Source: [Pseudopropionibacterium] massiliense
GTDB taxonomy: Bacteria; Actinomycetota; Actinomycetes; Propionibacteriales; Propionibacteriaceae
Assembly: GCF_900607225.1 (NCBI RefSeq)
Contig: NZ_LR027842.1
Span: 3,203,982-3,267,981 of the forward strand
DNA: 64,000 nucleotides
Direction of reading: 5' to 3'
Below, in pieces: positions 1 to 64,000 of the stretch; the first letter of the stretch is position 1; each line of letters starts with the position of its first letter. The position numbers and the translations under genes were made by a program. The notes under the pieces were generated by a model. It was not told the DNA's origin. It saw only the letters and a list, made by a program, of their open reading frames with translations, and ran no database searches.

Positions 1-387
1 CCGAATCAGGAACACTGCAATTGGAACATCAACATCTCCACCACTAATCCCACTGGAGAGATAGCCCTCTGGCTCACCCCAGCCGTTGCGGCGGGTTCCA
101 GAGTTCGACTATCCAACCGAGGCGAGGTAGAGACCGCCACCGTTGGTGCCATCTGGCAACGCTGGACGAGTCGGCTAGGGGTCGAACTCGCCAGCGGTGA
201 ATGGCTTTGCCTGGAACCAACACTGGGCCAGCAGGGCTTCCCTGAAATAATCGTTCGATCTACCGGGAACGATCTCTTGGTCGGGTGCGTGATCAGAGCA
301 TCCGCTCGAACGGCTCGGTGGCGTCTCGCTCTCCTGGAAAATACATCTGGACTGGTCGGTAGACATTCCTACTTGGCATCCTTCTAG
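1..387 (+). CDS. C-terminal end of an unidentified protein (partial, runs off left edge)
   Basis: Frame 1 is open from the first base to a TAG at 385-387, giving 128 residues with no start in view. The translation is Trp-rich (for example AIWQRWTSRLG, then ELASGEWLCLEP) and ends HSYLASF. I do not recognise the family. It lies upstream of and co-directional with the biosynthetic genes, about 118 bases before the next start, so it may be an earlier gene of the same cluster. No ORF on the other strand is convincing here. Most of the gene is outside the window, so a function cannot be assigned. Confidence 0.55.
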   Translation, partial: PNQEHCNWNINISTTNPTGEIALWLTPAVAAGSRVRLSNRGEVETATVGAIWQRWTSRLGVELASGEWLCLEPTLGQQGFPEIIVRSTGNDLLVGCVIRASARTARWRLALLENTSGLVGRHSYLASF

Positions 388-505
388 CCAAATCTCACAC
401 TTCCCAATCACCCGACAGACGCACCCCCTGCTGATCCACGGGTTAGCTGAGTGTGTCTACTTGACGACGCACGCTCGAACCAAAACACCACAGAAAGGAA
501 AAACC
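388..505 (+). promoter_or_regulatory. Leader region before the biosynthetic genes
   Basis: This is the only sizeable gap at the left end of the cluster. It contains the ribosome binding site AGAAAGGA (about 492-499) with 6 bases to the ATG at 506. A TTG at 461 is in frame but has no Shine-Dalgarno sequence, and the 15 residues it would add (Lys/Thr-rich) look untranslated. No clear -35/-10 pair is visible. Confidence 0.35.
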
Positions 506-1504
506 ATGAATACCATCGCTGATTACCGCACCCTCCGCGAGTCCGTAGGCGTCCACACTCCTACCGGCCCTCTCATCCGCATCACCGGCGAGGACCGCTT
601 CGATTTCCTCGACGCCTTCTTGTCGCGCAGCTCAGAATATGTCGACATCGAAACCACCCGGGAATGCCTGGCGCTGCGCAGGGACGGCATCCCATTCGCG
701 ATCTTCCTCCACATGGAGCGGGAGGATGAGACTTGGCTGCTGCCACGAACCGTCGCAACCTCGAAAGAGATGACGAGCTACCTGACTCCTTTCGTGACAG
801 GTGATGTGAAGGTCGAGGTTGCGCCCGATGGATGGACCGCTATCGCCTTCGAAGGGCCGGCTGCGTGGAAGGTCGCCGCCGAATTGGTGGACTTCGACAT
901 CGCCGGCTTGGTGCTCCATTCCATCACCGATATCGAGGTCCCGGGCCACACCGGGACAGGAACTCCCTTCCTGGCACGTGTCGGCACGACCGGCGAGTAC
1001 GGTTACCTCCTCGTCTCCGACGACGCTGCCTCAGCTCACGAGGTTGTATTCTCACATGCTGAGAGGTTGGGGGGCTCCAAGGTCTCCGAAGAAAGCTTGG
1101 CACGCGTCCAGGCGGAAGCAGGTATGCCCTACTACGCCATGGGCGTTCGCGATCTCGACGTCAACACTGCCGACCTGTCGTGGCTTTTGGACTGGAATCG
1201 CGTAGGTGAGTTTCACGGTTCAGACTCCCTCATCGCTCCTACTCGGGACCAACGTAAGCTGGCGCCGGTCGTGGCCTCAGCAGGTACCGTCTTCAAGAAC
1301 GGGGAAACCATCCGAGTAGGTCTCGAGGAGATCGGCACCATCTTCTACCGAGCTCCTTCGGTGAATCCCGAGGAAGAGCTGTACTTCGCAATCCTCGATG
1401 CGCCCTACGGGGTACCGACACTTGAATTGTCCGCCTCCGCTCCCGTGCGAACCGTCTCCTTGCCCCGCGTGCTCGCCCGCTCGGCTGTTGAGAAGATGGG
1501 CTGA
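506..1504 (+). CDS. GcvT/YgfZ-like folate-binding aminomethyltransferase family protein
   Basis: The product is 332 aa and resembles the glycine-cleavage T-protein fold: an N-terminal segment with ITGEDRFDFLDAFLS (the usual T-protein 'G.DA..FL' region), a middle block GTTGEYGYLLV, and VQAEAGMPYYAMGVRD followed by a C-terminal beta domain. T-protein relatives bind tetrahydrofolate and move one-carbon units; others, such as YgfZ, are not classical aminomethyltransferases. Start chosen at ATG 506 for its AGAAAGGA site. It sits 3 bases before the ketosynthase gene, so the two are probably co-transcribed. No genes for other glycine-cleavage subunits are nearby, which argues against a housekeeping role and for tailoring in the natural-product pathway. 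The substrate is unknown. Confidence 0.7.
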   Translation: MNTIADYRTLRESVGVHTPTGPLIRITGEDRFDFLDAFLSRSSEYVDIETTRECLALRRDGIPFAIFLHMEREDETWLLPRTVATSKEMTSYLTPFVTGDVKVEVAPDGWTAIAFEGPAAWKVAAELVDFDIAGLVLHSITDIEVPGHTGTGTPFLARVGTTGEYGYLLVSDDAASAHEVVFSHAERLGGSKVSEESLARVQAEAGMPYYAMGVRDLDVNTADLSWLLDWNRVGEFHGSDSLIAPTRDQRKLAPVVASAGTVFKNGETIRVGLEEIGTIFYRAPSVNPEEELYFAILDAPYGVPTLELSASAPVRTVSLPRVLARSAVEKMG

Positions 1505-1507
1505 GCG

Positions 1508-3814
1508 ATGAGAAGTCACGCAGTGGTTACTGGAGTCGGCCTGACCGCCGCCACCGGGAATGATGCCAAAGAGTGTTGGGAGGGGGTCTGTACCGGTCGC
1601 CGCGGCATCCGCAAAAACATCCTCTTCGACACTCAGGAACTTCTCAGTGACTGGGCTGGCTTGGCACCAGTTGAACAGGATTCGCGAGTAGATCGCTGCT
1701 ACGCCTTGGCGGACACGGCCATCTCTGAAGCGCTAGCAGATAGCAAGTTGATAATTGATCGAACCAATTCAGACCGCATAGGACTCGTGATCGGTTCCAG
1801 TCTTGGAGCGATGCCCTCGTTGGAACATGCTCATCGAAAGTTCCTCGAGAAGGGCATTTTGGATGCGAACATGATGGCTGAATCCCTGATTCACTGCGTT
1901 GCAGATCATTTGGCTGAAAAACTCGGACTTCGAGGCCCACGGGCCTTGATGTCCAATGCCTGCGCGGCCGGAGCGATAGCAGTGGGGTACGCCGTCGAAC
2001 AGCTTTGGTTCGGCGATGCGGATGTGGTGATCTGCGGCGGTGTCGATCCTCTGACAGAACTCTCTTCCTACGGATTCACCTGTCTCGGGGCGCTCGATAC
2101 CGAGCCTTGCAGCCCACTTTCCGCTTCCAACGGCCTGACCCTCGGGGAGGGAGCCGGCTTCCTGATTCTTGAGAAGGAAGAGCATGCGAAACGTCGTGGG
2201 GCCACCATACTCGCCGAGATTTCGGGATATGGGACGTCCTGCGACGGCCACCACCAAACTGCCCCTGATCCGGGAGGCGAGGGTGCCTGCCGCTCCATGG
2301 CATCTGCCTTGGAAGTCGCACGGTTCGCCCCCGGAGAGATCGACTACATCAACCTCCACGGGACTGGAACCCCCGCCAACGACTCGGTCGAGCCAAAGGC
2401 GATCCGGTTGCTCTTCAAGGATTCCCGCATCCCACCCGCAAGCTCCGTCAAGTCCGCCCTGGGCCACACGTTGGGGGCTGCCGGAGTGGTGGAGACCATC
2501 TGCTGTGTGCTCGCGATCGTCAATCAGGTCCTGCCACCGACTCTGGGCACTCGCGGTCTCGAGTCACGCTCGGGGTTGGACATCGTCCCTGAGAAAAGCC
2601 GTCCTGCTGAACTGAGCGTGGTGTTGTCGAACTCCTTCGCCTTCGGAGGAAACAACGCTTCCGTTGTAGTGAACAAGCCAGGGTATCGACCCGACAGGGA
2701 CCCCGTTGCTTATCATCGAGACGTGGCAATTACCGGCCTTTCCGGGACGGTGGGTAGGGCATCCTCGATTGAGGAGATACACCAGATGCTTGCCTCCGGG
2801 ACACAGTGCACTAGGATCGAAACGTTCGACGATGACATTCAGGTCCCCTTCGGCAAAGCCGATCTGAAGACCTTGTCACGACGACTCAACCCATCCAAGG
2901 TCCGGCGCATGGACCCCATGGGGATTCTTGCCGGAGCAGTGGTTGCTGACCTGATGAAAGGTCTGGGAAAACAGCCTCGGGCATTGGCGGAAGAAACCGG
3001 CATCATTTTCGCAACCGGCTACGGCCCGCTTTCCGCTGTCAGCTCCTTCAATGAAGGGATCGTCCGCCAAGGAATCACCGGCGGCAACGCCTTGGTATTC
3101 CCGAACACTGTGATAAATGCAGCCGCTGGCCACCTGGCTTTGCTGAACCGTTTCCGGGGATACACCGCAACGCTGGCCTGCGGCGGCACCAGTTCGGTGC
3201 TGGCCATTCAACTCGCTTCCCGGGTGATCTCACGCGGCGGGGCCGACCGAATCGTCGTCGTGATCGCCGACGAGCTGCCCAAGCTCGCCGTGCGGGTCAC
3301 CACTCGGCTGCCTGGATATCGCGGAGGACCCCCAGGGAAAATTTCGCGAGGAGCATTTCTCTCGGAGGGGGCCGTTGCCATCCTGCTTGAGGCCCGGAGC
3401 AGGGCTGAAAAACGAGGCGCCAAGATATTGGGAATTCCTCGAGGGTTCGGAGGAAGTGGTGAACCCGTCGGTGTGGCCAGGCTCAGCAGCGACGGAATCG
3501 CCTGGTCCCACAGCATGCTGACGGCCTTGGGCCAAGCCCAAGTAGATGCAGCAGACATCGCGCACGTAGTACGGGCCACCAGCGGCCATCCCGTCGTCGA
3601 TCTCGCTGAAAGCCGAGCCATCAAACGCTGCGGACTGGCTGGAGCAACTCAATTCAAACCGAAGTACACCGTCGGGGAAACCTGGGGTTGCGCCGCAGGT
3701 CTAGGGCTTGCCACCCTCCTCACCGATCCAATAACCAAACCAGGAGATCTCGTGTTGGTGAGTTCATTCGCACACGGCGGAAATTTCGCCTCGATGGTGG
3801 TGGAAGCAGCATGA
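1508..3814 (+). CDS. Fused two-domain beta-ketoacyl synthase (KS plus CLF-like domain)
   Basis: The product is 768 aa, about twice a FabF-type ketosynthase. Domain 1 (about 1-395) has a complete catalytic set: Cys152 in SNACAAG, His284 in HGTGTPAND and His320 in SALGHTLGAAG, with the C-terminal SNSFAFGGNNAS motif. Domain 2 (about 404-768) keeps a Cys (558, TLACGGTSS) but has no His in either matching position; the second is Glu724 in TVGETWG. It therefore resembles a chain-length-factor or accessory partner. Known KS/CLF pairs condense malonyl-ACP units; here both halves are in one chain. It overlaps the next gene by 4 bases (ATGA). No acyl carrier protein is encoded in the window. Confidence 0.88.
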   Translation: MRSHAVVTGVGLTAATGNDAKECWEGVCTGRRGIRKNILFDTQELLSDWAGLAPVEQDSRVDRCYALADTAISEALADSKLIIDRTNSDRIGLVIGSSLGAMPSLEHAHRKFLEKGILDANMMAESLIHCVADHLAEKLGLRGPRALMSNACAAGAIAVGYAVEQLWFGDADVVICGGVDPLTELSSYGFTCLGALDTEPCSPLSASNGLTLGEGAGFLILEKEEHAKRRGATILAEISGYGTSCDGHHQTAPDPGGEGACRSMASALEVARFAPGEIDYINLHGTGTPANDSVEPKAIRLLFKDSRIPPASSVKSALGHTLGAAGVVETICCVLAIVNQVLPPTLGTRGLESRSGLDIVPEKSRPAELSVVLSNSFAFGGNNASVVVNKPGYRPDRDPVAYHRDVAITGLSGTVGRASSIEEIHQMLASGTQCTRIETFDDDIQVPFGKADLKTLSRRLNPSKVRRMDPMGILAGAVVADLMKGLGKQPRALAEETGIIFATGYGPLSAVSSFNEGIVRQGITGGNALVFPNTVINAAAGHLALLNRFRGYTATLACGGTSSVLAIQLASRVISRGGADRIVVVIADELPKLAVRVTTRLPGYRGGPPGKISRGAFLSEGAVAILLEARSRAEKRGAKILGIPRGFGGSGEPVGVARLSSDGIAWSHSMLTALGQAQVDAADIAHVVRATSGHPVVDLAESRAIKRCGLAGATQFKPKYTVGETWGCAAGLGLATLLTDPITKPGDLVLVSSFAHGGNFASMVVEAA

Positions 3815-4473
3815 CCACAGTCATTCTCAGCCCTGAACCCAGTTTCCCATCGGCACACACCGACATCATCGACGTGATGGTGATACGCCACGCCAATCTG
3901 CCCCGAGGGCGGTTCGGTGAGGTCCATTCCCCAGCCGGGAGGCTACTTCTACGACAGGCTGCTGCTGCACTTCGATGCGTCGACGTCAGCAATCAGTTGG
4001 TCACTGATCACCACCATCGCTGGGAATGGCCTGCGCTGCGCCTGTTCGGCTCCGTCTCCCACATCGGGGCTTGGAGTGCGACAGCACTCACAAGCGGCAT
4101 CCATGTCGGGATCGACCTGCAGGATCCCCGCGATCGCCCCGGAGCGTTGTCCTTCCTGGCCAACTTGGTCGGACGCGAAAGCCCGCTGTCGATCCTTGAG
4201 TATGCAGAGTGTGAGTCTCTGGTCAAAGTTTCAGAACTGACCAAGGAAACCTTCGGGTCCGTGCGCCTGCCCGAGTGGAATCCAGGATGGCGTCCAGCAG
4301 CCGGTCACTGGATCCTGAGTCTGCTGGTTCCTGGGGCTGGTGCACTATGCATCGCATCTCCCGAACCCAGACCGATCCGCTGGTGGCAAGCCATCAGCAA
4401 GAAGATCGGGACGCTCGGGGAACCAGTCGAGGTGCCGTGGTTGGATGAGGAACGGTCATCATGTCCGCAGTGA
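3811..4473 (+). CDS. 4'-phosphopantetheinyl transferase-like protein
   Basis: The product is 220 aa. The family pattern is visible: SVSHIGAW at 81-88 (usual S.SH), VGIDLQDPRDR at 99-109 (usual GVD.E..R, Asp102 as the metal ligand), and a CESLVK segment at 134-139 in the place of the usual W..KEA..K block, with Glu135 and Lys139 as the likely conserved pair. Such enzymes attach phosphopantetheine to carrier proteins. The usual Trp is missing, so activity is not certain. Its start ATG overlaps the ketosynthase stop, and its 3' end overlaps the next gene by 13 bases, so translation is probably coupled. It would activate the carrier protein that the ketosynthase needs. Confidence 0.6.
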   Translation: MTTVILSPEPSFPSAHTDIIDVMVIRHANLPRGRFGEVHSPAGRLLLRQAAAALRCVDVSNQLVTDHHHRWEWPALRLFGSVSHIGAWSATALTSGIHVGIDLQDPRDRPGALSFLANLVGRESPLSILEYAECESLVKVSELTKETFGSVRLPEWNPGWRPAAGHWILSLLVPGAGALCIASPEPRPIRWWQAISKKIGTLGEPVEVPWLDEERSSCPQ

Positions 4474-5639
4474 CCTACAGCCGACCAATCTCAGGAATCG
4501 AACGCGGCTATCTCAACGTGGCCGCCCAACACGATCATCCGATGATCCACCTGGTTCTCGAAGGAAAAGGCTCGCTCGAACCGCGAGCGCTGGAAGCCGC
4601 CGTGGCCTCCGCCTGTGATGCGAATCCCGGAATCGCCGTGGTGCGACGAGGCACCCGTTGGGTCGGCGGGGGCCCTCTCCCGGCTGTAATTTCCCATGCG
4701 GCACCACTAACAAACGCGAATGACGTGGACCTGTTTCGACAGGGCCTTGATGTGGTTGGCGGCCCCGTCGCCGAAGTACATCTATTCGGTCACGAGAGCA
4801 CCACCTTGGTACTGCGGGCTACCCATGCAGTCTCCGATGGGCGTGGTCTGCAGCATTGGTTGCGCGACGTCTTCAGGGTGTTGCGAGGCGAAACACCGCT
4901 CGGAGCTCCTGACACAGCAACCGACCAGCATTTCGTTCGAACAGTCAAGGCCTGTCGAAAACCGAACACGGAATCGAGTTCTTCCGCACCGCACGCCCGG
5001 CTGTCCGCTCCCCTGTTCGGCGCCACCGAGGCTGGCGGGTGCATCCGATGGACCCGGCGTACCATCGCCACCAGCGCCTCAGCCATGAGCGCCAGGATCG
5101 CCGCAGCGGTCGCACGGTATGTCGGCGCGGCAGTAACCGTGATCATTCCCGTCGACCTTCGCCGGCACGACCCCACAGTGAATTCAACCGCCAACCTCAG
5201 CGCCCAACTCCCACTGCAAGTGAGTCCTGAAGAGTCTTGGCAACGAATCTATGGACGGCTCCTCAAGCTCCTGGCCCAAGGCCGCGAGACAGACACACTC
5301 CGTATGAGATTCCAGGATTCTAATCCCTACGCCAACACTTTGGAACAGGCGCAGGCCATAAAGAGCGATACATGTCCACCCTATGCCGCAATCATCTCCG
5401 ACCACGGGGTGATGGATCTGAAGCCCTTCGTCAGCCCTGGGTTCGCGCCGACAAGACTCAGCTCCTTTCCCCTATTGGTGCCATATGTAGGAACTTTTAT
5501 AAGTTCCTTCACCAACAATGGGATGACTCACCTCACCGTCGCCCATCGGGAAGGAGATGATCCGAATTCGATCGCCGGACTCCTCGACGATATAGAGAAG
5601 ATCACGGGAAAGAACTCGCCACATGAGAGAAAATCATGA
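4461..5639 (+). CDS. Condensation-domain / acyltransferase-like protein
   Basis: The product is 392 aa, with the chloramphenicol-acetyltransferase-like motif THAVSDGRG (His122, Asp126), the signature HxxxDG of NRPS condensation domains, PapA and wax-ester-synthase-type acyltransferases. C-terminal features such as IISDHGVMDL sit where these proteins carry a structural SN.G segment. These enzymes join an acyl donor, often carrier-bound, to an amine or alcohol. With the diaminopropionate genes downstream, the plausible job is amide formation between a ketide or acyl chain and diaminopropionate; that is inference. Start ATG 4461 has GAGGAA upstream. The 3' end overlaps the exporter by 4 bases. 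Confidence 0.65.
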   Translation: MSAVTYSRPISGIERGYLNVAAQHDHPMIHLVLEGKGSLEPRALEAAVASACDANPGIAVVRRGTRWVGGGPLPAVISHAAPLTNANDVDLFRQGLDVVGGPVAEVHLFGHESTTLVLRATHAVSDGRGLQHWLRDVFRVLRGETPLGAPDTATDQHFVRTVKACRKPNTESSSSAPHARLSAPLFGATEAGGCIRWTRRTIATSASAMSARIAAAVARYVGAAVTVIIPVDLRRHDPTVNSTANLSAQLPLQVSPEESWQRIYGRLLKLLAQGRETDTLRMRFQDSNPYANTLEQAQAIKSDTCPPYAAIISDHGVMDLKPFVSPGFAPTRLSSFPLLVPYVGTFISSFTNNGMTHLTVAHREGDDPNSIAGLLDDIEKITGKNSPHERKS

Positions 5640-7093
5640 CCACTGACCACATCGACGTTTTTACGCGACAGACATCCCCACCTATTCATCGTTCCACCTC
5701 ATCTGGGGCGGGGGGATATAGCAGCATGTTTGTGGCCGTGACGGGCTCTTTTCTCGCGATGCTCGACACGACCGTCGTCAATGTCTCTTTGCACGCCACA
5801 GCTCAGCAATTCGGAGATATTGCAGGTAGTCATTGGATCTTGACCGCCTACATGCTGGCTCTCTGCACCACCATGACTGGATGCGCCTGGCTCGTAGAGC
5901 GTTTCGGGTCGAAACGGGTCTTCGCTGCATCATTGGTCGGCTTCCTCGCTGGATCTCTCGCCTGCGCCCTGTCCCCCACTCTCTGGTTCTTGATCACAGC
6001 ACGGGCATTGACCGGAATGGCAGCAGGTGTACTCACCCCCGTCTCCACGGTGCTGCTGACCCGCGGCGTACCAAGAGAACGGATCGGTCATGTCCAGTCC
6101 CTCCAGGGTAGCGTGTCCATGATCGGCCCCCTGGTGGGCCCAACCATAGGTGGTCTGCTGGTTTCAGCAGCGGGTTGGCCCGCCGTCTACTGGATCAACG
6201 TTCCTGCATGCATCGTATTGTTGTTGGTGATGCGTTACGTGCCATCCGAAATACCTGAAGGTGGGGTACATCGCTTGGATCTGCCCGGGCTAGCGACCGG
6301 GGTCTTGGCAATCCTTTCCTGCATCGTCCTGTGCGGAATGCTGGGAACTCTACCCTTGCTTCATCCCTTGATGCTCGGAATCGGCCTAGCAGCAGTAACC
6401 ACCGGAGCACTATTCATTCTTCGAGAACTGAGAACCCAAAAACCATTACTGAATCTAAGGCTTTATTCGAACGCCATCTATGGTTGGTCGAGCATCAATA
6501 TCGCCCTGCTGGGGTTCCACCTCTACGCACCCATGGTGATTATTCCCCTATATCTCCAGGCCGCAAGGGGTAACGACCCGATAGAAACTGGGCTCATCTT
6601 GTCCGCGGGAGGAATCGGCGTGATGGCTGCGGGATTTACCTGCCCGTCCATACTTCGAAGATTCCACGGCGGCCACACGATGATCGCTGGGATCATGATC
6701 ACTCTCATCGGTTCAGTTCCACTCGTCCTGGTGGACAAATCCACCTCCTACGAGGTGCTGTGCGCGGCTCTTGTTCTCCGAGGGGTCGGCACCAGCCTGA
6801 CCGTCTTCGCCGCCATGACCCGGGCCTTCGAAGCCATCCCCGGAGGATCCATCGCTGATGCCTCATCACAGCTCAACCTGTTGCAACGGCTCGGGGGAAC
6901 TCTAGCTGCTGCCGTGACTCTCATGGCCATCCGGCAAGGGGCTGCGGAACATCACGGGCTCACAGCTCAAGTCTTCGGGACCGCAAGTCTGTGGATGCTC
7001 GTCGCCACAGTCATCACCCTCGCGCCCGCAGCATTTCTCCTGCGTGCGGAACGCCAGCAAGTCAGAAAAGAAGGAACCAATCGTGATCGCTGA
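5636..7093 (+). CDS. MFS exporter, DHA2 (14-TM) family
   Basis: The product is 485 aa with about 14 hydrophobic segments starting near residue 32. The first helix has FLAMLDTTVVNVSL, matching the motif D1 (LD.TIVNVALP) of the EmrB/QacA drug:proton antiporters. The loop ERFGSKRVF matches motif A (G.L.DR.GRR) and the GPLVGPTIGG stretch is motif C of antiporters. It probably exports the cluster product and gives self-resistance. The start overlaps the preceding stop (ATGA). The last 11 bases overlap the sbnA-like gene, so the biosynthetic operon continues unbroken. Confidence 0.88.
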   Translation: MTTDHIDVFTRQTSPPIHRSTSSGAGGYSSMFVAVTGSFLAMLDTTVVNVSLHATAQQFGDIAGSHWILTAYMLALCTTMTGCAWLVERFGSKRVFAASLVGFLAGSLACALSPTLWFLITARALTGMAAGVLTPVSTVLLTRGVPRERIGHVQSLQGSVSMIGPLVGPTIGGLLVSAAGWPAVYWINVPACIVLLLVMRYVPSEIPEGGVHRLDLPGLATGVLAILSCIVLCGMLGTLPLLHPLMLGIGLAAVTTGALFILRELRTQKPLLNLRLYSNAIYGWSSINIALLGFHLYAPMVIIPLYLQAARGNDPIETGLILSAGGIGVMAAGFTCPSILRRFHGGHTMIAGIMITLIGSVPLVLVDKSTSYEVLCAALVLRGVGTSLTVFAAMTRAFEAIPGGSIADASSQLNLLQRLGGTLAAAVTLMAIRQGAAEHHGLTAQVFGTASLWMLVATVITLAPAAFLLRAERQQVRKEGTNRDR

Positions 7094-8087
7094 ACAGCTG
7101 TGGGATCTGGCAGATTCGGATCGTCTCCTGGCCCTCCACGACTTTGTGCCCGGAGTCCGAACACTGTTGAAACTAGAAGGTCTCAACCCATCCGGATCCA
7201 TCAAACTCAAGACCGCTCGCCAGCTCATTCGAGCGGCCGAGGCTTCGGGCCGCATAGGCCCGGGATCCCACATAATCGAGTCCTCCTCCGGGAGCCTCGG
7301 CATCGCACTGGCATCGTTGGCAGCAGCTCGGGGATATCACATGATCGTTGTGACCGACCCGAATGCAAGTCCCCGCTCCATCTCGCACATGCGCGCCTTG
7401 GGGGCTGAAGTTCTGGTGGTATCGCAGCGGGACACCAATGGCGGTTTCCTTCAGACCCGCCTGAAGCTGCTTCGACGAATGCTCGATTCGGATCCCGGAA
7501 TCGTATGGCTCAACCAGTACGAAAACCCAGCCAATCCGGAGGCCCATCGCCTGTACACATACCAAGAAATTATCGACGCCTGCGGCGATCCTGATTGGTT
7601 GTTCGTCGGCGCCGGGACCACCGGCACGTTGATGGGCTGTATGCAAGGGCTGGTCGCGCGAGGCGCGAGCACAAGACTCGTGGCCGTGGACACCACGGGC
7701 TCAGTCACCTTCGGGATGCCTCCCGGGCCACGCCACATCCCCGGGCTCGGGACCAGCACACGCCCCCCAATATTCCAAGATTCCCCGGTGCTGGAGAAAG
7801 TTCACGTTGAGGAAATCCACGCGATCCACATGTGCCGTCGACTCGCGCGAGACAGTGGGATCCTAGTCGGCGGTTCGACGGGAACGGTGCTTGCAGCCGT
7901 AGCCGCGATGGCCCCGAAGTTCGCTCCACGAAGCACCGTGGTGGCCATCAGCCCGGACTTGGGAGAGCGTTACCTGGAGACCATCTACGACGATGGCTGG
8001 GTTGTCGAACGATTCGGCGTGAAAGCCCTGGACCTTGATACGCCGCCGAAAGCCTTCGTGGTCCCTGATGCACTTGTCGCCCACTGA
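7083..8087 (+). CDS. sbnA: SbnA-type synthase for diaminopropionate (PLP enzyme)
   Basis: The product is 334 aa and belongs to the cysteine-synthase (fold type II PLP) family. The pyridoxal-phosphate lysine is Lys41 in NPSGSIKLKTA; the substrate loop is SSSGSLG and the phosphate loop GAGTTGTLMG. Characterised SbnA joins O-phospho-L-serine and L-glutamate to give N-(1-amino-1-carboxy-2-ethyl)-glutamate. The call rests on the IKLK context and on pairing with an SbnB homologue directly downstream; an ordinary cysteine synthase would not have that partner. Start GTG 7083 has AAGGA upstream and lies inside the exporter 3' end. The gap to sbnB is 25 bases. Confidence 0.85.
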   Translation: MIAEQLWDLADSDRLLALHDFVPGVRTLLKLEGLNPSGSIKLKTARQLIRAAEASGRIGPGSHIIESSSGSLGIALASLAAARGYHMIVVTDPNASPRSISHMRALGAEVLVVSQRDTNGGFLQTRLKLLRRMLDSDPGIVWLNQYENPANPEAHRLYTYQEIIDACGDPDWLFVGAGTTGTLMGCMQGLVARGASTRLVAVDTTGSVTFGMPPGPRHIPGLGTSTRPPIFQDSPVLEKVHVEEIHAIHMCRRLARDSGILVGGSTGTVLAAVAAMAPKFAPRSTVVAISPDLGERYLETIYDDGWVVERFGVKALDLDTPPKAFVVPDALVAH

Positions 8088-8112
8088 GTCCGGTGAAATA
8101 GGAAAGGAAGAA

Positions 8113-9129
8113 ATGTCCATCGACCTGCACGAACATCCCGCCGATCTCCTGATCGTCAGTGCCGCCGAGGTGGAGCGAGAGCTGTCCGGCCGTATCAAGG
8201 ACGTGATAGATGTCGTCGCTGCTGCCTATGTCAACCATGACGCGGGACACAACGTCAACCCCAATAGCTGCTTCCTCCGATTCCCCGGTGAGTCAAGCGC
8301 CCGTATCATCGCCCTTCCCGCCTACTTGGGATCCGAGGCCCCAGAAGCTTCGGTGGCCGGCATCAAGTGGATCGCCAGTTTCCCTCAGAACATCGCCGGG
8401 AACCTGCAACGTGCTTCCGCAGTGCTGGTCCTCAATGACTGCAGCACAGGTTTCCCGTACGCAGTACTCGAATCGAGCAGGATCAGTGCCGCCAGAACCG
8501 CCGCCTCCGCCGCATTGGCAGCATCAGTTCTCAGGGAATCCCCAAGAACGGTCGGTGTCGTCGGCGGAGGCCTGATAGCCCGGGCCGTCTCTGAGCACCT
8601 CGCCGCCGTGGGCAGACTCGCACCGAGGATACGATGTTGCGACCTGGATCCGCAATCAGCAGCCAAATTGGCGCTCCACCTCGGCGATGGCGCCACGGTC
8701 TCCACTCTGGAGGAAGCGCTTGCCTGCGACCTCGTGGTGTTGGCCACCACCGCACCCACCCCGTACGTGCCAGAAGACTTCCGGCTGGAACCACGGCAGC
8801 TCGTCCTCAACATTTCCCTCAGAGATTTGGCGCCGCAGACGCTCATGGGCTGCAACAACGTGCTCGATGACGTCGAGCACTGCCTCAAGGCGGACACCAG
8901 CCCCCATCTGCTGGAACAGCTCGTGGGCAAACGTGATTTCGTGACCGGCACCTTAGGTGGGGTACTGCGAAACCGGGTAGCCCTGGACCCCGATCTGCCC
9001 ACTGTTTTCTCCCCCTTCGGGCTGGGAGTGCTTGACCTCGCTGTCGGTTCCCTGGTCCACCAAGGATGCCGCCGGTCTGGAAGCGGGACCCGTATACCCT
9101 CCTTCTTCGGCAACACTCGGCGATGGTGA
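8113..9129 (+). CDS. sbnB: SbnB-type dehydrogenase for diaminopropionate
   Basis: The product is 338 aa of the ornithine cyclodeaminase / mu-crystallin family. It has a Rossmann motif VGVVGGGLIARAV, the substrate-side GIKWIASFPQN, and the ending PTVFSPFGLGVLDLAVG, which matches the SbnB subfamily rather than true ornithine cyclodeaminases. Characterised SbnB oxidatively cleaves the SbnA product to L-2,3-diaminopropionate and 2-oxoglutarate with NAD. Start ATG 8113 follows GGAAAGGAAG; in-frame codons back to 8035 have no such site. With sbnA it makes the non-protein amino acid for the cluster. Confidence 0.85.
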   Translation: MSIDLHEHPADLLIVSAAEVERELSGRIKDVIDVVAAAYVNHDAGHNVNPNSCFLRFPGESSARIIALPAYLGSEAPEASVAGIKWIASFPQNIAGNLQRASAVLVLNDCSTGFPYAVLESSRISAARTAASAALAASVLRESPRTVGVVGGGLIARAVSEHLAAVGRLAPRIRCCDLDPQSAAKLALHLGDGATVSTLEEALACDLVVLATTAPTPYVPEDFRLEPRQLVLNISLRDLAPQTLMGCNNVLDDVEHCLKADTSPHLLEQLVGKRDFVTGTLGGVLRNRVALDPDLPTVFSPFGLGVLDLAVGSLVHQGCRRSGSGTRIPSFFGNTRRW

Positions 9130-9389
9130 GACACCTGGCTCTCTTCGTGGGATCACCGGCTCCACACTTGCCCCGCAGTGTCCACCACCAGCTATGCTCA
9201 CTTCTTGGACACGCAAACTTCCACACCATGGTCCAGATTCAGCACTCAGCCACAACCAAGCAAGGAGCAAAAGATGCCATGAATCTAGCCAATGGTGCAC
9301 TGTTCCCCGTCGAAAATCCTCCTATGATCGATATAACGCTCCAAGAGCAACGTCAAACCAAGCGAAACAAAATTTCAAAGGAGAATCGA
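9130..9389 (+). promoter_or_regulatory. Gap between sbnB and the small peptide gene
   Basis: This 260-base stretch is distinctly more A+T-rich than the genes before it. A TATGAT at 9323-9328 could be a -10 box for the peptide gene, but no good -35 matches it. An AAGGAG at 9262-9267 is followed by ATG CCA TGA at 9274 (a two-residue ORF) and by an ATG at 9279 in frame with the peptide. A longer, 90-residue product starting at 9279 is therefore possible, although the signal peptide argues for the start at 9390. Confidence 0.35.
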
Positions 9390-9551
9390 ATGTTCGCACG
9401 CAAATTTCTTGTCACTACCGCAACAATATTGGCTCTTCTGAGCCCATCAACAACCCCAGCCAACGCCTACACGCCCGACCATTCCAAAATCACCCAGGCC
9501 GCCACCCCCAGCGATTTGTGCGGATACTTCCTATATTTGTTCTGCCGGTGA
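9390..9551 (+). CDS. Small secreted two-cysteine peptide (candidate pheromone or bacteriocin precursor)
   Basis: The product is 53 aa. ATG 9390 is preceded by AAAGGAG with good spacing. Residues 1-26 form a signal peptide: MFARK, a hydrophobic core LVTTATILALL, then the cleavage-type end TTPANA. The predicted mature part is 27 aa starting YTPDHSK and ending LCGYFLYLFCR, with Cys44 and Cys52 bracketing seven mostly aromatic or aliphatic residues, so a disulfide loop is possible. It ends 46 bases before the sensor-kinase gene. I recognise no family. A signalling peptide sensed by that kinase is an attractive inference; a small antimicrobial or an envelope peptide are alternatives. Confidence 0.6.
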   Translation: MFARKFLVTTATILALLSPSTTPANAYTPDHSKITQAATPSDLCGYFLYLFCR

Positions 9552-9597
9552 AAGATATTACCGAAATCCGAACGAGTACTACCCGAGAGGAAACAAT

Positions 9598-10908
9598 ATG
9601 CTCAGACCAAATTGGAGTTCTTGGGGAAAAGCAGAGTATTCCACTCCCGCACCCCAATGGCTTCGACTTGGGGTGCCATGCGTGGTATTCATGTCCTTTC
9701 TGAGCGACCTCAACTACATACGACAAGGCCCGCTGGACTCAAGAGCGGCCTGGCTCCTGACCGAAATGATACTAGCCCATGCGGCAGTCGGGATCGCCCT
9801 TCTTTCAGCACGTCTTTCGGTTATCCTTTGCACTCTGGCCATGATTGCAACATTCATGACCCAGCTTCCCGGATTTCCTCTCGTAGCAGCATGCGTGATA
9901 ACCTTGATCACATCAGCTCTGTGCCGAATCCGCTTGGTCGTCATTCACTGCCTCGTAAGCATCACATGGGTGACCGTCGTGGCCTGGCACAGAGATATCT
10001 CATCAATATATGATCCCGAGAATTTTTGGTGGATCGCATTCTGGCTGATCCTGCTCCTCGCTCTCATAGGCCTAGTCCTCAGGCACCTTGTCATACGTAC
10101 CGCAAAGGCCCATGCACGAGTCAAAGAAGTCGAAGAGCGTCAAGAACAGATCCGCCAAGAAGAGCGTCAGAATCTCGCACGCGAGCTGCACGATGTAGTG
10201 GCCCACCATATCACGGTCATCACGATGCAGGTTATGGCCCAACGCCACTCACATGACTCGGATCAACTCCGCGAAACCTTGAGGGTCATCGATGATTCGG
10301 CACGCGAAGCGTTGATGGAACTTCGAGCCCTCCTCGAGGTCCTGCGCACGGGCGAGGATGGCAAGCCTCAGTTGCTTTCCAATCAAATCGTCACAAGTCA
10401 AAGCGTGAACAAACAGGTCGAACAAGAAACTAAATCGCTCGCCAGACTCGGGTTCAAAATGCACAAGATATCGGTGGACCCGCGCGTTGAATCGTTACCC
10501 TTTTCAGTCCAGATCACCTGCATTCGGGTCACCCAGGAATCGATAACCAACATAATCAAACACGCTCATCCCGGCGCAACATGCTCTTTGGAACTACTGG
10601 TCGGTCCAACCGAGGTGACCATCACGATAATCAACGACAGGGTCAAAGCTAAGACCAGAAAGCACGCGCCAGATCATGATCAAAACTTGTCAACCGGATA
10701 TGGCCTCACCAGTTTGAGGGAGAGAGTCTCCGCAGCGGGAGGCCGATACACCGCAGAATTGCACGGCGACAAGTGGACAGTGGAGGCGCACATTCCAGTG
10801 CCTGATCGCGGGCGCAACAGACCACTACCCCCAAGAAGACAACATAATACCCAATTTATTTCCTCCGATACTGAAAACCCCGGAGAAACAGAGGAAAAAG
10901 GAGAATAA
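9598..10908 (+). CDS. Sensor histidine kinase, HisKA_3 (NarL/DesK/ComP) class
   Basis: The product is 436 aa. About five or six hydrophobic segments (about 22-165) precede a charged coiled-coil linker (KEVEERQEQIRQEERQN). The dimerisation/phosphoacceptor motif is ELHDVVAHH with His198. The ATPase domain shows QESITNIIKHA (N box) and STGYGLTSLRERV (G box). HisKA_3 kinases pair with NarL/LuxR-type regulators. ATG 9598 is preceded by GAGAGGAAAC. It lies just downstream of the secreted peptide gene, and no regulator gene is adjacent; the only NarL-type regulator in the window is at 13791, beyond the IS element. The hydrophilic C-terminal tail after about residue 400 is unusual. Confidence 0.85.
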   Translation: MLRPNWSSWGKAEYSTPAPQWLRLGVPCVVFMSFLSDLNYIRQGPLDSRAAWLLTEMILAHAAVGIALLSARLSVILCTLAMIATFMTQLPGFPLVAACVITLITSALCRIRLVVIHCLVSITWVTVVAWHRDISSIYDPENFWWIAFWLILLLALIGLVLRHLVIRTAKAHARVKEVEERQEQIRQEERQNLARELHDVVAHHITVITMQVMAQRHSHDSDQLRETLRVIDDSAREALMELRALLEVLRTGEDGKPQLLSNQIVTSQSVNKQVEQETKSLARLGFKMHKISVDPRVESLPFSVQITCIRVTQESITNIIKHAHPGATCSLELLVGPTEVTITIINDRVKAKTRKHAPDHDQNLSTGYGLTSLRERVSAAGGRYTAELHGDKWTVEAHIPVPDRGRNRPLPPRRQHNTQFISSDTENPGETEEKGE

Positions 10909-11299
10909 CGAGAAACAGGAATCCGCCTACAGACCATCCTCCCTGAGGAGTTACTCACAGGCGACGCATTCGCCGGCAAAATCTGTGGCCAAGGCGTACT
11001 TGAGGACGCCCGTGAACAAGTCCTTGGCTAGCTAGGACAAGGGGAGAGAACCATGAACTGGCTCCCCTCCCTCACTATTCGTCACGCTGAGGCTTATTCA
11101 CAGTCTCCCCAAAGCTGGTTGAGCAGGACTGCGACGAAGAAGCAACTCGTGTCGAAACCACCCGACTTCCACCCCTCGAGACCCTGACCACGACCCCCTC
11201 ACCTGCACCCCTGACCAGAAGAGTACGCCGACGGGCGCCCACCTGCGAACAAGTCTCGCTACATAGATTTCAAGCATTATCGAAGGAGAAATCACTTTT
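10909..11299 (+). other. Intergenic region containing a dispersed-repeat copy
   Basis: This 391-base stretch has no convincing gene. The frame directly after the kinase stop codon stays open for about 40 codons (to about 11030) without a start codon and with no recognised similarity. A degenerate copy of the dispersed palindromic repeat lies at 11113-11162 (AGCTGGTTGAGC ... GTCGAAACCACC). A GAAGGAG about 11 bases before 11300 is the probable ribosome binding site of the next gene. Confidence 0.5.
11113..11162 (+). repeat. Dispersed GGTTGAGC...GTCGAAACC repeat, copy 1
   Basis: It begins AGCTGGTTGAGC and ends GTGTCGAAACCACC, the same ends as the copies near 22.1, 28.6, 44.0 and 50.4 kb. It is more divergent than those, in keeping with its position inside the acquired cluster. 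Confidence 0.6.
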
Positions 11300-12490
11300 A
11301 TGCACAGAACTTTAGGCCTCAGAAGCTCAACGGCTACGACCGTCCAACAATTCAAAAATCCACAGGAAGGCCTCGGACCATTGACACGAGGGTTTGCCGG
11401 TTATCGCTACATCAAGCCAAGCATAAGTCAAGTGCTCCTTGGAGTTTCGAATGGGCACACATCCTCCTCACAGAACCCGCTCTCCTTCTTCTGCTCCAAC
11501 GACAAGACAAATGTGCGGCTTCTGGGGTGGCCGGAAGATCCTACTGGTTCAGCAGCACGACTGTCCCAGTGGGAAACGGAGGGGGTGATGCACCGCGATC
11601 CAGAATCGATTTATGTCATGGAGTATTCCGTAAATGGCGTCACGGTGTGTGGAATTCTGGTTGAAGTCGATCTATCAAAGGGGGCAGGGTCAAGAATAGT
11701 ACCCCATGAGCATACCGATAGCACCAGAACCATGGGCATGAGAGAACACTTCAGCATGGCGCGCGTTGACATTGAACCAATTTTGCTCGTGCAACACATG
11801 ACGTCGATTGCACGCACCCTGATCGACACGATCAAGATGACAGCTGCGACGTCGATTGTCACACGCCCCCCCGACTTCATGTGCCGAATTTGGCGAGTTA
11901 CGGACCCCGACTTAGCCTCCAAGCTACACATCGAACTCGGGAAATGTCAAACTCTCGTTGCCGACGGGCATCACAGACTGGTATCGCATTCCTCAATCGG
12001 ACACGTGCTCGCCATGATTACAGATATCAACAGAAATTCACTTCGGCTCGGCGCCATTCACCGAATTATTCACAACACATCTCTACGGGAGGTGGAATCC
12101 AGGACGGCGGGCGTCACTTTCAGGGAAATAGATCCTCCATATGGTGATGCCGAAGGGGTGTTGGAAAACTGTAATCCCCATCAACTTCTGGTCACCGATG
12201 GAACCAGCTGGAGAATCGCTTCTCTCAACCGCGGATGCTCATTGGACATCTCCGCCCTTCATTTCGCCATTGCACCGATTTCCGAGGAAACATCTCGTCA
12301 ATGGTCGTATAGCCACGCGATACCGGAGGCAATATGCATCGCAAAAAGGAAACAAGGGGTGGCTTTCCTGCTTCACCCACCGTCTCTACCGCTGGTGTTG
12401 AAATATGCAGCGACCGGGCAGCTTCTTCCTGAAAAAGCCACCTCTTTCTGGCCCAAGCCTCTGGCTTCCATGGTCGTAAGAACCTTCTGA
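11300..12490 (+). CDS. DUF1015 family protein, candidate free-serine kinase
   Basis: The product is 396 aa with the layout of DUF1015 proteins: WETEGVMHRDPESIYVMEY (about 91-109), the PHEHT motif (135-139) and LVADGHHRLVSH with ADGHHR at 221-226. The ADGHHR segment resembles the ParB/sulfiredoxin-fold motif also seen in free serine kinases (SerK, SbnI). In staphyloferrin B clusters SbnI makes the O-phosphoserine used by SbnA, so here this protein may supply the same substrate; this is inference from context and motif. The start has GAAGGAG upstream at a long spacing of 11 bases. It is the last gene before the IS element. Codon use is A/T-richer than in the flanking housekeeping genes. Confidence 0.65.
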   Translation: MHRTLGLRSSTATTVQQFKNPQEGLGPLTRGFAGYRYIKPSISQVLLGVSNGHTSSSQNPLSFFCSNDKTNVRLLGWPEDPTGSAARLSQWETEGVMHRDPESIYVMEYSVNGVTVCGILVEVDLSKGAGSRIVPHEHTDSTRTMGMREHFSMARVDIEPILLVQHMTSIARTLIDTIKMTAATSIVTRPPDFMCRIWRVTDPDLASKLHIELGKCQTLVADGHHRLVSHSSIGHVLAMITDINRNSLRLGAIHRIIHNTSLREVESRTAGVTFREIDPPYGDAEGVLENCNPHQLLVTDGTSWRIASLNRGCSLDISALHFAIAPISEETSRQWSYSHAIPEAICIAKRKQGVAFLLHPPSLPLVLKYAATGQLLPEKATSFWPKPLASMVVRTF

Positions 12491-12540
12491 ATCCGGAGAG
12501 CGGAGTGCGCGCGATCCGACGAAGGTCGTCACCGGGTGAT

Positions 12541-12605
12541 GCCGTTGCGGGGACAGAGCTCCGGACCATCCATGCCAACGCATCATCAGGACGACCGCAA
12601 CGGCG
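12541..12605 (+). terminator. Possible long-loop hairpin between DUF1015 gene and IS element
   Basis: GCCGTTGCGG at 12541-12550 is exactly complementary to CCGCAACGGC at 12596-12605, leaving a 45-base loop. It may end the biosynthetic operon, or it may be a remnant from before the insertion. No T-tract follows. Confidence 0.25.
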
Positions 12606-12612
12606 TGGGCTC

Positions 12613-13713
12613 CTAGTGGTGTGTCCCTGATTTGGTTTCCCTGTTCAGGGTGACGCGTCCGCGGGCAACTTTGGTGAGGATGGATTCGGCGGTGGCGGTC
12701 CAGACGAGGGGACGGGGATTGTTGCTGTGGGCGGCGAGGTAGGACTCGATCGCGGTGATGAGGTCGGGTACCGAACCACACACGCCACGACGTAGGGCCT
12801 TGTCCGTGAGTTCCCGGAACCAGCGTTCGACCAGGTTCAACCATGACGAGCTGGTCGGGGTGAAGTGGAAGCAGACCCGCGGGTGACGCGCCAGCCAGCG
12901 GGTCACGGTGGCGTGTTTGTGGGTGGCGTAGTTATCCAGAATCACGTGCACTTCCAGACCGGTCGGCACCGCGGCATCAACAGTGTTGAGGAACTTCACG
13001 AACTCGCTGGCCCTGTGCCGGGGCAAACACTCACCGATGACACGACCGGTCACGACCTCCAGGGCCGCGAACAAGGTAGTGGTGCCGTTACGTTTGTAGT
13101 CGTGGGTCATCGTCGCTGCCCGCCCCTTCTTGATCGGTAACGAGGGTTGGGTACGGTCCAGGGCCTGGATCTGCGACTTCTCGTCCACACACAGCACGAT
13201 CGCCTGCTCCGGCGGGTTCAGATACAAACCCACCACATCGGTAAGTTTCGCCTCGAACTGGGGATCATTCGACAGCTTGAACGTGTCCACCATGTGCAGT
13301 TTCAGCCCACGCGCCGCCCAGATCCGCTGCACCTGCGACGACGAGATCCCCACCCGCTCGGCCATACTCCGACACGACCAATGCGTCTGGCCCGCAGGCT
13401 TGGTATGCAAGGTCAAGTCAACGACCTGCTCGATCGTGGCCTGCGGGATCGAGGGTTTATGGCCCCGCCCCACACGAACCTCACCCAACCGGGCCAACCC
13501 CTCTTCAGCGAACCGTTCCCGCCACGCCCGTACCGTCTTCGGAGTCACCCTCACCTCGACCGCGATCCTCGTGTTCGCCACCCCGTCCGCAGCCAACAAC
13601 AACGCACGAGCCCGTTGAACCTGCCGATACGCCGCCGACGTACTCCGGGCGATCACCTCCAATGACTCATGCTGACCAAGCAACAACTCCAAAGCAGGGG
13701 CAGCATCACGCAT
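12613..13713 (-). CDS. IS630-family transposase
   Basis: The product is about 366 aa from ATG 13713; an in-frame GTG at 13734 would add seven residues. The N-terminal part is a helix-turn-helix region (RIAVEVRVTPKTVRAWRER, then MAERVGISSSQVQRIWAA). The DDE catalytic core shows IVLCVDEKSQIQALDRTQP (first Asp), VHVILDNYATHKH (second Asp) and SSSWLNLVERWF (Glu), the standard IS630 triad. It cuts and pastes the element at TA sites. The stop codon TAG falls on the inverted-repeat end, so the gene uses the element boundary itself as its terminus. Confidence 0.93.
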   Translation of the reverse strand: MRDAAPALELLLGQHESLEVIARSTSAAYRQVQRARALLLAADGVANTRIAVEVRVTPKTVRAWRERFAEEGLARLGEVRVGRGHKPSIPQATIEQVVDLTLHTKPAGQTHWSCRSMAERVGISSSQVQRIWAARGLKLHMVDTFKLSNDPQFEAKLTDVVGLYLNPPEQAIVLCVDEKSQIQALDRTQPSLPIKKGRAATMTHDYKRNGTTTLFAALEVVTGRVIGECLPRHRASEFVKFLNTVDAAVPTGLEVHVILDNYATHKHATVTRWLARHPRVCFHFTPTSSSWLNLVERWFRELTDKALRRGVCGSVPDLITAIESYLAAHSNNPRPLVWTATAESILTKVARGRVTLNRETKSGTHH

Positions 13714-13764
13714 ACCCCCCAAACCACCCCACAACCAAACAACTATTTACGGGACACACCACTA
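12614..13764 (-). mobile_element. Complete IS630-family insertion sequence
   Basis: A single DDE transposase gene is bounded by perfect 14-base inverted repeats: TAGTGGTGTGTCCC at 12614-12627 and GGGACACACCACTA at 13751-13764. Each ends in the TA that IS630/Tc1-type elements duplicate at the target. The element is about 1.15 kb and looks intact and recent. It lies between the DUF1015 gene and the response regulator gene, ending only 26 bases before the regulator start, so it has replaced the native upstream sequence of that gene. Confidence 0.92.
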
Positions 13765-13790
13765 GCCCACAGAACCTCTAAGCTACTCAC

Positions 13791-14474
13791 ATGGAAGACA
13801 TCACGGTCCTTGCTGTCGACGACCAACCGTTGATGCTGCATGCCCTACGGACGTTCATCGAGAACGAGGACGGGGTGTCCGTCGCTGGAACTGCCGAGGA
13901 CGGAGAGGCCGCAGTCGAGGCGGCGAAAACCCTTTGCCCGGATCTCGTTCTCATGGACATCAAGATGCCTCGGCTCAACGGGATCGAGGCCACCCGGAGG
14001 ATCGTCTCGGAGGTGCCGGGAACCCGGGTTCTCGCGCTGACCACGTTCTCCACGCTGGATTATGTCGTTCCCGCCCTCCGGGCCGGAGCAGCCGGTTACC
14101 TGGTGAAGGACGCCCACCCCGACGAGATCCTCGCGGCCATCAGGAACGCGATGGACGACAACCTCCCCCTGTCCCCGTCCGTGGTGCGCCTCATGGCGCG
14201 GCAGGTGATCGGAGGAGCCCACGACACCCAGGCCGTCGCCGCGGCGACGGCGACGGAGGTGGGGCTCGCACCCCGCGAGATCTCGGTGCTCCAGTTCCTG
14301 GGAAACGGGCTGAGCAACCGCGAGATAGCCAAGAAGATGTACATCTCGGAAGGGTCGGTCAAGGCCTACCTGGCCAACGCCTGTACCAAGCTCGGGGTGC
14401 GGGACCGCCTCCAGGCGGTGATCCGGGGATTCGAGCTGGGCATCGTCAGCCCTCGCCTGTCGCTCGGTGAGTGA
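13791..14474 (+). CDS. NarL/LuxR-family response regulator
   Basis: The product is 227 aa. The receiver domain (about 4-120) has acidic pocket residues VDDQ, phospho-acceptor Asp56 in LVLMDIKMP, a Thr switch in ALTTFS and Lys in YLVKDAHPDE. The LuxR-type helix-turn-helix (about 160-220) has LAPREISVLQFLGNGLSNREIAKKM and SEGSVKAYLANACTKLGVRDR. These regulators pair with HisKA_3 kinases, so the kinase at 9598 is the obvious candidate partner. The IS630 element now separates them and sits directly upstream. No strong ribosome binding site is visible before the ATG. Confidence 0.88.
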   Translation: MEDITVLAVDDQPLMLHALRTFIENEDGVSVAGTAEDGEAAVEAAKTLCPDLVLMDIKMPRLNGIEATRRIVSEVPGTRVLALTTFSTLDYVVPALRAGAAGYLVKDAHPDEILAAIRNAMDDNLPLSPSVVRLMARQVIGGAHDTQAVAAATATEVGLAPREISVLQFLGNGLSNREIAKKMYISEGSVKAYLANACTKLGVRDRLQAVIRGFELGIVSPRLSLGE

Positions 14475-14549
14475 CCGACGGGAACCAGCGGACACGGCTC
14501 CCGCACCACAGGACCCGCGACACCCAAGCCACCGACCAGTTTGTCATTA

Positions 14550-14559
14550 CAAGCGCTTG
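14550..14559 (+). promoter_or_regulatory. Palindromic CAAGCGCTTG, LacI-type operator upstream of transaldolase operon
   Basis: CAAGCGCTTG is a perfect 10-base palindrome of the kind bound by LacI/GalR-family regulators. The sequence TTGACTTGGT occurs twice close by (from 14557 and from 14580) and could supply -35 elements. It lies about 80 bases before the transaldolase ATG, so it probably controls the sugar/inositol operon. No LacI gene is in the window. Confidence 0.4.
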
Positions 14560-14640
14560 ACTTGGTGTTGCCATTGGGGTTGACTTGGTTCGACGACGGC
14601 GATGACGCTGCCGCGACCCCCGAGAAGGAGCCTGAAGTCC

Positions 14641-15720
14641 ATGACTGACATCGAATACACACCAGGACCTCTCCTGGACGCCGCCCGCAACACCCCGACG
14701 GCGCTCTGGAACGATTCCTCCGACCTGGACGAGCTGCGCCAGTCCATCTCCTACGGCGGCGTCGGCGCCACCTGCAACCCGGTCATCGCCTACACCACCA
14801 TCAAGAAGCACCTCGACGTGTGGGCGCCGCGCATCCAGGCCATCGCCGACGCGAACCCCACCTGGGGCGAGTCCGAGATCGGCTGGCAGGCCGTCAAGGA
14901 CATGTCGCAGGAGGCCGCGAAACTCCTGGAGCCCATCTTCGACGAGCACAAGGGACGCAACGGCCGCCTGTCGGTACAGACCGACCCGCGTTTCCACCGC
15001 GACGCCAAGAAGCTCGCCGACCAGGCCGAGGAGTTCCACAACCTGGCCCGCAACATCGTGGTGAAGATCCCCGCCACCAGGACCGGCCTGGAGGCCATCG
15101 AGGACGCCACCTCCCGCGGCGTCTCGATCAACGTCACCGTGTCCTTCTCCGTGCCGCAGGCCGTGCAGGCTGCCGAGGCCATCGAACGCGGCCTGAAGGC
15201 CCGCGAGGCCGCCGGGCACGACACCTCCGAGATGGGTCCGGTCGTCACGATCATGGTGGGTCGTCTCGACGACTGGCTGAAGCACGTCGTCGCCCGCGAC
15301 GGCATCTTCATCGACCCGTCGGCCCTCGAATGGGCGGGCATCGCCGCCATGAAGCGCGCCTACCAGATCTTCCAGGAGCGCGGCTACCGCGCCCGCGTGC
15401 TCGCGGCCGCCTTCCGCAACGTCAACCAGTGGGCCGAGTTCGTCGGCGGCGACGTGGTGGTCTCCCCGCCGTTCAAGTGGCAGCAGATCATCGCAAACTC
15501 CGGCTACACCGCCCGCGAGCGCATCGCCGACCCCGTCGATCCCCGCTACATCGCCGAGCTGGAGCGCATCCCGGACTTCGTCCGCGCCTACGAACCCGAC
15601 GGCATGACCGTCGAGGAGTTCGAGGAGTTCGGACCCACCCGCAAGACGCTGCGCCAGTTCCTGGCCGCCGACGCGGACCTCGACGCCCTGGTGCGCGACA
15701 TCATCGTCCCCGCACCCTGA
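14641..15720 (+). CDS. Transaldolase-family protein
   Basis: The product is 359 aa, longer than a short transaldolase. It has ATCNPVIAYTTIKKH (the family's TSNP-like start, with Cys for Ser), NIVVKIPATRTGLEAIE carrying the expected Schiff-base Lys, and SINVTVSFSVPQAVQAAEAIE. ATG 14641 follows GAAGGAGCC. It heads an operon with an inositol 2-dehydrogenase-like and an inosose-dehydratase-like gene, so it probably cleaves or transfers a dihydroxyacetone unit from a sugar or inositol catabolite rather than acting in the pentose-phosphate pathway. The substrate is inferred from neighbours only. Confidence 0.82.
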   Translation: MTDIEYTPGPLLDAARNTPTALWNDSSDLDELRQSISYGGVGATCNPVIAYTTIKKHLDVWAPRIQAIADANPTWGESEIGWQAVKDMSQEAAKLLEPIFDEHKGRNGRLSVQTDPRFHRDAKKLADQAEEFHNLARNIVVKIPATRTGLEAIEDATSRGVSINVTVSFSVPQAVQAAEAIERGLKAREAAGHDTSEMGPVVTIMVGRLDDWLKHVVARDGIFIDPSALEWAGIAAMKRAYQIFQERGYRARVLAAAFRNVNQWAEFVGGDVVVSPPFKWQQIIANSGYTARERIADPVDPRYIAELERIPDFVRAYEPDGMTVEEFEEFGPTRKTLRQFLAADADLDALVRDIIVPAP

Positions 15721-15787
15721 CCCACTCCCCGGCCCAGCAAACCGGCATCAAGGCCAGCGGGCATCTCACTCCCAGGAAGGAAACCCC

Positions 15788-16783
15788 ATGCTGCGCATCG
15801 CAGTGATAGGCGCGGGTCGCATCGGCAAGGTCCATGCCGCCACCGTCGCCGCTCATCCCCAGGCCCGGCTCGTGCTGGTCTGCGACCCCGTCATCGAGGC
15901 CGCGAAGGCCCTCGCCGAGCCCCTCGGGGCGCGCGCCTCCGCCGACGCCGCCGAGGCCTTCTCCGCCGACGACGTGGACGCGGTGGTCATCGGCTCCCCC
16001 ACCCCCCTGCACGCCGAGCACGTCCTGGCGGCCGCCCGCGCGGGCAAGGCCGCGCTGTGCGAGAAACCCGTCGCGTCCTCCGTCGAGGCGGCCCGTGAAC
16101 TGGCCGCCGAGCTCGCGACCTTCGAGCACCCGCCGGTGATGGTCGGGTTCCAGCGCCGCTACGACCCCTCCATCGCGAAGGCCCAGCGGCTCGCCGCCGA
16201 GGGCCGGATCGGGCGCGTCGAGCAGCTCACCATCGTCTCCCGCGACCCCGCCCCGCCGTCGGCGGAGTACCTGGCGCAGTCGGGTGGCGTGTTCAAGGAC
16301 ATGACCATCCACGACTTCGACGAGGCCCGGTTCTTCCTGGGCGAGATCGTCTCCGTCAACGCCATCGGGCAGAAGCTCGACCCGGCGCTGGCCGACATCG
16401 ACGACTTCGACGGCGCCGTCACGACCCTGCGGGCCGCCAGCGGCGCGGTCGCGATCATCAGGAACACCCGTCACTGCGTCAGCGGCTACGACCAGAAGGT
16501 GGAGGTCTTCGGGTCCGAGGGCGAACTGGTGGCCGAGAACCTGCGCTCCACGTCGCTGGTCATCAACGACGCCACCGGGTCGGCCACCCAGGAGGTCTAC
16601 CTCGACTTCTTCCTGGAGCGCTACGCCGACGCCTACCGCGACGAGCTCACGGCCTTCATCGACGCCGTCAACAACGGCTCCCCCGTGACCCCGACCGTCG
16701 AGGACGGCGTGGCCGCGCTGGTGCTGGCCGAGGCCGCGGAGCGTTCCGCCCGCAGCGGGCAGAGCGTGGAGGTGGCGAGGTGA
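15788..16783 (+). CDS. iolG: Inositol 2-dehydrogenase-like oxidoreductase (Gfo/Idh/MocA)
   Basis: The product is 331 aa. The N-terminal Rossmann domain starts MLRIAVIGAGRIGKVHA. The conserved CEKPVA motif holds the catalytic Lys, and KDMTIHDFDEARFFLGE matches the IolG sugar-binding helix (DM.IHDFD). IolG oxidises myo-inositol to scyllo-inosose with NAD. A GGAAGGAA site precedes the ATG. The stop overlaps the next start by 4 bases. Members of this family also oxidise other cyclitols or sugars, so the exact substrate is uncertain. Confidence 0.8.
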   Translation: MLRIAVIGAGRIGKVHAATVAAHPQARLVLVCDPVIEAAKALAEPLGARASADAAEAFSADDVDAVVIGSPTPLHAEHVLAAARAGKAALCEKPVASSVEAARELAAELATFEHPPVMVGFQRRYDPSIAKAQRLAAEGRIGRVEQLTIVSRDPAPPSAEYLAQSGGVFKDMTIHDFDEARFFLGEIVSVNAIGQKLDPALADIDDFDGAVTTLRAASGAVAIIRNTRHCVSGYDQKVEVFGSEGELVAENLRSTSLVINDATGSATQEVYLDFFLERYADAYRDELTAFIDAVNNGSPVTPTVEDGVAALVLAEAAERSARSGQSVEVAR

Positions 16784-17643
16784 GGATCGCGGGGGCCCCG
16801 ATCTCGTGGGGCGTGTGCGAGGTGCCGGGCTGGGGGTTCCAGATGAGCCCCGACCGGGTGCTCTCCGAGATGGTGGAACTGGGTTTGACGGCCACGGAGT
16901 TCGGTCCGCAGGGCTGGCTGCCCGTCGAACCCGAGGCCCGCGCGGCCGCGGTGAAGGCGCACGGCCTGACCCCCGTCGGCGCGTTCTTCCTGGCCGTGAT
17001 GCACGACCCCGACCACGACCCGATTCCGGCCGTCAGGGCGGAGCTGGAGGCGTTCCGCGTCGCCGGCGGGTCGGTGCTGGTGCTGGCCTGCGACTCGGGT
17101 CGCGAGGGCTACGACAACCGTCCCGTCCTCGACGAGCAGGGCTGGGCGACGCTGTACCGCAACCTGGACCGAATCGCCGAGGTGTGCGCCGAGGCCGGCG
17201 TGACGGCGTGCGTGCACCCGCACTGGGGCACCATGATCCAGAACGCCGACGAGGTGGAGCGGATCCTCGACGAGACCGGCGTCGGGCTGTGCCTCGACAC
17301 CGGCCACCTGATGGCGGGCGGCGCGGACCCGGTGGACATCGTGCGCCGCCACCCGGAGCGGGTCGCGATCGTGCACGCGAAGGACGTCCACAAGGAGCTC
17401 ACCGACAAGCTCCTGACCGGGGAGCTCACCTGGAGCGAGGGCATCAGGGCCGAGATGTTCGCCTCCATCGGCGACGGCGACGTGGACTTCGCCACCATCG
17501 TCTCCCTGCTGAACGGGGTGGGCTTCGACGGCTACTGGGTGCTGGAGCAGGACATCATGCTCGACGAGGATCCCGCCCCCGGCGAGGGTCCCATCCACGA
17601 CGCCCGCAGGTCCTTCGAGGCGCTGAAATCCCTGGCGGGCTGA
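16780..17643 (+). CDS. Sugar phosphate isomerase/epimerase, IolE-like
   Basis: The product is 287 aa with a TIM-barrel (xylose-isomerase-like) fold. It begins VRIAGAPISWGVCEVPGW, the standard opening of inosose dehydratases (IolE). Metal-binding positions are visible in TACVHPHWGTM, GLCLDTGHLMAGGADP and VAIVHAKDVHKE. IolE dehydrates scyllo-inosose to a diketone. GTG 16780 overlaps the iolG stop, so translation is coupled. A catabolic operon of three genes (transaldolase, IolG, IolE) ends here and a repeat-derived hairpin follows. Confidence 0.78.
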   Translation: MRIAGAPISWGVCEVPGWGFQMSPDRVLSEMVELGLTATEFGPQGWLPVEPEARAAAVKAHGLTPVGAFFLAVMHDPDHDPIPAVRAELEAFRVAGGSVLVLACDSGREGYDNRPVLDEQGWATLYRNLDRIAEVCAEAGVTACVHPHWGTMIQNADEVERILDETGVGLCLDTGHLMAGGADPVDIVRRHPERVAIVHAKDVHKELTDKLLTGELTWSEGIRAEMFASIGDGDVDFATIVSLLNGVGFDGYWVLEQDIMLDEDPAPGEGPIHDARRSFEALKSLAG

Positions 17644-17663
17644 ACGCCTCCACACCCTTTCCC

Positions 17664-17712
17664 AGCTGGTTGAGCCGGGTCGCCACGAAGGAGCGGTCCG
17701 GCTCAACCAGCT
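17664..17712 (+). repeat. Dispersed repeat copy 2, forming a 15-bp hairpin
   Basis: AGCTGGTTGAGCCGG at 17664-17678 is perfectly complementary to CCGGCTCAACCAGCT at 17698-17712 around a 19-base loop. This copy is an inverted pair of the repeat's left end and could act as a terminator after the inositol operon. Confidence 0.65.
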
Positions 17713-17750
17713 TCACCATTTCCAGGCCGGATGACCCGATCCACAGCCTG

Positions 17751-17785
17751 TTGCCCAGCCGCATATTTCTAGTTACAATAGAAAT
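17751..17785 (+). promoter_or_regulatory. Promoter plus palindromic operator abutting the GntR start codon
   Basis: TTGCCC (17751-17756) and TACAAT (17774-17779) are separated by exactly 17 bases. The palindrome ATTTCTA-7-TAGAAAT (17765-17785) covers the -10 box and ends at the base before the ATG at 17786. The expected transcription start falls at or within a base or two of the ATG, so the mRNA is probably leaderless. The layout predicts autorepression by the GntR protein. Confidence 0.65.
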
Positions 17786-18142
17786 ATGTTGTGGCGGGTC
17801 AATCCTTCGTCGTCCACTCCGCTCTTCGAGCAGGTGGCGGCTTCCGTGCGGCGGGCCATCGCGGACGGAACCCTCCAGCCCAAGGAACGCCTGCCTTCCG
17901 CGAAAGAGGTGGCGGCCGCCCTCGATATCAACATGCACACCGTGCTGCGCGCCTATCAGCTGCTGCGGGACGAGGGACTCATCGAGCTGCGCAAGGGCCG
18001 CGGTGCGGTCGTGCTCGCGACGGCGCCGGGATTCTCCCGGCTCAGCGATCTGATCGCCCAGACGATGGCGGAGAGCAACCGGCTCGGGATTCCGCTGGAC
18101 GACCTCATCCGCATGTTCCGGGAAAGGACTGAATCACGATGA
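17786..18142 (+). CDS. GntR-family regulator, YtrA subfamily
   Basis: The product is 118 aa. The winged helix-turn-helix spans about 10-75: PLFEQVAASVRRAIADGTL, LPSAKEVAAALDINMHTVLRAYQLL and GLIELRKGRGAVV. Only a short C-terminal helical tail follows, which is typical of YtrA-type GntR proteins that lack an effector domain. These usually repress their own operon of membrane proteins or transporters. The ATG sits directly against an operator palindrome. The next gene starts 4 bases before the stop, so the two are one operon. Confidence 0.88.
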   Translation: MLWRVNPSSSTPLFEQVAASVRRAIADGTLQPKERLPSAKEVAAALDINMHTVLRAYQLLRDEGLIELRKGRGAVVLATAPGFSRLSDLIAQTMAESNRLGIPLDDLIRMFRERTESR

Positions 18143-18950
18143 CCACACGCAACACCGGATCCACGCTCCCCCCGCGACGCCCGTCGTCGCTCCGGCGCCG
18201 CGCGGTCCTCGTTCCCCTGGTCGTCGCCGTCTGTTTCTCCGCCGGTTCCGCCCTGGCCGTCTGGATGATCCGTGACGACCTGCCCGCGCGGATCGCCGTG
18301 CACTGGGGAGCCGATGGCAGGGCGGACGGCTTCACCGAGGGGTGGGCTTCGGCGTCGGGACACTCACCTGGCTCGTCACCCGCGCCCCGCGACGAGAGGC
18401 CGTGGTGATGACCGCCCCTCTGCACGACGGGGCGAGCCAGCCCACGGCAGGCGATCGGATCGCCTGGACCGGTCGCACCACCACGAGCAGGATGATCTGG
18501 ATCGTTCTTCCCATCCTGCTGGTACCCACCGTATCGATGGCCGTCTTCCTCATGGCGCAGGGGCACTGGAGCGCCGCTCTCTTCGTGCTGGCGCTTGCCG
18601 TTCTTGGCGCGGTCTCGCAACTGGCCACCTGTTCACGGGTGATCATCGACTTCCGCGGGATCAGGGTGCTCGGCCTCGGGATCGTCCGCTGGGTCAGTCT
18701 TCCGTTGAGCACTCTGGAGAGCGCGACATCGACCACGGCGTACCCTCTGGGTGATTTCGGCGGTTGGGGGCGCCGCATCTCCCTCGACGGCACGATGGAT
18801 GGTTTCGTCACCGCCGAGGGCCCGGCGCTCCGCATCGCCCGAACGGAGGGAAAACCCCTGGTGATCACCCTCGGGGACGCCGAGACCGCGGCGACGGTGC
18901 TGAACACCCTCATCCAGCGCAGAACGGTCACATCCGCACGCACCGCGTGA
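18139..18950 (+). pseudogene. DUF1648-type membrane protein broken by an out-of-frame deletion
   Basis: The 5' frame (18139-18408) encodes a TM segment and the DUF1648 hallmark IAVHWGADGRADGF, then runs into ASASGHSPGSS and a stop. From about 18330 another frame continues with GVGFGVGTLTWLVTRAPRR, two more TM segments and a soluble domain to 18950. Intact members of this group have several TM helices between these blocks, so the middle appears to have been lost with a frame change. An in-frame ATG at 18342 could still allow the 202-aa distal part to be made, so two separate small genes are the alternative reading. It is in an operon with the GntR gene. Confidence 0.6.
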
Positions 18951-18981
18951 GGATGCCCGCGCACATGGCACCGCCAGGGTC

Positions 18982-20730
18982 TCAGCGGGCCGGGCAGGAG
19001 GTGCCGTCGGCGGGAGCCTCGCCGGTGGTGAAGAATGTCACCACCGCCTCGTCGACGCATGTGCTCTTCCTCGAGAAGGCGACCGCGTGCCCCTCCCCCT
19101 CCCACGTGAGCAGTGTGGCGGACTCGAGCTGCTTCGCCATGGCGGCGGAGTTGTCGTGTGGGGTCACGGGGTCGACCTTGGATCCGATCACCAGGATGGG
19201 ACCGGCCCCCTTGGCGGTCAATGTGAGGTTGGGCGCGGAGTCCGCGGTCCAGTACTCGCACATCGGGAGCATCCCGAGGTTGGCCGCGAACACCGGGGCC
19301 TCGGCGGCGTGATTGGACAGGTCCTTGGCCGCGGCCTCGATGCCCCGGTCGGGACGGTCCGTGCAGGAGATGGACGGGAAGGCGTAGGTGAACGTCGTCC
19401 ACCCGTTGCCCTGGTGCCCGGTGATGGCGTCGAAGGACGCGAGGAGCGCCCTCCCGTCACCGTCGACGGCCTGCTGGACGGCCGCCGCCAGCCTCGGGTA
19501 GGTGGCCGCGGTGCCGTAGAGCGCGGCCCCGATCCCGAGGGCCGCCGCCGACTGCGTGAGCTTCCGTTCCCCCGCGGCCACGGGGGTTGCGTCGAGACCC
19601 TTGAGGAAGGTGTCGATGCGGCTGAGCACGGCCTCGCGATCCTCACCGAGGGAACAGGACGCCTTCCCCGCACACCAGTCGGCGAAATGCTGCAACGCCT
19701 TCTCGAAACCGTCGACGCCCAGCAGGGGCGGGGAGGGAACGGAGATGTCGACGGCGGAGTCGAGGACCAGATGCCCGGAGCGTTCCGGGAAGAGCTCGGC
19801 ATAGGTCGCGCCGACGAAGGTGCCGTAGGACCAGCCGAGATAGTCCAGCCTCTCCGCGCCGAGCAGATGCCGGAGCAGGTCGAGGTCACGGACGTTCTCG
19901 ATGGTGCTCACGTGATCCAGCAGTTCACCGGAGGCGTCGCGGCACTGCCTGGCGAAGCCCTTCCACGCCTCCCGTCGCGCCGCCGCCTCGGCTTCGTCGT
20001 CGGGGGTGTTGTCGGCCAGGAAGGCGGCGTCCGTCTGCTCCGTGGTGCCGCACTCGACATGGGTGGATTCCCCCACACCTCGCGGATCCCAGCCGACGAG
20101 GTCGTACCCGGGAACCACGTCGGCGGGTAGTGCCCGAATGGTGGGGCGCGCCGACTCGCCCGGCCCGCCGGGGTTGAAGAACAGCGGGCCCCGGCTCGGG
20201 GCGGCCGACGGTTTCCGCGTCAACGCGATGTCCAGCGACGCCCTGCCCGGGTTCTCCCAGTCCAGCGGCACCTTCATCGTCGCGCACTCAACGCCCTCGC
20301 CACAGGTCTGCCACGTGATCTCCTGCCGGGCATACGTCGCGAGGTCGTCGCCGAGCGCGGCGGGCAGTCGCACCACGGGGTCGCCGGCGCCCTCGTAGTC
20401 GAGTTGGCGATCCCGGTTCCGCCCCTCCACCGCGGGCCAGGTCTCGTGTTCCGACACAGGAGTCGTCGGCACCCCGGGTTGCTCCCGCACCTCGGGCGAG
20501 GGGGAAGCGGAGGAGGAGGGAGAGGGAGAGGGAGAGGGAACGGCCACCGAGGAGGTCGGCGACGGGGACAGCGGGGGCGGGGATGTGGACGCAGGCGACG
20601 AAACCGCCGAACCGCTGCCGGAGGGACGGGCCCCGCCACCGTTCCGGGTGATGCCACAGGCGGCCAGCGACGCCACCGTCACAATGGCGGTCGCCCCCAC
20701 CAGGGGGCGCAACAGGTCGAGTTTTCTCAT
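18982..20730 (-). CDS. Secreted alpha/beta hydrolase lipoprotein, TAP family
   Basis: The product is 582 aa. ATG 20730 is preceded by AAGGAG on the minus strand; the 37 residues upstream lack a signal. A signal peptide ends in the lipobox LAAC (about 17-20). A long Ser/Pro-rich linker follows. The hydrolase domain has LFFNPGGPGES (oxyanion region), the nucleophile elbow LGWSYGT, an Asp in IGSKVDPVTP and His in EGEGHAVAF in the C-terminal TAP-like domain. The family includes Streptomyces tripeptidyl aminopeptidase and mycobacterial Hip1-type esterase/proteases. It probably cleaves peptides or esters at the cell surface. It converges with the DUF1648 remnant. Confidence 0.88.
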   Translation of the reverse strand: MRKLDLLRPLVGATAIVTVASLAACGITRNGGGARPSGSGSAVSSPASTSPPPLSPSPTSSVAVPSPSPSPSSSASPSPEVREQPGVPTTPVSEHETWPAVEGRNRDRQLDYEGAGDPVVRLPAALGDDLATYARQEITWQTCGEGVECATMKVPLDWENPGRASLDIALTRKPSAAPSRGPLFFNPGGPGESARPTIRALPADVVPGYDLVGWDPRGVGESTHVECGTTEQTDAAFLADNTPDDEAEAAARREAWKGFARQCRDASGELLDHVSTIENVRDLDLLRHLLGAERLDYLGWSYGTFVGATYAELFPERSGHLVLDSAVDISVPSPPLLGVDGFEKALQHFADWCAGKASCSLGEDREAVLSRIDTFLKGLDATPVAAGERKLTQSAAALGIGAALYGTAATYPRLAAAVQQAVDGDGRALLASFDAITGHQGNGWTTFTYAFPSISCTDRPDRGIEAAAKDLSNHAAEAPVFAANLGMLPMCEYWTADSAPNLTLTAKGAGPILVIGSKVDPVTPHDNSAAMAKQLESATLLTWEGEGHAVAFSRKSTCVDEAVVTFFTTGEAPADGTSCPAR

Positions 20731-20956
20731 GAGCTTCTCCTTGGAGATCGCAGTTGTGCGGTGGAAACCAGCGACGTCCCTGTGCCACACACCCCGTAAC
20801 CAACCGTTCAGAACACTACGAGAGCGCTCCACTGCGGGCATCGAGGTTTCCCCTGAAATCTCCCGGAGCAGGCGTCTTCACACCCACGTCTCGTCGCCGC
20901 CACCACGCGGACCCCAAAATCTGATATCATTTTGACATCACGAAGAAGGAGTCGAC
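20730..20956. promoter_or_regulatory. Divergent promoter region between the TAP hydrolase and SPFH genes
   Basis: About 226 bases separate two divergent genes. The SPFH side has the palindrome TGATATCA, then TTTTGACA and AAGAAGGAG just before its ATG. The other side has the AAGGAG of the lipoprotein. No other structure stands out. Confidence 0.4.
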
Positions 20957-21862
20957 ATGACCACCAACGTTCCACTTCCCTCCACCCCGGATGTCGACGT
21001 GCAGGAGCGCCGAGCCTGGGCCCTGCCCGGAGGCATCGGCATTCTGGGGATCGTCGTGGCAGTCGGGGTGATCGCCCTGGGGGCCCAGCAGATCAGCATC
21101 GACAACCTGCCCCTGGGGCCGATCCTCGTCGGGGTCGGGGCGCTGCTGCTGGCCGTCCTGGCCTCCGGCGTGTGCATGCTCAGCCCCGGTGAGGCGAAGG
21201 TGCTGGAGTTCTTCGGTTCCTACATCGGCACCGTCCGCAAGCCCGGCCTGTGGTTCGTGGTCCCGTTCGTCGTCCAGAAGAAGATCTCGGTGAAGGTCCA
21301 CAACTTCGAGACCCACGAGCTGAAGGTCAACGACGCCGACGGCAACCCGATCAACATCGCCGCCATCGTCGTGTGGCAGGTGGCCGACACCGCCCAGGCC
21401 AAGTACGCCGTCGAGGACCACATCGACTTCGTGCGCGTCCAGTCCGAGGCGGCGCTGCGGCACATCGCGATGAGCCACCCCTACGACAACCAGGACACCA
21501 CGATCACGCTGCGCGGCGACACCGAGGTGATCGCCAGGGAGATGGCCGACGAGGTGGCGGCGCGGATCGCGCTGGCCGGGCTGCGTGTCGTCGAGACCCG
21601 GATCTCGTCGCTGGCCTACGCCTCCGAGATCGCGCAGGCGATGCTGCAGCGACAGCAGGCCGCCGCCATCATCGCGGCCCGCGAGAAGATCGTCGAGGGC
21701 GCGGTCTCCATGGTCCAGGACGCCCTCAACCAGCTCGAGGCCGCCGACGTCGTGGTCCTCGACGACGAGCGCCGCGCCGCGATGGTCTCCAACCTCCTGG
21801 TGGTGCTGTGCGGCGACTCGCGGGCGACACCCATAGTCAACGCAGGGTCACTGTATCAGTGA
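20957..21862 (+). CDS. SPFH-domain (stomatin/prohibitin-like) membrane protein
   Basis: The product is 301 aa. Two hydrophobic segments (about 24-42 and 50-70) are followed by the SPFH domain: [53 protein letters not shown] and a helical C-terminal part with [28 protein letters not shown] proteins form membrane-attached oligomers and organise membrane domains. AAGAAGGAG lies upstream. The stop overlaps a 74-aa DNA-binding-like gene by 4 bases, an arrangement that implies co-production. Confidence 0.88.
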
Positions 21863-22083
21863 CCCCGAGATCCGCGGATCGGCCGGAGCGCAAACAGGTG
21901 CTGCTCCGGCTCGATCCATCCGTGCACACGGCCCTGGCGCGCTGGGCCGCCGACGACCTGCGGTCGGTGAACGCGCAGATCGAGTACCTGCTCCGCGACG
22001 CCCTGAAACGGGCCGGCCGCCTGCCGGGCGACGCCGCCCCCATGCGCCGCCCGGGTCGCCCCCCGAAATCGGAATCCGGCTGA
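21859..22083 (+). CDS. Small Arc/ribbon-helix-helix-like protein
   Basis: The product is 74 aa from GTG 21859, which overlaps the SPFH stop. [19 protein letters not shown] and [17 protein letters not shown] match the beta strand plus two helices of Arc/MetJ-type (ribbon-helix-helix) proteins. The basic tail ([13 protein letters not shown]) suits DNA contact. Such pairs of an SPFH gene with a small RHH gene are common in actinobacteria, but the role of the small protein is unknown. Confidence 0.72.
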
Positions 22084-22094
22084 GTGATCCCACA

Positions 22095-22178
22095 GCCGGT
22101 TGAGCCGGGTCGCGAGCACCCCTTCCGAAGCCGGTTGAGCCGGGTCGCGAGGAACGAGCGACCCGAGTCGAAACCACC
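22095..22178 (+). repeat. Dispersed repeat copy 3 (a partial plus a full unit)
   Basis: A partial unit (AGCCGGTTGAGCCGGGTCGC) is followed by a full one running to GACCCGAGTCGAAACCACC. The repeat fills most of the gap between the RHH-like gene and the aldo/keto reductase gene. Confidence 0.7.
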
Positions 22179-22262
22179 ACCGGTTTCTGGACCACTGGCC
22201 CCGTTTCATGGTTGTGGAGGAATCCATCCACGTAGGATCGGAATCCGGAGAGGAGAGGCGAG

Positions 22263-23294
22263 ATGGAACGCAGGCGGATGGGCAGCAGCGGGGTTTCGGT
22301 CTCGACGCTGGCGCTGGGAACGATGACCTTCGGGGCGGAATCCCCGGTCGGGGAGTCCTTGGCGATGCTGGATGTCTACGTGGAGGCGGGAGGCAATTTC
22401 ATCGACACCGCCGACGTCTACGCCGACGGCACCTCCGAGGAGATCGTCGGCGAGTGGCTCCGCTCCCGGCCGCGGGAGGTCACCCAGGAGGTGGTGCTGG
22501 CGACGAAAGGGCGTTTCCCCACCTCGGCGCTCGGCGGGTCGCTGGGGGCGTCGCGACGGCACCTGCGTCGCGCGCTCACCGAGAGCCTGCGGCGCCTGCG
22601 GGTCGATCACGTCGACCTCTACATCGTGCACTCCTGGGATCCCGTCACCCCGGTCGAGGAGACCATGGACTTCCTGGACCGGGCGGTCAGCGACGGCCTG
22701 ATCGGCTACGGCGGCATCTCCAACTATCTGGGCTGGCAGATCCAGCGGGCCGTGCGGGCCTGCGACGCACGGGGGCTGCGCCGCCCCGTCATGCTGCAGC
22801 CCGCGTACTCGCTGCTGCGCCGCGAGGCCGAGTGGGAGATGCTGCCCTCGGCCGCCGACGCGGGGCTGGGTGTGATGGCGTGGTCGCCGCTGGCGGGCGG
22901 CTGGCTAACCGGCAAGTACTCCCGCGACGACACCCCGACGGGCACCACCCGGCTCGGCGAGAACCCGCATCGCGGCATCGAGGCCTACGACCGGATCGCC
23001 CGCGACGAGCGCACGTGGGAGATCCTCGACGCCCTCCGGCAGGTCGCGGCCGACAACGACACCACCCCGGCCAACGTCGCACTGGCCTGGGTGGTCGCAC
23101 AACCCGGCGTCACCACCGCGATCCTGGGAGCCCGCACCGTCGAACAGCTGCGGGCGAACCTGTCCGCGGCGTCACTCACCCTGGCCCCGGGGCAGCTGGC
23201 GGATCTGACGGCCATCTCCATCCCACGAACCGGCCCGTGGCCGTACGGCCCCGACGGCGTGACCCAGCGGTCGCGGGGCGAAGACGAGGGATAG
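22263..23294 (+). CDS. Aldo/keto reductase
   Basis: The product is 343 aa. Catalytic residues are in their usual contexts: Asp and Tyr in IDTADVYADG, Lys in LATKGRFP and His in LYIVHSWDP. The NADPH-site motif appears in AILGARTVEQLRANL near the C-terminus. It opens with the classic MERRRMGSSGVSVSTLALGTMTFG. These enzymes reduce aldehydes and ketones with NADPH. GGAGAGGAG precedes the ATG. It stands alone between repeats and the TetR pair; its physiological substrate cannot be read from the sequence. Confidence 0.9.
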   Translation: MERRRMGSSGVSVSTLALGTMTFGAESPVGESLAMLDVYVEAGGNFIDTADVYADGTSEEIVGEWLRSRPREVTQEVVLATKGRFPTSALGGSLGASRRHLRRALTESLRRLRVDHVDLYIVHSWDPVTPVEETMDFLDRAVSDGLIGYGGISNYLGWQIQRAVRACDARGLRRPVMLQPAYSLLRREAEWEMLPSAADAGLGVMAWSPLAGGWLTGKYSRDDTPTGTTRLGENPHRGIEAYDRIARDERTWEILDALRQVAADNDTTPANVALAWVVAQPGVTTAILGARTVEQLRANLSAASLTLAPGQLADLTAISIPRTGPWPYGPDGVTQRSRGEDEG

Positions 23295-23309
23295 CGCCCC
23301 GGAACCGGT

Positions 23310-23702
23310 TCAGCCGGGCAACGGCCGCAGGACACCGAGCAGCACCAGGACCAGCAGCAGCTGCACGATCCCCAGGCCGCCCCACAGCGCGTGGGGCCAG
23401 AGGAAGCTGTTCAGCACCAGGCATTCGCCCGCGATCCACCCGATCATCACCGCCCCGGCGAGCGCGTGTCCCAGCGGAAGCCATCGCCTCACCCGCAGAT
23501 GGACGACGACGGCTGCCCACTGGAATCCGCCGACGACCACCCCGAGGAGCAGGGCGGCCAGGACGTACTGGCCCGCGAACACCGTGGTCTCGAGCATCGG
23601 GGCGAACCACCGCGGAACGACCACCAGTTCAACCGCCCCGACCAGCGTCGAGAGGATCTGGAAGACGGCGATACCCAGCAAGCAGCCTCGCGCCACCCTC
23701 AC
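23310..23702 (-). CDS. Small integral membrane protein of unknown function
   Basis: The product is 130 aa with four hydrophobic segments, including GCLLGIAVFQILSTLVGAVEL and GIVQLLLVLVLLGVLRPL. I recognise no domain. Its GTG start overlaps the TetR stop by 4 bases, so it is probably the regulated partner of that regulator. Confidence 0.75.
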   Translation of the reverse strand: MRVARGCLLGIAVFQILSTLVGAVELVVVPRWFAPMLETTVFAGQYVLAALLLGVVVGGFQWAAVVVHLRVRRWLPLGHALAGAVMIGWIAGECLVLNSFLWPHALWGGLGIVQLLLVLVLLGVLRPLPG

Positions 23703-24340
23703 GACTCCCCCTCCGACCGACCGGATTTCACCGCGTAGGTGTCCCGGAAGTGTTTCAGGTGCAGGTCGAGCAGGCGTTGCGCCTCGGGTTCGCGGCCGGG
23801 CTCCTCCGCCGCTGCCAGGATCGCCAGGATCGGCCCCCAGAAGGCCAGGGCGAGGGCCTCCGGGTCGGCGGGACGGAATCTCCCCTTGCGGACGAGTTCG
23901 GCGAAGACGGCCGCCTGGAAGGCCAGGGGGCGTTCCGCGGTCAGTTCGCGCAGCAGCCGGGCGGCCTCCGGGGTGCGGTACTGCTCGAGGGTCAGCACGC
24001 GACGCGCCGCGACGATCTCCGGGTCGTGCAGCCAGGCGTCCAGGAATCCGCCGGCGGCATCTCCCAGGTGGTCGAGGGTGATGGTCTCGTAGACGGGCGC
24101 GGCATCCTTCGGATGCCCGAGCGGAACACCGAAACGCCTCGCCACCGCGACCAGGCGTTCGTCGATGCGGGCCAGCAGTGCGTCGAGCACGGCCTGCTTG
24201 CTGGCGAAATGGTTGTAGACGGAGCTCTCCTTGATTCCCACCGCAGCAGCGAGATCACGAACGGAGGTACCCGCGAACCCGTCGACGGCGAATCGCTGCT
24301 GCGCGACGTCCAGCAGGGCGGATCGTGTGTCACGACGCAT
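23699..24340 (-). CDS. TetR-family regulator
   Basis: The product is 213 aa. The N-terminal helix-turn-helix (about 4-50) has LLDVAQQRFAVDGFAGTSVRDLAAAVGIKESSVYNHFASK-type sequence, the standard TetR signature, followed by an all-helical ligand domain. It overlaps the small membrane protein gene downstream. The palindrome at 24410-24425 in its upstream region is a likely operator, so autorepression is expected. Confidence 0.88.
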   Translation of the reverse strand: MRRDTRSALLDVAQQRFAVDGFAGTSVRDLAAAVGIKESSVYNHFASKQAVLDALLARIDERLVAVARRFGVPLGHPKDAAPVYETITLDHLGDAAGGFLDAWLHDPEIVAARRVLTLEQYRTPEAARLLRELTAERPLAFQAAVFAELVRKGRFRPADPEALALAFWGPILAILAAAEEPGREPEAQRLLDLHLKHFRDTYAVKSGRSEGES

Positions 24341-24409
24341 GGAATCAGCTCCTGACCTCCGGAAGCGGTTTCGAGCCGGGCCCGGGAGGGCTCTCCCTCA
24401 CAACCTTTG

Positions 24410-24425
24410 ACTAACATTTGTTAGT
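24410..24425 (-). promoter_or_regulatory. ACTAACA-TT-TGTTAGT operator of the TetR gene
   Basis: This perfect palindrome (7-base arms, 2-base centre) lies about 70 bases upstream of the TetR start. It has the form typical of TetR-family operators with TTAGT half-sites. Confidence 0.65.
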
Positions 24426-24525
24426 TTAGCGCGCGGGATGCCCCACGGCCGTGATCGCAATCCGTGGAACACGGCCGGGTCGGGTGCCCGAAGGGCTCAC
24501 CCGACCCGGTTCCGCACGAATCGGA

Positions 24526-26877
24526 TCAGCCGACGGGGGCAGGGGAGTCGTGCCAGACCACCACGGACCACGGCTGCACCTGGGCCACACCGTCGAGGAT
24601 CATGCCCTCACCCTCCGGCCAGGAGTTGTCGGCGGGCTCTGCCCAGACTCCCGTGTCGATCAACCGACGCCACACCCTGCCCTCGGCAGGTATCGGCGCA
24701 TTGAACTTGACCTGGGCGTCGGCCATGTTGATCATCATGAGGAAGTTGTCGCCGGGAGAGTTGATGTAGACGCTGAGCGCCCTGTCCCCGTCCTGCGGAT
24801 GCCCTTCCAGCGACGGGGTGTGGAACAGGTAGGAGACATCCCTGTCATCGGGAACCATGTCCCCGTAATGGGGTTGTTGCAACGATTCGTGGCGCTGCCG
24901 CAGGTTCGCCAGGAACCTGGTGAACCGGAACAGCCCGTTGACGTCCGATTCCGTCTCGAAGGTGCCGAGGTTGTCATGGTATGTCGCATCCGTCACACCG
25001 GGGGCGACCGCAACCTGCTGCGGGGCGTTGGTGGGGATCATGGCGTAGTTGTTCCACATCGCCACCGAGTCGATCTCCCACGGGTTGTTGTTGCCGTTCT
25101 GGGTGCGGCCGAACTCGTCGCCCGCGACGAACATCGGCACCCCGCGTGAGAAGTACAGGATGGTCAGGAAGTTGCGGATTCGCTGCCGCCGCAGCTCCCG
25201 CGACCCCCCGGAGTCCCACGACAGGTTGTTGTCCGAGCCGCCGTCGGAAGGACCGAACGGGTAGGGCTGAGCGTTGTTCTTCTCCTGGTAGCTGACCAGG
25301 TCGGCCATGTTGAAGCCGTCGTGGGCGTCGATGAAGTTGATGGTCTTCTGGGGCCCACCGTTGTCGGCGAAGTGTTCGTGGTCACCGTTGACGACGTCCA
25401 GGAACTCGGCGGTGTTGCCGTCACCCTTCGCGAAACGACGCACCGCGTCACGGTAGCGGCCGTTCCACTCGGCCCAGCCGCGCGGGAAGTTGCCGACCTC
25501 GTACCCCCACAGGTCCCACGCCTCCGCGATGACCTCGATGTGCTGCTCCTCGGCGAACTCGGCGATGGCGGTCAGCAGCGGGTGGTCGGTGTAGAAGCGC
25601 TTCTGGTTGTCCCAGTCCTCCCGGGCGGCGTCGTTGGGTTTGCGACCGAGCACCGTCGCCAGGTCGAAACGGAATCCGTCCACCCCCATCTCGACGGTCC
25701 AGTGTTCGAGCGAGTCGAGCACCAGCTGCTGTGCGACGGGGGAGGAGTAGTTGAGCTGGTTGGATGTGCCCGTGGCGCCGTCGACCAGCGCGTGCGACGC
25801 CGTCATCACGTAGTACTCGGCGGCTGCGAATCCTCCGAGGGAGGTGAATCCGACGGTGTTCGGGTCGCCGCCCCAGTTGCCACCCTCCGCGGTGTGGTTG
25901 TAGACGACGTCGAGGTAGACCTCCAGCCCGGCCTCGTGGAAGGCGGCCACCATCTGCTGGAACTCGCGCGTCGGCCCACCCAAGGACTTGTCGTGGGCGT
26001 ACTTGCGGTTGGGGGCGAAGAAAGCCAGCGTCATGTAGCCCCACGAGTTCGTGTGGCCCTCACGCGAGGACTCGGACTGGTTGGTCTCGTGGATGGGCAG
26101 CAGCTCCAGGGTGGTGATACCGAGGGCCTTCAGGTAGGGCGCCATCATCCCAACCCCCCGGTAGGTTCCCAGGTACTCCCCGGGGATGTTCACCACGTCC
26201 TCGAAACCCGGCTCCCTGCTGAGCAGCGTGCCGAGTCTGACGATCGAGGGGTGCCCGACGATCTGTGAGACCGACGCCTCGTAGATGGCGGCCTTCTCGC
26301 CCGGCAGCCTCGGTTTGGTGAACACCGGGCTGGTGGGTCGCAGGATCACCCCCTTGGGGGCGATGTGGGCGGTGTCGGCCTCGCGGCGGGGCGCGCCCCG
26401 GTAGTCGTCGGGACCGGTGCCGAAGGCGCCGCCGTCGAGGCCGGTCTCCAGGATCGCATCGGAATAGACGGTGTGGGTGATCTCCCGGGCGTAGGGGTCG
26501 AACATCACCTTGTTGGGGTTGAAACGGTTGCCGTGCTCGTCGATGTCAGCGACGAAACCAACGGAGCTGCCGGGCTTCCATGCGGGATCCCAGGGCCAGT
26601 TCGCACCCCAGACGCGGAACCCGTAGAGATCGTATTCGGAGACGCCACGCACGTGGGCCCGCCACACCCCGTCGGGGCCCTCCGACATCACGAAGGAGGC
26701 CGCGGCGTCGACCCCCAGGGCCCGGGGGAAGAAATCAAGCTGAACCCGGCTGGCGTCAGGGGCGTAGACCGCGAAGGTCGCACCATCGTCGGTGAGGTGC
26801 GCACCGAGCGGCCACTCGGCGTGCCCCCAGTTCTCGGGCTGCACGGGAGCCATACAGGAAACGTCCATGTGGGACAT
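24526..26877 (-). CDS. glgX: Glycogen debranching enzyme GlgX-type
   Basis: The product is about 783 aa from ATG 26877; downstream in-frame ATGs at 26868 and 26853 are alternatives. An N-terminal CBM48-like domain (GATFAVYAPDASRVQLDFF) precedes a GH13 barrel with DVVYNHTAEGG, the nucleophile in MGVDGFRFDLATV, the acid in EVIAEAWDLWGYEVGNFPRG and FIDAHDGF. GlgX/TreX enzymes cut alpha-1,6 branches of glycogen, giving maltodextrins. These feed TreY/TreZ, encoded at 47.8-52.3 kb, for trehalose synthesis. Confidence 0.88.
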   Translation of the reverse strand: MSHMDVSCMAPVQPENWGHAEWPLGAHLTDDGATFAVYAPDASRVQLDFFPRALGVDAAASFVMSEGPDGVWRAHVRGVSEYDLYGFRVWGANWPWDPAWKPGSSVGFVADIDEHGNRFNPNKVMFDPYAREITHTVYSDAILETGLDGGAFGTGPDDYRGAPRREADTAHIAPKGVILRPTSPVFTKPRLPGEKAAIYEASVSQIVGHPSIVRLGTLLSREPGFEDVVNIPGEYLGTYRGVGMMAPYLKALGITTLELLPIHETNQSESSREGHTNSWGYMTLAFFAPNRKYAHDKSLGGPTREFQQMVAAFHEAGLEVYLDVVYNHTAEGGNWGGDPNTVGFTSLGGFAAAEYYVMTASHALVDGATGTSNQLNYSSPVAQQLVLDSLEHWTVEMGVDGFRFDLATVLGRKPNDAAREDWDNQKRFYTDHPLLTAIAEFAEEQHIEVIAEAWDLWGYEVGNFPRGWAEWNGRYRDAVRRFAKGDGNTAEFLDVVNGDHEHFADNGGPQKTINFIDAHDGFNMADLVSYQEKNNAQPYPFGPSDGGSDNNLSWDSGGSRELRRQRIRNFLTILYFSRGVPMFVAGDEFGRTQNGNNNPWEIDSVAMWNNYAMIPTNAPQQVAVAPGVTDATYHDNLGTFETESDVNGLFRFTRFLANLRQRHESLQQPHYGDMVPDDRDVSYLFHTPSLEGHPQDGDRALSVYINSPGDNFLMMINMADAQVKFNAPIPAEGRVWRRLIDTGVWAEPADNSWPEGEGMILDGVAQVQPWSVVVWHDSPAPVG

Positions 26878-27046
26878 CATGACACGGGCACCGGCGGAAT
26901 CACGTGGTCGAGCCGGGCCTCTCGCGGATCGAACCGGCCTTGCCCGGATCCGGGACCACGAAGACTGCACCGCGGGGATTCCACACTTTCAGGCCGCCAC
27001 GAGGCCGGTACGGCTAGAATTGATGGGCAACTCGGAAAGGCCCACG

Positions 27047-27748
27047 ATGAATCATCCGGACTCTCCCAACCCCGCCCCCTCGGATCCCGGCGCCACCGCC
27101 ATGCCATCATTCCGGCCTCCCGGTCCGCCACCGCAGCCATACGCCGGATCGCCGCAGAATCCCTACGCGCAACAGCCCGGCCATTCCGCGCCCCACGAAC
27201 AGACACCGCCCCTGTACGGGTACCAGACACCCTACGGGCAGGTGCCGCCACCGTATGGGGTGGTTCCACCGATGGGCGGTCCGAGACGACCCGTCACCGC
27301 GACCGCCGCGGCCATCCTCGGAATCATCAGCGGCTCGCTGGGGATCTTCATCGTGGCGGGGGCCTTGAACGTTGCCATCAGCAACTGGTCAAGAAGTTCG
27401 TCGGATCCCGTGGCCAGCGCCACGTCGCTGTTCCTGTCCCTGACGACCATCGCCATCGTCACCGGTCTCCTCGTCTGCGGGATCCGCTTCCTGGGCGGCA
27501 AGGGATACAAGCTCTTGCTGTCCTCGGTTGTCGCGCAGGCCGTGATGACGACATTCTTGACCGCGATGATGCTGTACGGCGCACAGTTCATCGCCGACAT
27601 GAATTCCACCAGTTCCAACAGATCGGCGGCGGCCGGATTGGTGGTGCTCGCCGTCTTCTACGGACTGGTTGGCCTGGGATTGTCCATCAGCAACGTCATC
27701 CTGCTGCTCAGACCCGCGACGAGACTGTGGGTGAAGCAGGTTTCCTGA
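27047..27748 (+). CDS. Pro-rich membrane protein, tandem family member 1
   Basis: The product is 233 aa. Residues 1-83 are Pro/Tyr/Gln-rich, with PYAQQPG and YGYQTPYGQVPPPYG. Then come four TM segments: TAAAILGIISGSLGIFIV, the LFLSLTTIAIVTGLLVCG stretch, SSVVAQAVMTTFLTAMML and LVVLAVFYGLVGLGL. It ends LRPATRLWVKQVS. The GGAAAGGCCCACG leader is shared with the next gene. TAGAAT at 27015-27020 may be the -10 box. This is the first of four related genes in a row, with no known function; a DUF4190-like envelope role is possible. Confidence 0.78.
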   Translation: MNHPDSPNPAPSDPGATAMPSFRPPGPPPQPYAGSPQNPYAQQPGHSAPHEQTPPLYGYQTPYGQVPPPYGVVPPMGGPRRPVTATAAAILGIISGSLGIFIVAGALNVAISNWSRSSSDPVASATSLFLSLTTIAIVTGLLVCGIRFLGGKGYKLLLSSVVAQAVMTTFLTAMMLYGAQFIADMNSTSSNRSAAAGLVVLAVFYGLVGLGLSISNVILLLRPATRLWVKQVS

Positions 27749-27887
27749 CCCCGGCCCGGCCCACATCACATCAAAGGGGCAGGACACCTTGGCGCCGGGC
27801 ATGGGGACGTACGTCGGATTGAGGACACATCCCCTGAATTAAGTACAGTCTCGTACCAGTAATGGACCCGCACAGAAAGGCCCACGA

Positions 27888-28433
27888 ATGAGCCAACCCG
27901 GAGCACCCTACGGATCACCAAACGGAACACCCCCGCCCCAGGGATACGGCCCGCCCGGCGGCTTCCAACAGCGCCCGAAGGGGGCGAAGGCCGCGGCCAC
28001 GCTGGGCATCGTCAGCGGGTCGCTGGGCATAGCATCCGCGGTGTTGACCATTGCCTTGAACAGGGCCTTCCAGAGCGAACTCGACAAGCTGCAGGACAGG
28101 GCCAGGGCGGATCTGCTCGCCCAGGCGATGAATCTCGTGAACATGACCTACGTCCTGGCCGTGGCCATGATCGTCGTCGGGGCCCTCCTCCTGGTGAGCG
28201 GCATCCAGTTCCGCAGCAGCAAGGGATACACGCTCCTGACCGCCGGCGCCATCGCGCAGATCGTGATCGTGGTGGCGGACCTGCTCCTCGCGCTGAGCGC
28301 TTCGGGATTGCTCAACACCCCACCCAATGCCGGAACGTTCCTACGTGTGGCGGCCGGGTTGGGCCTGGCGATCGCCACCCTCACAAACCTGTCCAAATCG
28401 GAGACGAAGCGGTGGAAGGACTCCGTGTCCTGA
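27888..28433 (+). CDS. Pro-rich membrane protein, tandem family member 2
   Basis: The product is 181 aa, with a shorter Pro/Gly-rich head (NGTPPPQGYGPPGGFQQRP) and four TM segments beginning KAAATLGIVSGSLGIAS, which aligns with the member-1 core. IQFRSSKGYTLLTAGAIAQI matches IRFLGGKGYKLLLSSVVAQA of member 1. The leader GAAAGGCCCACGA before the ATG is nearly the same as in member 1. TACAGT at 27844-27849 may be its -10 box. Confidence 0.78.
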   Translation: MSQPGAPYGSPNGTPPPQGYGPPGGFQQRPKGAKAAATLGIVSGSLGIASAVLTIALNRAFQSELDKLQDRARADLLAQAMNLVNMTYVLAVAMIVVGALLLVSGIQFRSSKGYTLLTAGAIAQIVIVVADLLLALSASGLLNTPPNAGTFLRVAAGLGLAIATLTNLSKSETKRWKDSVS

Positions 28434-28816
28434 CGTCGGCACCGCTTTCCCACGGTGGCCGTCCCGGACCTGCTCCGGGGCGGCCACCAGATTTTTCAGG
28501 GAACCCGTGGGTTGTCGACGGGTTGGCCCTGCGCCCCACGAGCGATGACGGACGAGGCAAGGACGTACAGGATGCTGGTTGAGCCAGCTCGTGAGCGCCA
28601 GCGAACGGCTGCGTCGAAACCAGCGGGCGGCCGAGAAATACACTCGGACCCCGATTCCTCAGATACCCGCGGGGTGGTTTCGACTCGGACTGCTCCTTCG
28701 TCGCGCACCGGCTCAACCAACTTCGGAGAGGCCATGAATAAGCCTCGATGACGGTTGACCCCACGAATTGTTATAGTTGACGCATGGACACGGACTTATT
28801 TCGAGGGGCTCATTGA
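28434..28816. other. Intergenic region holding an inverted pair of dispersed repeats
   Basis: This 383-base gap holds one repeat copy in + orientation (about 28574-28623, GCTGGTTGAGCC to GTCGAAACCAG) and one in - orientation (about 28675-28720, GGTTTCGACTCGG to GGCTCAACC). The pair could fold into a long hairpin. No other gene is evident. Confidence 0.6.
28574..28720. repeat. Dispersed repeat copies 4 and 5, head-to-head
   Basis: The + copy carries the GTGAGCGCCAGCGAACGGCT variant that also occurs at 50.4 kb. The - copy carries the GCGACGAAGGAGCAGTCCGAG variant, so the two belong to different subtypes of the same repeat. Confidence 0.65.
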
Positions 28817-29437
28817 ATGAGCCCAGTGGACTGTCACGACCACGCCGTAACTCCGGACCCGGATTCCCCAACCAATTCATCTGTTCAACAGCTTGAGCAT
28901 CATCTCGCTCACCGCACTCCGGCAAGCCGTGACCAAGCACCCCGGTCACAGCCGCCATCCCCACACGGGACTCCTCCTCGCCCAAACAGTCAAGAACGAC
29001 CCAGAACCGCCACAACCGCGGCCATTCTCGGAATCGTCAGCGCCTCGCTGGCATTGCCACCCACCTTGGGGGCCGCCTATCTCAACTGCATATCTTCGGC
29101 ACACTTCTACGGCGACTCAGGGGCATTGCTCGGGTGGGTTCTTATTCTGATCACCCTTCCCGTCCCCATCGCTCTGCTCATCGCTGGAATCACTTTTCTC
29201 AAAGGAAGGGGCTACGCGGCGCTGCTGTCCTCCGCCGTCTGGCAGATCATACTGACAACAGTCTATGCATTGCTGTGGCTCCTGGTCTTGTTGAACTTCA
29301 TCAGAACAGTCTCCATTCTGGGCGGGTTCTTCATATTTGCCACGATCTACACGCTGACAGATCTGGGGCTGACCGTAAGCAGCCTCGTCCTGTTGCGCAA
29401 GCCCGCAACCCGGCAATGGGCGAAGCAGGTTTCCTGA
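28817..29437 (+). CDS. Pro-rich membrane protein, tandem family member 3
   Basis: The product is 206 aa. The head (about 1-62) is Ser/Pro/Gln/His-rich rather than Tyr/Gly-rich. The membrane part starts TTAAILGIVSASLALPPTL and contains ITFLKGRGYAALLSSAVWQI, aligned with members 1 and 2, and the end LLRKPATRQWAKQVS is close to that of member 1. Base composition is lower in GC than for members 1 and 2. GAGGGG precedes the ATG. Confidence 0.75.
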   Translation: MSPVDCHDHAVTPDPDSPTNSSVQQLEHHLAHRTPASRDQAPRSQPPSPHGTPPRPNSQERPRTATTAAILGIVSASLALPPTLGAAYLNCISSAHFYGDSGALLGWVLILITLPVPIALLIAGITFLKGRGYAALLSSAVWQIILTTVYALLWLLVLLNFIRTVSILGGFFIFATIYTLTDLGLTVSSLVLLRKPATRQWAKQVS

Positions 29438-29533
29438 CACCGCTCGCGAGACTCACAGCAGCCCACGGGCATGGATGACCCTGAAGAGCTGTACAATTAT
29501 GGCAATGGATTCGCCCATGAAAGGTACATTGAC

Positions 29534-30244
29534 ATGACCTTGGGGTCTCCCGATCCAAGGCAGCCGGATCCTTCTTTGACAGGATACCCGCCATACCCAC
29601 AGGCCGATCCCCTTCGCCAATACGGAAACCCCGCACCCCCATCGGCCCCTCACAACCAACATCCCAGCATGTTCCAGTGCCCGACGCCCCACGGGCAGAT
29701 GCCATTTTCACTTGCAGGAAACCAGTCCTCGCACGGCCCCACGATGCAGTCAAGAATCGCCAGAAATGCCGCCATCACCGGGATCATCAATGGGGGAGTG
29801 GCACTCCACGGCACAGGTTTCACCATAGCGCTGACCAGCTTCAACATGACGACGATGCGGATAACACCAAGCATCACCTCATTGCTCTCCATCGCGCTGG
29901 GCTCCCTCATTACCGCCGGCCTCCTCACCGGGGGGATTTTCTTCCTGCGAGGACGAGGATACAAGATACTGCTGACAACGGCCATCCGCCAGCTCATTTC
30001 CGCGCTGTGCAACATTGCAATAGCATTTACCACGGCATTTGATCGCGCAGGAACAGGATTCATAGTCGATCCCTATGACCTGTTTTACAGGGTTTTCACT
30101 GAGCCCTTTGGATCATTTGGACTCGCGCTCTCCTTCTGCATTATTGCCCACTTGTTCATGTGGCAGCGGGAAAAACAGCCCCCCCGCTCCTCCCAAACCA
30201 TGCCGACAACCATGGGGCAGCCTCACCAGTACCCATTCACCTGA
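29534..30244 (+). CDS. Pro-rich membrane protein, tandem family member 4
   Basis: The product is 236 aa from ATG 29534, chosen because GAAAGG precedes it as in the other members. The head is rich in Pro and Gln. The core NAAITGIINGGVALHG and IFFLRGRGYKILLTTAIRQL align with the other three. The C-terminus diverges: it has a longer last loop and an ending MWQREKQPPRSSQTM rather than KQVS. It is the most divergent member and the last before mshB. Confidence 0.7.
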   Translation: MTLGSPDPRQPDPSLTGYPPYPQADPLRQYGNPAPPSAPHNQHPSMFQCPTPHGQMPFSLAGNQSSHGPTMQSRIARNAAITGIINGGVALHGTGFTIALTSFNMTTMRITPSITSLLSIALGSLITAGLLTGGIFFLRGRGYKILLTTAIRQLISALCNIAIAFTTAFDRAGTGFIVDPYDLFYRVFTEPFGSFGLALSFCIIAHLFMWQREKQPPRSSQTMPTTMGQPHQYPFT

Positions 30245-30366
30245 CCGCACAACCTCCATCCGGTGGGTCTGGCCGGCGCCCTCACCCGTCCCTCCTGCTC
30301 CGCGTCCCGGGAAGCCACTTTCCGGATGCGCTTTTCCTGCATCCCCCCGGGGCTATCCTTGCCCCC

Positions 30367-31260
30367 GTGTCTGATCGCCGTTTGATGTTCGTCCACGCCC
30401 ACCCCGACGACGAGTCGTCGCAGTCGCCCGCCACCATGTCGCGTTACGTCGACGAGGGCGCCCAGGTGACGCTGGTCACCTGTACCCTGGGGGAGCTGGG
30501 CGAGATCCTGGTGCCCGAGTGGGAGCACTACACCCCGGAGGAGCTGGGCGCGCACCGCATCGACGAACTGGCGAGGGCACTCGAGATCGTCGGTATCACC
30601 GACCACGTGTGGCTGGGCGGCAAGGGCAGGTACCACGACTCCGGCATGGCCACCGACGACGAGGGCCGCGCGATCCCCCGCGACGAGCTGCCCGACGGCG
30701 CTTTCTGGGCCGCCGACCTGCTGGAGGCCTCCGACCATCTCGTCGCCCTGATCCGCGACCGCCGGCCCCAGGTGATCGCCACCTACGACCAGAACGGCAA
30801 CTACGGCCACCCCGACCACATCCAGGCGCACCGCGTCACCATGTACGCCACGCTGCTGGCGGGGGTGTCGTCGTACCGGCCGGACCTGGGTGAGCCGTGG
30901 CAGGTGAGCCGGGTGCTGTGGATCAGCCACAACCCGCAGGCGTGGATCAAGGCCGCGGAGAAGGCCCGCGAGCTGGGCATGCCCCTGCCCGAGGGCGTGG
31001 ACGAGGAGGCCATGCGCCGCCGCTTCAACATCGACCCGCGTCACATCGCGGCGGTGATCCCCTACGAGGGTCGCGCCGACCTGTGCCAGGCCGCCCTGGA
31101 GGCCCACCGCAGCCAGGTGGACCCGGAGCACCCGCTGTGGAGAATGTTCCGTTTCATGCGCACCGTCGAGGGGGCGGGCGAGGCCTACCGGCTGGCGGCG
31201 GGGGTTCCCTTCCCCGGTGACGGCCCCGCCGACGACCTGTTCGCAGGCCTCGACGTCTGA
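30367..31260 (+). CDS. mshB: Mycothiol deacetylase MshB
   Basis: The product is 297 aa, the usual MshB length (about 300). Zinc-binding motifs are HAHPDDESS (His12, Asp15) and NYGHPDH. The KGRYHDSGM segment matches the GAGRWRDSGM block of MshB, not the shorter Mca pattern. MshB removes the acetyl group from GlcNAc-inositol in mycothiol synthesis, an actinobacterial trait. GTG 30367 follows TATCCT (30354-30359) by 7 bases, consistent with a leaderless transcript. Mca-type S-conjugate amidase is the alternative. Confidence 0.85.
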   Translation: MSDRRLMFVHAHPDDESSQSPATMSRYVDEGAQVTLVTCTLGELGEILVPEWEHYTPEELGAHRIDELARALEIVGITDHVWLGGKGRYHDSGMATDDEGRAIPRDELPDGAFWAADLLEASDHLVALIRDRRPQVIATYDQNGNYGHPDHIQAHRVTMYATLLAGVSSYRPDLGEPWQVSRVLWISHNPQAWIKAAEKARELGMPLPEGVDEEAMRRRFNIDPRHIAAVIPYEGRADLCQAALEAHRSQVDPEHPLWRMFRFMRTVEGAGEAYRLAAGVPFPGDGPADDLFAGLDV

Positions 31261-31364
31261 GAGATCCCCGCTCCCCATCACCCCGCGCCACCGGATTGAA
31301 CCGGTGGCGCGGGGTTTGTTCGGCGATGAGACAAATTTGTTCTTCAACTGCTAATCTCCGCCGT

Positions 31365-31512
31365 GAAGCTGGTCCGCCGAGGACATGGGAACCCGGTGAG
31401 AATCCGGGACTGACGCGCAGCGGTGACGGTGACAAACCTGCGATGCAGGCCACTGGGGAAACCCGGGAAGGCAGCAGGCGAGGAGGATCCGGAGTCCGAA
31501 GACCGCAGCTTC
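31365..31512 (+). ncRNA. Cobalamin (AdoCbl-type) riboswitch
   Basis: The closing helix pairs GAAGCT (31365-31370) with AGCTTC (31507-31512). Inside are the conserved blocks GGGAACCCGGTGAGAATCC, ACTGACGCGCAGCGGTGAC, CCACTGGGG, CGGGAAGGC and GAGTCCGAAGACC, in the order expected of the B12 element. It precedes btuCDF and should repress uptake when cobalamin is plentiful. A GAGCC/GGCTC hairpin just after it, near the start of btuC, may be the expression platform acting on translation. Confidence 0.92.
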
Positions 31513-31563
31513 GTTCTATCGGCTGAGAGCCTCGCGAACGGGCTCGTGGACACTGGAGCTTCG

Positions 31564-32625
31564 TTGGCAAGCCTGAAAGCAGCCCGCAGGGTGCTCAAAC
31601 ACCTCACCCTGCCCATCGTCGTCGTGGTGCTGGCACTGACCGCCCTGAGCGTCGTCCACTCCGTCAACATCGGCTCCGAACCCCTCGACCAGGAGGCCAT
31701 CTGGCAGGTGATCGTCAGCAGGTTGCAGGGCGTCAACAGCGGGAACAAGGCCGTCGAAACCATCATCTGGGACCTGCGGCTCCCCCGGGCGCTGCTGGCG
31801 GTGGTCGTCGGCGCGGGGCTCGGGATCGCGGGCTGCGCGATGCAGACGCTGGTGCGCAACCCCCTCGCCGACCCCTACCTGCTCGGCGTCTCCTCAGGCG
31901 CCTCCGTCGGCGCCACCGCCGTGATCACCTTCGGCATCCTGTCCGGTTTCGGGCTGTGGTCGACGTCGATCGGGGCGCTGCTCGGGGCCCTGGGGGCGGC
32001 GCTGGCCGTCTACCTGGTGGCCATGGCACAGGGTGGCCTCACCCCGATCCGGCTGGTCCTGTCCGGGGTGGTGCTCTCCTCCGCCTTCTCGGCCATCGCC
32101 AGTTTCCTGGTGTTCAAGGGCCCCGACCCGCGCGCCGCGCAGTCGGTGCTGTACTGGCTGCTCGGCAGCGTCTCCGGCGCCCAGTGGGACCGGCTCCCGC
32201 TCGCGACCGGCGTCGTCGTGATCTGCCTGGTGCTGCTCCTGCTCGGCAGCGGCTGGCTCGACGCGCTGGCCTGGGGACCCGACGCCGCCGCGGCCCTCGG
32301 CATCCCCGTCGGCCTGCTGCGGCAGGGGCTCTTCCTGCTGCTGGCGGTGCTGGTCGGGGTGCTGGTGGCGGTTTCCGGCGGCATCGGTTTCGTCGGTCTG
32401 GTCATCCCGCACCTGTGCCGCATGGTGGTGGGTTCCCTGCACCGGCGGCTGCTACCCGTCGCCGCAGCCGTCGGCGGGTTGTTCCTGCTGTGGGTCGACG
32501 TGCTCTCCCGGGTCATCGTCGCCCCCGCCGAGGTGCCACTCGGGGTGGTCACCGGCCTGATCGGTGCACCGGTCTTCCTGATCGTCATGGGTCGACGCAA
32601 CTACGGATTCGGGGGTGGCTCGTGA
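31564..32625 (+). CDS. btuC: Cobalamin ABC importer permease
   Basis: The product is about 353 aa from TTG 31564, which has GGAG 6 bases upstream; GTG 31546 and GTG 31591 are alternatives. It is a FecCD/BtuC-family permease with about 10 TM segments. Hallmarks are WDLRLPRALLAVVVGAGLGIAGCAMQ, RNPLADPYLLGVSSGAS, and GFVGLVIPHLCRM near the ATPase-coupling helix. The riboswitch directly upstream points to cobalamin rather than iron-siderophore uptake. The stop overlaps btuD by 4 bases. Confidence 0.9.
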   Translation: MASLKAARRVLKHLTLPIVVVVLALTALSVVHSVNIGSEPLDQEAIWQVIVSRLQGVNSGNKAVETIIWDLRLPRALLAVVVGAGLGIAGCAMQTLVRNPLADPYLLGVSSGASVGATAVITFGILSGFGLWSTSIGALLGALGAALAVYLVAMAQGGLTPIRLVLSGVVLSSAFSAIASFLVFKGPDPRAAQSVLYWLLGSVSGAQWDRLPLATGVVVICLVLLLLGSGWLDALAWGPDAAAALGIPVGLLRQGLFLLLAVLVGVLVAVSGGIGFVGLVIPHLCRMVVGSLHRRLLPVAAAVGGLFLLWVDVLSRVIVAPAEVPLGVVTGLIGAPVFLIVMGRRNYGFGGGS

Positions 32626-33437
32626 CCGCGCTCAAGGCCGACAACCTCACCTGCTCGATCGGGCGGCGGGTGATCGTCTCCGGCATCGATCTCGACGTGC
32701 AGCCCGGCACCATGACGGCCCTGGTCGGGGTCAACGGTGTCGGCAAGTCCACCCTGATGCGGGTGCTCGCGGGCATCAGACCCGCGACGTCGGGTCGCGT
32801 GGAAATCGACGGCAGGGACCTCTCCCGGCTCCGCCCGAGGGAACGGGCGCGGCTGATGGCCTTCGTCGCCCAGGAGGAGGCCGCCCCCGAGGACCTCTCC
32901 CTCGCAGAGATGGTCGCCCTCGGGCGGCTGCCGCACCTGATGCCCTGGCAGGTCGGCGGCTCCGACGAGAAACGCATCGTCGCCGAGTGCCTGGAGATGG
33001 TGGGTTTGACGCACCTGGCCGACCGGCGCTGCGGGCACCTCTCCGGAGGTGAACGGCGCCGCGCCATGCTCGCCAAGGGATTGGCGCAGGGCACCGACCT
33101 GCTGCTGCTCGACGAACCCACCAACCATCTCGACGTGCACCACCAGCTGCACCTGCTGCAGACCATGCGCGCCACCGGCCGCACCATCGTCGCCTCGATC
33201 CACGACCTCGACCTGGCCATGGGCTGGTTCGACCGGATCGTGATGCTCGCCGACGGGCGGATCCACGCCGCCGGGACGCCCGGAGAAGTCATGACCGCCG
33301 TGAACCTGGAGTCCGCCTTCAAGGTGCGGGCCCGGCAGGTCCCGGCGGTCAACGACGGGGTGCAGCACCTCGTCGTCGACGGCCTCGTGCCGCTTGAACC
33401 AATCAACCCAGGAATAGAAACCGAGGAGACCCCATGA
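32622..33437 (+). CDS. btuD: Cobalamin ABC importer ATPase
   Basis: The product is 271 aa. Walker A is GVNGVGKST, signature LSGGERRRA, Walker B LLLLDEPTNHLD and the switch His lies in SIHDLDLA. Q-loop VAQEE is present. It belongs to the FecE/BtuD group. The GTG start overlaps the permease stop and the 3' end overlaps the binding-protein gene by 4 bases, so the three are translated as a coupled set. Confidence 0.92.
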   Translation: MTALKADNLTCSIGRRVIVSGIDLDVQPGTMTALVGVNGVGKSTLMRVLAGIRPATSGRVEIDGRDLSRLRPRERARLMAFVAQEEAAPEDLSLAEMVALGRLPHLMPWQVGGSDEKRIVAECLEMVGLTHLADRRCGHLSGGERRRAMLAKGLAQGTDLLLLDEPTNHLDVHHQLHLLQTMRATGRTIVASIHDLDLAMGWFDRIVMLADGRIHAAGTPGEVMTAVNLESAFKVRARQVPAVNDGVQHLVVDGLVPLEPINPGIETEETP

Positions 33438-34516
33438 CCATTCGCCGCACCCGGACCGTCGCCTGGCTGACCCTGCCCGTCCTCGCCCTCGGCGCATGCT
33501 CCTCCCCCACCCAGCCGGCCGCTTCCACCGAGGCATCCGGGGGTTCCGGGCAGGTCACCGTCACCAACTGTGGCAAGGAACTGACCCTCCCCTCCCAGGC
33601 CAAGAAGATGTACGTCAACGACGGCAACATCATCGCCCTGGCGCTGGCTGCCGGGGGCGCGAAGGAGATCACCGCGGTCAGCAGCATGGGCCGCGACGTC
33701 CCGATCCTGAAGGCCAAGTACGGGGCCGAGACCGTCGACGGCCTCAACGACGTCTCCAAGGAGTACCCCACCCTCGAGTCGATCCTCGCCAACACCCCCG
33801 ACCTGGTGGTCGCGGGCTGGGACTACGGTTTCTCCGAGGGCAAGAACCTGACCCCCGACATCCTGTCCGAGAAGGGCATCCCCTCCTACCTGCTGACCGA
33901 GTCGTGCCGCCAGGAGGGCACCACCAAACGCGGCGTCGTCGACCCGTGGGAGGCGGTCCGCACCGACATCACCAACCTCGGCACCATCACCGGGCACAGC
34001 GACGTCGCCAAGGCTGCCGTCGACGACATGGACGCCCGTCTGAAGACCGTCCAGGGGGCGGCGCAGCCCGAGAAGAAGCCCGTGGTGTTCCTCTTCGACT
34101 CCGCCAAGGACAACGTGTTCACCAGCGGCAAATACGGCGCCCCGCAGGCGATCATCGAGGCCGCGGGCGGGGTGAACGCAACCGCCGACATCGAGGACAC
34201 CTGGACCAACGTGAACTGGGAACGCCTGGCCACCGCCAACCCCGACGTCATCGCGCTGGTGGAGTACCCCGGCCAGTCGTACCAGGAGAAGATCGACGCG
34301 CTGAAGTCGCACCCGGCCACCAAGGACCTCACCGCGGTGAAGGAGGAGCGTTTCGTCAACCTGCCCTACGCCATGTGGACCGAGAGCCCCATCAACATCG
34401 ACGCCGCCGAGTACCTGCGCAAGGCCTTCGAGAAGCACGGCCTGGCCCCGGCCTCCGACGTGTCGACGCACCTCGAAATGCCCGCGGACCTGCCGGGACG
34501 CGACAAGCTGTCCTGA
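33434..34516 (+). CDS. btuF: Cobalamin-binding lipoprotein
   Basis: The product is 360 aa. A signal peptide ends in the lipobox LGAC (about 18-21). The class III binding-protein fold (two lobes joined by a long helix) is suggested by ITAVSSMGRDVPILKAKYG, YPTLESILANTPDLVVAGWDYG and WERLATANPDVIALVEYPG. It captures the ligand for BtuCD. The substrate is inferred from the riboswitch upstream of the operon. There is no terminator-like hairpin directly after it. Confidence 0.88.
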   Translation: MTIRRTRTVAWLTLPVLALGACSSPTQPAASTEASGGSGQVTVTNCGKELTLPSQAKKMYVNDGNIIALALAAGGAKEITAVSSMGRDVPILKAKYGAETVDGLNDVSKEYPTLESILANTPDLVVAGWDYGFSEGKNLTPDILSEKGIPSYLLTESCRQEGTTKRGVVDPWEAVRTDITNLGTITGHSDVAKAAVDDMDARLKTVQGAAQPEKKPVVFLFDSAKDNVFTSGKYGAPQAIIEAAGGVNATADIEDTWTNVNWERLATANPDVIALVEYPGQSYQEKIDALKSHPATKDLTAVKEERFVNLPYAMWTESPINIDAAEYLRKAFEKHGLAPASDVSTHLEMPADLPGRDKLS

Positions 34517-34600
34517 GGGCTTCCGGAGCGGATTTCCCGGCCCCGCCGCCCACCCGGTCCCTCTCCCGATAGGCTCCGGGTGGGAAGGACAGGGGCAGTG

Positions 34601-36139
34601 ATGACCATCTCCACAGCACTCGACCTCGACCGCGCGGGCAGGAACGACGAGGCCGTCGAGGCCGTCCGGCACCACCAGAGCGGCCTGCTGGACCGCGGCG
34701 GGTCGCTGGACGAGATCGTCGAGGCGTTCCGCGCCGAGGCGCGCATCCAGCGGCACCGCGGCGACGCCGTCTCCCTGGCCCGGGCCTGCGACGCGGCGGG
34801 GCAGGCCGTGCTGCTGAGCCGGCTGCCCGCCGCGTCGCGGGAAGTCGCGATCCCAGCACGCCTGGAACTGGCGGCCTGCCTGATCGGACGCGGCGACCCG
34901 GCGGGCGCGGAGACCATCGCCGGGTTCAGGGACCATCCCGACGCCGGGATCGCGGGCTGGGCGTGGCGGCTGCTCGGGGAGGCCGCCCTGCTGGCCGAAC
35001 GCCCCTTCGAGGCGGTGGCCGCCCTGCTGAACGCCGTCGCCGAGAACCAACGCGGCAAGGACCACCACCACGAGGCGGGCACCCGCGTCCTCCTGCTGCT
35101 GGCCTTCAGCCGGGCCGGTCACCTGGAGGACGCCGACCGGCTCGCGCTCCGCCACGGCACACCCGCGGATGCGCCGACGGGGCTGCCGGGGGTCCGTTTC
35201 CTGCTGGCCCGGGCGGAGCATGAGCACCGGGCGGGTCGCATCGGCGAGGCCCTGAGGAGCCTGGAGGTCGCGGAGACCAGGCTCGGGGGAACCTCCGGGC
35301 TCGGCGTGCTGCGTCGCCAACTCCTCACCCTCCGCGCCGGCTGCCTCGCCGACTGGTGCCAGCCCGATGAGGCGGACCGGCTCCGCACCAAGGCCGGGAC
35401 ACTGCCCCTCCCCGCCCACCTGGACATCGCGGCGACCACGCCGCGCACCGCCCGGGATCGGGATGCGCGGGACGCGACCCGCTGGCTGGGCGACCAACCA
35501 CGCCCCGGGACGGCACCGGGTACCGACCCGCAGGCGGTGGCGGCGCTGCTGCGGGACCTGGCCACGCTCCCACGGCGGGAAGCGGAACACGCGGCAGTGG
35601 TTTCCCGGCTCCTGGACTCGCTGGCGGGCCGCCCGGGCCTCGAACGCGACGAGGCGCTGCTGCTCCTGGAGGCGGGATCCCTCCTGGCCGAGAGCGGGCC
35701 CGGCCACCGCGAGGCCGCCGAGCGGCTGCTGCGCCGCGCCCTGGCGCGCCTGAAGTTCCTGGAGGGCACCGAGCAGTGGCTGGCGCAGGCGCGCGTCACG
35801 CTGGGCCAGCTGCTTCCCGACTCCGAACGCGAGCAGGCCCTCGACCTGCTGGTGCGGGGCATCCAGGGTCTCGACGAGCAACGCTTCCAGATGCTCGACC
35901 GCAGCTACCGCGACGGCTGGCTGACCCGCCGGGAGCATCCGGCGGTCGCGAGGGCCATCGAGCTGGCCAGCGAAACCGACGCCGCCCTGGCCGCGGACCT
36001 GATCATCTTCTCCCGGGTAGCGGGGGTGCTGGTGCCCCGGGACGGGCAGCAGGTGCCGCTGGTTCCCGTCCCGAGGCTGCGTTACATCGACGGCACCGAG
36101 TCGCGGCTGGGTTCGACGGGGTCGTGCAACTTCCTGTGA
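34601..36139 (+). CDS. Alpha-helical-repeat (TPR-like) protein of unknown function
   Basis: The product is 512 aa from ATG 34601; TAGGCT at 34569-34574 and GGAAGG lie upstream. The whole protein is Ala/Leu/Arg-rich with a helix-pair periodicity, for example GDAVSLARACDAAGQAVL, LAERPFEAVAALLNAVAEN and AGRIGEALRSLEVAETRLG, resembling tetratricopeptide repeats. The C-terminal about 60 residues are different, with a hydrophobic stretch AALAADLIIFSRVAGVLVP and an ending RLGSTGSCNFL. I recognise no catalytic motif. It is convergent with the transporter operon. Confidence 0.7.
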   Translation: MTISTALDLDRAGRNDEAVEAVRHHQSGLLDRGGSLDEIVEAFRAEARIQRHRGDAVSLARACDAAGQAVLLSRLPAASREVAIPARLELAACLIGRGDPAGAETIAGFRDHPDAGIAGWAWRLLGEAALLAERPFEAVAALLNAVAENQRGKDHHHEAGTRVLLLLAFSRAGHLEDADRLALRHGTPADAPTGLPGVRFLLARAEHEHRAGRIGEALRSLEVAETRLGGTSGLGVLRRQLLTLRAGCLADWCQPDEADRLRTKAGTLPLPAHLDIAATTPRTARDRDARDATRWLGDQPRPGTAPGTDPQAVAALLRDLATLPRREAEHAAVVSRLLDSLAGRPGLERDEALLLLEAGSLLAESGPGHREAAERLLRRALARLKFLEGTEQWLAQARVTLGQLLPDSEREQALDLLVRGIQGLDEQRFQMLDRSYRDGWLTRREHPAVARAIELASETDAALAADLIIFSRVAGVLVPRDGQQVPLVPVPRLRYIDGTESRLGSTGSCNFL

Positions 36140-36151
36140 ACCGGTACCGGG

Positions 36152-36919
36152 TCACCGGTACCGGTTCAGGCGTTTCCTCAGGGGACGCAGGAACAGCAGC
36201 TCCAGCCCCAGGGTGAGGACCGCCATCACCGCCGACAGGGCGAACACGTCGGCGGTCTCCAGGTTGGTGCGGGCCTGCTGCACCTCCGCGCCCATGCCGG
36301 TGGTGGTGCTGAGCAGCTCGGCCATCACCGTCAACCGGATCGACTGCCCCACCGCGACGGTCACGGCCGACAGCACCGGCGGCACCACGGCCGGGATGAT
36401 CACCCGCCGCACCGTGCCCCACAGGCCGAAGCGGAACAGCCTGGCCATCTCCAGCAGGTCGGGGTCGACGTTGGTGACGGCGTCACGCAGGCTGGTGACG
36501 AGCAGCGGCATCGTCACCAGCGCGACCACCAGCAGCACCACCGACGGGCTGGGTCCCAGCCACAGCATCCCGACCACGACGATCACGATCGGTGGGATGG
36601 CCATCAGCAGCTGCGTCCAGGACGCGGTCAGTTCCTCGACGGGCCGCCAGGTGCCGGCCGCCCAGCCCCAGGGCAGCCCGATCAGGCAGGCGATCCCCAA
36701 CCCGCCCAACGCCCGCTGGAGGGTGAGCAGCACGCCGGTGCCGAGTTCCTCGTCGCGGATCAGCCCCAGCAGTGCCTCCCAGGTGGCGCCGGGCCCGGGG
36801 AGGACGTAGCTGGGCTGGCTCCGCGAGGCGACCTCCCAGGCCAGCAGCACCAGGGCGAGCCCCACCCACCACAGCAGCACGACCCGCCAGCGCGGCGCCT
36901 CGTTCTCGGCTGGGTTCAC
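36152..36919 (-). CDS. ABC transporter permease, SsuC/TauC-like
   Basis: The product is 255 aa from GTG 36919, which overlaps the binding-protein stop. It has six TM segments and the EAA-type coupling loop around ARLFRFGLWGTVRRVIIPAVVPP. The family imports nitrate, sulfonates, taurine or thiamine precursors. It is the last gene of a four-gene, fully overlapping operon (methyltransferase, ATPase, binding protein, permease). The substrate is unknown. Confidence 0.88.
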   Translation of the reverse strand: MNPAENEAPRWRVVLLWWVGLALVLLAWEVASRSQPSYVLPGPGATWEALLGLIRDEELGTGVLLTLQRALGGLGIACLIGLPWGWAAGTWRPVEELTASWTQLLMAIPPIVIVVVGMLWLGPSPSVVLLVVALVTMPLLVTSLRDAVTNVDPDLLEMARLFRFGLWGTVRRVIIPAVVPPVLSAVTVAVGQSIRLTVMAELLSTTTGMGAEVQQARTNLETADVFALSAVMAVLTLGLELLFLRPLRKRLNRYR

Positions 36920-37953
36920 CTGGGATCGGCCAGGTAGAAGTCGTCGGCGGGCATCTTGCCCCCGACGATGTCGGGGCTGAGGGTGGTCAGGCGCGTGTAG
37001 AAGTCCTCCAGCTCGGCCTTGGCCTTCTGCGCCGGGACCATCTCCAGCTGGAGCCGCGGGATCACGTTCTTGACGACGGCCTCCGGCACCTCGGTCTTCG
37101 CGGTGATCGCCGCCACGGCCGTCTCGTCGAGGGCGTTGACCTTGGTGACCGCCTCCTCCAGTTCGTTGAGCACACCGGCGACGAGCGCCTGGTTGGAGTC
37201 GGCGAGTTTCTGGGGCATCACCACACCGGCCATCGGGAAGCGCCCCTGGCCGCCGGTGACCTCGGCCCACGCCTCCTGCAGGTTGACGGTGCGGTCCAGG
37301 TTCTTCCCGGCCTGTTTGGCCTGGTTCTGGGCCACGGTGGCGACGTGTTCGGGCAGCACCGCGTACTCCACCTGCCCGGCCATCAGGGCCTTCACGAGCT
37401 CCGGGGCCTGGTCGTAGGGGGCGATCTCGATGCCGTCGGCCCCGCCTTCGAGGGGGATGCCCTTCTGGGTCATCAGGTAGCGGAAGACCAGGTCGGGCAT
37501 GTTGTTGGGCAGCGGGACGCCCACTTTCTTGCCCTTCAACCCCTCGATGCCCTGCGCCGAGGACCCCTCCGGGCCGAGGATGTAGAGCATCCCCCACACG
37601 GTGATCGCGACCAGCCGGACGGGCAGGCCCTTGTTGAACAGGTTCGCCGAGGCGTAGGACGGGGTGGCCACCAGGTCGGTCTCGCCGCCGACGATCAGCG
37701 ACCTCATCACGTCGACGGTGGCCCAGTTCTGCACGTCGGTCCTCCCGACGAGGCCGTCGAGTTTGCCGAGCGTCCCGAAGGAGGCCATGGGGGCCATGAA
37801 CGCGAGGGTGGTGGGGACGTGGACGCGCAGGGTTTCCAGTTTCGAGGCGGACGTTGAGCCCTCCCCCGCCGGCTGGCCGCCGGAGCAGGCGGCCAGGCCC
37901 GCGGTGCCGAGCAGGCCGAGTCCGGTGAGGGTGAACAGGGATCGACGCTTCAT
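36916..37953 (-). CDS. ABC transporter substrate-binding lipoprotein, SsuA/THI5-like
   Basis: The product is 345 aa. It begins with MKRRSLFTLTGLGLLGTAGLAAC, a signal with lipobox (cut here for length) and Cys at about 23. The two-lobed NMT1/THI5-type fold is suggested by GGETDLVATPSYASANLF, GLKGKKVGVPLPNNMPD and MAGQVEYAVLPEH. It delivers an unidentified small ligand to the permease. It overlaps both neighbours by 4 bases. Confidence 0.85.
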   Translation of the reverse strand: MKRRSLFTLTGLGLLGTAGLAACSGGQPAGEGSTSASKLETLRVHVPTTLAFMAPMASFGTLGKLDGLVGRTDVQNWATVDVMRSLIVGGETDLVATPSYASANLFNKGLPVRLVAITVWGMLYILGPEGSSAQGIEGLKGKKVGVPLPNNMPDLVFRYLMTQKGIPLEGGADGIEIAPYDQAPELVKALMAGQVEYAVLPEHVATVAQNQAKQAGKNLDRTVNLQEAWAEVTGGQGRFPMAGVVMPQKLADSNQALVAGVLNELEEAVTKVNALDETAVAAITAKTEVPEAVVKNVIPRLQLEMVPAQKAKAELEDFYTRLTTLSPDIVGGKMPADDFYLADPR

Positions 37954-38609
37954 GATGTCTCCTCGTCAGGGGTGGGTTCTTCGGTTTCGTCGGGATCGGT
38001 GGTGAGCCGCCAGGTTCCGGGCGGCCCGTCGAGGTGCAGGTGCAGGTGGGAGACGTCGTCGGCCTCCTTTGGGTCGTGGGTGACCCACACCGTCACGACC
38101 TCCTGTTCCGCGAGCAGCTGCACGAGGTCGGCGCGCAGGGCCGTGGCGAGGGGTTTGTCGAGCGCGGAGAAGGGTTCGTCGACGAGCAGCAGGGTGGGGC
38201 TGGTGGCCAGGGCCCGCGCGATCGCGACCCGCTGCCGCATGCCGCCCGACAGCTGCCGGGGGTACAGGTGGGTGGCCTGCTGGAGGTCGACGCGGGCCAG
38301 CCACTGCTGGGCGATCAGGTCGGGGGTTTCGCCGCCGACGACCAGGGCGACGTTGCGGTGGGCGTTGTACCAGGGCAGCAGCCGGGGTTCCTGGAACACC
38401 TGCGCAAGCCGCCCCTCGGGGCGCGTCACCGACCCGCGGTCGCAGGGGCTGAGACCCGAGATGGCCTTCAGCAGCGTGGTCTTGCCCGCCCCGGAGGCCC
38501 CCGTGACGGCGAGGGTCTGCCCGGGCGCGACCACCACGTCGAGGCCGTCGACGAGGGTGTTGCCGCCGCGCACGAGGGTGACGTCGTCGAGGATGAGGTC
38601 GGTGGTCAT
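37950..38609 (-). CDS. ABC transporter ATPase, SsuB-like
   Basis: The product is 219 aa. Walker A GASGAGKTT, Q-loop VFQEPRLLPW, signature LSGGMRQRV, Walker B LLLVDEPFSALD and switch His in VTHDPKEA match the nitrate/sulfonate/taurine ATPase group. A short acidic C-terminal tail follows. It energises the permease encoded two genes downstream. Confidence 0.9.
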   Translation of the reverse strand: MTTDLILDDVTLVRGGNTLVDGLDVVVAPGQTLAVTGASGAGKTTLLKAISGLSPCDRGSVTRPEGRLAQVFQEPRLLPWYNAHRNVALVVGGETPDLIAQQWLARVDLQQATHLYPRQLSGGMRQRVAIARALATSPTLLLVDEPFSALDKPLATALRADLVQLLAEQEVVTVWVTHDPKEADDVSHLHLHLDGPPGTWRLTTDPDETEEPTPDEETS

Positions 38610-39439
38610 CGGGTGCCCGCCGCGCCGGGTTTGCGGGCGAGGACGGCGATTCCGCCCATCAGCCGTCCCTGGAGCTGGAATCCCTGCCGCATCGCCTTGA
38701 GCCGGTCGCGGGCGCCGGGGAGCCGGCGGGCGTTGTTCCAGAACCGCAGCGCACCCCACAGGCCCTCGTCGGAGACGATGCGCCGGGGTTCGAGGAGGTG
38801 GAGGGGTGCGCGGTCGTGCCATTCGGCGATCAGCCCGTGGGATGCGAGCAGTTCCGTCCAGCCCTCCAGGGTCAGGGGGCGGGCACCGACCTTGATGACG
38901 CGGGAGAGTTCCCGGCGGGCGGTTTCGCGTTCCTCGTCGGTGTGGTCGGGCAGCCAGGCCATCTCGTGGATGGCGTAGCGACCCCCGGGGCGCAGCAGGC
39001 GCGCGGCCTCCGCGACGATCGCGTTCTTGCCCGCGTCGTCCTGGATGGTGAGCATCGCCTCGCCGACGACGAGGTCGGCGCAGCCGTCGTCGAGTCCCGT
39101 CTCGCGGGCATCGGCGACGACGTAGTCGGCCCGGGGGTGTTTCCCGAGGATGTTCTTGACGGCGTCGCGTCCCTCCGGGTTGGGGTCGACGCCCCGATAG
39201 GACCTCGGGTTGGCGCGCAGCAACACCTCGGCGGTGGCGCCGACGCCGGGGCCGAGTTCCACGATGTCGTCGTCGCCGGTGGGTTTCGCCTGTTCCAGCA
39301 GCTTCGCGGTGAGGGCGCGCCCGCCGGGTCTGAGGATGCGTTTGCCGAGCTTCGCCAGGAGCCAGTGGCCCTGCATCCGTCCGGCCTCCGGACCGGAGCG
39401 TTCGCCCTTGACCCCCGCCTGTGTCGATTCCGTGCTCAT
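38606..39439 (-). CDS. SAM-dependent methyltransferase
   Basis: The product is 277 aa from ATG 39439 (AGAGG 5 bases upstream; a GTG at 39445 also exists). The class I fold shows motif I DDIVELGPGVGATAEVLL, motif II region GVDPNPEG, YVVADARETGLDDGCADLV and LLRPGGRYAIHEM. It heads the operon with the SsuABC-like transporter. Either it modifies the imported compound or it makes a product that the transporter handles; the sequence does not show which. Confidence 0.85.
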   Translation of the reverse strand: MSTESTQAGVKGERSGPEAGRMQGHWLLAKLGKRILRPGGRALTAKLLEQAKPTGDDDIVELGPGVGATAEVLLRANPRSYRGVDPNPEGRDAVKNILGKHPRADYVVADARETGLDDGCADLVVGEAMLTIQDDAGKNAIVAEAARLLRPGGRYAIHEMAWLPDHTDEERETARRELSRVIKVGARPLTLEGWTELLASHGLIAEWHDRAPLHLLEPRRIVSDEGLWGALRFWNNARRLPGARDRLKAMRQGFQLQGRLMGGIAVLARKPGAAGTR

Positions 39440-39612
39440 GCTCACCTCTCAGACGCCTCGGGCACGAGCGATGAGCGTAACCCACACCCACCCATTTCCG
39501 AAAGGGGGGTGTGCTGTTATTGTTGCGAACGCGAGGGATCCGCGGCACAACCGATGGTCGTACCGCGGATCACCCCGCACCAGCTGTTACGCGGCGCGTC
39601 ACCGACGGGCTG
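39440..39612. other. Gap between divergent operon start and convergent ESX-like operon end
   Basis: It contains an imperfect hairpin near 39480-39515 (CCCACACCCACCCATTTCC and GGGGGGTGTG) that could end transcription of the ESX-like operon or lie in the methyltransferase promoter region. No gene is seen. Confidence 0.35.
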
Positions 39613-41421
39613 TCAGTGCCCCTTCGACGCGGCTTCCGCCTTGTTGTCGGCACGGTCGACGGACGGATCTTCGCCGTTGAGGATCTGGGCGTTGTCCTCG
39701 GCGAACTCCGGATTGTTCCAGTAGTCGCTGTGCCCGCCGTCGTTGGACGCGATCTGATTGACGCCGTCGAGCGTGTTCGGATCCTTCCCGAAAGACCCGT
39801 CAAGACCGAGACCAGAAACCTTGTCCTCTTTGTTGGCCGAGGCGTACACCTGACCGTCAGGAACGTTGTACTCGTGCACATCATTGACTCCACCGCCCGG
39901 GGAGCCATGCAGCTCGACGGCGTCGAGAAGGCCGATCTTCGCGTCACGCGCGGCGGTGCCCGTCAAGAGGGAACCGTAGGAGTGGCCGTGGTTGGTGATC
40001 CGCGGATCCCTTCCCTGGGTTTCCTGCCAGGTCTGGATGCCCTCGTTGAACCTGTTGAGGTCAGGTGCCGCCTTGTTGGCGGTCTCCGAGCTGACGATGT
40101 CGGTGAGGCTGCCGTTCTGCTCCTTGAAAGGCTCGGCGGCGGGCGGCGCGTCGTAGCCGAGATACGCCACGGTCGCGGTGTGATCGGTACCGGAGGCCTT
40201 GCGGAGCGTGTTGGCCTCATTCACCAGGCCGCCCATGCTGTCGCGCGCCGTGGTGCTGATCCCGGGAACCACGGTGCCGACGTTCTTGGCCGTGTCGACG
40301 TCCCCACTTGCGACGATCGCCCGGACGTCCCCATCGCCGGATGCGTCGAGGCCCAGCAGCTGGTAGGGCTTTCCCGTGGGGTCCGGCTTATCCGTGATTT
40401 CTTTGATCTTTGTCAAATCATCGTACCTGCGCTTGGCTTCCTTGGCCTCTTCACTGTCAGCGGGAGCATTTTTCATCTCTTGCTCGGCCTTTTCGATTTC
40501 CCCCGGAAGAGCCTTTCTGTTCAACTCATCGCGAACCTTCCCAGGCATGCCGTCGAGGTTCCTGATGGCGTCAGGGTTCTTATCCATGAACTCCCGACGC
40601 TCCTCCTCGGTCAGGGAGTTCCACCAGTTGCTGACCTCTGTGGGGCTGTCCACGCCCTCAGGCGGCCAAGGCTTGTCCTCCTGGCCGGGAATCGGCAGGC
40701 TCCCCAGCCCCGGCACGTTCAACCGGGGCGCTTTTCCTTTCAGCTTCGAGTGGTCGTAGGTACCGTCGCGCACACCGACCAGCCGGTTGACGTAGGCCTC
40801 GTCGACCTCAGCGGCCCGGTTGACCGCCGCATCGATGAGCTTCTTCAGCTCCTCCGCCTTCTGCTTCCGCTCAACGTTGTCCATGACGAGGCCGGCAGGG
40901 CTGGCATCGAACAGCGCTTTCCCCATGGCCAATCCGGGACTGGCAATTGCCAGCGGGTTGAGCGAGTTGATCACTCGTTCGGTAGTACTCGTTGACTTCG
41001 CGGCTTCGGAGAAATTCACGGGCGAGACGGTGTTCAGAAATTCGCCCGGACTGCTGGGGACGAGATCCATGTCCCAGTGAACGCCCCCGTCGTCGTCGAT
41101 GCTCAGGTAGGGGTACTGCGCCACGAACGAGGTGCACTCGTGAACCTTCGTCTCCACGTCCCAGACGCCATCCGAGGCCTCGGAGGTGGCCAACCCCAGC
41201 TCGGAGGCATCATCCACACGTTCACCGAGCTCTTCGACCAGCTTCTGCAAGGATGCCTTCGCCGCGTCGGCAGAGGCCCCCGTCGACTGGATCTGCCCCT
41301 TGGCCTTCGAGGCAGCGGACTTGCCCTCCGCCAGTCCTTTGCGCAGGGTCGCGAGATCCTGCATGGCCGTGCTCAAATTACCGTGCTTCCAGTTCTGGAT
41401 GTCACCCCAGGTGATTGCCAT
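39613..41421 (-). CDS. DUF1023 alpha/beta hydrolase with ESX-type helical N-terminus
   Basis: The product is 602 aa from ATG 41421; a GTG at 41427 overlaps the upstream stop. The N-terminal about 110 residues are helical and WXG100-like (MAITWGDIQNWKHGNL). A long middle region includes an Asn/Trp segment WWNSLTEEERREFMDKNPDAI-type sequence. The C-terminal DUF1023 domain has the nucleophile elbow GHSYGS and a late His in NDGGHSDYW. DUF1023 proteins commonly occur next to ESX/type VII substrates in actinobacteria and may be secreted effectors or cell-wall enzymes. It pairs with the gene directly upstream. Confidence 0.82.
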   Translation of the reverse strand: MAITWGDIQNWKHGNLSTAMQDLATLRKGLAEGKSAASKAKGQIQSTGASADAAKASLQKLVEELGERVDDASELGLATSEASDGVWDVETKVHECTSFVAQYPYLSIDDDGGVHWDMDLVPSSPGEFLNTVSPVNFSEAAKSTSTTERVINSLNPLAIASPGLAMGKALFDASPAGLVMDNVERKQKAEELKKLIDAAVNRAAEVDEAYVNRLVGVRDGTYDHSKLKGKAPRLNVPGLGSLPIPGQEDKPWPPEGVDSPTEVSNWWNSLTEEERREFMDKNPDAIRNLDGMPGKVRDELNRKALPGEIEKAEQEMKNAPADSEEAKEAKRRYDDLTKIKEITDKPDPTGKPYQLLGLDASGDGDVRAIVASGDVDTAKNVGTVVPGISTTARDSMGGLVNEANTLRKASGTDHTATVAYLGYDAPPAAEPFKEQNGSLTDIVSSETANKAAPDLNRFNEGIQTWQETQGRDPRITNHGHSYGSLLTGTAARDAKIGLLDAVELHGSPGGGVNDVHEYNVPDGQVYASANKEDKVSGLGLDGSFGKDPNTLDGVNQIASNDGGHSDYWNNPEFAEDNAQILNGEDPSVDRADNKAEAASKGH

Positions 41422-41423
41422 GC

Positions 41424-42290
41424 TCACGCCATCCCTTCACTCGTTGCGCTGAGGTTCTCAATGGTCGGCCCCGAAGTATCAGCCTTGGGAATCGGATCGA
41501 TGGAGTAGTCCCCCGGGCTCGTGGGAATCGGTTCGACGACCGGACCGTCCGAACCACCGAGGAGCCCGGAATCGCCACTCCCGGGTGACCCGTACCCGAG
41601 GTACCCATCGGCGGGAGTTTCCCCCGCACTCCCATAGGAATGCGCGTCCTGCCGCTCGGTCCCGGGCGACCCGTACCCGAGGTCCCCATCGGCGGAAGTT
41701 TCCCCCGCACTCCCATAGGAATGCGCGTCCTGCCGCTCGGTCCCGGGCGACCCGTACCCGAGGAACCCCTCGGCCGACCCCTCTCCCACGGTGCCGTAGG
41801 AATGACCGCCCAGGGACGATCCCCCGGTGATCTTCCCGTAGGAATGACCGCCAAGGCTGGCCTCAGGTTCCACCACACCATCGCCAGCTTTGTCAGCACC
41901 GCCGCCCATTCTGTTCGCGATCTTTCCAGCGGCGGCACCGGCGGCGGCAGCACCGGCAGAGGCAGCCGCACCAACTCCGCCCATGCCGGCGGACGAACTC
42001 CCCACGGAGTTCATGGCACCCTGGATGGACCCCTCGTTCTGCTGATATTCATGCAGACTCGCCTTGACCTTCTCAGTGAAGTCCGTATACCTCTCAGAGA
42101 GATCCCTGATCCGCTTGTCAACTGTGTCGCCCGTCTCGGAAATCAGCTTTGACGACTCGGATCCAGGCATCGCAGAAGAGGCATCCCCAAAAGCGGCTTC
42201 CACCTTCTTCGCAACGATGTCCTCGGCCACACTGGCCGACGACTGCGCCAGACTCTCGAGGTCGCCTGCAACGATGTTCATACCATCCAT
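41424..42290 (-). CDS. ESX/WXG100-like protein with repetitive Gly/Ser-rich C-terminus
   Basis: The product is 288 aa from ATG 42290 (GGAG 6 bases upstream; GTG 42302 is in frame). Residues 1-90 are helical and lack secretion signals, as in WXG100 proteins (GDLESLAQSSASVAEDIV, SERYTDFTEKVKASLHEYQ). An Ala/Gly-rich hydrophobic stretch follows, then tandem 27-residue repeats around GYGSPGTERQDAHSYGSAG, plus shorter GGHSYG units. It ends GMA. It is likely a type VII-type substrate or partner for the DUF1023 protein, whose gene overlaps it. Confidence 0.75.
   Translation of the reverse strand: MDGMNIVAGDLESLAQSSASVAEDIVAKKVEAAFGDASSAMPGSESSKLISETGDTVDKRIRDLSERYTDFTEKVKASLHEYQQNEGSIQGAMNSVGSSSAGMGGVGAAASAGAAAAGAAAGKIANRMGGGADKAGDGVVEPEASLGGHSYGKITGGSSLGGHSYGTVGEGSAEGFLGYGSPGTERQDAHSYGSAGETSADGDLGYGSPGTERQDAHSYGSAGETPADGYLGYGSPGSGDSGLLGGSDGPVVEPIPTSPGDYSIDPIPKADTSGPTIENLSATSEGMA
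41587..41829 (-). repeat. 81-bp in-frame tandem repeat
   Basis: GACCCGTACCCGAGG recurs at 41587, 41668 and 41749, an exact 81-base period equal to 27 codons. Units differ at few positions, so recent expansion or conversion is likely. It encodes the repetitive segment of the ESX-like protein. Confidence 0.85.
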
Positions 42291-42528
42291 GCGGTTCTCC
42301 ACGTTCCTCGGTCACCACACCAGCTATTTGCTAATGCAATAGTTAACTTTCGTCGTCACCCTACCGTCCCGCCGGGTCAACAGAACAGGGTCGACCATGG
42401 ATCCTGCACGGCCTGTGGCAAGGGGTTTCCCGGACATGTCGTCGGGGAAGCGCCGCCTCGCCCCCACCGGGATCGCCGCTGCCCCATCGCGCACACGACC
42501 CCGGGGGTTCCGCGTAGACTTTTCGCCC

Positions 42529-43974
42529 GTGCCAGACCTCACCCAAGCCCAGCGCAACGCCGTCTCTGAGCTGCTCCGCATCTCGCAGGTGATAGGCGAC
42601 CTCGGTTCCCGTTTCGACGCGACGGGGCACCAGCTGTACCTCGTCGGCGGTTCGGTGCGCGACGCGATGCTGGGCAGGCTCGGGCACGACCTGGATTTCA
42701 CCACCTCGGCGCGCCCCGACGAGACCCACGCCATCCTCCGCGACTTCACCCCCGCCACCTGGGACATCGGCCGTGACTTCGGGACCATCGGCGCCATGAA
42801 GAAGGAGGGCGGCAAGGAGTGGCAGCTCGAGGTCACCACTTTCCGCGCCGACGCCTACGAGCCCGGTTCCCGCAAACCGGTGGTCGCCTTCGGGGAACGG
42901 ATCGAGGAGGACCTCGTCCGCCGTGACTTCACCGTCAACGCCATGGCCGTGGACGTCGTGGCGGGTGAGTTCGTCGACCCGTGGGGTGGGTTGCGTGACC
43001 TCGCCGACGGCGTGCTGCGCACCCCCGCCCCGGCGGAGGTGTCCTTTGGCGACGATCCGTTGCGCATGATGCGGGCCGCGCGGTTCGCGTCAAGGCTGGG
43101 TTTCCGGGTGGCGCCGGAGGTCCAGGAGGCGATGAGGGAGATGGCCGAGCGCATCACCATCGTCTCCGCGGAACGTGTTCAGGCCGAGTTGACGGGGCTG
43201 TTGCTCACCGATTCCCCCCGCGAAGGCCTGGATCTCCTGGTGCGCACCGGCCTGGCCGGGCATTTCCTGCCGGAGCTGCCGGCGCTGCGCCTGGAACGCG
43301 ATGAACACATGCGCCACAAGGACGTCTACGCGCACTCGCTGACCGTGCTGGAGCAGGCCATCGACCTGGAGAAGGCCCGCGGCCACCAACCCGACATCGT
43401 CAACCGGCTGGCCGCCCTGCTGCACGACATCGGCAAACCCGCCACCCGTCGTTTCGAGGGTTCGAAGGTGACCTTCCACCACCACGATGTGGTGGGCGCG
43501 AAGTTGGTGACCAAGCGCCTCAAAGCATTGAAGTACCCGACGGCGACGGTGAAGTCGGTGGCGAAGCTCGTGGAGTTGCACCTGCGGTTCCACGGCTACG
43601 GTGATGCCTCCTGGAGCGACTCGGCGGTGCGCCGTTACGTGCGTGACGCCGGCGACGAACTGGAACGCCTCCACATCCTCACCCGTGCCGACTGCACCAC
43701 CCGCAACCGCAACAAGGCCACCCGGCTGCGCCGCAACTACGAGGAACTGGAGTGGCGCATCGACGAGCTGGCCGCGCAGGAGGAGATCAAGGCCATCCGC
43801 CCGGACCTCGACGGAGCGCAGATCATGGAGATCCTGGGCATCAAACCGGGCCCGGATGTCGGGAAGGCGTACAAGTTCCTCCTGAACCACCGCATGGACC
43901 ACGGCCCCCTCCCCGAGGACGAGGCCCGCGACCTGCTGCTGAACTGGTGGAAGGACCAGCAGTCACAGGGCTGA
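42529..43974 (+). CDS. cca: CCA-adding tRNA nucleotidyltransferase
   Basis: The product is 481 aa from GTG 42529, the usual length for actinobacterial CCA enzymes; in-frame codons reach back to 42397 but are Arg/Pro-rich. The nucleotidyltransferase head has LVGGSVRDAMLG and HDLDFTT. An HD domain follows (LHDIGKPATR, HHHDVVGAKL). It repairs or adds the 3' CCA of tRNA. TAGACT at 42515-42520 lies 8 bases before the GTG, so the mRNA may be leaderless. Confidence 0.9.
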   Translation: MPDLTQAQRNAVSELLRISQVIGDLGSRFDATGHQLYLVGGSVRDAMLGRLGHDLDFTTSARPDETHAILRDFTPATWDIGRDFGTIGAMKKEGGKEWQLEVTTFRADAYEPGSRKPVVAFGERIEEDLVRRDFTVNAMAVDVVAGEFVDPWGGLRDLADGVLRTPAPAEVSFGDDPLRMMRAARFASRLGFRVAPEVQEAMREMAERITIVSAERVQAELTGLLLTDSPREGLDLLVRTGLAGHFLPELPALRLERDEHMRHKDVYAHSLTVLEQAIDLEKARGHQPDIVNRLAALLHDIGKPATRRFEGSKVTFHHHDVVGAKLVTKRLKALKYPTATVKSVAKLVELHLRFHGYGDASWSDSAVRRYVRDAGDELERLHILTRADCTTRNRNKATRLRRNYEELEWRIDELAAQEEIKAIRPDLDGAQIMEILGIKPGPDVGKAYKFLLNHRMDHGPLPEDEARDLLLNWWKDQQSQG

Positions 43975-43999
43975 AAGCCGATCGCACCCCTTCCCGAAA

Positions 44000-44046
44000 C
44001 CGGTTGAGCCGGAGCACGAGGAACGAGCGACCCGAGTCGAAACCCC
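44000..44046 (+). repeat. Dispersed repeat copy 6
   Basis: This is a single full unit, CCGGTTGAGCCGGAGC through GAGTCGAAACCCC, just after cca. It carries the GAGGAACGAGCGACCCGAG variant also found at 22.1 kb. Confidence 0.7.
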
Positions 44047-44137
44047 ATCCCCGCTCTCGGGAGAAATTTTTCCCGAACTCCTCCACCCGGAGGGTCCTCC
44101 CAGGTAGTGTCAGCATCACCACACCCGGGAGGCAATG

Positions 44138-44560
44138 ATGCACCACCGAGCCACGGCGACGGCCACTACCTTGATCCTGTGTGCCTGCCTGCTCCTGAGC
44201 GGCTGCTCAGCACGCGCCAGGCAGCGCGACCTCATACGCAGGGACCCCATGGCCTCTGCCACCTGGGATGGCATCGAATTCCTGGGCTTCAAGGAAAGCG
44301 AGGACGACGGCCCCAAACCACCCCCCACATCGATGACCCGTTGCTTCGCAACAGACCTTCCCCTTGAAGAAGCATTCGACCGCATACTCACAACTGCCAA
44401 ACGCAATGGCTGGAGAAGGGGATACGCCAATGGCCCTAAAGTCCGGATCACAAGCAAAGACACCTCAGAGGGAGGGATGAAGATTATTCTGTCAACAGCA
44501 CTTGCCAGATGCGAACAATACCCGACCGCAAACTTCACCCTAACCCTCACATTCGGGTAA
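44138..44560 (+). CDS. Small lipoprotein, paralogue A
   Basis: The product is 140 aa from ATG 44138 (GGGAGG 5 bases upstream). The signal peptide ends in the lipobox LSGC (about 20-23). The mature part has ASATWDGIEFLGFKES, a PPPTSMTRCF segment and two more Cys residues. Its paralogue at 47035 is the same length and shares TWDGIEFLG, the PPP..TRCF block and the C-terminal NLILTLS-like end. The role is unknown. It precedes the SGNH-VWA gene by 14 bases and may be its partner. Confidence 0.78.
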   Translation: MHHRATATATTLILCACLLLSGCSARARQRDLIRRDPMASATWDGIEFLGFKESEDDGPKPPPTSMTRCFATDLPLEEAFDRILTTAKRNGWRRGYANGPKVRITSKDTSEGGMKIILSTALARCEQYPTANFTLTLTFG

Positions 44561-44574
44561 GTCAGGAGAAAATC

Positions 44575-46638
<2,064 letters not shown>

Positions 46639-46949
46639 CGGCAAACCTGATGGTGATCCCTCCAACTCCGCACGGTTCAGTAATCCCAACCTCATCGGTG
46701 GCCGACACTGGCCCTGACTGGAATCCCTCCCTGGCTCCCACTAGAATCGACCTGGCCGCACCATACCCACCGCTGGGGACACAGAGCCCAACCGGAGAAC
46801 CAACTCAACATCCGACGCAGGAACCTCCACCGGCTCCGACCACGGCACCGACACCTCCCAACCCGACCAAACAACCAACACCCACCCAGCCACCCAGCCG
46901 GAGCACCACCCCACCGCTACGCCCCGGACTGCCCAAGACCGGTAGCTGA
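46639..46949 (+). pseudogene. Decayed Pro/Thr-rich stalk with truncated LPKTG sorting signal
   Basis: Downstream of the preceding stop, another frame (open from 46635) encodes a Pro/Thr/Gln-rich stretch (PTQEPPPAPTTAPTPPNP) ending PGLPKTGS and an immediate stop. LPKTG is a sortase motif, but the membrane helix and basic tail that normally follow are absent. A third frame is also open to 46717. The simplest reading is that the surface protein originally ran on into this stalk and was frameshifted and truncated. Confidence 0.55.
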
Positions 46950-46956
46950 AATCCTC

Positions 46957-46995
46957 ATTGTGTGGTGCCCGACCGCGGGTCGGGCACCACACAAT
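46957..46995. terminator. Strong 17-bp perfect hairpin
   Basis: ATTGTGTGGTGCCCGAC (46957-46973) pairs exactly with GTCGGGCACCACACAAT (46979-46995) around CGCGG. There is no T-tract on either side, so it is a bidirectional-type or barrier terminator. It directly follows the LPKTG remnant. Confidence 0.75.
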
Positions 46996-47034
46996 GACCC
47001 CGTTCCTCAATCCCGCGAATCCTCGGGGACACCC

Positions 47035-47457
47035 ATGCACCACCGAACCAAAACCACCGCCGTCACCCTCATCCTGATCGCATGCCTCCTCCTCACCGGA
47101 TGCTCAGCCGAGGCCTTGCAAAAGAACAGACTCCGGCAAGACCCCCTCTACACAGCAACCTGGGACGGTATCGAATTCCTGGGCACCGAAGAATCCGCGG
47201 ACGGAACCTGGAAACCACCCCCACCATCCATCACCCGCTGCTTCACAACAACACTCCCCCCAGAAGAAGCAGTACAAAGAATCATGACAACCGCCGAGCA
47301 AGAAAACTGGACAGAAACCAAACCAACCCCCAAGCCAGCAACCACCAGATGGGCACGCAAAGAAAGAATAAAACTATACATCTCAGCAGCAGACGAGCGA
47401 TGCGAAAACCACCCAGAAACAAACTTGATCTTAACCCTCAGCATCGCTATCAACTAA
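47035..47457 (+). CDS. Small lipoprotein, paralogue B
   Basis: The product is 140 aa. It begins MHHRTKTTAVTLILIACLLL and reaches the lipobox LTGC. The mature part shares TWDGIEFLG, PPPPSITRCF and the C-terminal LILTLS with paralogue A. The central region is Thr/Lys/Pro-rich. It stands downstream of the 17-bp hairpin, so it is probably transcribed on its own. The pair flanking the surface protein suggests duplication of the lipoprotein gene around it. Confidence 0.75.
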   Translation: MHHRTKTTAVTLILIACLLLTGCSAEALQKNRLRQDPLYTATWDGIEFLGTEESADGTWKPPPPSITRCFTTTLPPEEAVQRIMTTAEQENWTETKPTPKPATTRWARKERIKLYISAADERCENHPETNLILTLSIAIN

Positions 47458-47473
47458 CTGGAGCGCTGCACGC

Positions 47474-47557
47474 CTCCGCGAGCTGCTCCACATGAACATC
47501 AAGAAACTTGACAAGATCTCCGCCGGTGGTAGCTGGCGCTACGCTGGACGCCAATAA
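47474..47557 (+). pseudogene. Fragment of an IS481-family transposase
   Basis: One frame reads LRELLHMNIKKLDKISAGG followed by SWRYAGRQ and a stop. This matches the conserved ELLH-D-KKLGRI--GGGWR segment before the first catalytic Asp region of IS481 transposases. Neither the rest of the gene nor inverted repeats are visible, so it is a relic. Confidence 0.65.
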
Positions 47558-47833
47558 CCTGACCAGGGCCAGGTGCACCGTGCCGACCTGTAGACGACCA
47601 ACGGGCCAAAAGGTCAGCCGGGGAAGACCTCATAGGCCGCCTGGACCTGACCGCCCATTCGCCGCCTCCCGGCTCAACCGGCTCCACGGTCACGCCTCCT
47701 CGCGGGCACGGACCGGACGACAACCGCTTGAAGGCAGCCGACGATGCCCTGCACGCCTCCTCGCGGGCACGGACCGGACCCGAAGAGCCCGGCGGGCCGG
47801 TACCGTGTCGTAGGCCTTGCGTAGAGTGAAGGG
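47558..47833. other. Gap before treY with repeat fragments
   Basis: It contains a 28-base direct repeat (see separate entry), a short fragment of the dispersed repeat (GGCTCAACCGG near 47670) and, next to the start of treY, TAGAGT at 47822-47827. There is no gene. Confidence 0.45.
47691..47779 (+). repeat. 28-bp direct repeat, two copies
   Basis: CACGCCTCCTCGCGGGCACG plus GACCGGAC occurs at 47691-47718 and again at 47752-47779, 61 bases apart, without a mismatch. A shorter CACGCCTCC starts near 47469 beside the IS481 relic, so these may be left from a mobile-element event. Confidence 0.6.
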
Positions 47834-50371
47834 GTGGAGACCAACAGGACCGTACCGAACTCGACCTACCGGATGCAGCTGCACGGCGGTTTCACCTTCG
47901 ACGACGCCGCGGCGTGGATGCCCTACCTGCATTCCCTAGGCGTCACGCACCTGTTCTGCTCCCCGATTCTGCAGGCCTCCCCCGGCTCCACCCACGGCTA
48001 CGACGTCGTGGATCACTCCCGCATCTCCGAGGAGTGCGGTGGGGAGGAGGCCTTCCGGCGGCTGTCGCAGGCCGCGCACGAGCAGGGCATCGGCGTCGTC
48101 GTCGACGTGGTGCCCAACCACATGGCGGTCCCCACCCCGATCTGGCACAACCACGCGCTGTGGGACGTGCTGCGGCGCGGCCCCGAATCGGCATACGCGG
48201 AATGGTTCGATCTCGACATGACCGACTCCCAGGCCATCCTGATGCCGGTGCTCGGCAACCGGATCGGCCGGGAGTTGGAACACATCAGCTTCACCACGGA
48301 CGTCATCAACGGCGAGGAGCAGCCCGTGGTCGCCTACTACGACCAGGTCTTCCCCATCCGCCCCGGCACCGAGGACCTTCCCCTCGACGAGCTGCTGGAA
48401 AGGCAGTGGTACCGCCTGGCCTACTGGCGGATCGGCAGCGAGGAGTTGAATTACCGCCGCTTCTTCGACGTCGACACCCTGGCGGCCATCCGCGTCGAGG
48501 ACCCGGCCATCTTCGAGGCCACCCACCGCAAACTGATCCAACTCCACGCCGAGGGGCTAATCGACGGTTTCCGCATCGACCACATCGACGGCCTGGCCAA
48601 TCCCCGCCAGTACCTCGCGGATCTGCAGCGCGCCACGGGCGGCTGCTGGGTGGTGGCGGAGAAGATCCTCGAATACGACGAGGTCCTCCCCGCCGATTTC
48701 GAGTGCGCGGGAACCACCGGCTACGACTCGCTGCTGCGGGTCGCGGGCCTGTTCCACGTCCCCGGCAGCGTTCCGAGGCTCACCGACCTGTGGGAGCGCA
48801 TGTCCGGGTCCGGCGAGGGGTTCGCATCCACCGTGCTCAACGCCAAGCGCACCGTCGTCAAGGAGTCGTTGTTCACGGAGTTGAACCGCCTGGTCAACAT
48901 CGCGATGGCCATCTGCGACGGCGACATCCGGCTGCGCGACCACACCCGCCGCCAGCTCAACCACGCCATCCGCGAGCTGCTGTACCAGTTCAGCCGCTAC
49001 CGCGCCTACGTCGAACCGGGCAGGGCTACCCCGGAATCGGAGCGGGAGATCATCGTCGAGGCCGCGACGAAGGCCAGGGAGTACCTAACGATCGACGAAC
49101 TGGACGCCCTCGACTTCGTCGTGGCGCTGGCCCTCGGTGAAACCGGGGAGACCGACATGGGTGGCGCGGTGACGCTGCCCGCGCCGTCGAAGATCCTCAA
49201 CCAGCTGCCGGGCCGCGCCCACAACCCGTCGGACCTGCGGGCCGAGTTCATGGTCCGTTTCGCCCAGACTTGCGGACCGGTGATGGCCAAGTCGAAAGAG
49301 GACACGGCTTTCTACCGGTGGAACCGGTTCATCGGCGTCAACGAGGTCGGTTCCGACCCGAACATCATCGGCATCAACCAGGACGACTTCCACGGTTTCT
49401 GCCGCACCCTGGCCGCCGACTGGTCCACCAGCATGACAACCCTGTCCACCCACGACACGAAACGCAGCGAGGACGTGCGTGCCCGGCTGGCGGTCCTCAC
49501 CGAGTACCCACGCGAGTGGGAGCACTGCGTCAGTGAGTTGCGGGCCGCCACCTCCGAGTTGCGTCCCGCCCTGCTCGACGGCGGCACGGAACTGTTCCTG
49601 TGGCAGACCCTCGCGGCCACCTGGACACTGCCCAGCACGGCGGCGGGCGCCGAGGCGATCTCCGCCGACCGCCTCACGAGGTACCTGACCAAGGCCATGC
49701 GGGAATCGAAACTCCACACCAGCTGGACCTCCCCCGACGAGGACTACGAGTCGGCCGTCATCGAGTTCGCGACCGCATGCCTCACCACCCCGGAGGTGGG
49801 GGCCGCACTGGATGCGTTCACGGAGCTGACCTTCCCGTCGGTGCGCGCCAACATCCTGGGGCAGAAACTGATCCAGCTCACCATGCCCGGGGTCCCGGAC
49901 CTGTACCAGGGCTGCGAGGTGGTGGACCTGTCGCTGGTGGATCCGGACAACCGCCGCCCCGTCGACTACTACCGCCGCTCCGGGGTGCTGACGGCGCTGG
50001 GCATGAACCCGCCCGCCGACCTGGACGCGGAGAAACTCCTCGTGACGTCGCGGGCGCTGCTGCTGCGCCGCGACCACCCGGAGGCGTTCCGCGGCCCGGA
50101 CGCCGACTACCGGTCGGTGTCGCTGAACACCGGCCACGCGGTGGTGTTCGAACGCGGATACCGGGACTCGGAGACCCCGGTGGCCATCACGGTGGCCACG
50201 CGGGTGCAGTCGGGACTGAACGAGGAGGGCTGGGGCGATGCCGAACTGGTGCTGCCCAGCCTGCGGTTCCGCGACGTCCTGACCGGGCGCGAGTACCCGG
50301 GAGGCTCCACATCACTGGCCGACATCCTCGACCGCCTGCCGGTCGCCCTGCTCGTCCACCAGGTCGACTGA
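47834..50371 (+). CDS. treY: Maltooligosyl trehalose synthase
   Basis: The product is 845 aa, a typical TreY length. It starts with NSTYRMQLHGGFTFDDAAAW (near-universal TreY opening) and has SPGSTHGYDVVDHSRIS, VVPNHMA, GLIDGFRIDHIDGLANPR holding the nucleophile Asp, VVAEKIL with the acid Glu, and TLSTHDTKRSEDVRAR. It converts the reducing end of maltodextrin to a trehalosyl unit. The GTG start follows GAAGGG. TreZ is encoded about 190 bases downstream, and GlgX (24.5 kb) is the likely debranching source. Confidence 0.93.
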   Translation: METNRTVPNSTYRMQLHGGFTFDDAAAWMPYLHSLGVTHLFCSPILQASPGSTHGYDVVDHSRISEECGGEEAFRRLSQAAHEQGIGVVVDVVPNHMAVPTPIWHNHALWDVLRRGPESAYAEWFDLDMTDSQAILMPVLGNRIGRELEHISFTTDVINGEEQPVVAYYDQVFPIRPGTEDLPLDELLERQWYRLAYWRIGSEELNYRRFFDVDTLAAIRVEDPAIFEATHRKLIQLHAEGLIDGFRIDHIDGLANPRQYLADLQRATGGCWVVAEKILEYDEVLPADFECAGTTGYDSLLRVAGLFHVPGSVPRLTDLWERMSGSGEGFASTVLNAKRTVVKESLFTELNRLVNIAMAICDGDIRLRDHTRRQLNHAIRELLYQFSRYRAYVEPGRATPESEREIIVEAATKAREYLTIDELDALDFVVALALGETGETDMGGAVTLPAPSKILNQLPGRAHNPSDLRAEFMVRFAQTCGPVMAKSKEDTAFYRWNRFIGVNEVGSDPNIIGINQDDFHGFCRTLAADWSTSMTTLSTHDTKRSEDVRARLAVLTEYPREWEHCVSELRAATSELRPALLDGGTELFLWQTLAATWTLPSTAAGAEAISADRLTRYLTKAMRESKLHTSWTSPDEDYESAVIEFATACLTTPEVGAALDAFTELTFPSVRANILGQKLIQLTMPGVPDLYQGCEVVDLSLVDPDNRRPVDYYRRSGVLTALGMNPPADLDAEKLLVTSRALLLRRDHPEAFRGPDADYRSVSLNTGHAVVFERGYRDSETPVAITVATRVQSGLNEEGWGDAELVLPSLRFRDVLTGREYPGGSTSLADILDRLPVALLVHQVD

Positions 50372-50390
50372 TGCGAAGCCAGCAGAGGCA

Positions 50391-50439
50391 GCCGGTTGAG
50401 CCAGCACGTGAGCGCCAGCGAACGGCTGAGTCGAAACCA
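50391..50439 (+). repeat. Dispersed repeat copy 7
   Basis: A full unit, GCCGGTTGAGCCAGCACGTG to GAGTCGAAACCACC, of the GAGCGCCAGCGAACGGCT subtype, between treY and treZ. A partial copy (TTTCGACACGACCAGCG ... GAGCGCCAGC) lies at about 50494-50526. Confidence 0.7.
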
Positions 50440-50558
50440 CCACTGGCACCCGGTGGCCAGAACCCGCCCCCAGGTCCCCGACCACCCTCACCATGATTTC
50501 GACACGACCAGCGTGTGAGCGCCAGCAGACACCCCGAATCCTGATCCGAGGAGCATTC

Positions 50559-52295
50559 ATGCGAGACATCACCCGTCCCGAGGTGTGGGCCCCCGACGCC
50601 GACACGGTGGAGGTCGTCGTCGATGGCACCGAGACGATCATGGCTCGCGGCGACGGCGGCTGGTGGTGGTCGGAACCGCTGCCGCCCGGCACGCTGTACC
50701 AGTTCCGGATCGACGGCGGGATGCTGCTCCCCGACCCCCGGAGCCTCAGCCAACCCGACGGCCCGCACGGGCCGAGCCGCATCGTCGATCCGGCACTGTT
50801 CGACCGTCCCGCCACGTTCAGCGCGGACCTGCGGGGCGCGGTCGGCTACGAGCTGCACATCGGCACCTTCACCCCGGAGGGCACCTTCGAGGCGGCCATC
50901 ACGCACCTGGATCACCTGGTGGATCTCGGGGTGCGGGCCGTCGAGGTGATGCCCGTCGCGGATTTTCCCGGCGAGCAGGGTTGGGGTTACGACGGCGTCG
51001 GCCAGTACGCGGTGCACGCGGCCTACGGGGGGCCGGAGGGTTTCGTCGCCTTCATCGACGCCTGCCATGCGCGCGGGCTCGGCGTGATCCTGGACGTCGT
51101 CCACAACCACCAGGGCCCGGAGGGCAACTACCTGGCGCAGTTCGGGCCGTACTTCACCAGTGCCCACCACACCCCGTGGGGGGACGCCATCAACCTGGAC
51201 CAGCCGGGCAGCAGCGAGGTGCGCGACTTCCTGCTGGGTGCGTGCCGGCAGTGGCTGGTGAAATACCAGGTGGACGGGCTGCGGCTGGACGCCGTCCACG
51301 AGTTCCAGGACGACTCCCCGCGCCACTACCTGGCCGAGCTGAGCGGCGAGGTGCACGCCTGGGAGCGGGAGACCGGCCGGGAGTTCACGCTGTTCGCGGA
51401 GTCGGATCGCAACCAGCCCGTCACGGTCTCACCGGTCGGCTCGGTGCCGGGGGCGCTGGGCATGGACGGGCAGTGGGCCGATGACGTCCACCACGCGCTG
51501 CACTCCTTCTTCACGGGGGAACGCGACGGCTACTACATCGACTTCGGCACCGCCGAGGTGCTGCAACAGGCCCTCACGCGGGTGTTCATCCACGAGGGCG
51601 GGTTCTCGACGTTCCGCGGCCAGGACTGGGGTGCTCCCGTCGATCCCGCCTCGGGGCTGTACGACGGGCACTCGTTCGTGGTCTCGCTGCAGAACCACGA
51701 CCAGGTGGGCAACCGGGCCGTCGGCGACCGGATCTCGCACTCGACCCCACTCGGCTGCCAGGCCGCTGCGGCCGCGCTGTACCTGCTGTCGCCGTTCACG
51801 CCGCTGATCTTCATGGGCGAGGAGTGGGCCGCCTCCACGCCGTTCCCGTTCTTCAGCCACCTCGGCCCGGAACTGGGTCCGCTGGTGACCGAGGGTCGCG
51901 CCCGCGAGTTCGAGCGCATGGGCTGGGACGCGGAGATCCCGGACCCGCAGTCGCCCGCGACCCGCGGGTCGGCGGCGCTGCAGTGGGACGAGATCACCGA
52001 ACCCGACCACGCCAGGATGCTGGCCTGGTACCAGGAGCTGCTGCGGCTGCGACGCGACCGCCCGGAGCTGGCCTCGGGGTCGCTGGCGGAGGTGTCGGTG
52101 GAGGTGCTGGACGAGGACACGGTCCTGATGCGACGGGGCGCCACCACGGTGGCCGCCACCCGGGCCCGGGACCGGCTGGTGGAGATCCCCGTCGAGGGTG
52201 AGGTCCTGGTGGCGTGGGGCGAATACGGCCCCGTCCCGGGGGGCCACACCGTAACCGGCCCGGGCGCCCTGGTGATCGAGACCAAGGCCGATTGA
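50559..52295 (+). CDS. treZ: Maltooligosyl trehalose trehalohydrolase
   Basis: The product is 578 aa from ATG 50559 (GAGGAG upstream). An N-terminal beta-sandwich (PEVWAPDADTVEVVV, RDITRP) precedes the GH13 barrel: LHIGTFTPEGTF, DVVHNHQGPEGN, VDGLRLDAVHEF (nucleophile), TLFAESDRN (acid) and LQNHDQVGNRAVG. The GWGYDGVGQYAVH block is typical of TreZ and also of branching enzymes; pairing with treY decides. It releases trehalose from the TreY product. Confidence 0.92.
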   Translation: MRDITRPEVWAPDADTVEVVVDGTETIMARGDGGWWWSEPLPPGTLYQFRIDGGMLLPDPRSLSQPDGPHGPSRIVDPALFDRPATFSADLRGAVGYELHIGTFTPEGTFEAAITHLDHLVDLGVRAVEVMPVADFPGEQGWGYDGVGQYAVHAAYGGPEGFVAFIDACHARGLGVILDVVHNHQGPEGNYLAQFGPYFTSAHHTPWGDAINLDQPGSSEVRDFLLGACRQWLVKYQVDGLRLDAVHEFQDDSPRHYLAELSGEVHAWERETGREFTLFAESDRNQPVTVSPVGSVPGALGMDGQWADDVHHALHSFFTGERDGYYIDFGTAEVLQQALTRVFIHEGGFSTFRGQDWGAPVDPASGLYDGHSFVVSLQNHDQVGNRAVGDRISHSTPLGCQAAAAALYLLSPFTPLIFMGEEWAASTPFPFFSHLGPELGPLVTEGRAREFERMGWDAEIPDPQSPATRGSAALQWDEITEPDHARMLAWYQELLRLRRDRPELASGSLAEVSVEVLDEDTVLMRRGATTVAATRARDRLVEIPVEGEVLVAWGEYGPVPGGHTVTGPGALVIETKAD

Positions 52296-52354
52296 GCCGA
52301 CCCGCGAGCACCCCCATCAAAGCCGGTTGAGCCGACCCGCGAGCGCCAGCGAGC
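52288..52354 (+). repeat. Dispersed repeat copy 8 (two half units)
   Basis: CCGATTGAGCCGACCCGCGAGC overlaps the end of treZ. It is followed by AGCCGGTTGAGCCGACCCGC and GAGCGCCAGCGAGC. The 3' GTCGAAACC end is missing. Confidence 0.55.
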
Positions 52355-52430
52355 ATCCTGTGAACGAGCCTCAACGATGGTTTCCACAGTGTTCACAACC
52401 CTGTGGAAAACCCACCTGTGGTTGGGGATC

Positions 52431-53426
52431 TCAGCTCTGGCTTGGGGTTTCGTCCCCCTCGGCGGGAGTTTCCCCCGCCTCGTCCACAGTTTCCGGGGAT
52501 TCTTCCACAGCCCCGGTGGATTTCTCGCCGGCGTCCCCGCCCGTCTTCTCCTCAGGATCCTCGTCGGCGGTTTCCTCCCCGGATTCGTCGGTGGATTCCT
52601 GCACGTCGGAGACGCCACCGCGCCGGGCCCACAGCCACAAGGCCGCGCCGGCGAGGATCATCGGCACCGACAGCCACTGTCCCATCGACAACCCGAGCGA
52701 CAGGAACCCGAGCTGGGAGTCGGGTTCGCGCCAGTACTCCGCGATGAACCGGAAGAAGCCGTAGCCGACCAGGAAGGCGGCGGCCACCTGGCCGCGGAAC
52801 CGCGGTTTGCGGGCGTAGAACCACAGCAACACGAACAGCAGCACCCCTTCGAGGAGGGCCTGGTAGAGCTGCGACGGGTGGCGCAGCACGTTGCCGCCGG
52901 TGGGGAATCGCATCGCCCAGGGAAGGTCCGCGGGGGCCGCGCGACCCCACAGTTCCCCGTTGATGAAGTTCCCGATCCGCCCGGCCGCGAGCCCGATGGG
53001 AACGGAAGGGACGAGGAAGTCGGCGACCTGCAGGAACGGGCGGGAGCGCCGCCGGGCGAAGAACACCATCCCCAGGATCACGCCGATGGCACCGCCGTGG
53101 AAGCTCATGCCCCCGTCCCAGACCTTGAGGACGTCGAGCGGATGGCCCACGTAGTAGCCGAGCTGGTAGAACAGCACGTAGCCGAGCCGCCCTCCCAGGA
53201 TCACGCCCGCGATGCCGTAGAGCAGCAGGTCCTCGATGTCGGCGGGAACCCATGGGGACGGTTTCGTGATCGACACGAAGGGCTGGTGGCGAAGCCTCAG
53301 CCGCATCAGCCCGTAGGCCATGGCGAACGCCAGCAGGTACATGATGGCGTACCAGTGGATCCTCACGGGCCCGATGGCGATCGCCACGGGGTCCATGTTC
53401 GGGAAGGGGAGCTCCAGGATCGTCAC
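52431..53426 (-). CDS. lgt: Prolipoprotein diacylglyceryl transferase
   Basis: The product is 331 aa from GTG 53426 (GGAAAG upstream). It has the Lgt features: [14 protein letters not shown] opening, a GRLGYVLFY helix, [17 protein letters not shown], and the signature [14 protein letters not shown]. It transfers diacylglyceryl from phosphatidylglycerol to the lipobox Cys, so it acts on the several lipoproteins encoded in this window. The C-terminal about 65 residues form an acidic Glu/Asp/Thr-rich tail with no counterpart in E. coli Lgt, though long tails are frequent in actinobacteria. Confidence 0.93.
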
Positions 53427-53527
53427 GGAACAAGCTTTCCACACGCCGCCGACAAAAACCGGGAATCGCTCCGCGAGCACTAGGATCAGGGCTTGTCATC
53501 CCGCAAAGAGCAGTCACTGGAGGGGTC

Positions 53528-54109
53528 ATGTACGACCTGGACTGGTTGCTGGCCCGCACGGCCAGGAAACAGAAGACGACATACCTGTACTTCTGGGGAC
53601 ACCGGCCCACGGCGAACGGTAGCCTCTCGGGAAGCTGCCTCAGCCAGTGGTGGGCCTCACCCTTCGAGGTCGACGGGGTGCGCTACGCCACCGCCGAGCA
53701 CTGGATGATGGCGGGAAAGGCGCGGCTCTTCGGTGACGACGGGGCCGTGGAGCGCATCGTCGCCGCCTCCCACCCGGACTGCGCGAAAAGGCTGGGTCGC
53801 GAGGTCCGCGGCTTCGACCAGGACCGCTGGGACGAGCGCCGCTTCGATCTCGTGGTGGAGGGCAACCGGGCCAAGTTCTCCCAGCATCCCGACCTGCGGG
53901 AGTTCCTGCTCGGCACGGGGGAACGGGTGCTGGTGGAGGCGAGCCCCGTGGACCGCATCTGGGGGGTCGGCCTGGCCGCCGACGACGACCGCATCGCCGA
54001 TCCGCACTCGTGGCACGGCCTCAACCTGCTGGGGTTCGCCCTCATGACGGTCCGCGACGAACTGGCCGAGACCACATCCCCGGCGCCCGGTGGTCACACG
54101 ATTTCATAG
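53528..54109 (+). CDS. NADAR-family protein (YbiA-like N-glycosidase)
   Basis: The product is 193 aa with the NADAR core: YLYFWGH, SQWWASPFEVDGVRYATAEHWMM (motif shown in part), KARLFGD, VEGNRAKFSQHPDLREFLLGTG and DRIWGVGL with the late Trp-Gly block. E. coli YbiA hydrolyses early riboflavin intermediates; other NADAR proteins remove ADP-ribose and act as antitoxins to DNA ADP-ribosyltransferases. No DarT-like gene is adjacent. GGAGGGGTC precedes ATG 53528. It is followed by toxin-antitoxin remnants on the other strand. Confidence 0.85.
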   Translation: MYDLDWLLARTARKQKTTYLYFWGHRPTANGSLSGSCLSQWWASPFEVDGVRYATAEHWMMAGKARLFGDDGAVERIVAASHPDCAKRLGREVRGFDQDRWDERRFDLVVEGNRAKFSQHPDLREFLLGTGERVLVEASPVDRIWGVGLAADDDRIADPHSWHGLNLLGFALMTVRDELAETTSPAPGGHTIS

Positions 54110-54110
54110 G

Positions 54111-54345
54111 TCACGATGGCAATTCAGCCCGAAACTCGGCGAGAGAGATCCTCGTACCGTCGTCTTCCTCCTTGGACCTGCGATACGCAGCGATGTCTTG
54201 ATCCGTCTCATACGCCTCCAGGGCTTCGAGGTCTTCGACACCGACCGCCACGGCAGCCAGTTTCCCGTCGCGGGTGACCCCGATCCGTTCTCCCGCATAC
54301 AGTACACAGATGCGGCCGCTGGCTTCCCGACCTGATGGAACGGGG
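54111..54345 (-). pseudogene. N-terminally truncated Phd/YefM-type antitoxin
   Basis: The frame reads SGRICVLYAGERIGVTRDG, then KLAAVAVGVEDLEALEAYET, DQDIAAY and ends SLAEFRAELPS. GERIGVTRDGK.AAV.VGVEDLE is the core of Phd/YefM antitoxins. The normal N-terminal strand and helix (about 20 residues before the GER motif) are missing and no start codon is present, so this is a 5'-deleted relic. It abuts the stop of the gene at 54347. Confidence 0.6.
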
Positions 54346-54346
54346 T

Positions 54347-54829
54347 TCAGCCGACTGAGTCGGCCCTGACGAAGGCCTCGGCGTCCTTGACGTAGATCAT
54401 CAGCGCCTGCATCGTGCTCCCCGACAGATCGCCCCCCTGTTCGAGGGTTTTGCCGACCGCGTCCAGTTCCGCGCTCCTCCTGACCACCCGTTCGTAGACC
54501 CGGCGGGGCACCTCCTCCAGCCACCCGTTCTCGAAGGTGTCGACCCCCAGCCGCAGCGCGGCGGTGAAGTAGTGCAGGTCGGCAACGGGAACCCGGATCT
54601 CGCGGCCGCGGTCGTCGGCGACGACGAAATGGTCGGGAAAGTTCCTGAGCCCGGCCTGCCGGCACAGCGGCCAGGCCAGCGCGGAGGGCACCAGGAGGGT
54701 CAGTTGCTCGGCTGCCGCGCGGTCGTATCCCCTCTCCCACAGCGCGGTGATCACCTTCTTCTCGGATCGTTTCGAGGCCAGCAGCGGGATTGCGTCCAGC
54801 ACTCCGCGCCGCGCGGTCTCATGATCCAT
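54347..54829 (-). CDS. Hypothetical protein
   Basis: The product is 160 aa from ATG 54829 (GAGAGGAAG upstream). It is mostly helical: HETARRGVLDAIPLLASKRS, then ERGYDRAAAEQLTLLVPSAL and a central segment DHFVVADDRGREIRVPVADL. It ends DAEAFVRADSVG. I do not recognise the family. The pattern of a short soluble protein with a conserved-looking hydrophobic middle suggests an immunity- or DUF-type protein, but nothing decides this. Confidence 0.65.
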   Translation of the reverse strand: MDHETARRGVLDAIPLLASKRSEKKVITALWERGYDRAAAEQLTLLVPSALAWPLCRQAGLRNFPDHFVVADDRGREIRVPVADLHYFTAALRLGVDTFENGWLEEVPRRVYERVVRRSAELDAVGKTLEQGGDLSGSTMQALMIYVKDAEAFVRADSVG

Positions 54830-54960
54830 GGGTCTTCCTCTCCGCGCCCGAACGTGACGGCTCATTTTGACACCCGCGACTTCCACCGACAAACAAGCCC
54901 CAGCGCACGCGCCGGGAAACCCACCACCCGGTTTCGACCCCGCCGGCACCCGCAGATCCC

Positions 54961-55426
54961 TCAACCAGGGTTTCTTCCCGAGGGCCGCAGGGTTGTGTAG
55001 ATCTCCGCACCGGCCTTGAGGACCAGGAACACCACCACGCTCGTCCCGCGGATGGTGGTCTGGTCAACGGATCACGAGCAGAACGGCAGGCACCCCGAGC
55101 GCCACCCATGTGATCTCGACCCGCCACATGAAGGCGAGGAGGGCGGAGAACACCAAGTGGCCCGCGCAGAAGAACAGCATCCCGAAAGCCGTTCCGATGA
55201 ACTGACCCCAGCCACCTTCCGGTAAACGGCGGAAGACCACCATCCGGGGAATGGCCATGAGCGTCAGCAGCAGGTTCTCGAGCCACAGCAGCAGAAGTAT
55301 GTTGCCGGCCGGCCATCCCAGCACGAGCACACCGACCACCTGAACGGCAAGGACGCAGATCGTCAACCCGATCTCGGGAATCAGGCTTCGCTCGACGAAC
55401 TTTCCTCCACTTCCACGGGCACCCAT
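54961..55426 (-). pseudogene. Frameshifted small membrane protein (DUF6498-like)
   Basis: The frame 55426-55064 encodes four hydrophobic segments (ICVLAVQVVGVLVLGW, ILLLLWLENLLLTLMAI, GMLFFCAGHLVFSALLAF, WVALGVPAVLLVIR) and then stops. Right after the stop another frame continues GTSVVVFLVLKAGAEIYTTL and ends at 54961, which looks like the original last TM segment. The WLEN motif is typical of DUF6498-containing proteins. A small indel near 55070 explains both parts. Confidence 0.55.
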
Positions 55427-55512
55427 CCGAGGGGTCGCATCGCGTACGCCGCATCCTCGGTGAGGTTACCGCCCGTGTGGACCACCACAGAGACCAGCCG
55501 TGTGTTTGACAT
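55381..55512 (-). CDS. Short ORF starting inside a hairpin
   Basis: A 43-residue frame, MSNTRLVSVVVHTGGNLTED and onward to VEVEESSSSEA, overlaps the start of the DUF6498-like gene by 46 bases. The ATG lies within the 18-bp inverted repeat at 55498-55538. No family is recognised; it may be a gene fragment. Confidence 0.3.
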   Translation of the reverse strand: MSNTRLVSVVVHTGGNLTEDAAYAMRPLGWVPVEVEESSSSEA

Positions 55513-55538
55513 GCGCGCAACGCATGTCAAACACACGG
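55498..55538. terminator. 18-bp perfect hairpin
   Basis: CCGTGTGTTTGACATGCG (55498-55515) pairs exactly with CGCATGTCAAACACACGG (55521-55538) around CGCAA. It lies between divergent reading frames, where a terminator is not expected unless transcription enters from a lost gene. Confidence 0.65.
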
Positions 55539-55680
55539 GAGACCAGGACCTTCCCGGCATCCGGGGCGGCATGAACGTCACCACCGCGGGACGTGCACCC
55601 GGAGCATGAACAACATCCGCGCCCTCCACTTGTTTGGCTTTTCCTCAGTATTTGCCGGTGTTCCCCGGTACGGTTCCAAC

Positions 55681-57000
55681 ATGAGATCGTTCCCCTCGGC
55701 ATCGGTTCTCGATGACACCGGCCTGACCCTGGAACTGGCTCCTGCCCTCACACCCAGAGGCCTCACCGAGGCGCCCGAGTTCTTCTCGGGATTCGCCGCC
55801 CAGCCGCTCGTGCTGGCCCGTGGCCTGCTCGTGCTGGCCGACGTGGCCCGCACCCGGTACTTCCAGCCGGCGCCCTCGGGCATGCGGGACCCGATCTGCA
55901 CCGCCAACGGGGACCGCATGCGGTTCGAGGCGTTCTCGGCCTGCAACACCGTCGGGGTGCGGTTGGATCTCCTGGCGGCCGCCTTCGACGGGGGCGAGAT
56001 CCGTCACGGCACCACCAACGTCGACATCAACCAGCCGCTGCGGGAGGCCCTCGGGCAGGTTTCGCCGTCGGAACTGATGCACCTGGCCGTCGGCAACGAG
56101 GAGCTGCGGGTCTCCATCCTCGATGCCACGCACGTGGAGCAGAAGGTGGAGTTACCGGATCGCTGGGTGAAGGCGCTCGGGTCGTCGCAGGAGCTGACGC
56201 GGGATCTGGAGCTGATCGGCGAGGCGCCGACCGTGCAGGCCCGGCAGTTCCTGGCGGCGCTGCCCTCGGGGACGGGCCGCCGGGGGCACTGGAGCGTCTC
56301 GCGGGTGGGGGTGAAACCGGCGCTGCGCCCCGGGAGAGACACCGTGTACGCGGAGGGCCTCAACCGGTTGCGGGCGGCTCGCCGCCTCAGTCCCCAGATC
56401 ACCGGGATGCGGGTCTACGGTCTGCCGCAGGCCCCCATGGCGGCGTCGGTGTGGGAGTTCTCGCTGCCCCACGGGCGGCTGACGTTCACCCTCACCGCCG
56501 AGCACTACCGGGGTTTCTCGGGCGAGGGCGCGTTGCTGACGAAACTGGCCGCTCCCACCGCCGTCGACGATTCCGCGCTGATCTCGGCTTGCCTGGCGTT
56601 CGAACCCCGCATCGAGGCCACCTCGCTGACCGCGGAGACCGGGTTGAGCGGGGAACGTGTGGGGCAGGGCCTGGCGGTGCTGGCCGGCGACGGCAGGGTG
56701 GGTTTCGACCTGTACGAACAGGCCTACTTCCACCGGGAACTGCCCAGCGACACCGACCGGGTCGTCAGGGACAACCCGCGGCTGAGGCACGCGAAACGCC
56801 TCGTCGCCACCGGCGCGGTGCGGCCCTTCGAGGGACACCCCGGGACCTTCCGGGTGCGGGGTGACCACGGCGATTACGTGGTCCGCACCGCACCACCGAG
56901 CTGCACCTGCCCATGGTGGCAGGGCAATGCGGGATCACGGGGGGTGTGCAAACATCTCCTGGCCGCCGAACTGAGCAGGGTGCCCACCGAACACCGCTGA
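55681..57000 (+). CDS. SWIM zinc-finger protein
   Basis: The product is 439 aa from ATG 55681. The C-terminal SWIM motif is SCTCPWWQGNAGSRGVCKHL (CxC-n-CxH), with a DNA- or protein-binding role in this family. The rest shows beta-strand-rich segments such as YVVRTAPPS just before the finger and a helical region ISACLAFEPRIEATSLTAETG. TACGGT at 55669-55674 ends 6 bases before the ATG, so the message may be leaderless. The DUF6493-like gene follows after 19 bases, the usual neighbourhood for this SWIM type in actinobacteria. Confidence 0.85.
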   Translation: MRSFPSASVLDDTGLTLELAPALTPRGLTEAPEFFSGFAAQPLVLARGLLVLADVARTRYFQPAPSGMRDPICTANGDRMRFEAFSACNTVGVRLDLLAAAFDGGEIRHGTTNVDINQPLREALGQVSPSELMHLAVGNEELRVSILDATHVEQKVELPDRWVKALGSSQELTRDLELIGEAPTVQARQFLAALPSGTGRRGHWSVSRVGVKPALRPGRDTVYAEGLNRLRAARRLSPQITGMRVYGLPQAPMAASVWEFSLPHGRLTFTLTAEHYRGFSGEGALLTKLAAPTAVDDSALISACLAFEPRIEATSLTAETGLSGERVGQGLAVLAGDGRVGFDLYEQAYFHRELPSDTDRVVRDNPRLRHAKRLVATGAVRPFEGHPGTFRVRGDHGDYVVRTAPPSCTCPWWQGNAGSRGVCKHLLAAELSRVPTEHR

Positions 57001-57019
57001 TTGATCGGGAACCAGGAAC

Positions 57020-59470
57020 ATGGCAGAGAGGTCACTCACCCCGGAGGAACTGGCGCTTGAGCGCATCGTCAACCGGAGCAGGACAACCGGGGACCTGCTC
57101 GACGAACTGGGCCGGCTCTCACCGGAGCAACGCGCCCTGGCCAAGAAATCACTACCGGTGCTGCGCAGCAGGGCACCCTTCGGTTTGGAGTACCGCTGCG
57201 TCGTGTTGGCCGCTTTCCTGAACACCACGCCCACACAGATGGTCGCCACCTTGACCGAGTGGTCCATCCGGCAGCTGGCAAACGACAGGCCTGCGCACGA
57301 CTACGTGGTGGAACGAGTCGCCGCCCACGACGAGAAGTGGGCACGCAGGTTCGTCGCGGCCACCCTCAAGAAAACCAGTCTGGCCGAGCACCTCCCCCCA
57401 CTGCTGGATCCGCTCATCAACACCTTCGACCTGCCCCTGCCCACGGATTCCCGCTACTGGTCGGGCTGGATGCGAAACCATTCGGCACCCACCCCTCACT
57501 GCCGCTGGGAGAAAAGGTTCATCGCCGCATGCTCCGCGCCCAACGCCTTCGTGGTGCGTCGCGGCGACAGAACCACCTACCTGAACCGGATCACCCGCGA
57601 CATCCACGACCTGCGCGCCATCGAACCCACCGACGATCCGGCCCTGCTGCGTGCCCTGCTCCAGATCTTCGCCCGCGGCGACCGGGACAACGCCCAACGA
57701 GTCGCAATGCTGTGGCTGAAAGGACTCGGCCTGATCCCCCTGCTCCCGACCGAGCGAAACCACGTGTTCAAGGCCATGCCCAGGGCCGGGGGCTCCTTCG
57801 TGAGGCTGGCCGTCAAACAGCTGCTCTCCACCGACCTCACCGACACCGAGCTCACCGATCTGGCACTCACCGTCCTGCCGCACCCGCAGAAAGCCCTCAG
57901 ACGCGCCATGATGAAGGCCGTCTCCCGACTCATCACTCCATCGCAGGATCTTCTCGACGCGGTCCGGCTGATCGCGACGCAGCAGGACACCACCAGCGCC
58001 GCGCTGGCGAAACAGCTCCTGGAACACTGGGACCGCAGTGCCGACGGGACCCCGGAGGAACCACCCCCCGGCTCCACCTCCTCCATCGCCGACCACTCGG
58101 AAACGAGAACGAGGAAACCCGGCCTGTGGCGTACACCCGCAGGTCGCTGCCCGCAGCCGCTGCGCAGCCTCTCCGGCACCACCCTGGTCCTCAACGACCC
58201 CGACCTGGAGACGCTGATCGTGAAACTCGACGCCGATCGACGCGGCAATCCCGGCCTTCAGGAACACGCCCTGGCCGCTCTCGTGGCCACGGCACACGTT
58301 CGCGGCCCGAACCGGGTCAGACACGCGATCCGCACGAGCATCAGGTACATCAATTCCCACAGATCGCTCCTGGCCCGGCTTCTGCAGAGGCTGGGCAGAC
58401 GCGCCGAGGGAGAGCCGAGACGACCGGTGACGTCGGAGTCGAAACCCCTGACCTTCCTGCCCGTGCAGCGGGCCATCGACGTCCTCAGCCGGCTCGGTGA
58501 GCTGCCCTGCCTGCTGTCCACCCCCACCCACACCGACTTCCACATCGCCTGGAACGTGTTCGCCGGGCGAGCGCGGCACTACCGGCACACCGGGGTGAAG
58601 GTGCTTCCCACGGACATCGCGGTGGCCCTCGCGCGACTCGACCGCTCCACAACACCCGAGGACCTGTCCGCTTTCGAGCAACCCATCCACGGCGTGACGG
58701 CCGACCTCGCGACGGTGATCGACCACTGGCGCAACAACCCGGCACGACCCGGTGAACTGCGGTTCCTGCCCGCCCCCGAGAAAAAGAACGGGGTCGCGTC
58801 CGCCATGCGCGTGGAGGTCGACGGCGACGAGCCCACCGTCCACGAGTTGCTGGGTATCCGCAGCCACTGGGCGCTCCCCTACCGGCCGGTTCACCCGTGT
58901 CAGGAGGATCCGTGGGTGTTGGTGACGCTGCCCGAGCATCCGACCCGACCCGCCGGACTGGCGCTCCAGGCCTCGGGAACGTTCGCCCTCAACATCTTCG
59001 AGCACCTCGTGGCCACGGCCCCCCGGTTCGGGCCGGTCGCATCCTTCGTCTCCCTGATCCTGGCCTCTGACGCGACGGAGAAGGAACGCGACCGCACCGC
59101 CGCCCTGATACTGACCGCCTGGGACGAGGAACGCCTCACCCCCGACGACCTCGTCGCGGCCTGGAACAGCCCGTGGCGGAGGTCCTGGAAGATCTCGGTC
59201 CCGCGGATCACCACGACGCTGGGACGCATCGCCGACGCGGGTGGCCTGGCGCTCGTGTGGCCGCTGCTGACCGGCATCGCGGAGGAGATCGCGGGCCAGG
59301 ACGTGATCCCGGCGCCGGACTCGACGGTCCTGGAAGCGGTGCTGCACCACCTACCCGAGGTGCAGGCCGCTGGAGTCACCGTCGACCTGCCGAACGCCAC
59401 CGCCCTGGCAACCCGGACGGTTTCACTCAAGGCCGTGAAGATCGCGCAACTGATCGTGCAGGCCCTGTGA
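57020..59470 (+). CDS. DUF6493-like helical-repeat protein, copy A
   Basis: The product is 816 aa. The N-terminal half is helical: LALERIVNRSRTTGDLLDEL, LDPLINTFDLPLPTDSRYWSGW, NDPALLRALLQIFARGDRDNAQ-like repeats, resembling HEAT/armadillo-type packing. A low-complexity Pro/Ser linker (about 345-370) is followed by a second domain with VLNDPDLETLIVKLD and a C-terminal region (LPEHPTRPAGLALQAS, FGPVASFVSLILASDA). There is no catalytic motif I can name. It shares its layout with copies B and C downstream and probably works with the SWIM protein. Confidence 0.75.
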   Translation: MAERSLTPEELALERIVNRSRTTGDLLDELGRLSPEQRALAKKSLPVLRSRAPFGLEYRCVVLAAFLNTTPTQMVATLTEWSIRQLANDRPAHDYVVERVAAHDEKWARRFVAATLKKTSLAEHLPPLLDPLINTFDLPLPTDSRYWSGWMRNHSAPTPHCRWEKRFIAACSAPNAFVVRRGDRTTYLNRITRDIHDLRAIEPTDDPALLRALLQIFARGDRDNAQRVAMLWLKGLGLIPLLPTERNHVFKAMPRAGGSFVRLAVKQLLSTDLTDTELTDLALTVLPHPQKALRRAMMKAVSRLITPSQDLLDAVRLIATQQDTTSAALAKQLLEHWDRSADGTPEEPPPGSTSSIADHSETRTRKPGLWRTPAGRCPQPLRSLSGTTLVLNDPDLETLIVKLDADRRGNPGLQEHALAALVATAHVRGPNRVRHAIRTSIRYINSHRSLLARLLQRLGRRAEGEPRRPVTSESKPLTFLPVQRAIDVLSRLGELPCLLSTPTHTDFHIAWNVFAGRARHYRHTGVKVLPTDIAVALARLDRSTTPEDLSAFEQPIHGVTADLATVIDHWRNNPARPGELRFLPAPEKKNGVASAMRVEVDGDEPTVHELLGIRSHWALPYRPVHPCQEDPWVLVTLPEHPTRPAGLALQASGTFALNIFEHLVATAPRFGPVASFVSLILASDATEKERDRTAALILTAWDEERLTPDDLVAAWNSPWRRSWKISVPRITTTLGRIADAGGLALVWPLLTGIAEEIAGQDVIPAPDSTVLEAVLHHLPEVQAAGVTVDLPNATALATRTVSLKAVKIAQLIVQAL

Positions 59471-59481
59471 CCCGGAGGAAG

Positions 59482-59916
59482 TCACGGCCGGGCACGCTCC
59501 CAATCGGCCATCGGTCCCGGGACGACGGTGAACAGCGGGTGCGCACGCAGGTCCGCGAACGCGGGGAATCCCGGGACCCGGTCGGGTGAGCGCCCCTTCA
59601 GCTTGGCAAGCAGGTGGGAGGCCTCGACGTCGAGCTGTCCTCGGGTGACGGTGAGCGTGAGCGCACGGTCGGGTTCCGTGATCCGGGTGACGTCGAATCG
59701 GTATCCCCGCCGCGCGGCCTCGTCCGCGAGTCCCCGCAGGTAGCAGCCGATCCCGGCCAGCGGGTCGTCGAGGGCCCGGAACCTGGCGAGCTGCGGGTGC
59801 CGGGTGTAACCGACGGTCTTCCCGGCGAGGACCTTCTGCGCCAGCAACGACTCCCGCCAGCAGGCGACAAGCCCCTGCCTGTCGAGGTATTCCGGATGCA
59901 ACGACCAGATTCTCAT
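59482..59916 (-). CDS. Pyrimidine dimer DNA glycosylase-family protein
   Basis: The product is 144 aa. It begins MRIWSLHPEYLDRQGLVACW and continues TVGYTRHPQLARFR, DDPLAGIGCYLRGLADEA, the conserved pattern of T4 endonuclease V-related proteins (Pyr_excise). T4 EndoV nicks DNA at UV-induced dimers; many bacterial relatives are annotated from similarity only. It is inserted on the opposite strand between DUF6493-like copies A and B. Confidence 0.72.
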   Translation of the reverse strand: MRIWSLHPEYLDRQGLVACWRESLLAQKVLAGKTVGYTRHPQLARFRALDDPLAGIGCYLRGLADEAARRGYRFDVTRITEPDRALTLTVTRGQLDVEASHLLAKLKGRSPDRVPGFPAFADLRAHPLFTVVPGPMADWERARP

Positions 59917-60309
59917 CGGACCTCCCGGATGGTTCAGCAGGATTCAACGGATACCACAACGATCGGGCGCAGCCCATTCCCGCCGCGGTCGTTCCCGGTC
60001 GGGGGGCGAAACGCCGAGCGATGTTGCCCGGCATCGCCGGCCCACTACACTGACAGGTGGTAGGACATCTGCCATCCTCAGCTTCCTGGCTCGTGTTCTG
60101 CTCAGGTCAACCATGCATAAGTCGGGGGTTCATCCGGTACCGGATGAACCCCCGTCCCCTGTGCCCACGAATTTCACGCCCCCCCGATCTCTGCGGGATC
60201 CCCGGATCCGATCGACTCCCCTCGGCGCCGCCCCGATGCACACCACTGGAATCACGAGCAAACATGGAGATGTTGTGGCATCGAGCACCCGAAACGATCA
60301 GGAGCAGCA
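59917..60309. other. Gap with a 30-bp perfect palindrome
   Basis: This 393-base stretch has TACACT at about 60047-60052 as a possible -10 box and the palindrome at 60124-60153. The ORFs here have no ribosome binding site or familiar content. GAGCAGCA lies before the ATG at 60310. Confidence 0.45.
60124..60153. terminator. Uninterrupted 30-bp palindrome
   Basis: GGGGGTTCATCCGGT (60124-60138) is followed at once by its exact complement ACCGGATGAACCCCC (60139-60153). With no loop, it may be a protein-binding site or form a hairpin with a 4-base loop. It lies about 155 bases before copy B. Confidence 0.6.
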
Positions 60310-61407
60310 ATGACGGACATCTCGTGGGGCCGAGAACGATTCGACTCCTTCCTGCGGGCACCCCGGGACCTCGAAGGACTGGTCGCCGCCATCGATGCGC
60401 TGTCACCGGCCGACCGGAAGGCCGCATCGACGGCTCTGGACCGTGAGCTCCCCGCGCTGCGGAGCCGCCTCGAACGAGAAGGTCATCGCGACCACGCGAC
60501 GGATCTGGATCCCTGGCATCGCGGCATCGTCCTGGTGGCGCTGCTCGACTCCACCCCGTCCCAGGTCGCGAGCATGGTCACCTCCTGGTGGGTCTGGAAA
60601 CTGTGGGAGAACGAGGAGGTCTTCGGCAGGGTGCGGGAGGCCCTGCTGGCCCGCGACCCCGGTTGGGGGCAGCAACTGGTAGACGCCATCCTCGACAAAC
60701 CCGACGTCGGCATCCACACCCGGCTGGTGCATCCTCTCGTCGTCGCCCACGACCTTCCGCTGCCCACCCGGCCGGGGTACTGGCAGCTCTGGGCACACGA
60801 ACTGGCCATTCCCCGCTCGGAGCAACGCTGGGAGGAACACTTCCTGGCCGCCTGTGCCGTACCCGACGTGCTGGCGGGGACGGCGAACGGGCAGGCCGAC
60901 TACGCCCATCACGTCGCACGGTCGGCCGAGATCCTGCGAAAGCTGGAACCCACGAACGACCCGGCCCTGGCACGGGCCCTGCTCCGGGTGTTCGCACGTG
61001 GTGACCGGCCCGGCGCGCAACGGATGGCCTTGCTGTGGCTGGAGGCCCTCGACCTGGACAAACAGATCCGGGAGGAACGCGCCCCCTTGCTGGCGGCCAT
61101 CCCGAACGCCGACAACACCGTCGTGAAGTTCGCCATCAGGCAGCTCCTGGCCTGCGACCTCACACCGGACGAACTGACCGAGCTGGCACTGATCGTGCTG
61201 AACCGCCGGGAGAAGGCATCGAAACGCACCCTCCTGAAGGCCCTCACCGCGCTGGAGGCACCCCCACCCGAACTGTTGGACGTCGTCGGTTCCCTCGCCA
61301 CCCAACCGGACGCCACCACCGCGCGGCTGGCCGTCTCGCTCCTGGAGCACTGGCACACGACCGACACCACACGGCCCATCGTCGAGGGGAGAACCACCCA
61401 ACCATGA
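60310..61407 (+). CDS. DUF6493-like protein, half-length copy B
   Basis: The product is 365 aa, covering only the N-terminal half of copy A. It has matching blocks: LEGLVAAIDALSPADRK, HPLVVAHDLPLPTRPGYWQLW, NDPALARALLRVFARGDRPGAQ and LLEHWHTTD, and ends where copy A enters its Pro/Ser linker. This makes a truncation or a purpose-made single-domain version. The stop overlaps the copy C start (ATGA). Confidence 0.75.
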   Translation: MTDISWGRERFDSFLRAPRDLEGLVAAIDALSPADRKAASTALDRELPALRSRLEREGHRDHATDLDPWHRGIVLVALLDSTPSQVASMVTSWWVWKLWENEEVFGRVREALLARDPGWGQQLVDAILDKPDVGIHTRLVHPLVVAHDLPLPTRPGYWQLWAHELAIPRSEQRWEEHFLAACAVPDVLAGTANGQADYAHHVARSAEILRKLEPTNDPALARALLRVFARGDRPGAQRMALLWLEALDLDKQIREERAPLLAAIPNADNTVVKFAIRQLLACDLTPDELTELALIVLNRREKASKRTLLKALTALEAPPPELLDVVGSLATQPDATTARLAVSLLEHWHTTDTTRPIVEGRTTQP

Positions 61408-64000
61408 CTGACCGGGAACTCACCCCGGAGGAGGCCGACCTCGTCCGGATGACCAAGGAAGCCGCCAACCTTGGGCGCCTCATCGAGGAACTGGAGTCGA
61501 TGGACCCCGAGGAACGGGCATCGAGGTCGCGGGTGTTGAAGAAGGGCCGTCGCACCATCAAGGCTGCGCTGACCGACGGATGGTGGATCCCCGATGCACG
61601 CCTGATGCTGCTCACCGCCGCGCTGGGCAGCACCCCCGCCCAGACCGCTGCGACGTTCGGTCTCTCGACCGTCACCTCCCTGCAAGACGAGGACGCCATC
61701 GACGAGGCGGTGGCCCTGCTCGCCGACCGGGGCGCGGACTGGGTGGAGAAACTCGTGGCAGCCCTGCTGAGGAAACGCGACAACCTCTGGCAGATCAGCC
61801 ATCTCGTCGGCCCCCTGTGCGTCACCCTGGGGCTGCCGCTGCCAGGGGCGGACCACACCAACTACTGGACAGGCTGGTCCAGCAACAACTCCGATCCCAC
61901 GCCCGGCACGCGCTGGCAGGAGCACTTCCTGCAGGCCTGCGAATCCCCGAACGCCCTCACCTTTCCCGGCCTCGGCAGGGACGAGGCCGACATCCGCGAG
62001 AAGGCGAAGGCCCTGCGGGAACGGGAACCCACGAACGACCCCGCCCTGCTGGACGCGCTGCTCCGGGTCGTCGAACGCGGCGACCGCCCCACCGCGCAGC
62101 AGGCCGTCGCGCACTGGCTGCGGGCGCTGAACCTGGAAGACCTGCTCCCCGCGGAACGGCACCGCCTGCTGGCGGGCCTGCCGAACGCCGACAAAACCGT
62201 CGTGAAACTCTTCACCGGATGCCTGCTGGCCGACGGCCTCGGCGACGACGACCTGACCGCCCTGGCCCTCGACGTCCTGGTCCGCAAGGAGAAGGGCGTC
62301 AAACGCGATGTCCTGAAGGCCCTTCGCGGGTTGGGGGCGCCGTCGCAGGATCTCGTCGGGACCGTCGAGGCGCTGGTCGCCGGCGCGGATACCACCACCG
62401 CCGGGCTGGCCCGGGAGCTCCTGGACGGCTGGGACGCCGCCCCGCCCGAGGAGGAGCCCCTCGGGTTGTGGCGGGAACCGTCGCTGCCGGTGCCGGAGCC
62501 TCTTCCCGGGTTCACCGAGGACGCCCTGGTCCTCGACGAACCCGCCCTGCTGGCGCTGCTCACCGACATCGACACCCGGTGGTGGTTGAGTGCCTTCCGT
62601 TACGAGCGTCTCCTCGCGGCCCTCGTCGCCACCGCCCGCGCAGGTGGCCCCGAGTATCTGGTCCGGCTGATCGGGAGGAACGTGTCGCCGAAGGGCTGGT
62701 GTGGTTTCCTGACCCGGTTGGTCGTGTGCCTGGGTGATGGCACCATCGTCCCCGGCCAGGGTATCCGGCCCGCCGCGTCGCCGGGCGGTCCCCTGTCCTT
62801 CCTCGCTGCGCAGCGGGCCCGCGACGTCCTCGGACTGCTCGGCGAGCTGCCCTGCCTGCTGTCCACCCCCACCCACGAGGGGTTCCACATCTCCTGGGAG
62901 GCCTTCCGGGAACGGATCGGCAGGTTCCGGGAGGCCGGGGTGGAGCTGGTGCCCACCGACGTCGCCGTCGCCCTGGCCCGCCTCGACCGCACCTGCGCCC
63001 CGCGGGATGTCTCCGACCTCGACCTGCCCATCCGCGGCGTCGAGGTCCGCCTGTCCGGGGTGCTCGCCCGCTGGCGCGACGAACCCCGCCCCGGCGTGCT
63101 CCGGCTCAGCCCGGCGGCCGAAGACGACCGCCCGTACCTGAACCGCCCGGTGGCGAGGCTGATCGCCGACGGCGACGAGCCCGGCACGTTCGGGCCGCTC
63201 GGGCTGCGCAACGCCTGGGCGGAACGGTTCCACCCGGATCGCAGACTCTACTGGGAGGTGGTGCGGGACCTGCCCGAGGCCTGGCCGGAACCGGACCCCA
63301 ACACGGTGATCCACATCGAGTCGGTGGGGGACGACGGCACCGAGGTTCACGTCCGGCCCAGCGGCTCAATCTTGTACGACTCGGATTCCGAGGCCGCCCT
63401 GATGCTGCTCCCGGCACACCCGACCCGACCCGCGGCGCTGGTCCTGCAGGAGCTCGGGCACAACTATCCCACAGATGCGGTCGCCGGTTTCCTCCCGATC
63501 GCGTGGGTGGCGGGGCGATTCGGACCGGTGCTGTCGTTCGTCGCCCTCGCCGTGATCTCGGGGGCGGCACTGAAGGACCGCGACCGCGTCGCCGAGGCCC
63601 TCCTGACCGCCTGGGACGAGGGCCGCCTGCGCCCCGGCGACCTCGTCGACGCCTGGCGGAGCCCCTGGTGGGACGAACTCAACGACATGCCGCGGGCAAA
63701 ACACGAGACCTGGCCCCATTCGCCCGCGAAGACGGTGACGGTCCTGTGCACCGTCGCCGACGCCGGCGGGTTGGCCCTGGCATGGCCGTTGCTGGTGACA
63801 ATCGCGGAGGAACTCGCGGGGCAGCGGAGAACCACGGCGGCGACGGTGACGGCGCTGGAGGCGGTACTGCGTTACCTCCCGGAGGTGCGGGCCGCGGGAA
63901 TCGCCGTCGACCTGCCGAACGTCGCCGCACTGGCCGCCCGGAAGGGCAACAGCAAGGCGGTGACGGTCGCGAGGCGAATCGTCGAGCTTCAGAGGTCCTG
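61404..64000 (+). CDS. DUF6493-like helical-repeat protein, copy C (reaches right edge)
   Basis: The frame is open from ATG 61404 to the last base, 865 codons plus the bases TG, so the stop TGA or TAG probably falls just outside. The end RRIVELQRS corresponds to KIAQLIVQAL of copy A. It has the same layout: a helical half (LGLPLPGADHTNYWTGW, NDPALLDALLRVVERGDRP), a linker and a second half with LLPAHPTRPAALVLQEL and FGPVLSFVALAV. An acidic start (TPEEADLVRMTKEAA) follows the overlap with copy B, so the two are co-translated. Confidence 0.75.
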   Translation, partial: MTDRELTPEEADLVRMTKEAANLGRLIEELESMDPEERASRSRVLKKGRRTIKAALTDGWWIPDARLMLLTAALGSTPAQTAATFGLSTVTSLQDEDAIDEAVALLADRGADWVEKLVAALLRKRDNLWQISHLVGPLCVTLGLPLPGADHTNYWTGWSSNNSDPTPGTRWQEHFLQACESPNALTFPGLGRDEADIREKAKALREREPTNDPALLDALLRVVERGDRPTAQQAVAHWLRALNLEDLLPAERHRLLAGLPNADKTVVKLFTGCLLADGLGDDDLTALALDVLVRKEKGVKRDVLKALRGLGAPSQDLVGTVEALVAGADTTTAGLARELLDGWDAAPPEEEPLGLWREPSLPVPEPLPGFTEDALVLDEPALLALLTDIDTRWWLSAFRYERLLAALVATARAGGPEYLVRLIGRNVSPKGWCGFLTRLVVCLGDGTIVPGQGIRPAASPGGPLSFLAAQRARDVLGLLGELPCLLSTPTHEGFHISWEAFRERIGRFREAGVELVPTDVAVALARLDRTCAPRDVSDLDLPIRGVEVRLSGVLARWRDEPRPGVLRLSPAAEDDRPYLNRPVARLIADGDEPGTFGPLGLRNAWAERFHPDRRLYWEVVRDLPEAWPEPDPNTVIHIESVGDDGTEVHVRPSGSILYDSDSEAALMLLPAHPTRPAALVLQELGHNYPTDAVAGFLPIAWVAGRFGPVLSFVALAVISGAALKDRDRVAEALLTAWDEGRLRPGDLVDAWRSPWWDELNDMPRAKHETWPHSPAKTVTVLCTVADAGGLALAWPLLVTIAEELAGQRRTTAATVTALEAVLRYLPEVRAAGIAVDLPNVAALAARKGNSKAVTVARRIVELQRS

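Follow-up and report, generated by a model that had tools for sequence, protein, structure and literature searches.

What kind of molecule would be assembled at a locus in which genes for L-2,3-diaminopropionate (L-Dap) stand beside a fused ketosynthase (KS) pair? The locus belongs to [Pseudopropionibacterium] massiliense (GCF_900607225.1, NZ_LR027842.1, 3,203,982-3,267,981), and this whole stretch of 64,000 nt is referred to here as the window. A sequence-only reading had drawn a cluster across positions 1..12490 and named genes for a GcvT-like protein, a fusion of KS with a chain-length-factor (CLF)-like half, a phosphopantetheinyl-transferase (PPTase)-like protein, an HxxxDG enzyme, an exporter and an SbnA/SbnB pair. 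These genes are real and all stand where it placed them, but its boundaries need redrawing. The cluster comprises 18 genes and its left edge lies about 11 kb upstream of the window start; the window contains the right half only, about half of the whole, and the segment 9598-12490, which carries a histidine kinase and a DUF1015-like gene, is non-biosynthetic. The reading favored here, tentatively and at somewhat less than even probability, is that separate type II enzymes assemble L-Dap, malonate units and an aspartate-type starter into a pseudopeptide.

The left half holds an ABC pair, a FabD-like AT, an AMP ligase, ACP1 and a class I aminotransferase, then a LanB-like protein, a KR, ACP2, a FabZ-like DH and a GNAT fusion, after which the GcvT-like gene follows. 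The GNAT fusion (682 aa, start C1:3202320) enters the window with its C-terminal 128 aa (1..387, forward strand); the fold of this C-terminal part gave weak beta-sandwich matches only, and the VIA list was dominated by the GNAT domain. With start codons as read, four neighboring pairs in the right half overlap by 4-13 bases each, while gaps of 3 and 25 bases separate GcvT from KS and SbnA from SbnB, respectively.

In 28 of 30 relatives a block of 12 genes is kept with its order and strand unchanged; the relatives include members of Streptomyces, Kitasatospora and Rhodococcus as well as Cutibacterium porci and Propionibacterium acidifaciens, and an order so widely kept indicates an association beyond chance. 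The GcvT-like gene is present in all 30, the condensation gene lies alongside KS in 29, and SbnA and SbnB are each present in 29 (for SbnB, one upstream stretch included). In the six genomes whose upstream part was examined, AT, AMP ligase, ACP1 and aminotransferase occur in every one and the ABC pair in five. The sequence-only reading had proposed co-occurrence of KS with sbnAB as a check on its claim and complete separation of the two as counter-evidence; SbnA accompanies the fused KS in 29 of 30 close relatives, and the claim thus withstands that check. It had also known of no cluster described with such a gene content, and literature searches, over texts available in part, found none; nor, as far as could be found there, has a product been described.

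The cluster is lower in GC than its flanks (0.588-0.600 vs 0.666-0.673), an insertion sequence adjoins it, and the condensation gene occurs in just three of 198 genomes searched from the family. These traits would suit the earlier suggestion of transfer but do not favor recent import: in the ketosynthase tree the window falls together with C. porci and further rows (support 97/94), so that old presence followed by loss, or transfer within the family, would fit as well as recent import. Distant fused KS-CLF genes occur in nine of 394 genomes of the class (145-185 bits), not counting the window's own genome and that of one close relative. SbnA, SbnB, LanB and the condensation enzyme were found in none of the six such stretches opened, and one of these carries AT, KR, ACP and DH with a GcvT-like gene. 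A paralogous copy in this genome was considered and rejected, as the KS at C1:2758533-2760092 lies instead in a prodiginine-type cluster, with matches to RedH of 922 bits (cut-off 1350) and to RedW of 354.8 bits (cut-off 650).

The Dap genes occupy 7083..8087 (SbnA, GTG start) and, likely, 8113..9129 (SbnB, its ATG at 8113 preceded by AGGAAAGGAAGAA), both on the forward strand. The SbnA-type synthase, for the Dap precursor, scores 381.7 bits to TIGR03945 (cut-off 349.95), and the SbnB-type dehydrogenase, for the release of L-Dap, 363.1 bits to TIGR03944 (cut-off 326.9; frame searched from 8086). By family assignment above cut-off, the two would supply L-Dap as the first step of the pathway. 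In exceeding the NCBIfam cut-offs they resemble SbnA and SbnB of staphyloferrin B biosynthesis, whereas no siderophore synthetase is found among the 18 genes. The DUF1015-like protein, which we took to be a possible serine kinase feeding SbnA, was dropped: its gene is in none of 36 loci, the one solved chain it matched gave an E-value of 0.63, and no paper was found on such a link.

What L-Dap would be joined to depends on the starter. The AT is FabD-like (255.1 bits to solved FabD, 39.9 to 5czc, which we take to be VinK), and the ACP serines are retained in 30 of 30 rows (ACP2) and 8 of 8 rows (ACP1). The nearest solved relative of the AMP ligase is VinN (3wvn, 357.8 bits; next different protein 216.9). 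D199, K298 and R299 of the ligase, in seven of seven rows, correspond to VinN Asp230, Lys330 and Arg331, VinN numbering being derived from the AMP ligase/VinN alignment, whose offset is constant at 16; the name VinN for the matched solved entries, and the roles of the residues, follow the available text of PMC11253843. The beta-amino acid that VinN loads is 3-methylaspartate, and the substrates of VinN, VtlN and FlvN are beta-amino acids with a beta-carboxylate (PMC11284099, available part). VinN Phe231 and Ser299 are not retained, and because Tyr200 and Thr267, both invariant, replace them, the ligase is classed as VinN-like, with an aspartate-type substrate as a prediction. As far as the same partial source describes the vicenistatin and fluvirucin systems (VinN, VinL), they too set a stand-alone adenylation enzyme of VinN kind beside a stand-alone ACP, and Asp230, Lys330 and Arg331 are retained here. 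There a type I PKS is fed, whereas here a type II KS-CLF is present, the AT is FabD-like, and VinO, VinM and VinJ were not noticed in the cluster. As a second step, homology and pocket residues suggest that the VinN-like ligase would load an aspartate-type beta-amino acid onto ACP1 via its side-chain carboxylate, leaving the alpha-carboxylate free.

Given a loading set of VinN kind, two ACPs, KR, DH and a LanB-like protein, an aspartate-type amino acid appears more likely as starter than a plain acyl chain. The earlier proposal of an acyl chain amidated to Dap is thereby kept for its Dap genes and its enzyme of condensation fold, and amended at the starter. Its fuller form, a plain ketide chain from KS-CLF amidated to Dap, with the AMP ligase loading Dap or a fatty acid and the LanB-like protein in a side role, is judged unlikely. 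Such a product would suit the company that SbnA and the condensation enzyme each keep with KS in 29 of the 30 relatives, and Dap is itself a beta-amino acid; the amino-acid loading set beside AT, however, indicates an aminoacyl starter, and the retained Arg331 of VinN lies in a loop for beta-carboxylate substrates (PMC11253843 and PMC11284099, in their available parts), a group that Dap lacks.

Extension of the aspartate-type starter would fall to the fused KS-CLF protein (768 aa; 1508..3814, forward strand). Its KS half (residues 1-390) scores 416.8 bits to PRK07314, above the cut-off of 387, and 419 to TIGR03150, below 493.75, and keeps Cys152, His284 and His320 in 30 of 30 rows. In the CLF-like half (391-768), Gly560 replaces Cys in all 30 rows and Glu724 replaces the second His in the 29 rows having a residue there. 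The DH exceeds the cut-off of one FabZ model (133.5 bits vs 113) and falls below that of another (129.3 vs 155.15). A KS with Cys-His-His, a Cys-less partner, KR, DH and ACP, all present here, make up the set by which a highly reducing type II PKS is recognized, and a polyene may be the product. As in the system of the 6kxd KS-CLF, KR, DH and ACP occur without ER; here, in contrast, KS and CLF are fused, the DH is single, an amino-acid loading set is present, and the KS half is nearer to solved FabF (258.3 bits) than to 6kxd (183 bits). In a third step, the AT would place malonyl on ACP2, KS-CLF would extend the starter, and KR and DH would convert the keto group to an alkene; the result would be a vinylogous, unsaturated amino acid or a short polyene.

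The cispentacin type II PKS, in the available text of PMC10698177, shares with this cluster a KS whose partner lacks known motifs, an ACP, an AMP ligase and an aminotransferase. On that likeness, KS-CLF might extend a dicarboxylic starter once, ring closure would follow and the aminotransferase would aminate, a route that seems quite improbable here. The KS half, ACP2 and DH match AmcF, AmcB and AmcE at 268.3, 30.9 and 56 bits, but all three scores miss the cut-offs (325, 80 and 140), for which membership of the Amc pathway was rejected, and FabF/FabZ models score higher. Moreover, AmcC is a class III transaminase, in contrast to the class I/II enzyme here (PF00155), and the present cluster differs by its KS-partner fusion, KR, LanB-like protein, Dap genes and condensation enzyme.

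The free-standing condensation enzyme (4461..5639, forward strand) has no Pfam family at 0.001. Its AlphaFold2 model has an NRPS condensation fold by Foldseek and VIA, it carries HxxxDG, and homologues occur within C-A-T proteins. Fold and motif place it in the NRPS condensation-domain superfamily, amide formation being a prediction, and as a fourth step it may couple the chain to the Dap amine. That it is instead an AzeD-like dehydratase, with the LanB-like protein alone making the amides, is very unlikely; no paper with AzeD in its title was found, and the available text of PMC10880069 names azetidomonamide, not the AzeD enzyme.

The PPTase-like protein (3811..4473, forward strand) matches only 4PPT_N, weakly (E 0.0052, below cut-off), and its GxDxQD and E-x3-K motifs are unchanged in 30 of 30 aligned rows. 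The GcvT-like protein (506..1504, forward strand) matches PF01571 at 2.9e-14, its frame searched from 503. Asp96 (T. maritima numbering) of the GcvT active-site pair is essential. In the alignment with 1woo, Phe/Leu and Ala/Thr replace the Asp-Asp pair in all 30 rows, and with no Asp at either site a working aminomethyltransferase was dropped as unlikely.

The LanB-like protein (777 aa) has PF04738 as its sole domain, the elimination domain PF14028 being listed for none of the 18 genes. This domain content is that of the PEARL/SnaE-like amide-forming LanB homologues, and tRNA-dependent addition is predicted from it. Its homologues include thioesterase-domain fusions, also described for NRPS/PKS-associated members in the available text of PMC11212132. 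According to that text, the carboxylate to which SnaE attaches an amino acid is unactivated, and about two thousand NRPS/PKS clusters hold LanB-like proteins whose function was unknown before SnaE. Its threopeptin (sna) cluster likewise pairs a LanB-like protein lacking the elimination domain with PKS/NRPS genes, but there, unlike here, the NRPS is bimodular and the PKS module is of type I; the strings 'diaminoprop' and 'type II' are absent from the paper's text. By analogy with SnaE, the LanB-like protein might, in a fifth step, transfer a single amino acid from aminoacyl-tRNA onto a carboxylate out of reach for thioester chemistry. Finally, the ABC pair and a DHA2-type MFS exporter (5636..7093, forward strand; PF07690 1.2e-44; TIGR00711 199.6 bits, below the cut-off of 230.2) would export the product.

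Downstream, a candidate gene at 9390..9551 (forward strand), with AAGGAG upstream of its ATG, translates to a 53-aa peptide with a signal-peptide-like start and the C-terminus CGYFLYLFCR. A search with it matched a single database cluster, of the window's own kind, and it is a weak candidate for a signal to the adjoining histidine kinase (9598..10908, forward strand; PF07730 1e-14), itself a candidate cluster regulator. A LuxR-type response regulator (13791..14474, forward strand; PF00072 4e-29, PF00196 1.1e-15) is the candidate partner of the kinase, and kinase and regulator genes sit side by side downstream in the loci of Rhodococcus, C. porci and P. acidifaciens. Between them in the window sits the insertion sequence (12613..13765, reverse strand), with a DDE_3 transposase (12613-13734; 1.2e-21) and perfect 15-base inverted repeats at its ends (12613-12627/13751-13765); it has no part in the pathway.

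In lipolanthines and goadvionins a class III lanthipeptide carries an acyl chain at its N-terminus, and a similar cap, with the chain joined by the condensation enzyme or the GNAT fusion, would be a further, rather improbable, use of these genes. Six of the 30 relatives, namely four Rhodococcus, C. porci and P. acidifaciens, encode a LanKC-like protein upstream of the kinase; a single one of these proteins was scanned and scored 469.8 bits to NF038151 (cut-off 575). In C. porci and in all four loci from Rhodococcus, its gene is followed by small ORFs that end in SxxSxxxxC and one further residue. The window's cluster, however, has no LanKC-like gene: the nearest, at C1:3136750, lies about 55 kb left of the first cluster gene and is 29% identical, and tblastn of the C. 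porci query against the 30 loci, with six upstream stretches added, returned those six only. With no LanKC and precursor gene found, assignment of the window's cluster to the class III lanthipeptides or lipolanthines was rejected.

A bolder form of the pseudopeptide reading, which would make the product a new natural-product class and is regarded as doubtful, has one aspartate grown at both ends, by the fused KS on its side-chain carboxylate and by the tRNA-dependent LanB-like ligase on its backbone, into an unsaturated peptide mimic tied to Dap; in the Rhodococcus/Cutibacterium branch the product would also be welded to a class III lanthipeptide. If true, the pathway would unite the beta-amino-acid loading of type I macrolactam systems, a type II KS pair and tRNA-dependent amide formation, three chemistries combined in one small set of separate enzymes. 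The cluster is a test case for the function of LanB-like proteins in polyketide clusters, and the GcvT-like protein, devoid of the Asp pair, would be an extra component of a type II PKS cassette. The 30 loci are offered for a product search, and the cluster may yield a small bioactive molecule of a new type.

Domain and family scans recovered at the window (C1:3203982–3267981 of a 3.48-Mb genome) every gene named in the sequence-only reading, which had proposed a novel ketosynthase cluster with L-2,3-diaminopropionate (Dap) genes: GcvT-like protein (506–1504), a ketosynthase fused to a chain-length-factor-like half (KS-CLF, 1508–3814), PPTase-like protein (3811–4473), the free-standing condensation-fold enzyme COND (4461–5639), MFS (5636–7093), SbnA (7083–8087; 381.7 bits, above the curated cut-off of 349.95) and SbnB (likely 8113–9129; 363.1 bits, above 326.9). 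Reading of the adjoining DNA places the cluster start left of the window, in stretch L009. This carries an ABC ATPase in a frame that ends at 7650, an ABC permease (7647–8477), a FabD-like AT (8474–9388), an AMP ligase (9390–10898), ACP1 (ending 11121), a class I aminotransferase (11118–12302), a LanB-like protein (12299–14632), KR (frame 14518–15456, true start probably later), ACP2 (15501–15800), a FabZ-like DH (15797–16312) and a 682-aa GNAT fusion (16321–18369) that ends at window 1–387. The cluster thus comprises 18 genes over ~20 kb. Literature searches for this gene set found no described counterpart and, as far as they show, the cluster is undescribed.

The cluster is a real and conserved unit, its presence and its conservation both being observed directly. 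The CLF half, searched against genome_contigs (84,980 species), hit 31 loci; exclusion of a weak archaeal match (L042) left 30, to be read as at least 30 because the scan was limited by two peptide patterns. Order and strand (LanB, SbnA, SbnB, KR, ACP2, DH, GNAT fusion, GcvT-like, KS-CLF, PPTase-like, COND and MFS, where present) are shared by 28 of the 30, including L039, which stops within KS and was scored as in order. The exceptions are Flexivirga, with SbnA and SbnB located elsewhere, and L037, a contig of 7.3 kb. KS-CLF and GcvT-like genes occur in all 30 loci, and LanB, SbnA, KR, ACP2, DH, GNAT fusion, PPTase-like and COND each in 29. SbnB occurs in 28, or 29 once the Flexivirga upstream stretch (L048) is counted, and MFS in 28; in the P. 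acidifaciens locus the KS frame is broken and a search found no MFS. The window itself places SbnA-SbnB after MFS. AT, AMP ligase, ACP1 and aminotransferase were present in all six upstream stretches fetched (for 6 of the 30 loci), and the ABC pair in five.

Transfer, suggested earlier from A/T-richer codon use and a neighboring IS, is not borne out as a recent import from outside the family. Cluster GC is low (0.588–0.600 against 0.666–0.673 in the flanks), but the KS tree (46 rows) places the window in an 11-row group that includes C. porci (support 97/94). COND occurs in 3 of the 198 genomes of the family that were searched, the window's own being the only one from its genus. Given this distribution and the tree, such an import is not established.

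The key evidence for the chemistry of the cluster is the AMP ligase. Its closest solved relative is 3wvn (357.8 bits; next different protein, 216.9). The entries 3WV4, 3WV5 and 3WVN are VinN, in which D230 meets the beta-amino group, a shortened loop holds K330/R331, and F231 and S299 lie on the opposite side (PMC11253843). Ligase residues D199, K298 and R299 match D230, K330 and R331 and are invariant in 7/7 rows, whereas Tyr200 and Thr267 replace F231 and S299. VinN/VtlN and FlvN are described as taking 3-methylaspartate and aspartate, respectively, both beta-amino acids with a beta-carboxylate (PMC11284099). From this homology we infer an aspartate-type starter that would be attached through its side-chain carboxylate; the exact substrate is not fixed because Tyr200 and Thr267 differ from VinN.

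The KS half is FabF-like (PRK07314, 416.8 bits, cut-off 387; TIGR03150, 419 bits, below 493.75). Across 30 aligned rows (window and 29 relatives, P. acidifaciens being removed by the length filter), KS Cys152, His284 and His320 are kept, while the CLF half carries Gly560 where the Cys would be (30/30) and Glu724 where the second His would be (29/29 rows with a residue there). The carrier serine is kept in ACP2 (30/30) and ACP1 (8/8, two being the same Flexivirga gene). DH exceeds one FabZ model (133.5, cut-off 113) and falls below another (129.3, cut-off 155.15). AT is FabD-like (255.1 bits) and scores 39.9 bits against 5czc, which we take to be VinK. Asp96 is essential in GcvT; in the alignment of the GcvT-like protein to 1woo, the Asp-Asp pair is replaced by either Phe-Ala or Leu-Thr (30/30).

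The LanB-like protein contains PF04738 only, its family profile matches the solved LanB-type protein 6ec7 weakly (2.2e-12), and many homologs are thioesterase fusions. SnaE is reported to attach Thr to an unactivated carboxylate, likely using Thr-tRNA, and about two thousand NRPS/PKS clusters encode LanB-like proteins of this kind, some thioesterase-fused (PMC11212132). The aspartate-type starter, with its alpha-carboxylate free, would offer a site of this sort, as would the carboxylate of Dap.

Foldseek and VIA place the COND model (pLDDT 84.7) in the condensation-domain superfamily, and HxxxDG is kept in 17/17. Counting against a condensation role, AzeD, an entry titled as a dehydratase, ranks first among the VIA matches. 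Of 394 class genomes, five contain distant homologs (31–35%), in addition to the window's genome and a close relative at 45%; HxxxDG is present in 3/4 checked, and AMP-binding and carrier domains lie behind the COND part in both fused homologs scanned. Judged from sequence, three distant homologs (L062, L064, L065) have a pair of KS III-like proteins and an AMP ligase nearby, with an additional reductase-like gene in L062 and L064, an arrangement reminiscent of Ole-type beta-lactone clusters. The combined mechanism for the cluster is a prediction, held with somewhat less than even confidence.

Six of the 30 loci (C. porci, P. acidifaciens and four Rhodococcus) encode LanKC-like class III lanthionine synthetases upstream of the kinase (L012 14439–16937; L030 13486–15921; L017 14405–16798; L018 14393–16786; L020 14393–16801; L023 14426–16819); the one scanned scored 469.8 bits to NF038151, below the cut-off of 575. 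By tblastn, none was found in the remaining loci or the six upstream stretches, and the window's own cluster has none. The SxxSxxxxC motif is known from labionin-type lanthipeptides; small precursor-like ORFs ending in it plus one residue follow the LanKC-like gene in five loci (C. porci, Rhodococcus), and P. acidifaciens carries a small ORF in which this spacing is absent. These six loci possibly form a polyketide-lanthipeptide hybrid branch. Elsewhere in the window's genome are four LanKC-like genes (G000:C1 3136750, 3117252, 756733 and 2680759), 26–29% identical to the C. porci protein.

Directly upstream of the window's histidine kinase, a 53-aa ORF (9390–9551) has a signal-peptide-like start, a two-Cys end and AAGGAG ahead of its ATG; it matched one database cluster, of the window's own kind, and its product could be a peptide signal. 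Between kinase and IS lies a DUF1015-like gene (11300–12490, 84.7 bits), missing in 36/36 related loci, which we suppose might supply O-phosphoserine. A Cobalamin riboswitch (31353–31523, 79.6 bits) adjoins what is presumably a FecCD-like permease gene, named from its sequence. The genome also holds a prodiginine-type cluster (G000:C1 ~2755300–2775100; L010 10284 onward, into L011), which includes a RedH-like ligase (922 bits against a cut-off of 1350), a RedW-like dehydrogenase (354.8 against 650) and a PigJ-like KS fusion (255.6 against 900).

Eleven of the 394 class genomes match the CLF profile at 1e-40; apart from the window's genome and a close relative (585.6 bits), nine score 145–185 bits. 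SbnA, SbnB, LanB and COND are absent, within 19.9 kb at 1e-5, from the six of these nine loci opened, yet one of them, L073, carries KR, ACP2, DH, GcvT-like and fused KS-CLF genes (5727–10647, reversed) with AT just before, and the Dap and LanB genes are absent from that stretch. The GcvT-like protein therefore travels with the PKS cassette, and its pairing with the fused KS-CLF seems to be an older cassette; Dap and LanB genes are a feature of the close family.
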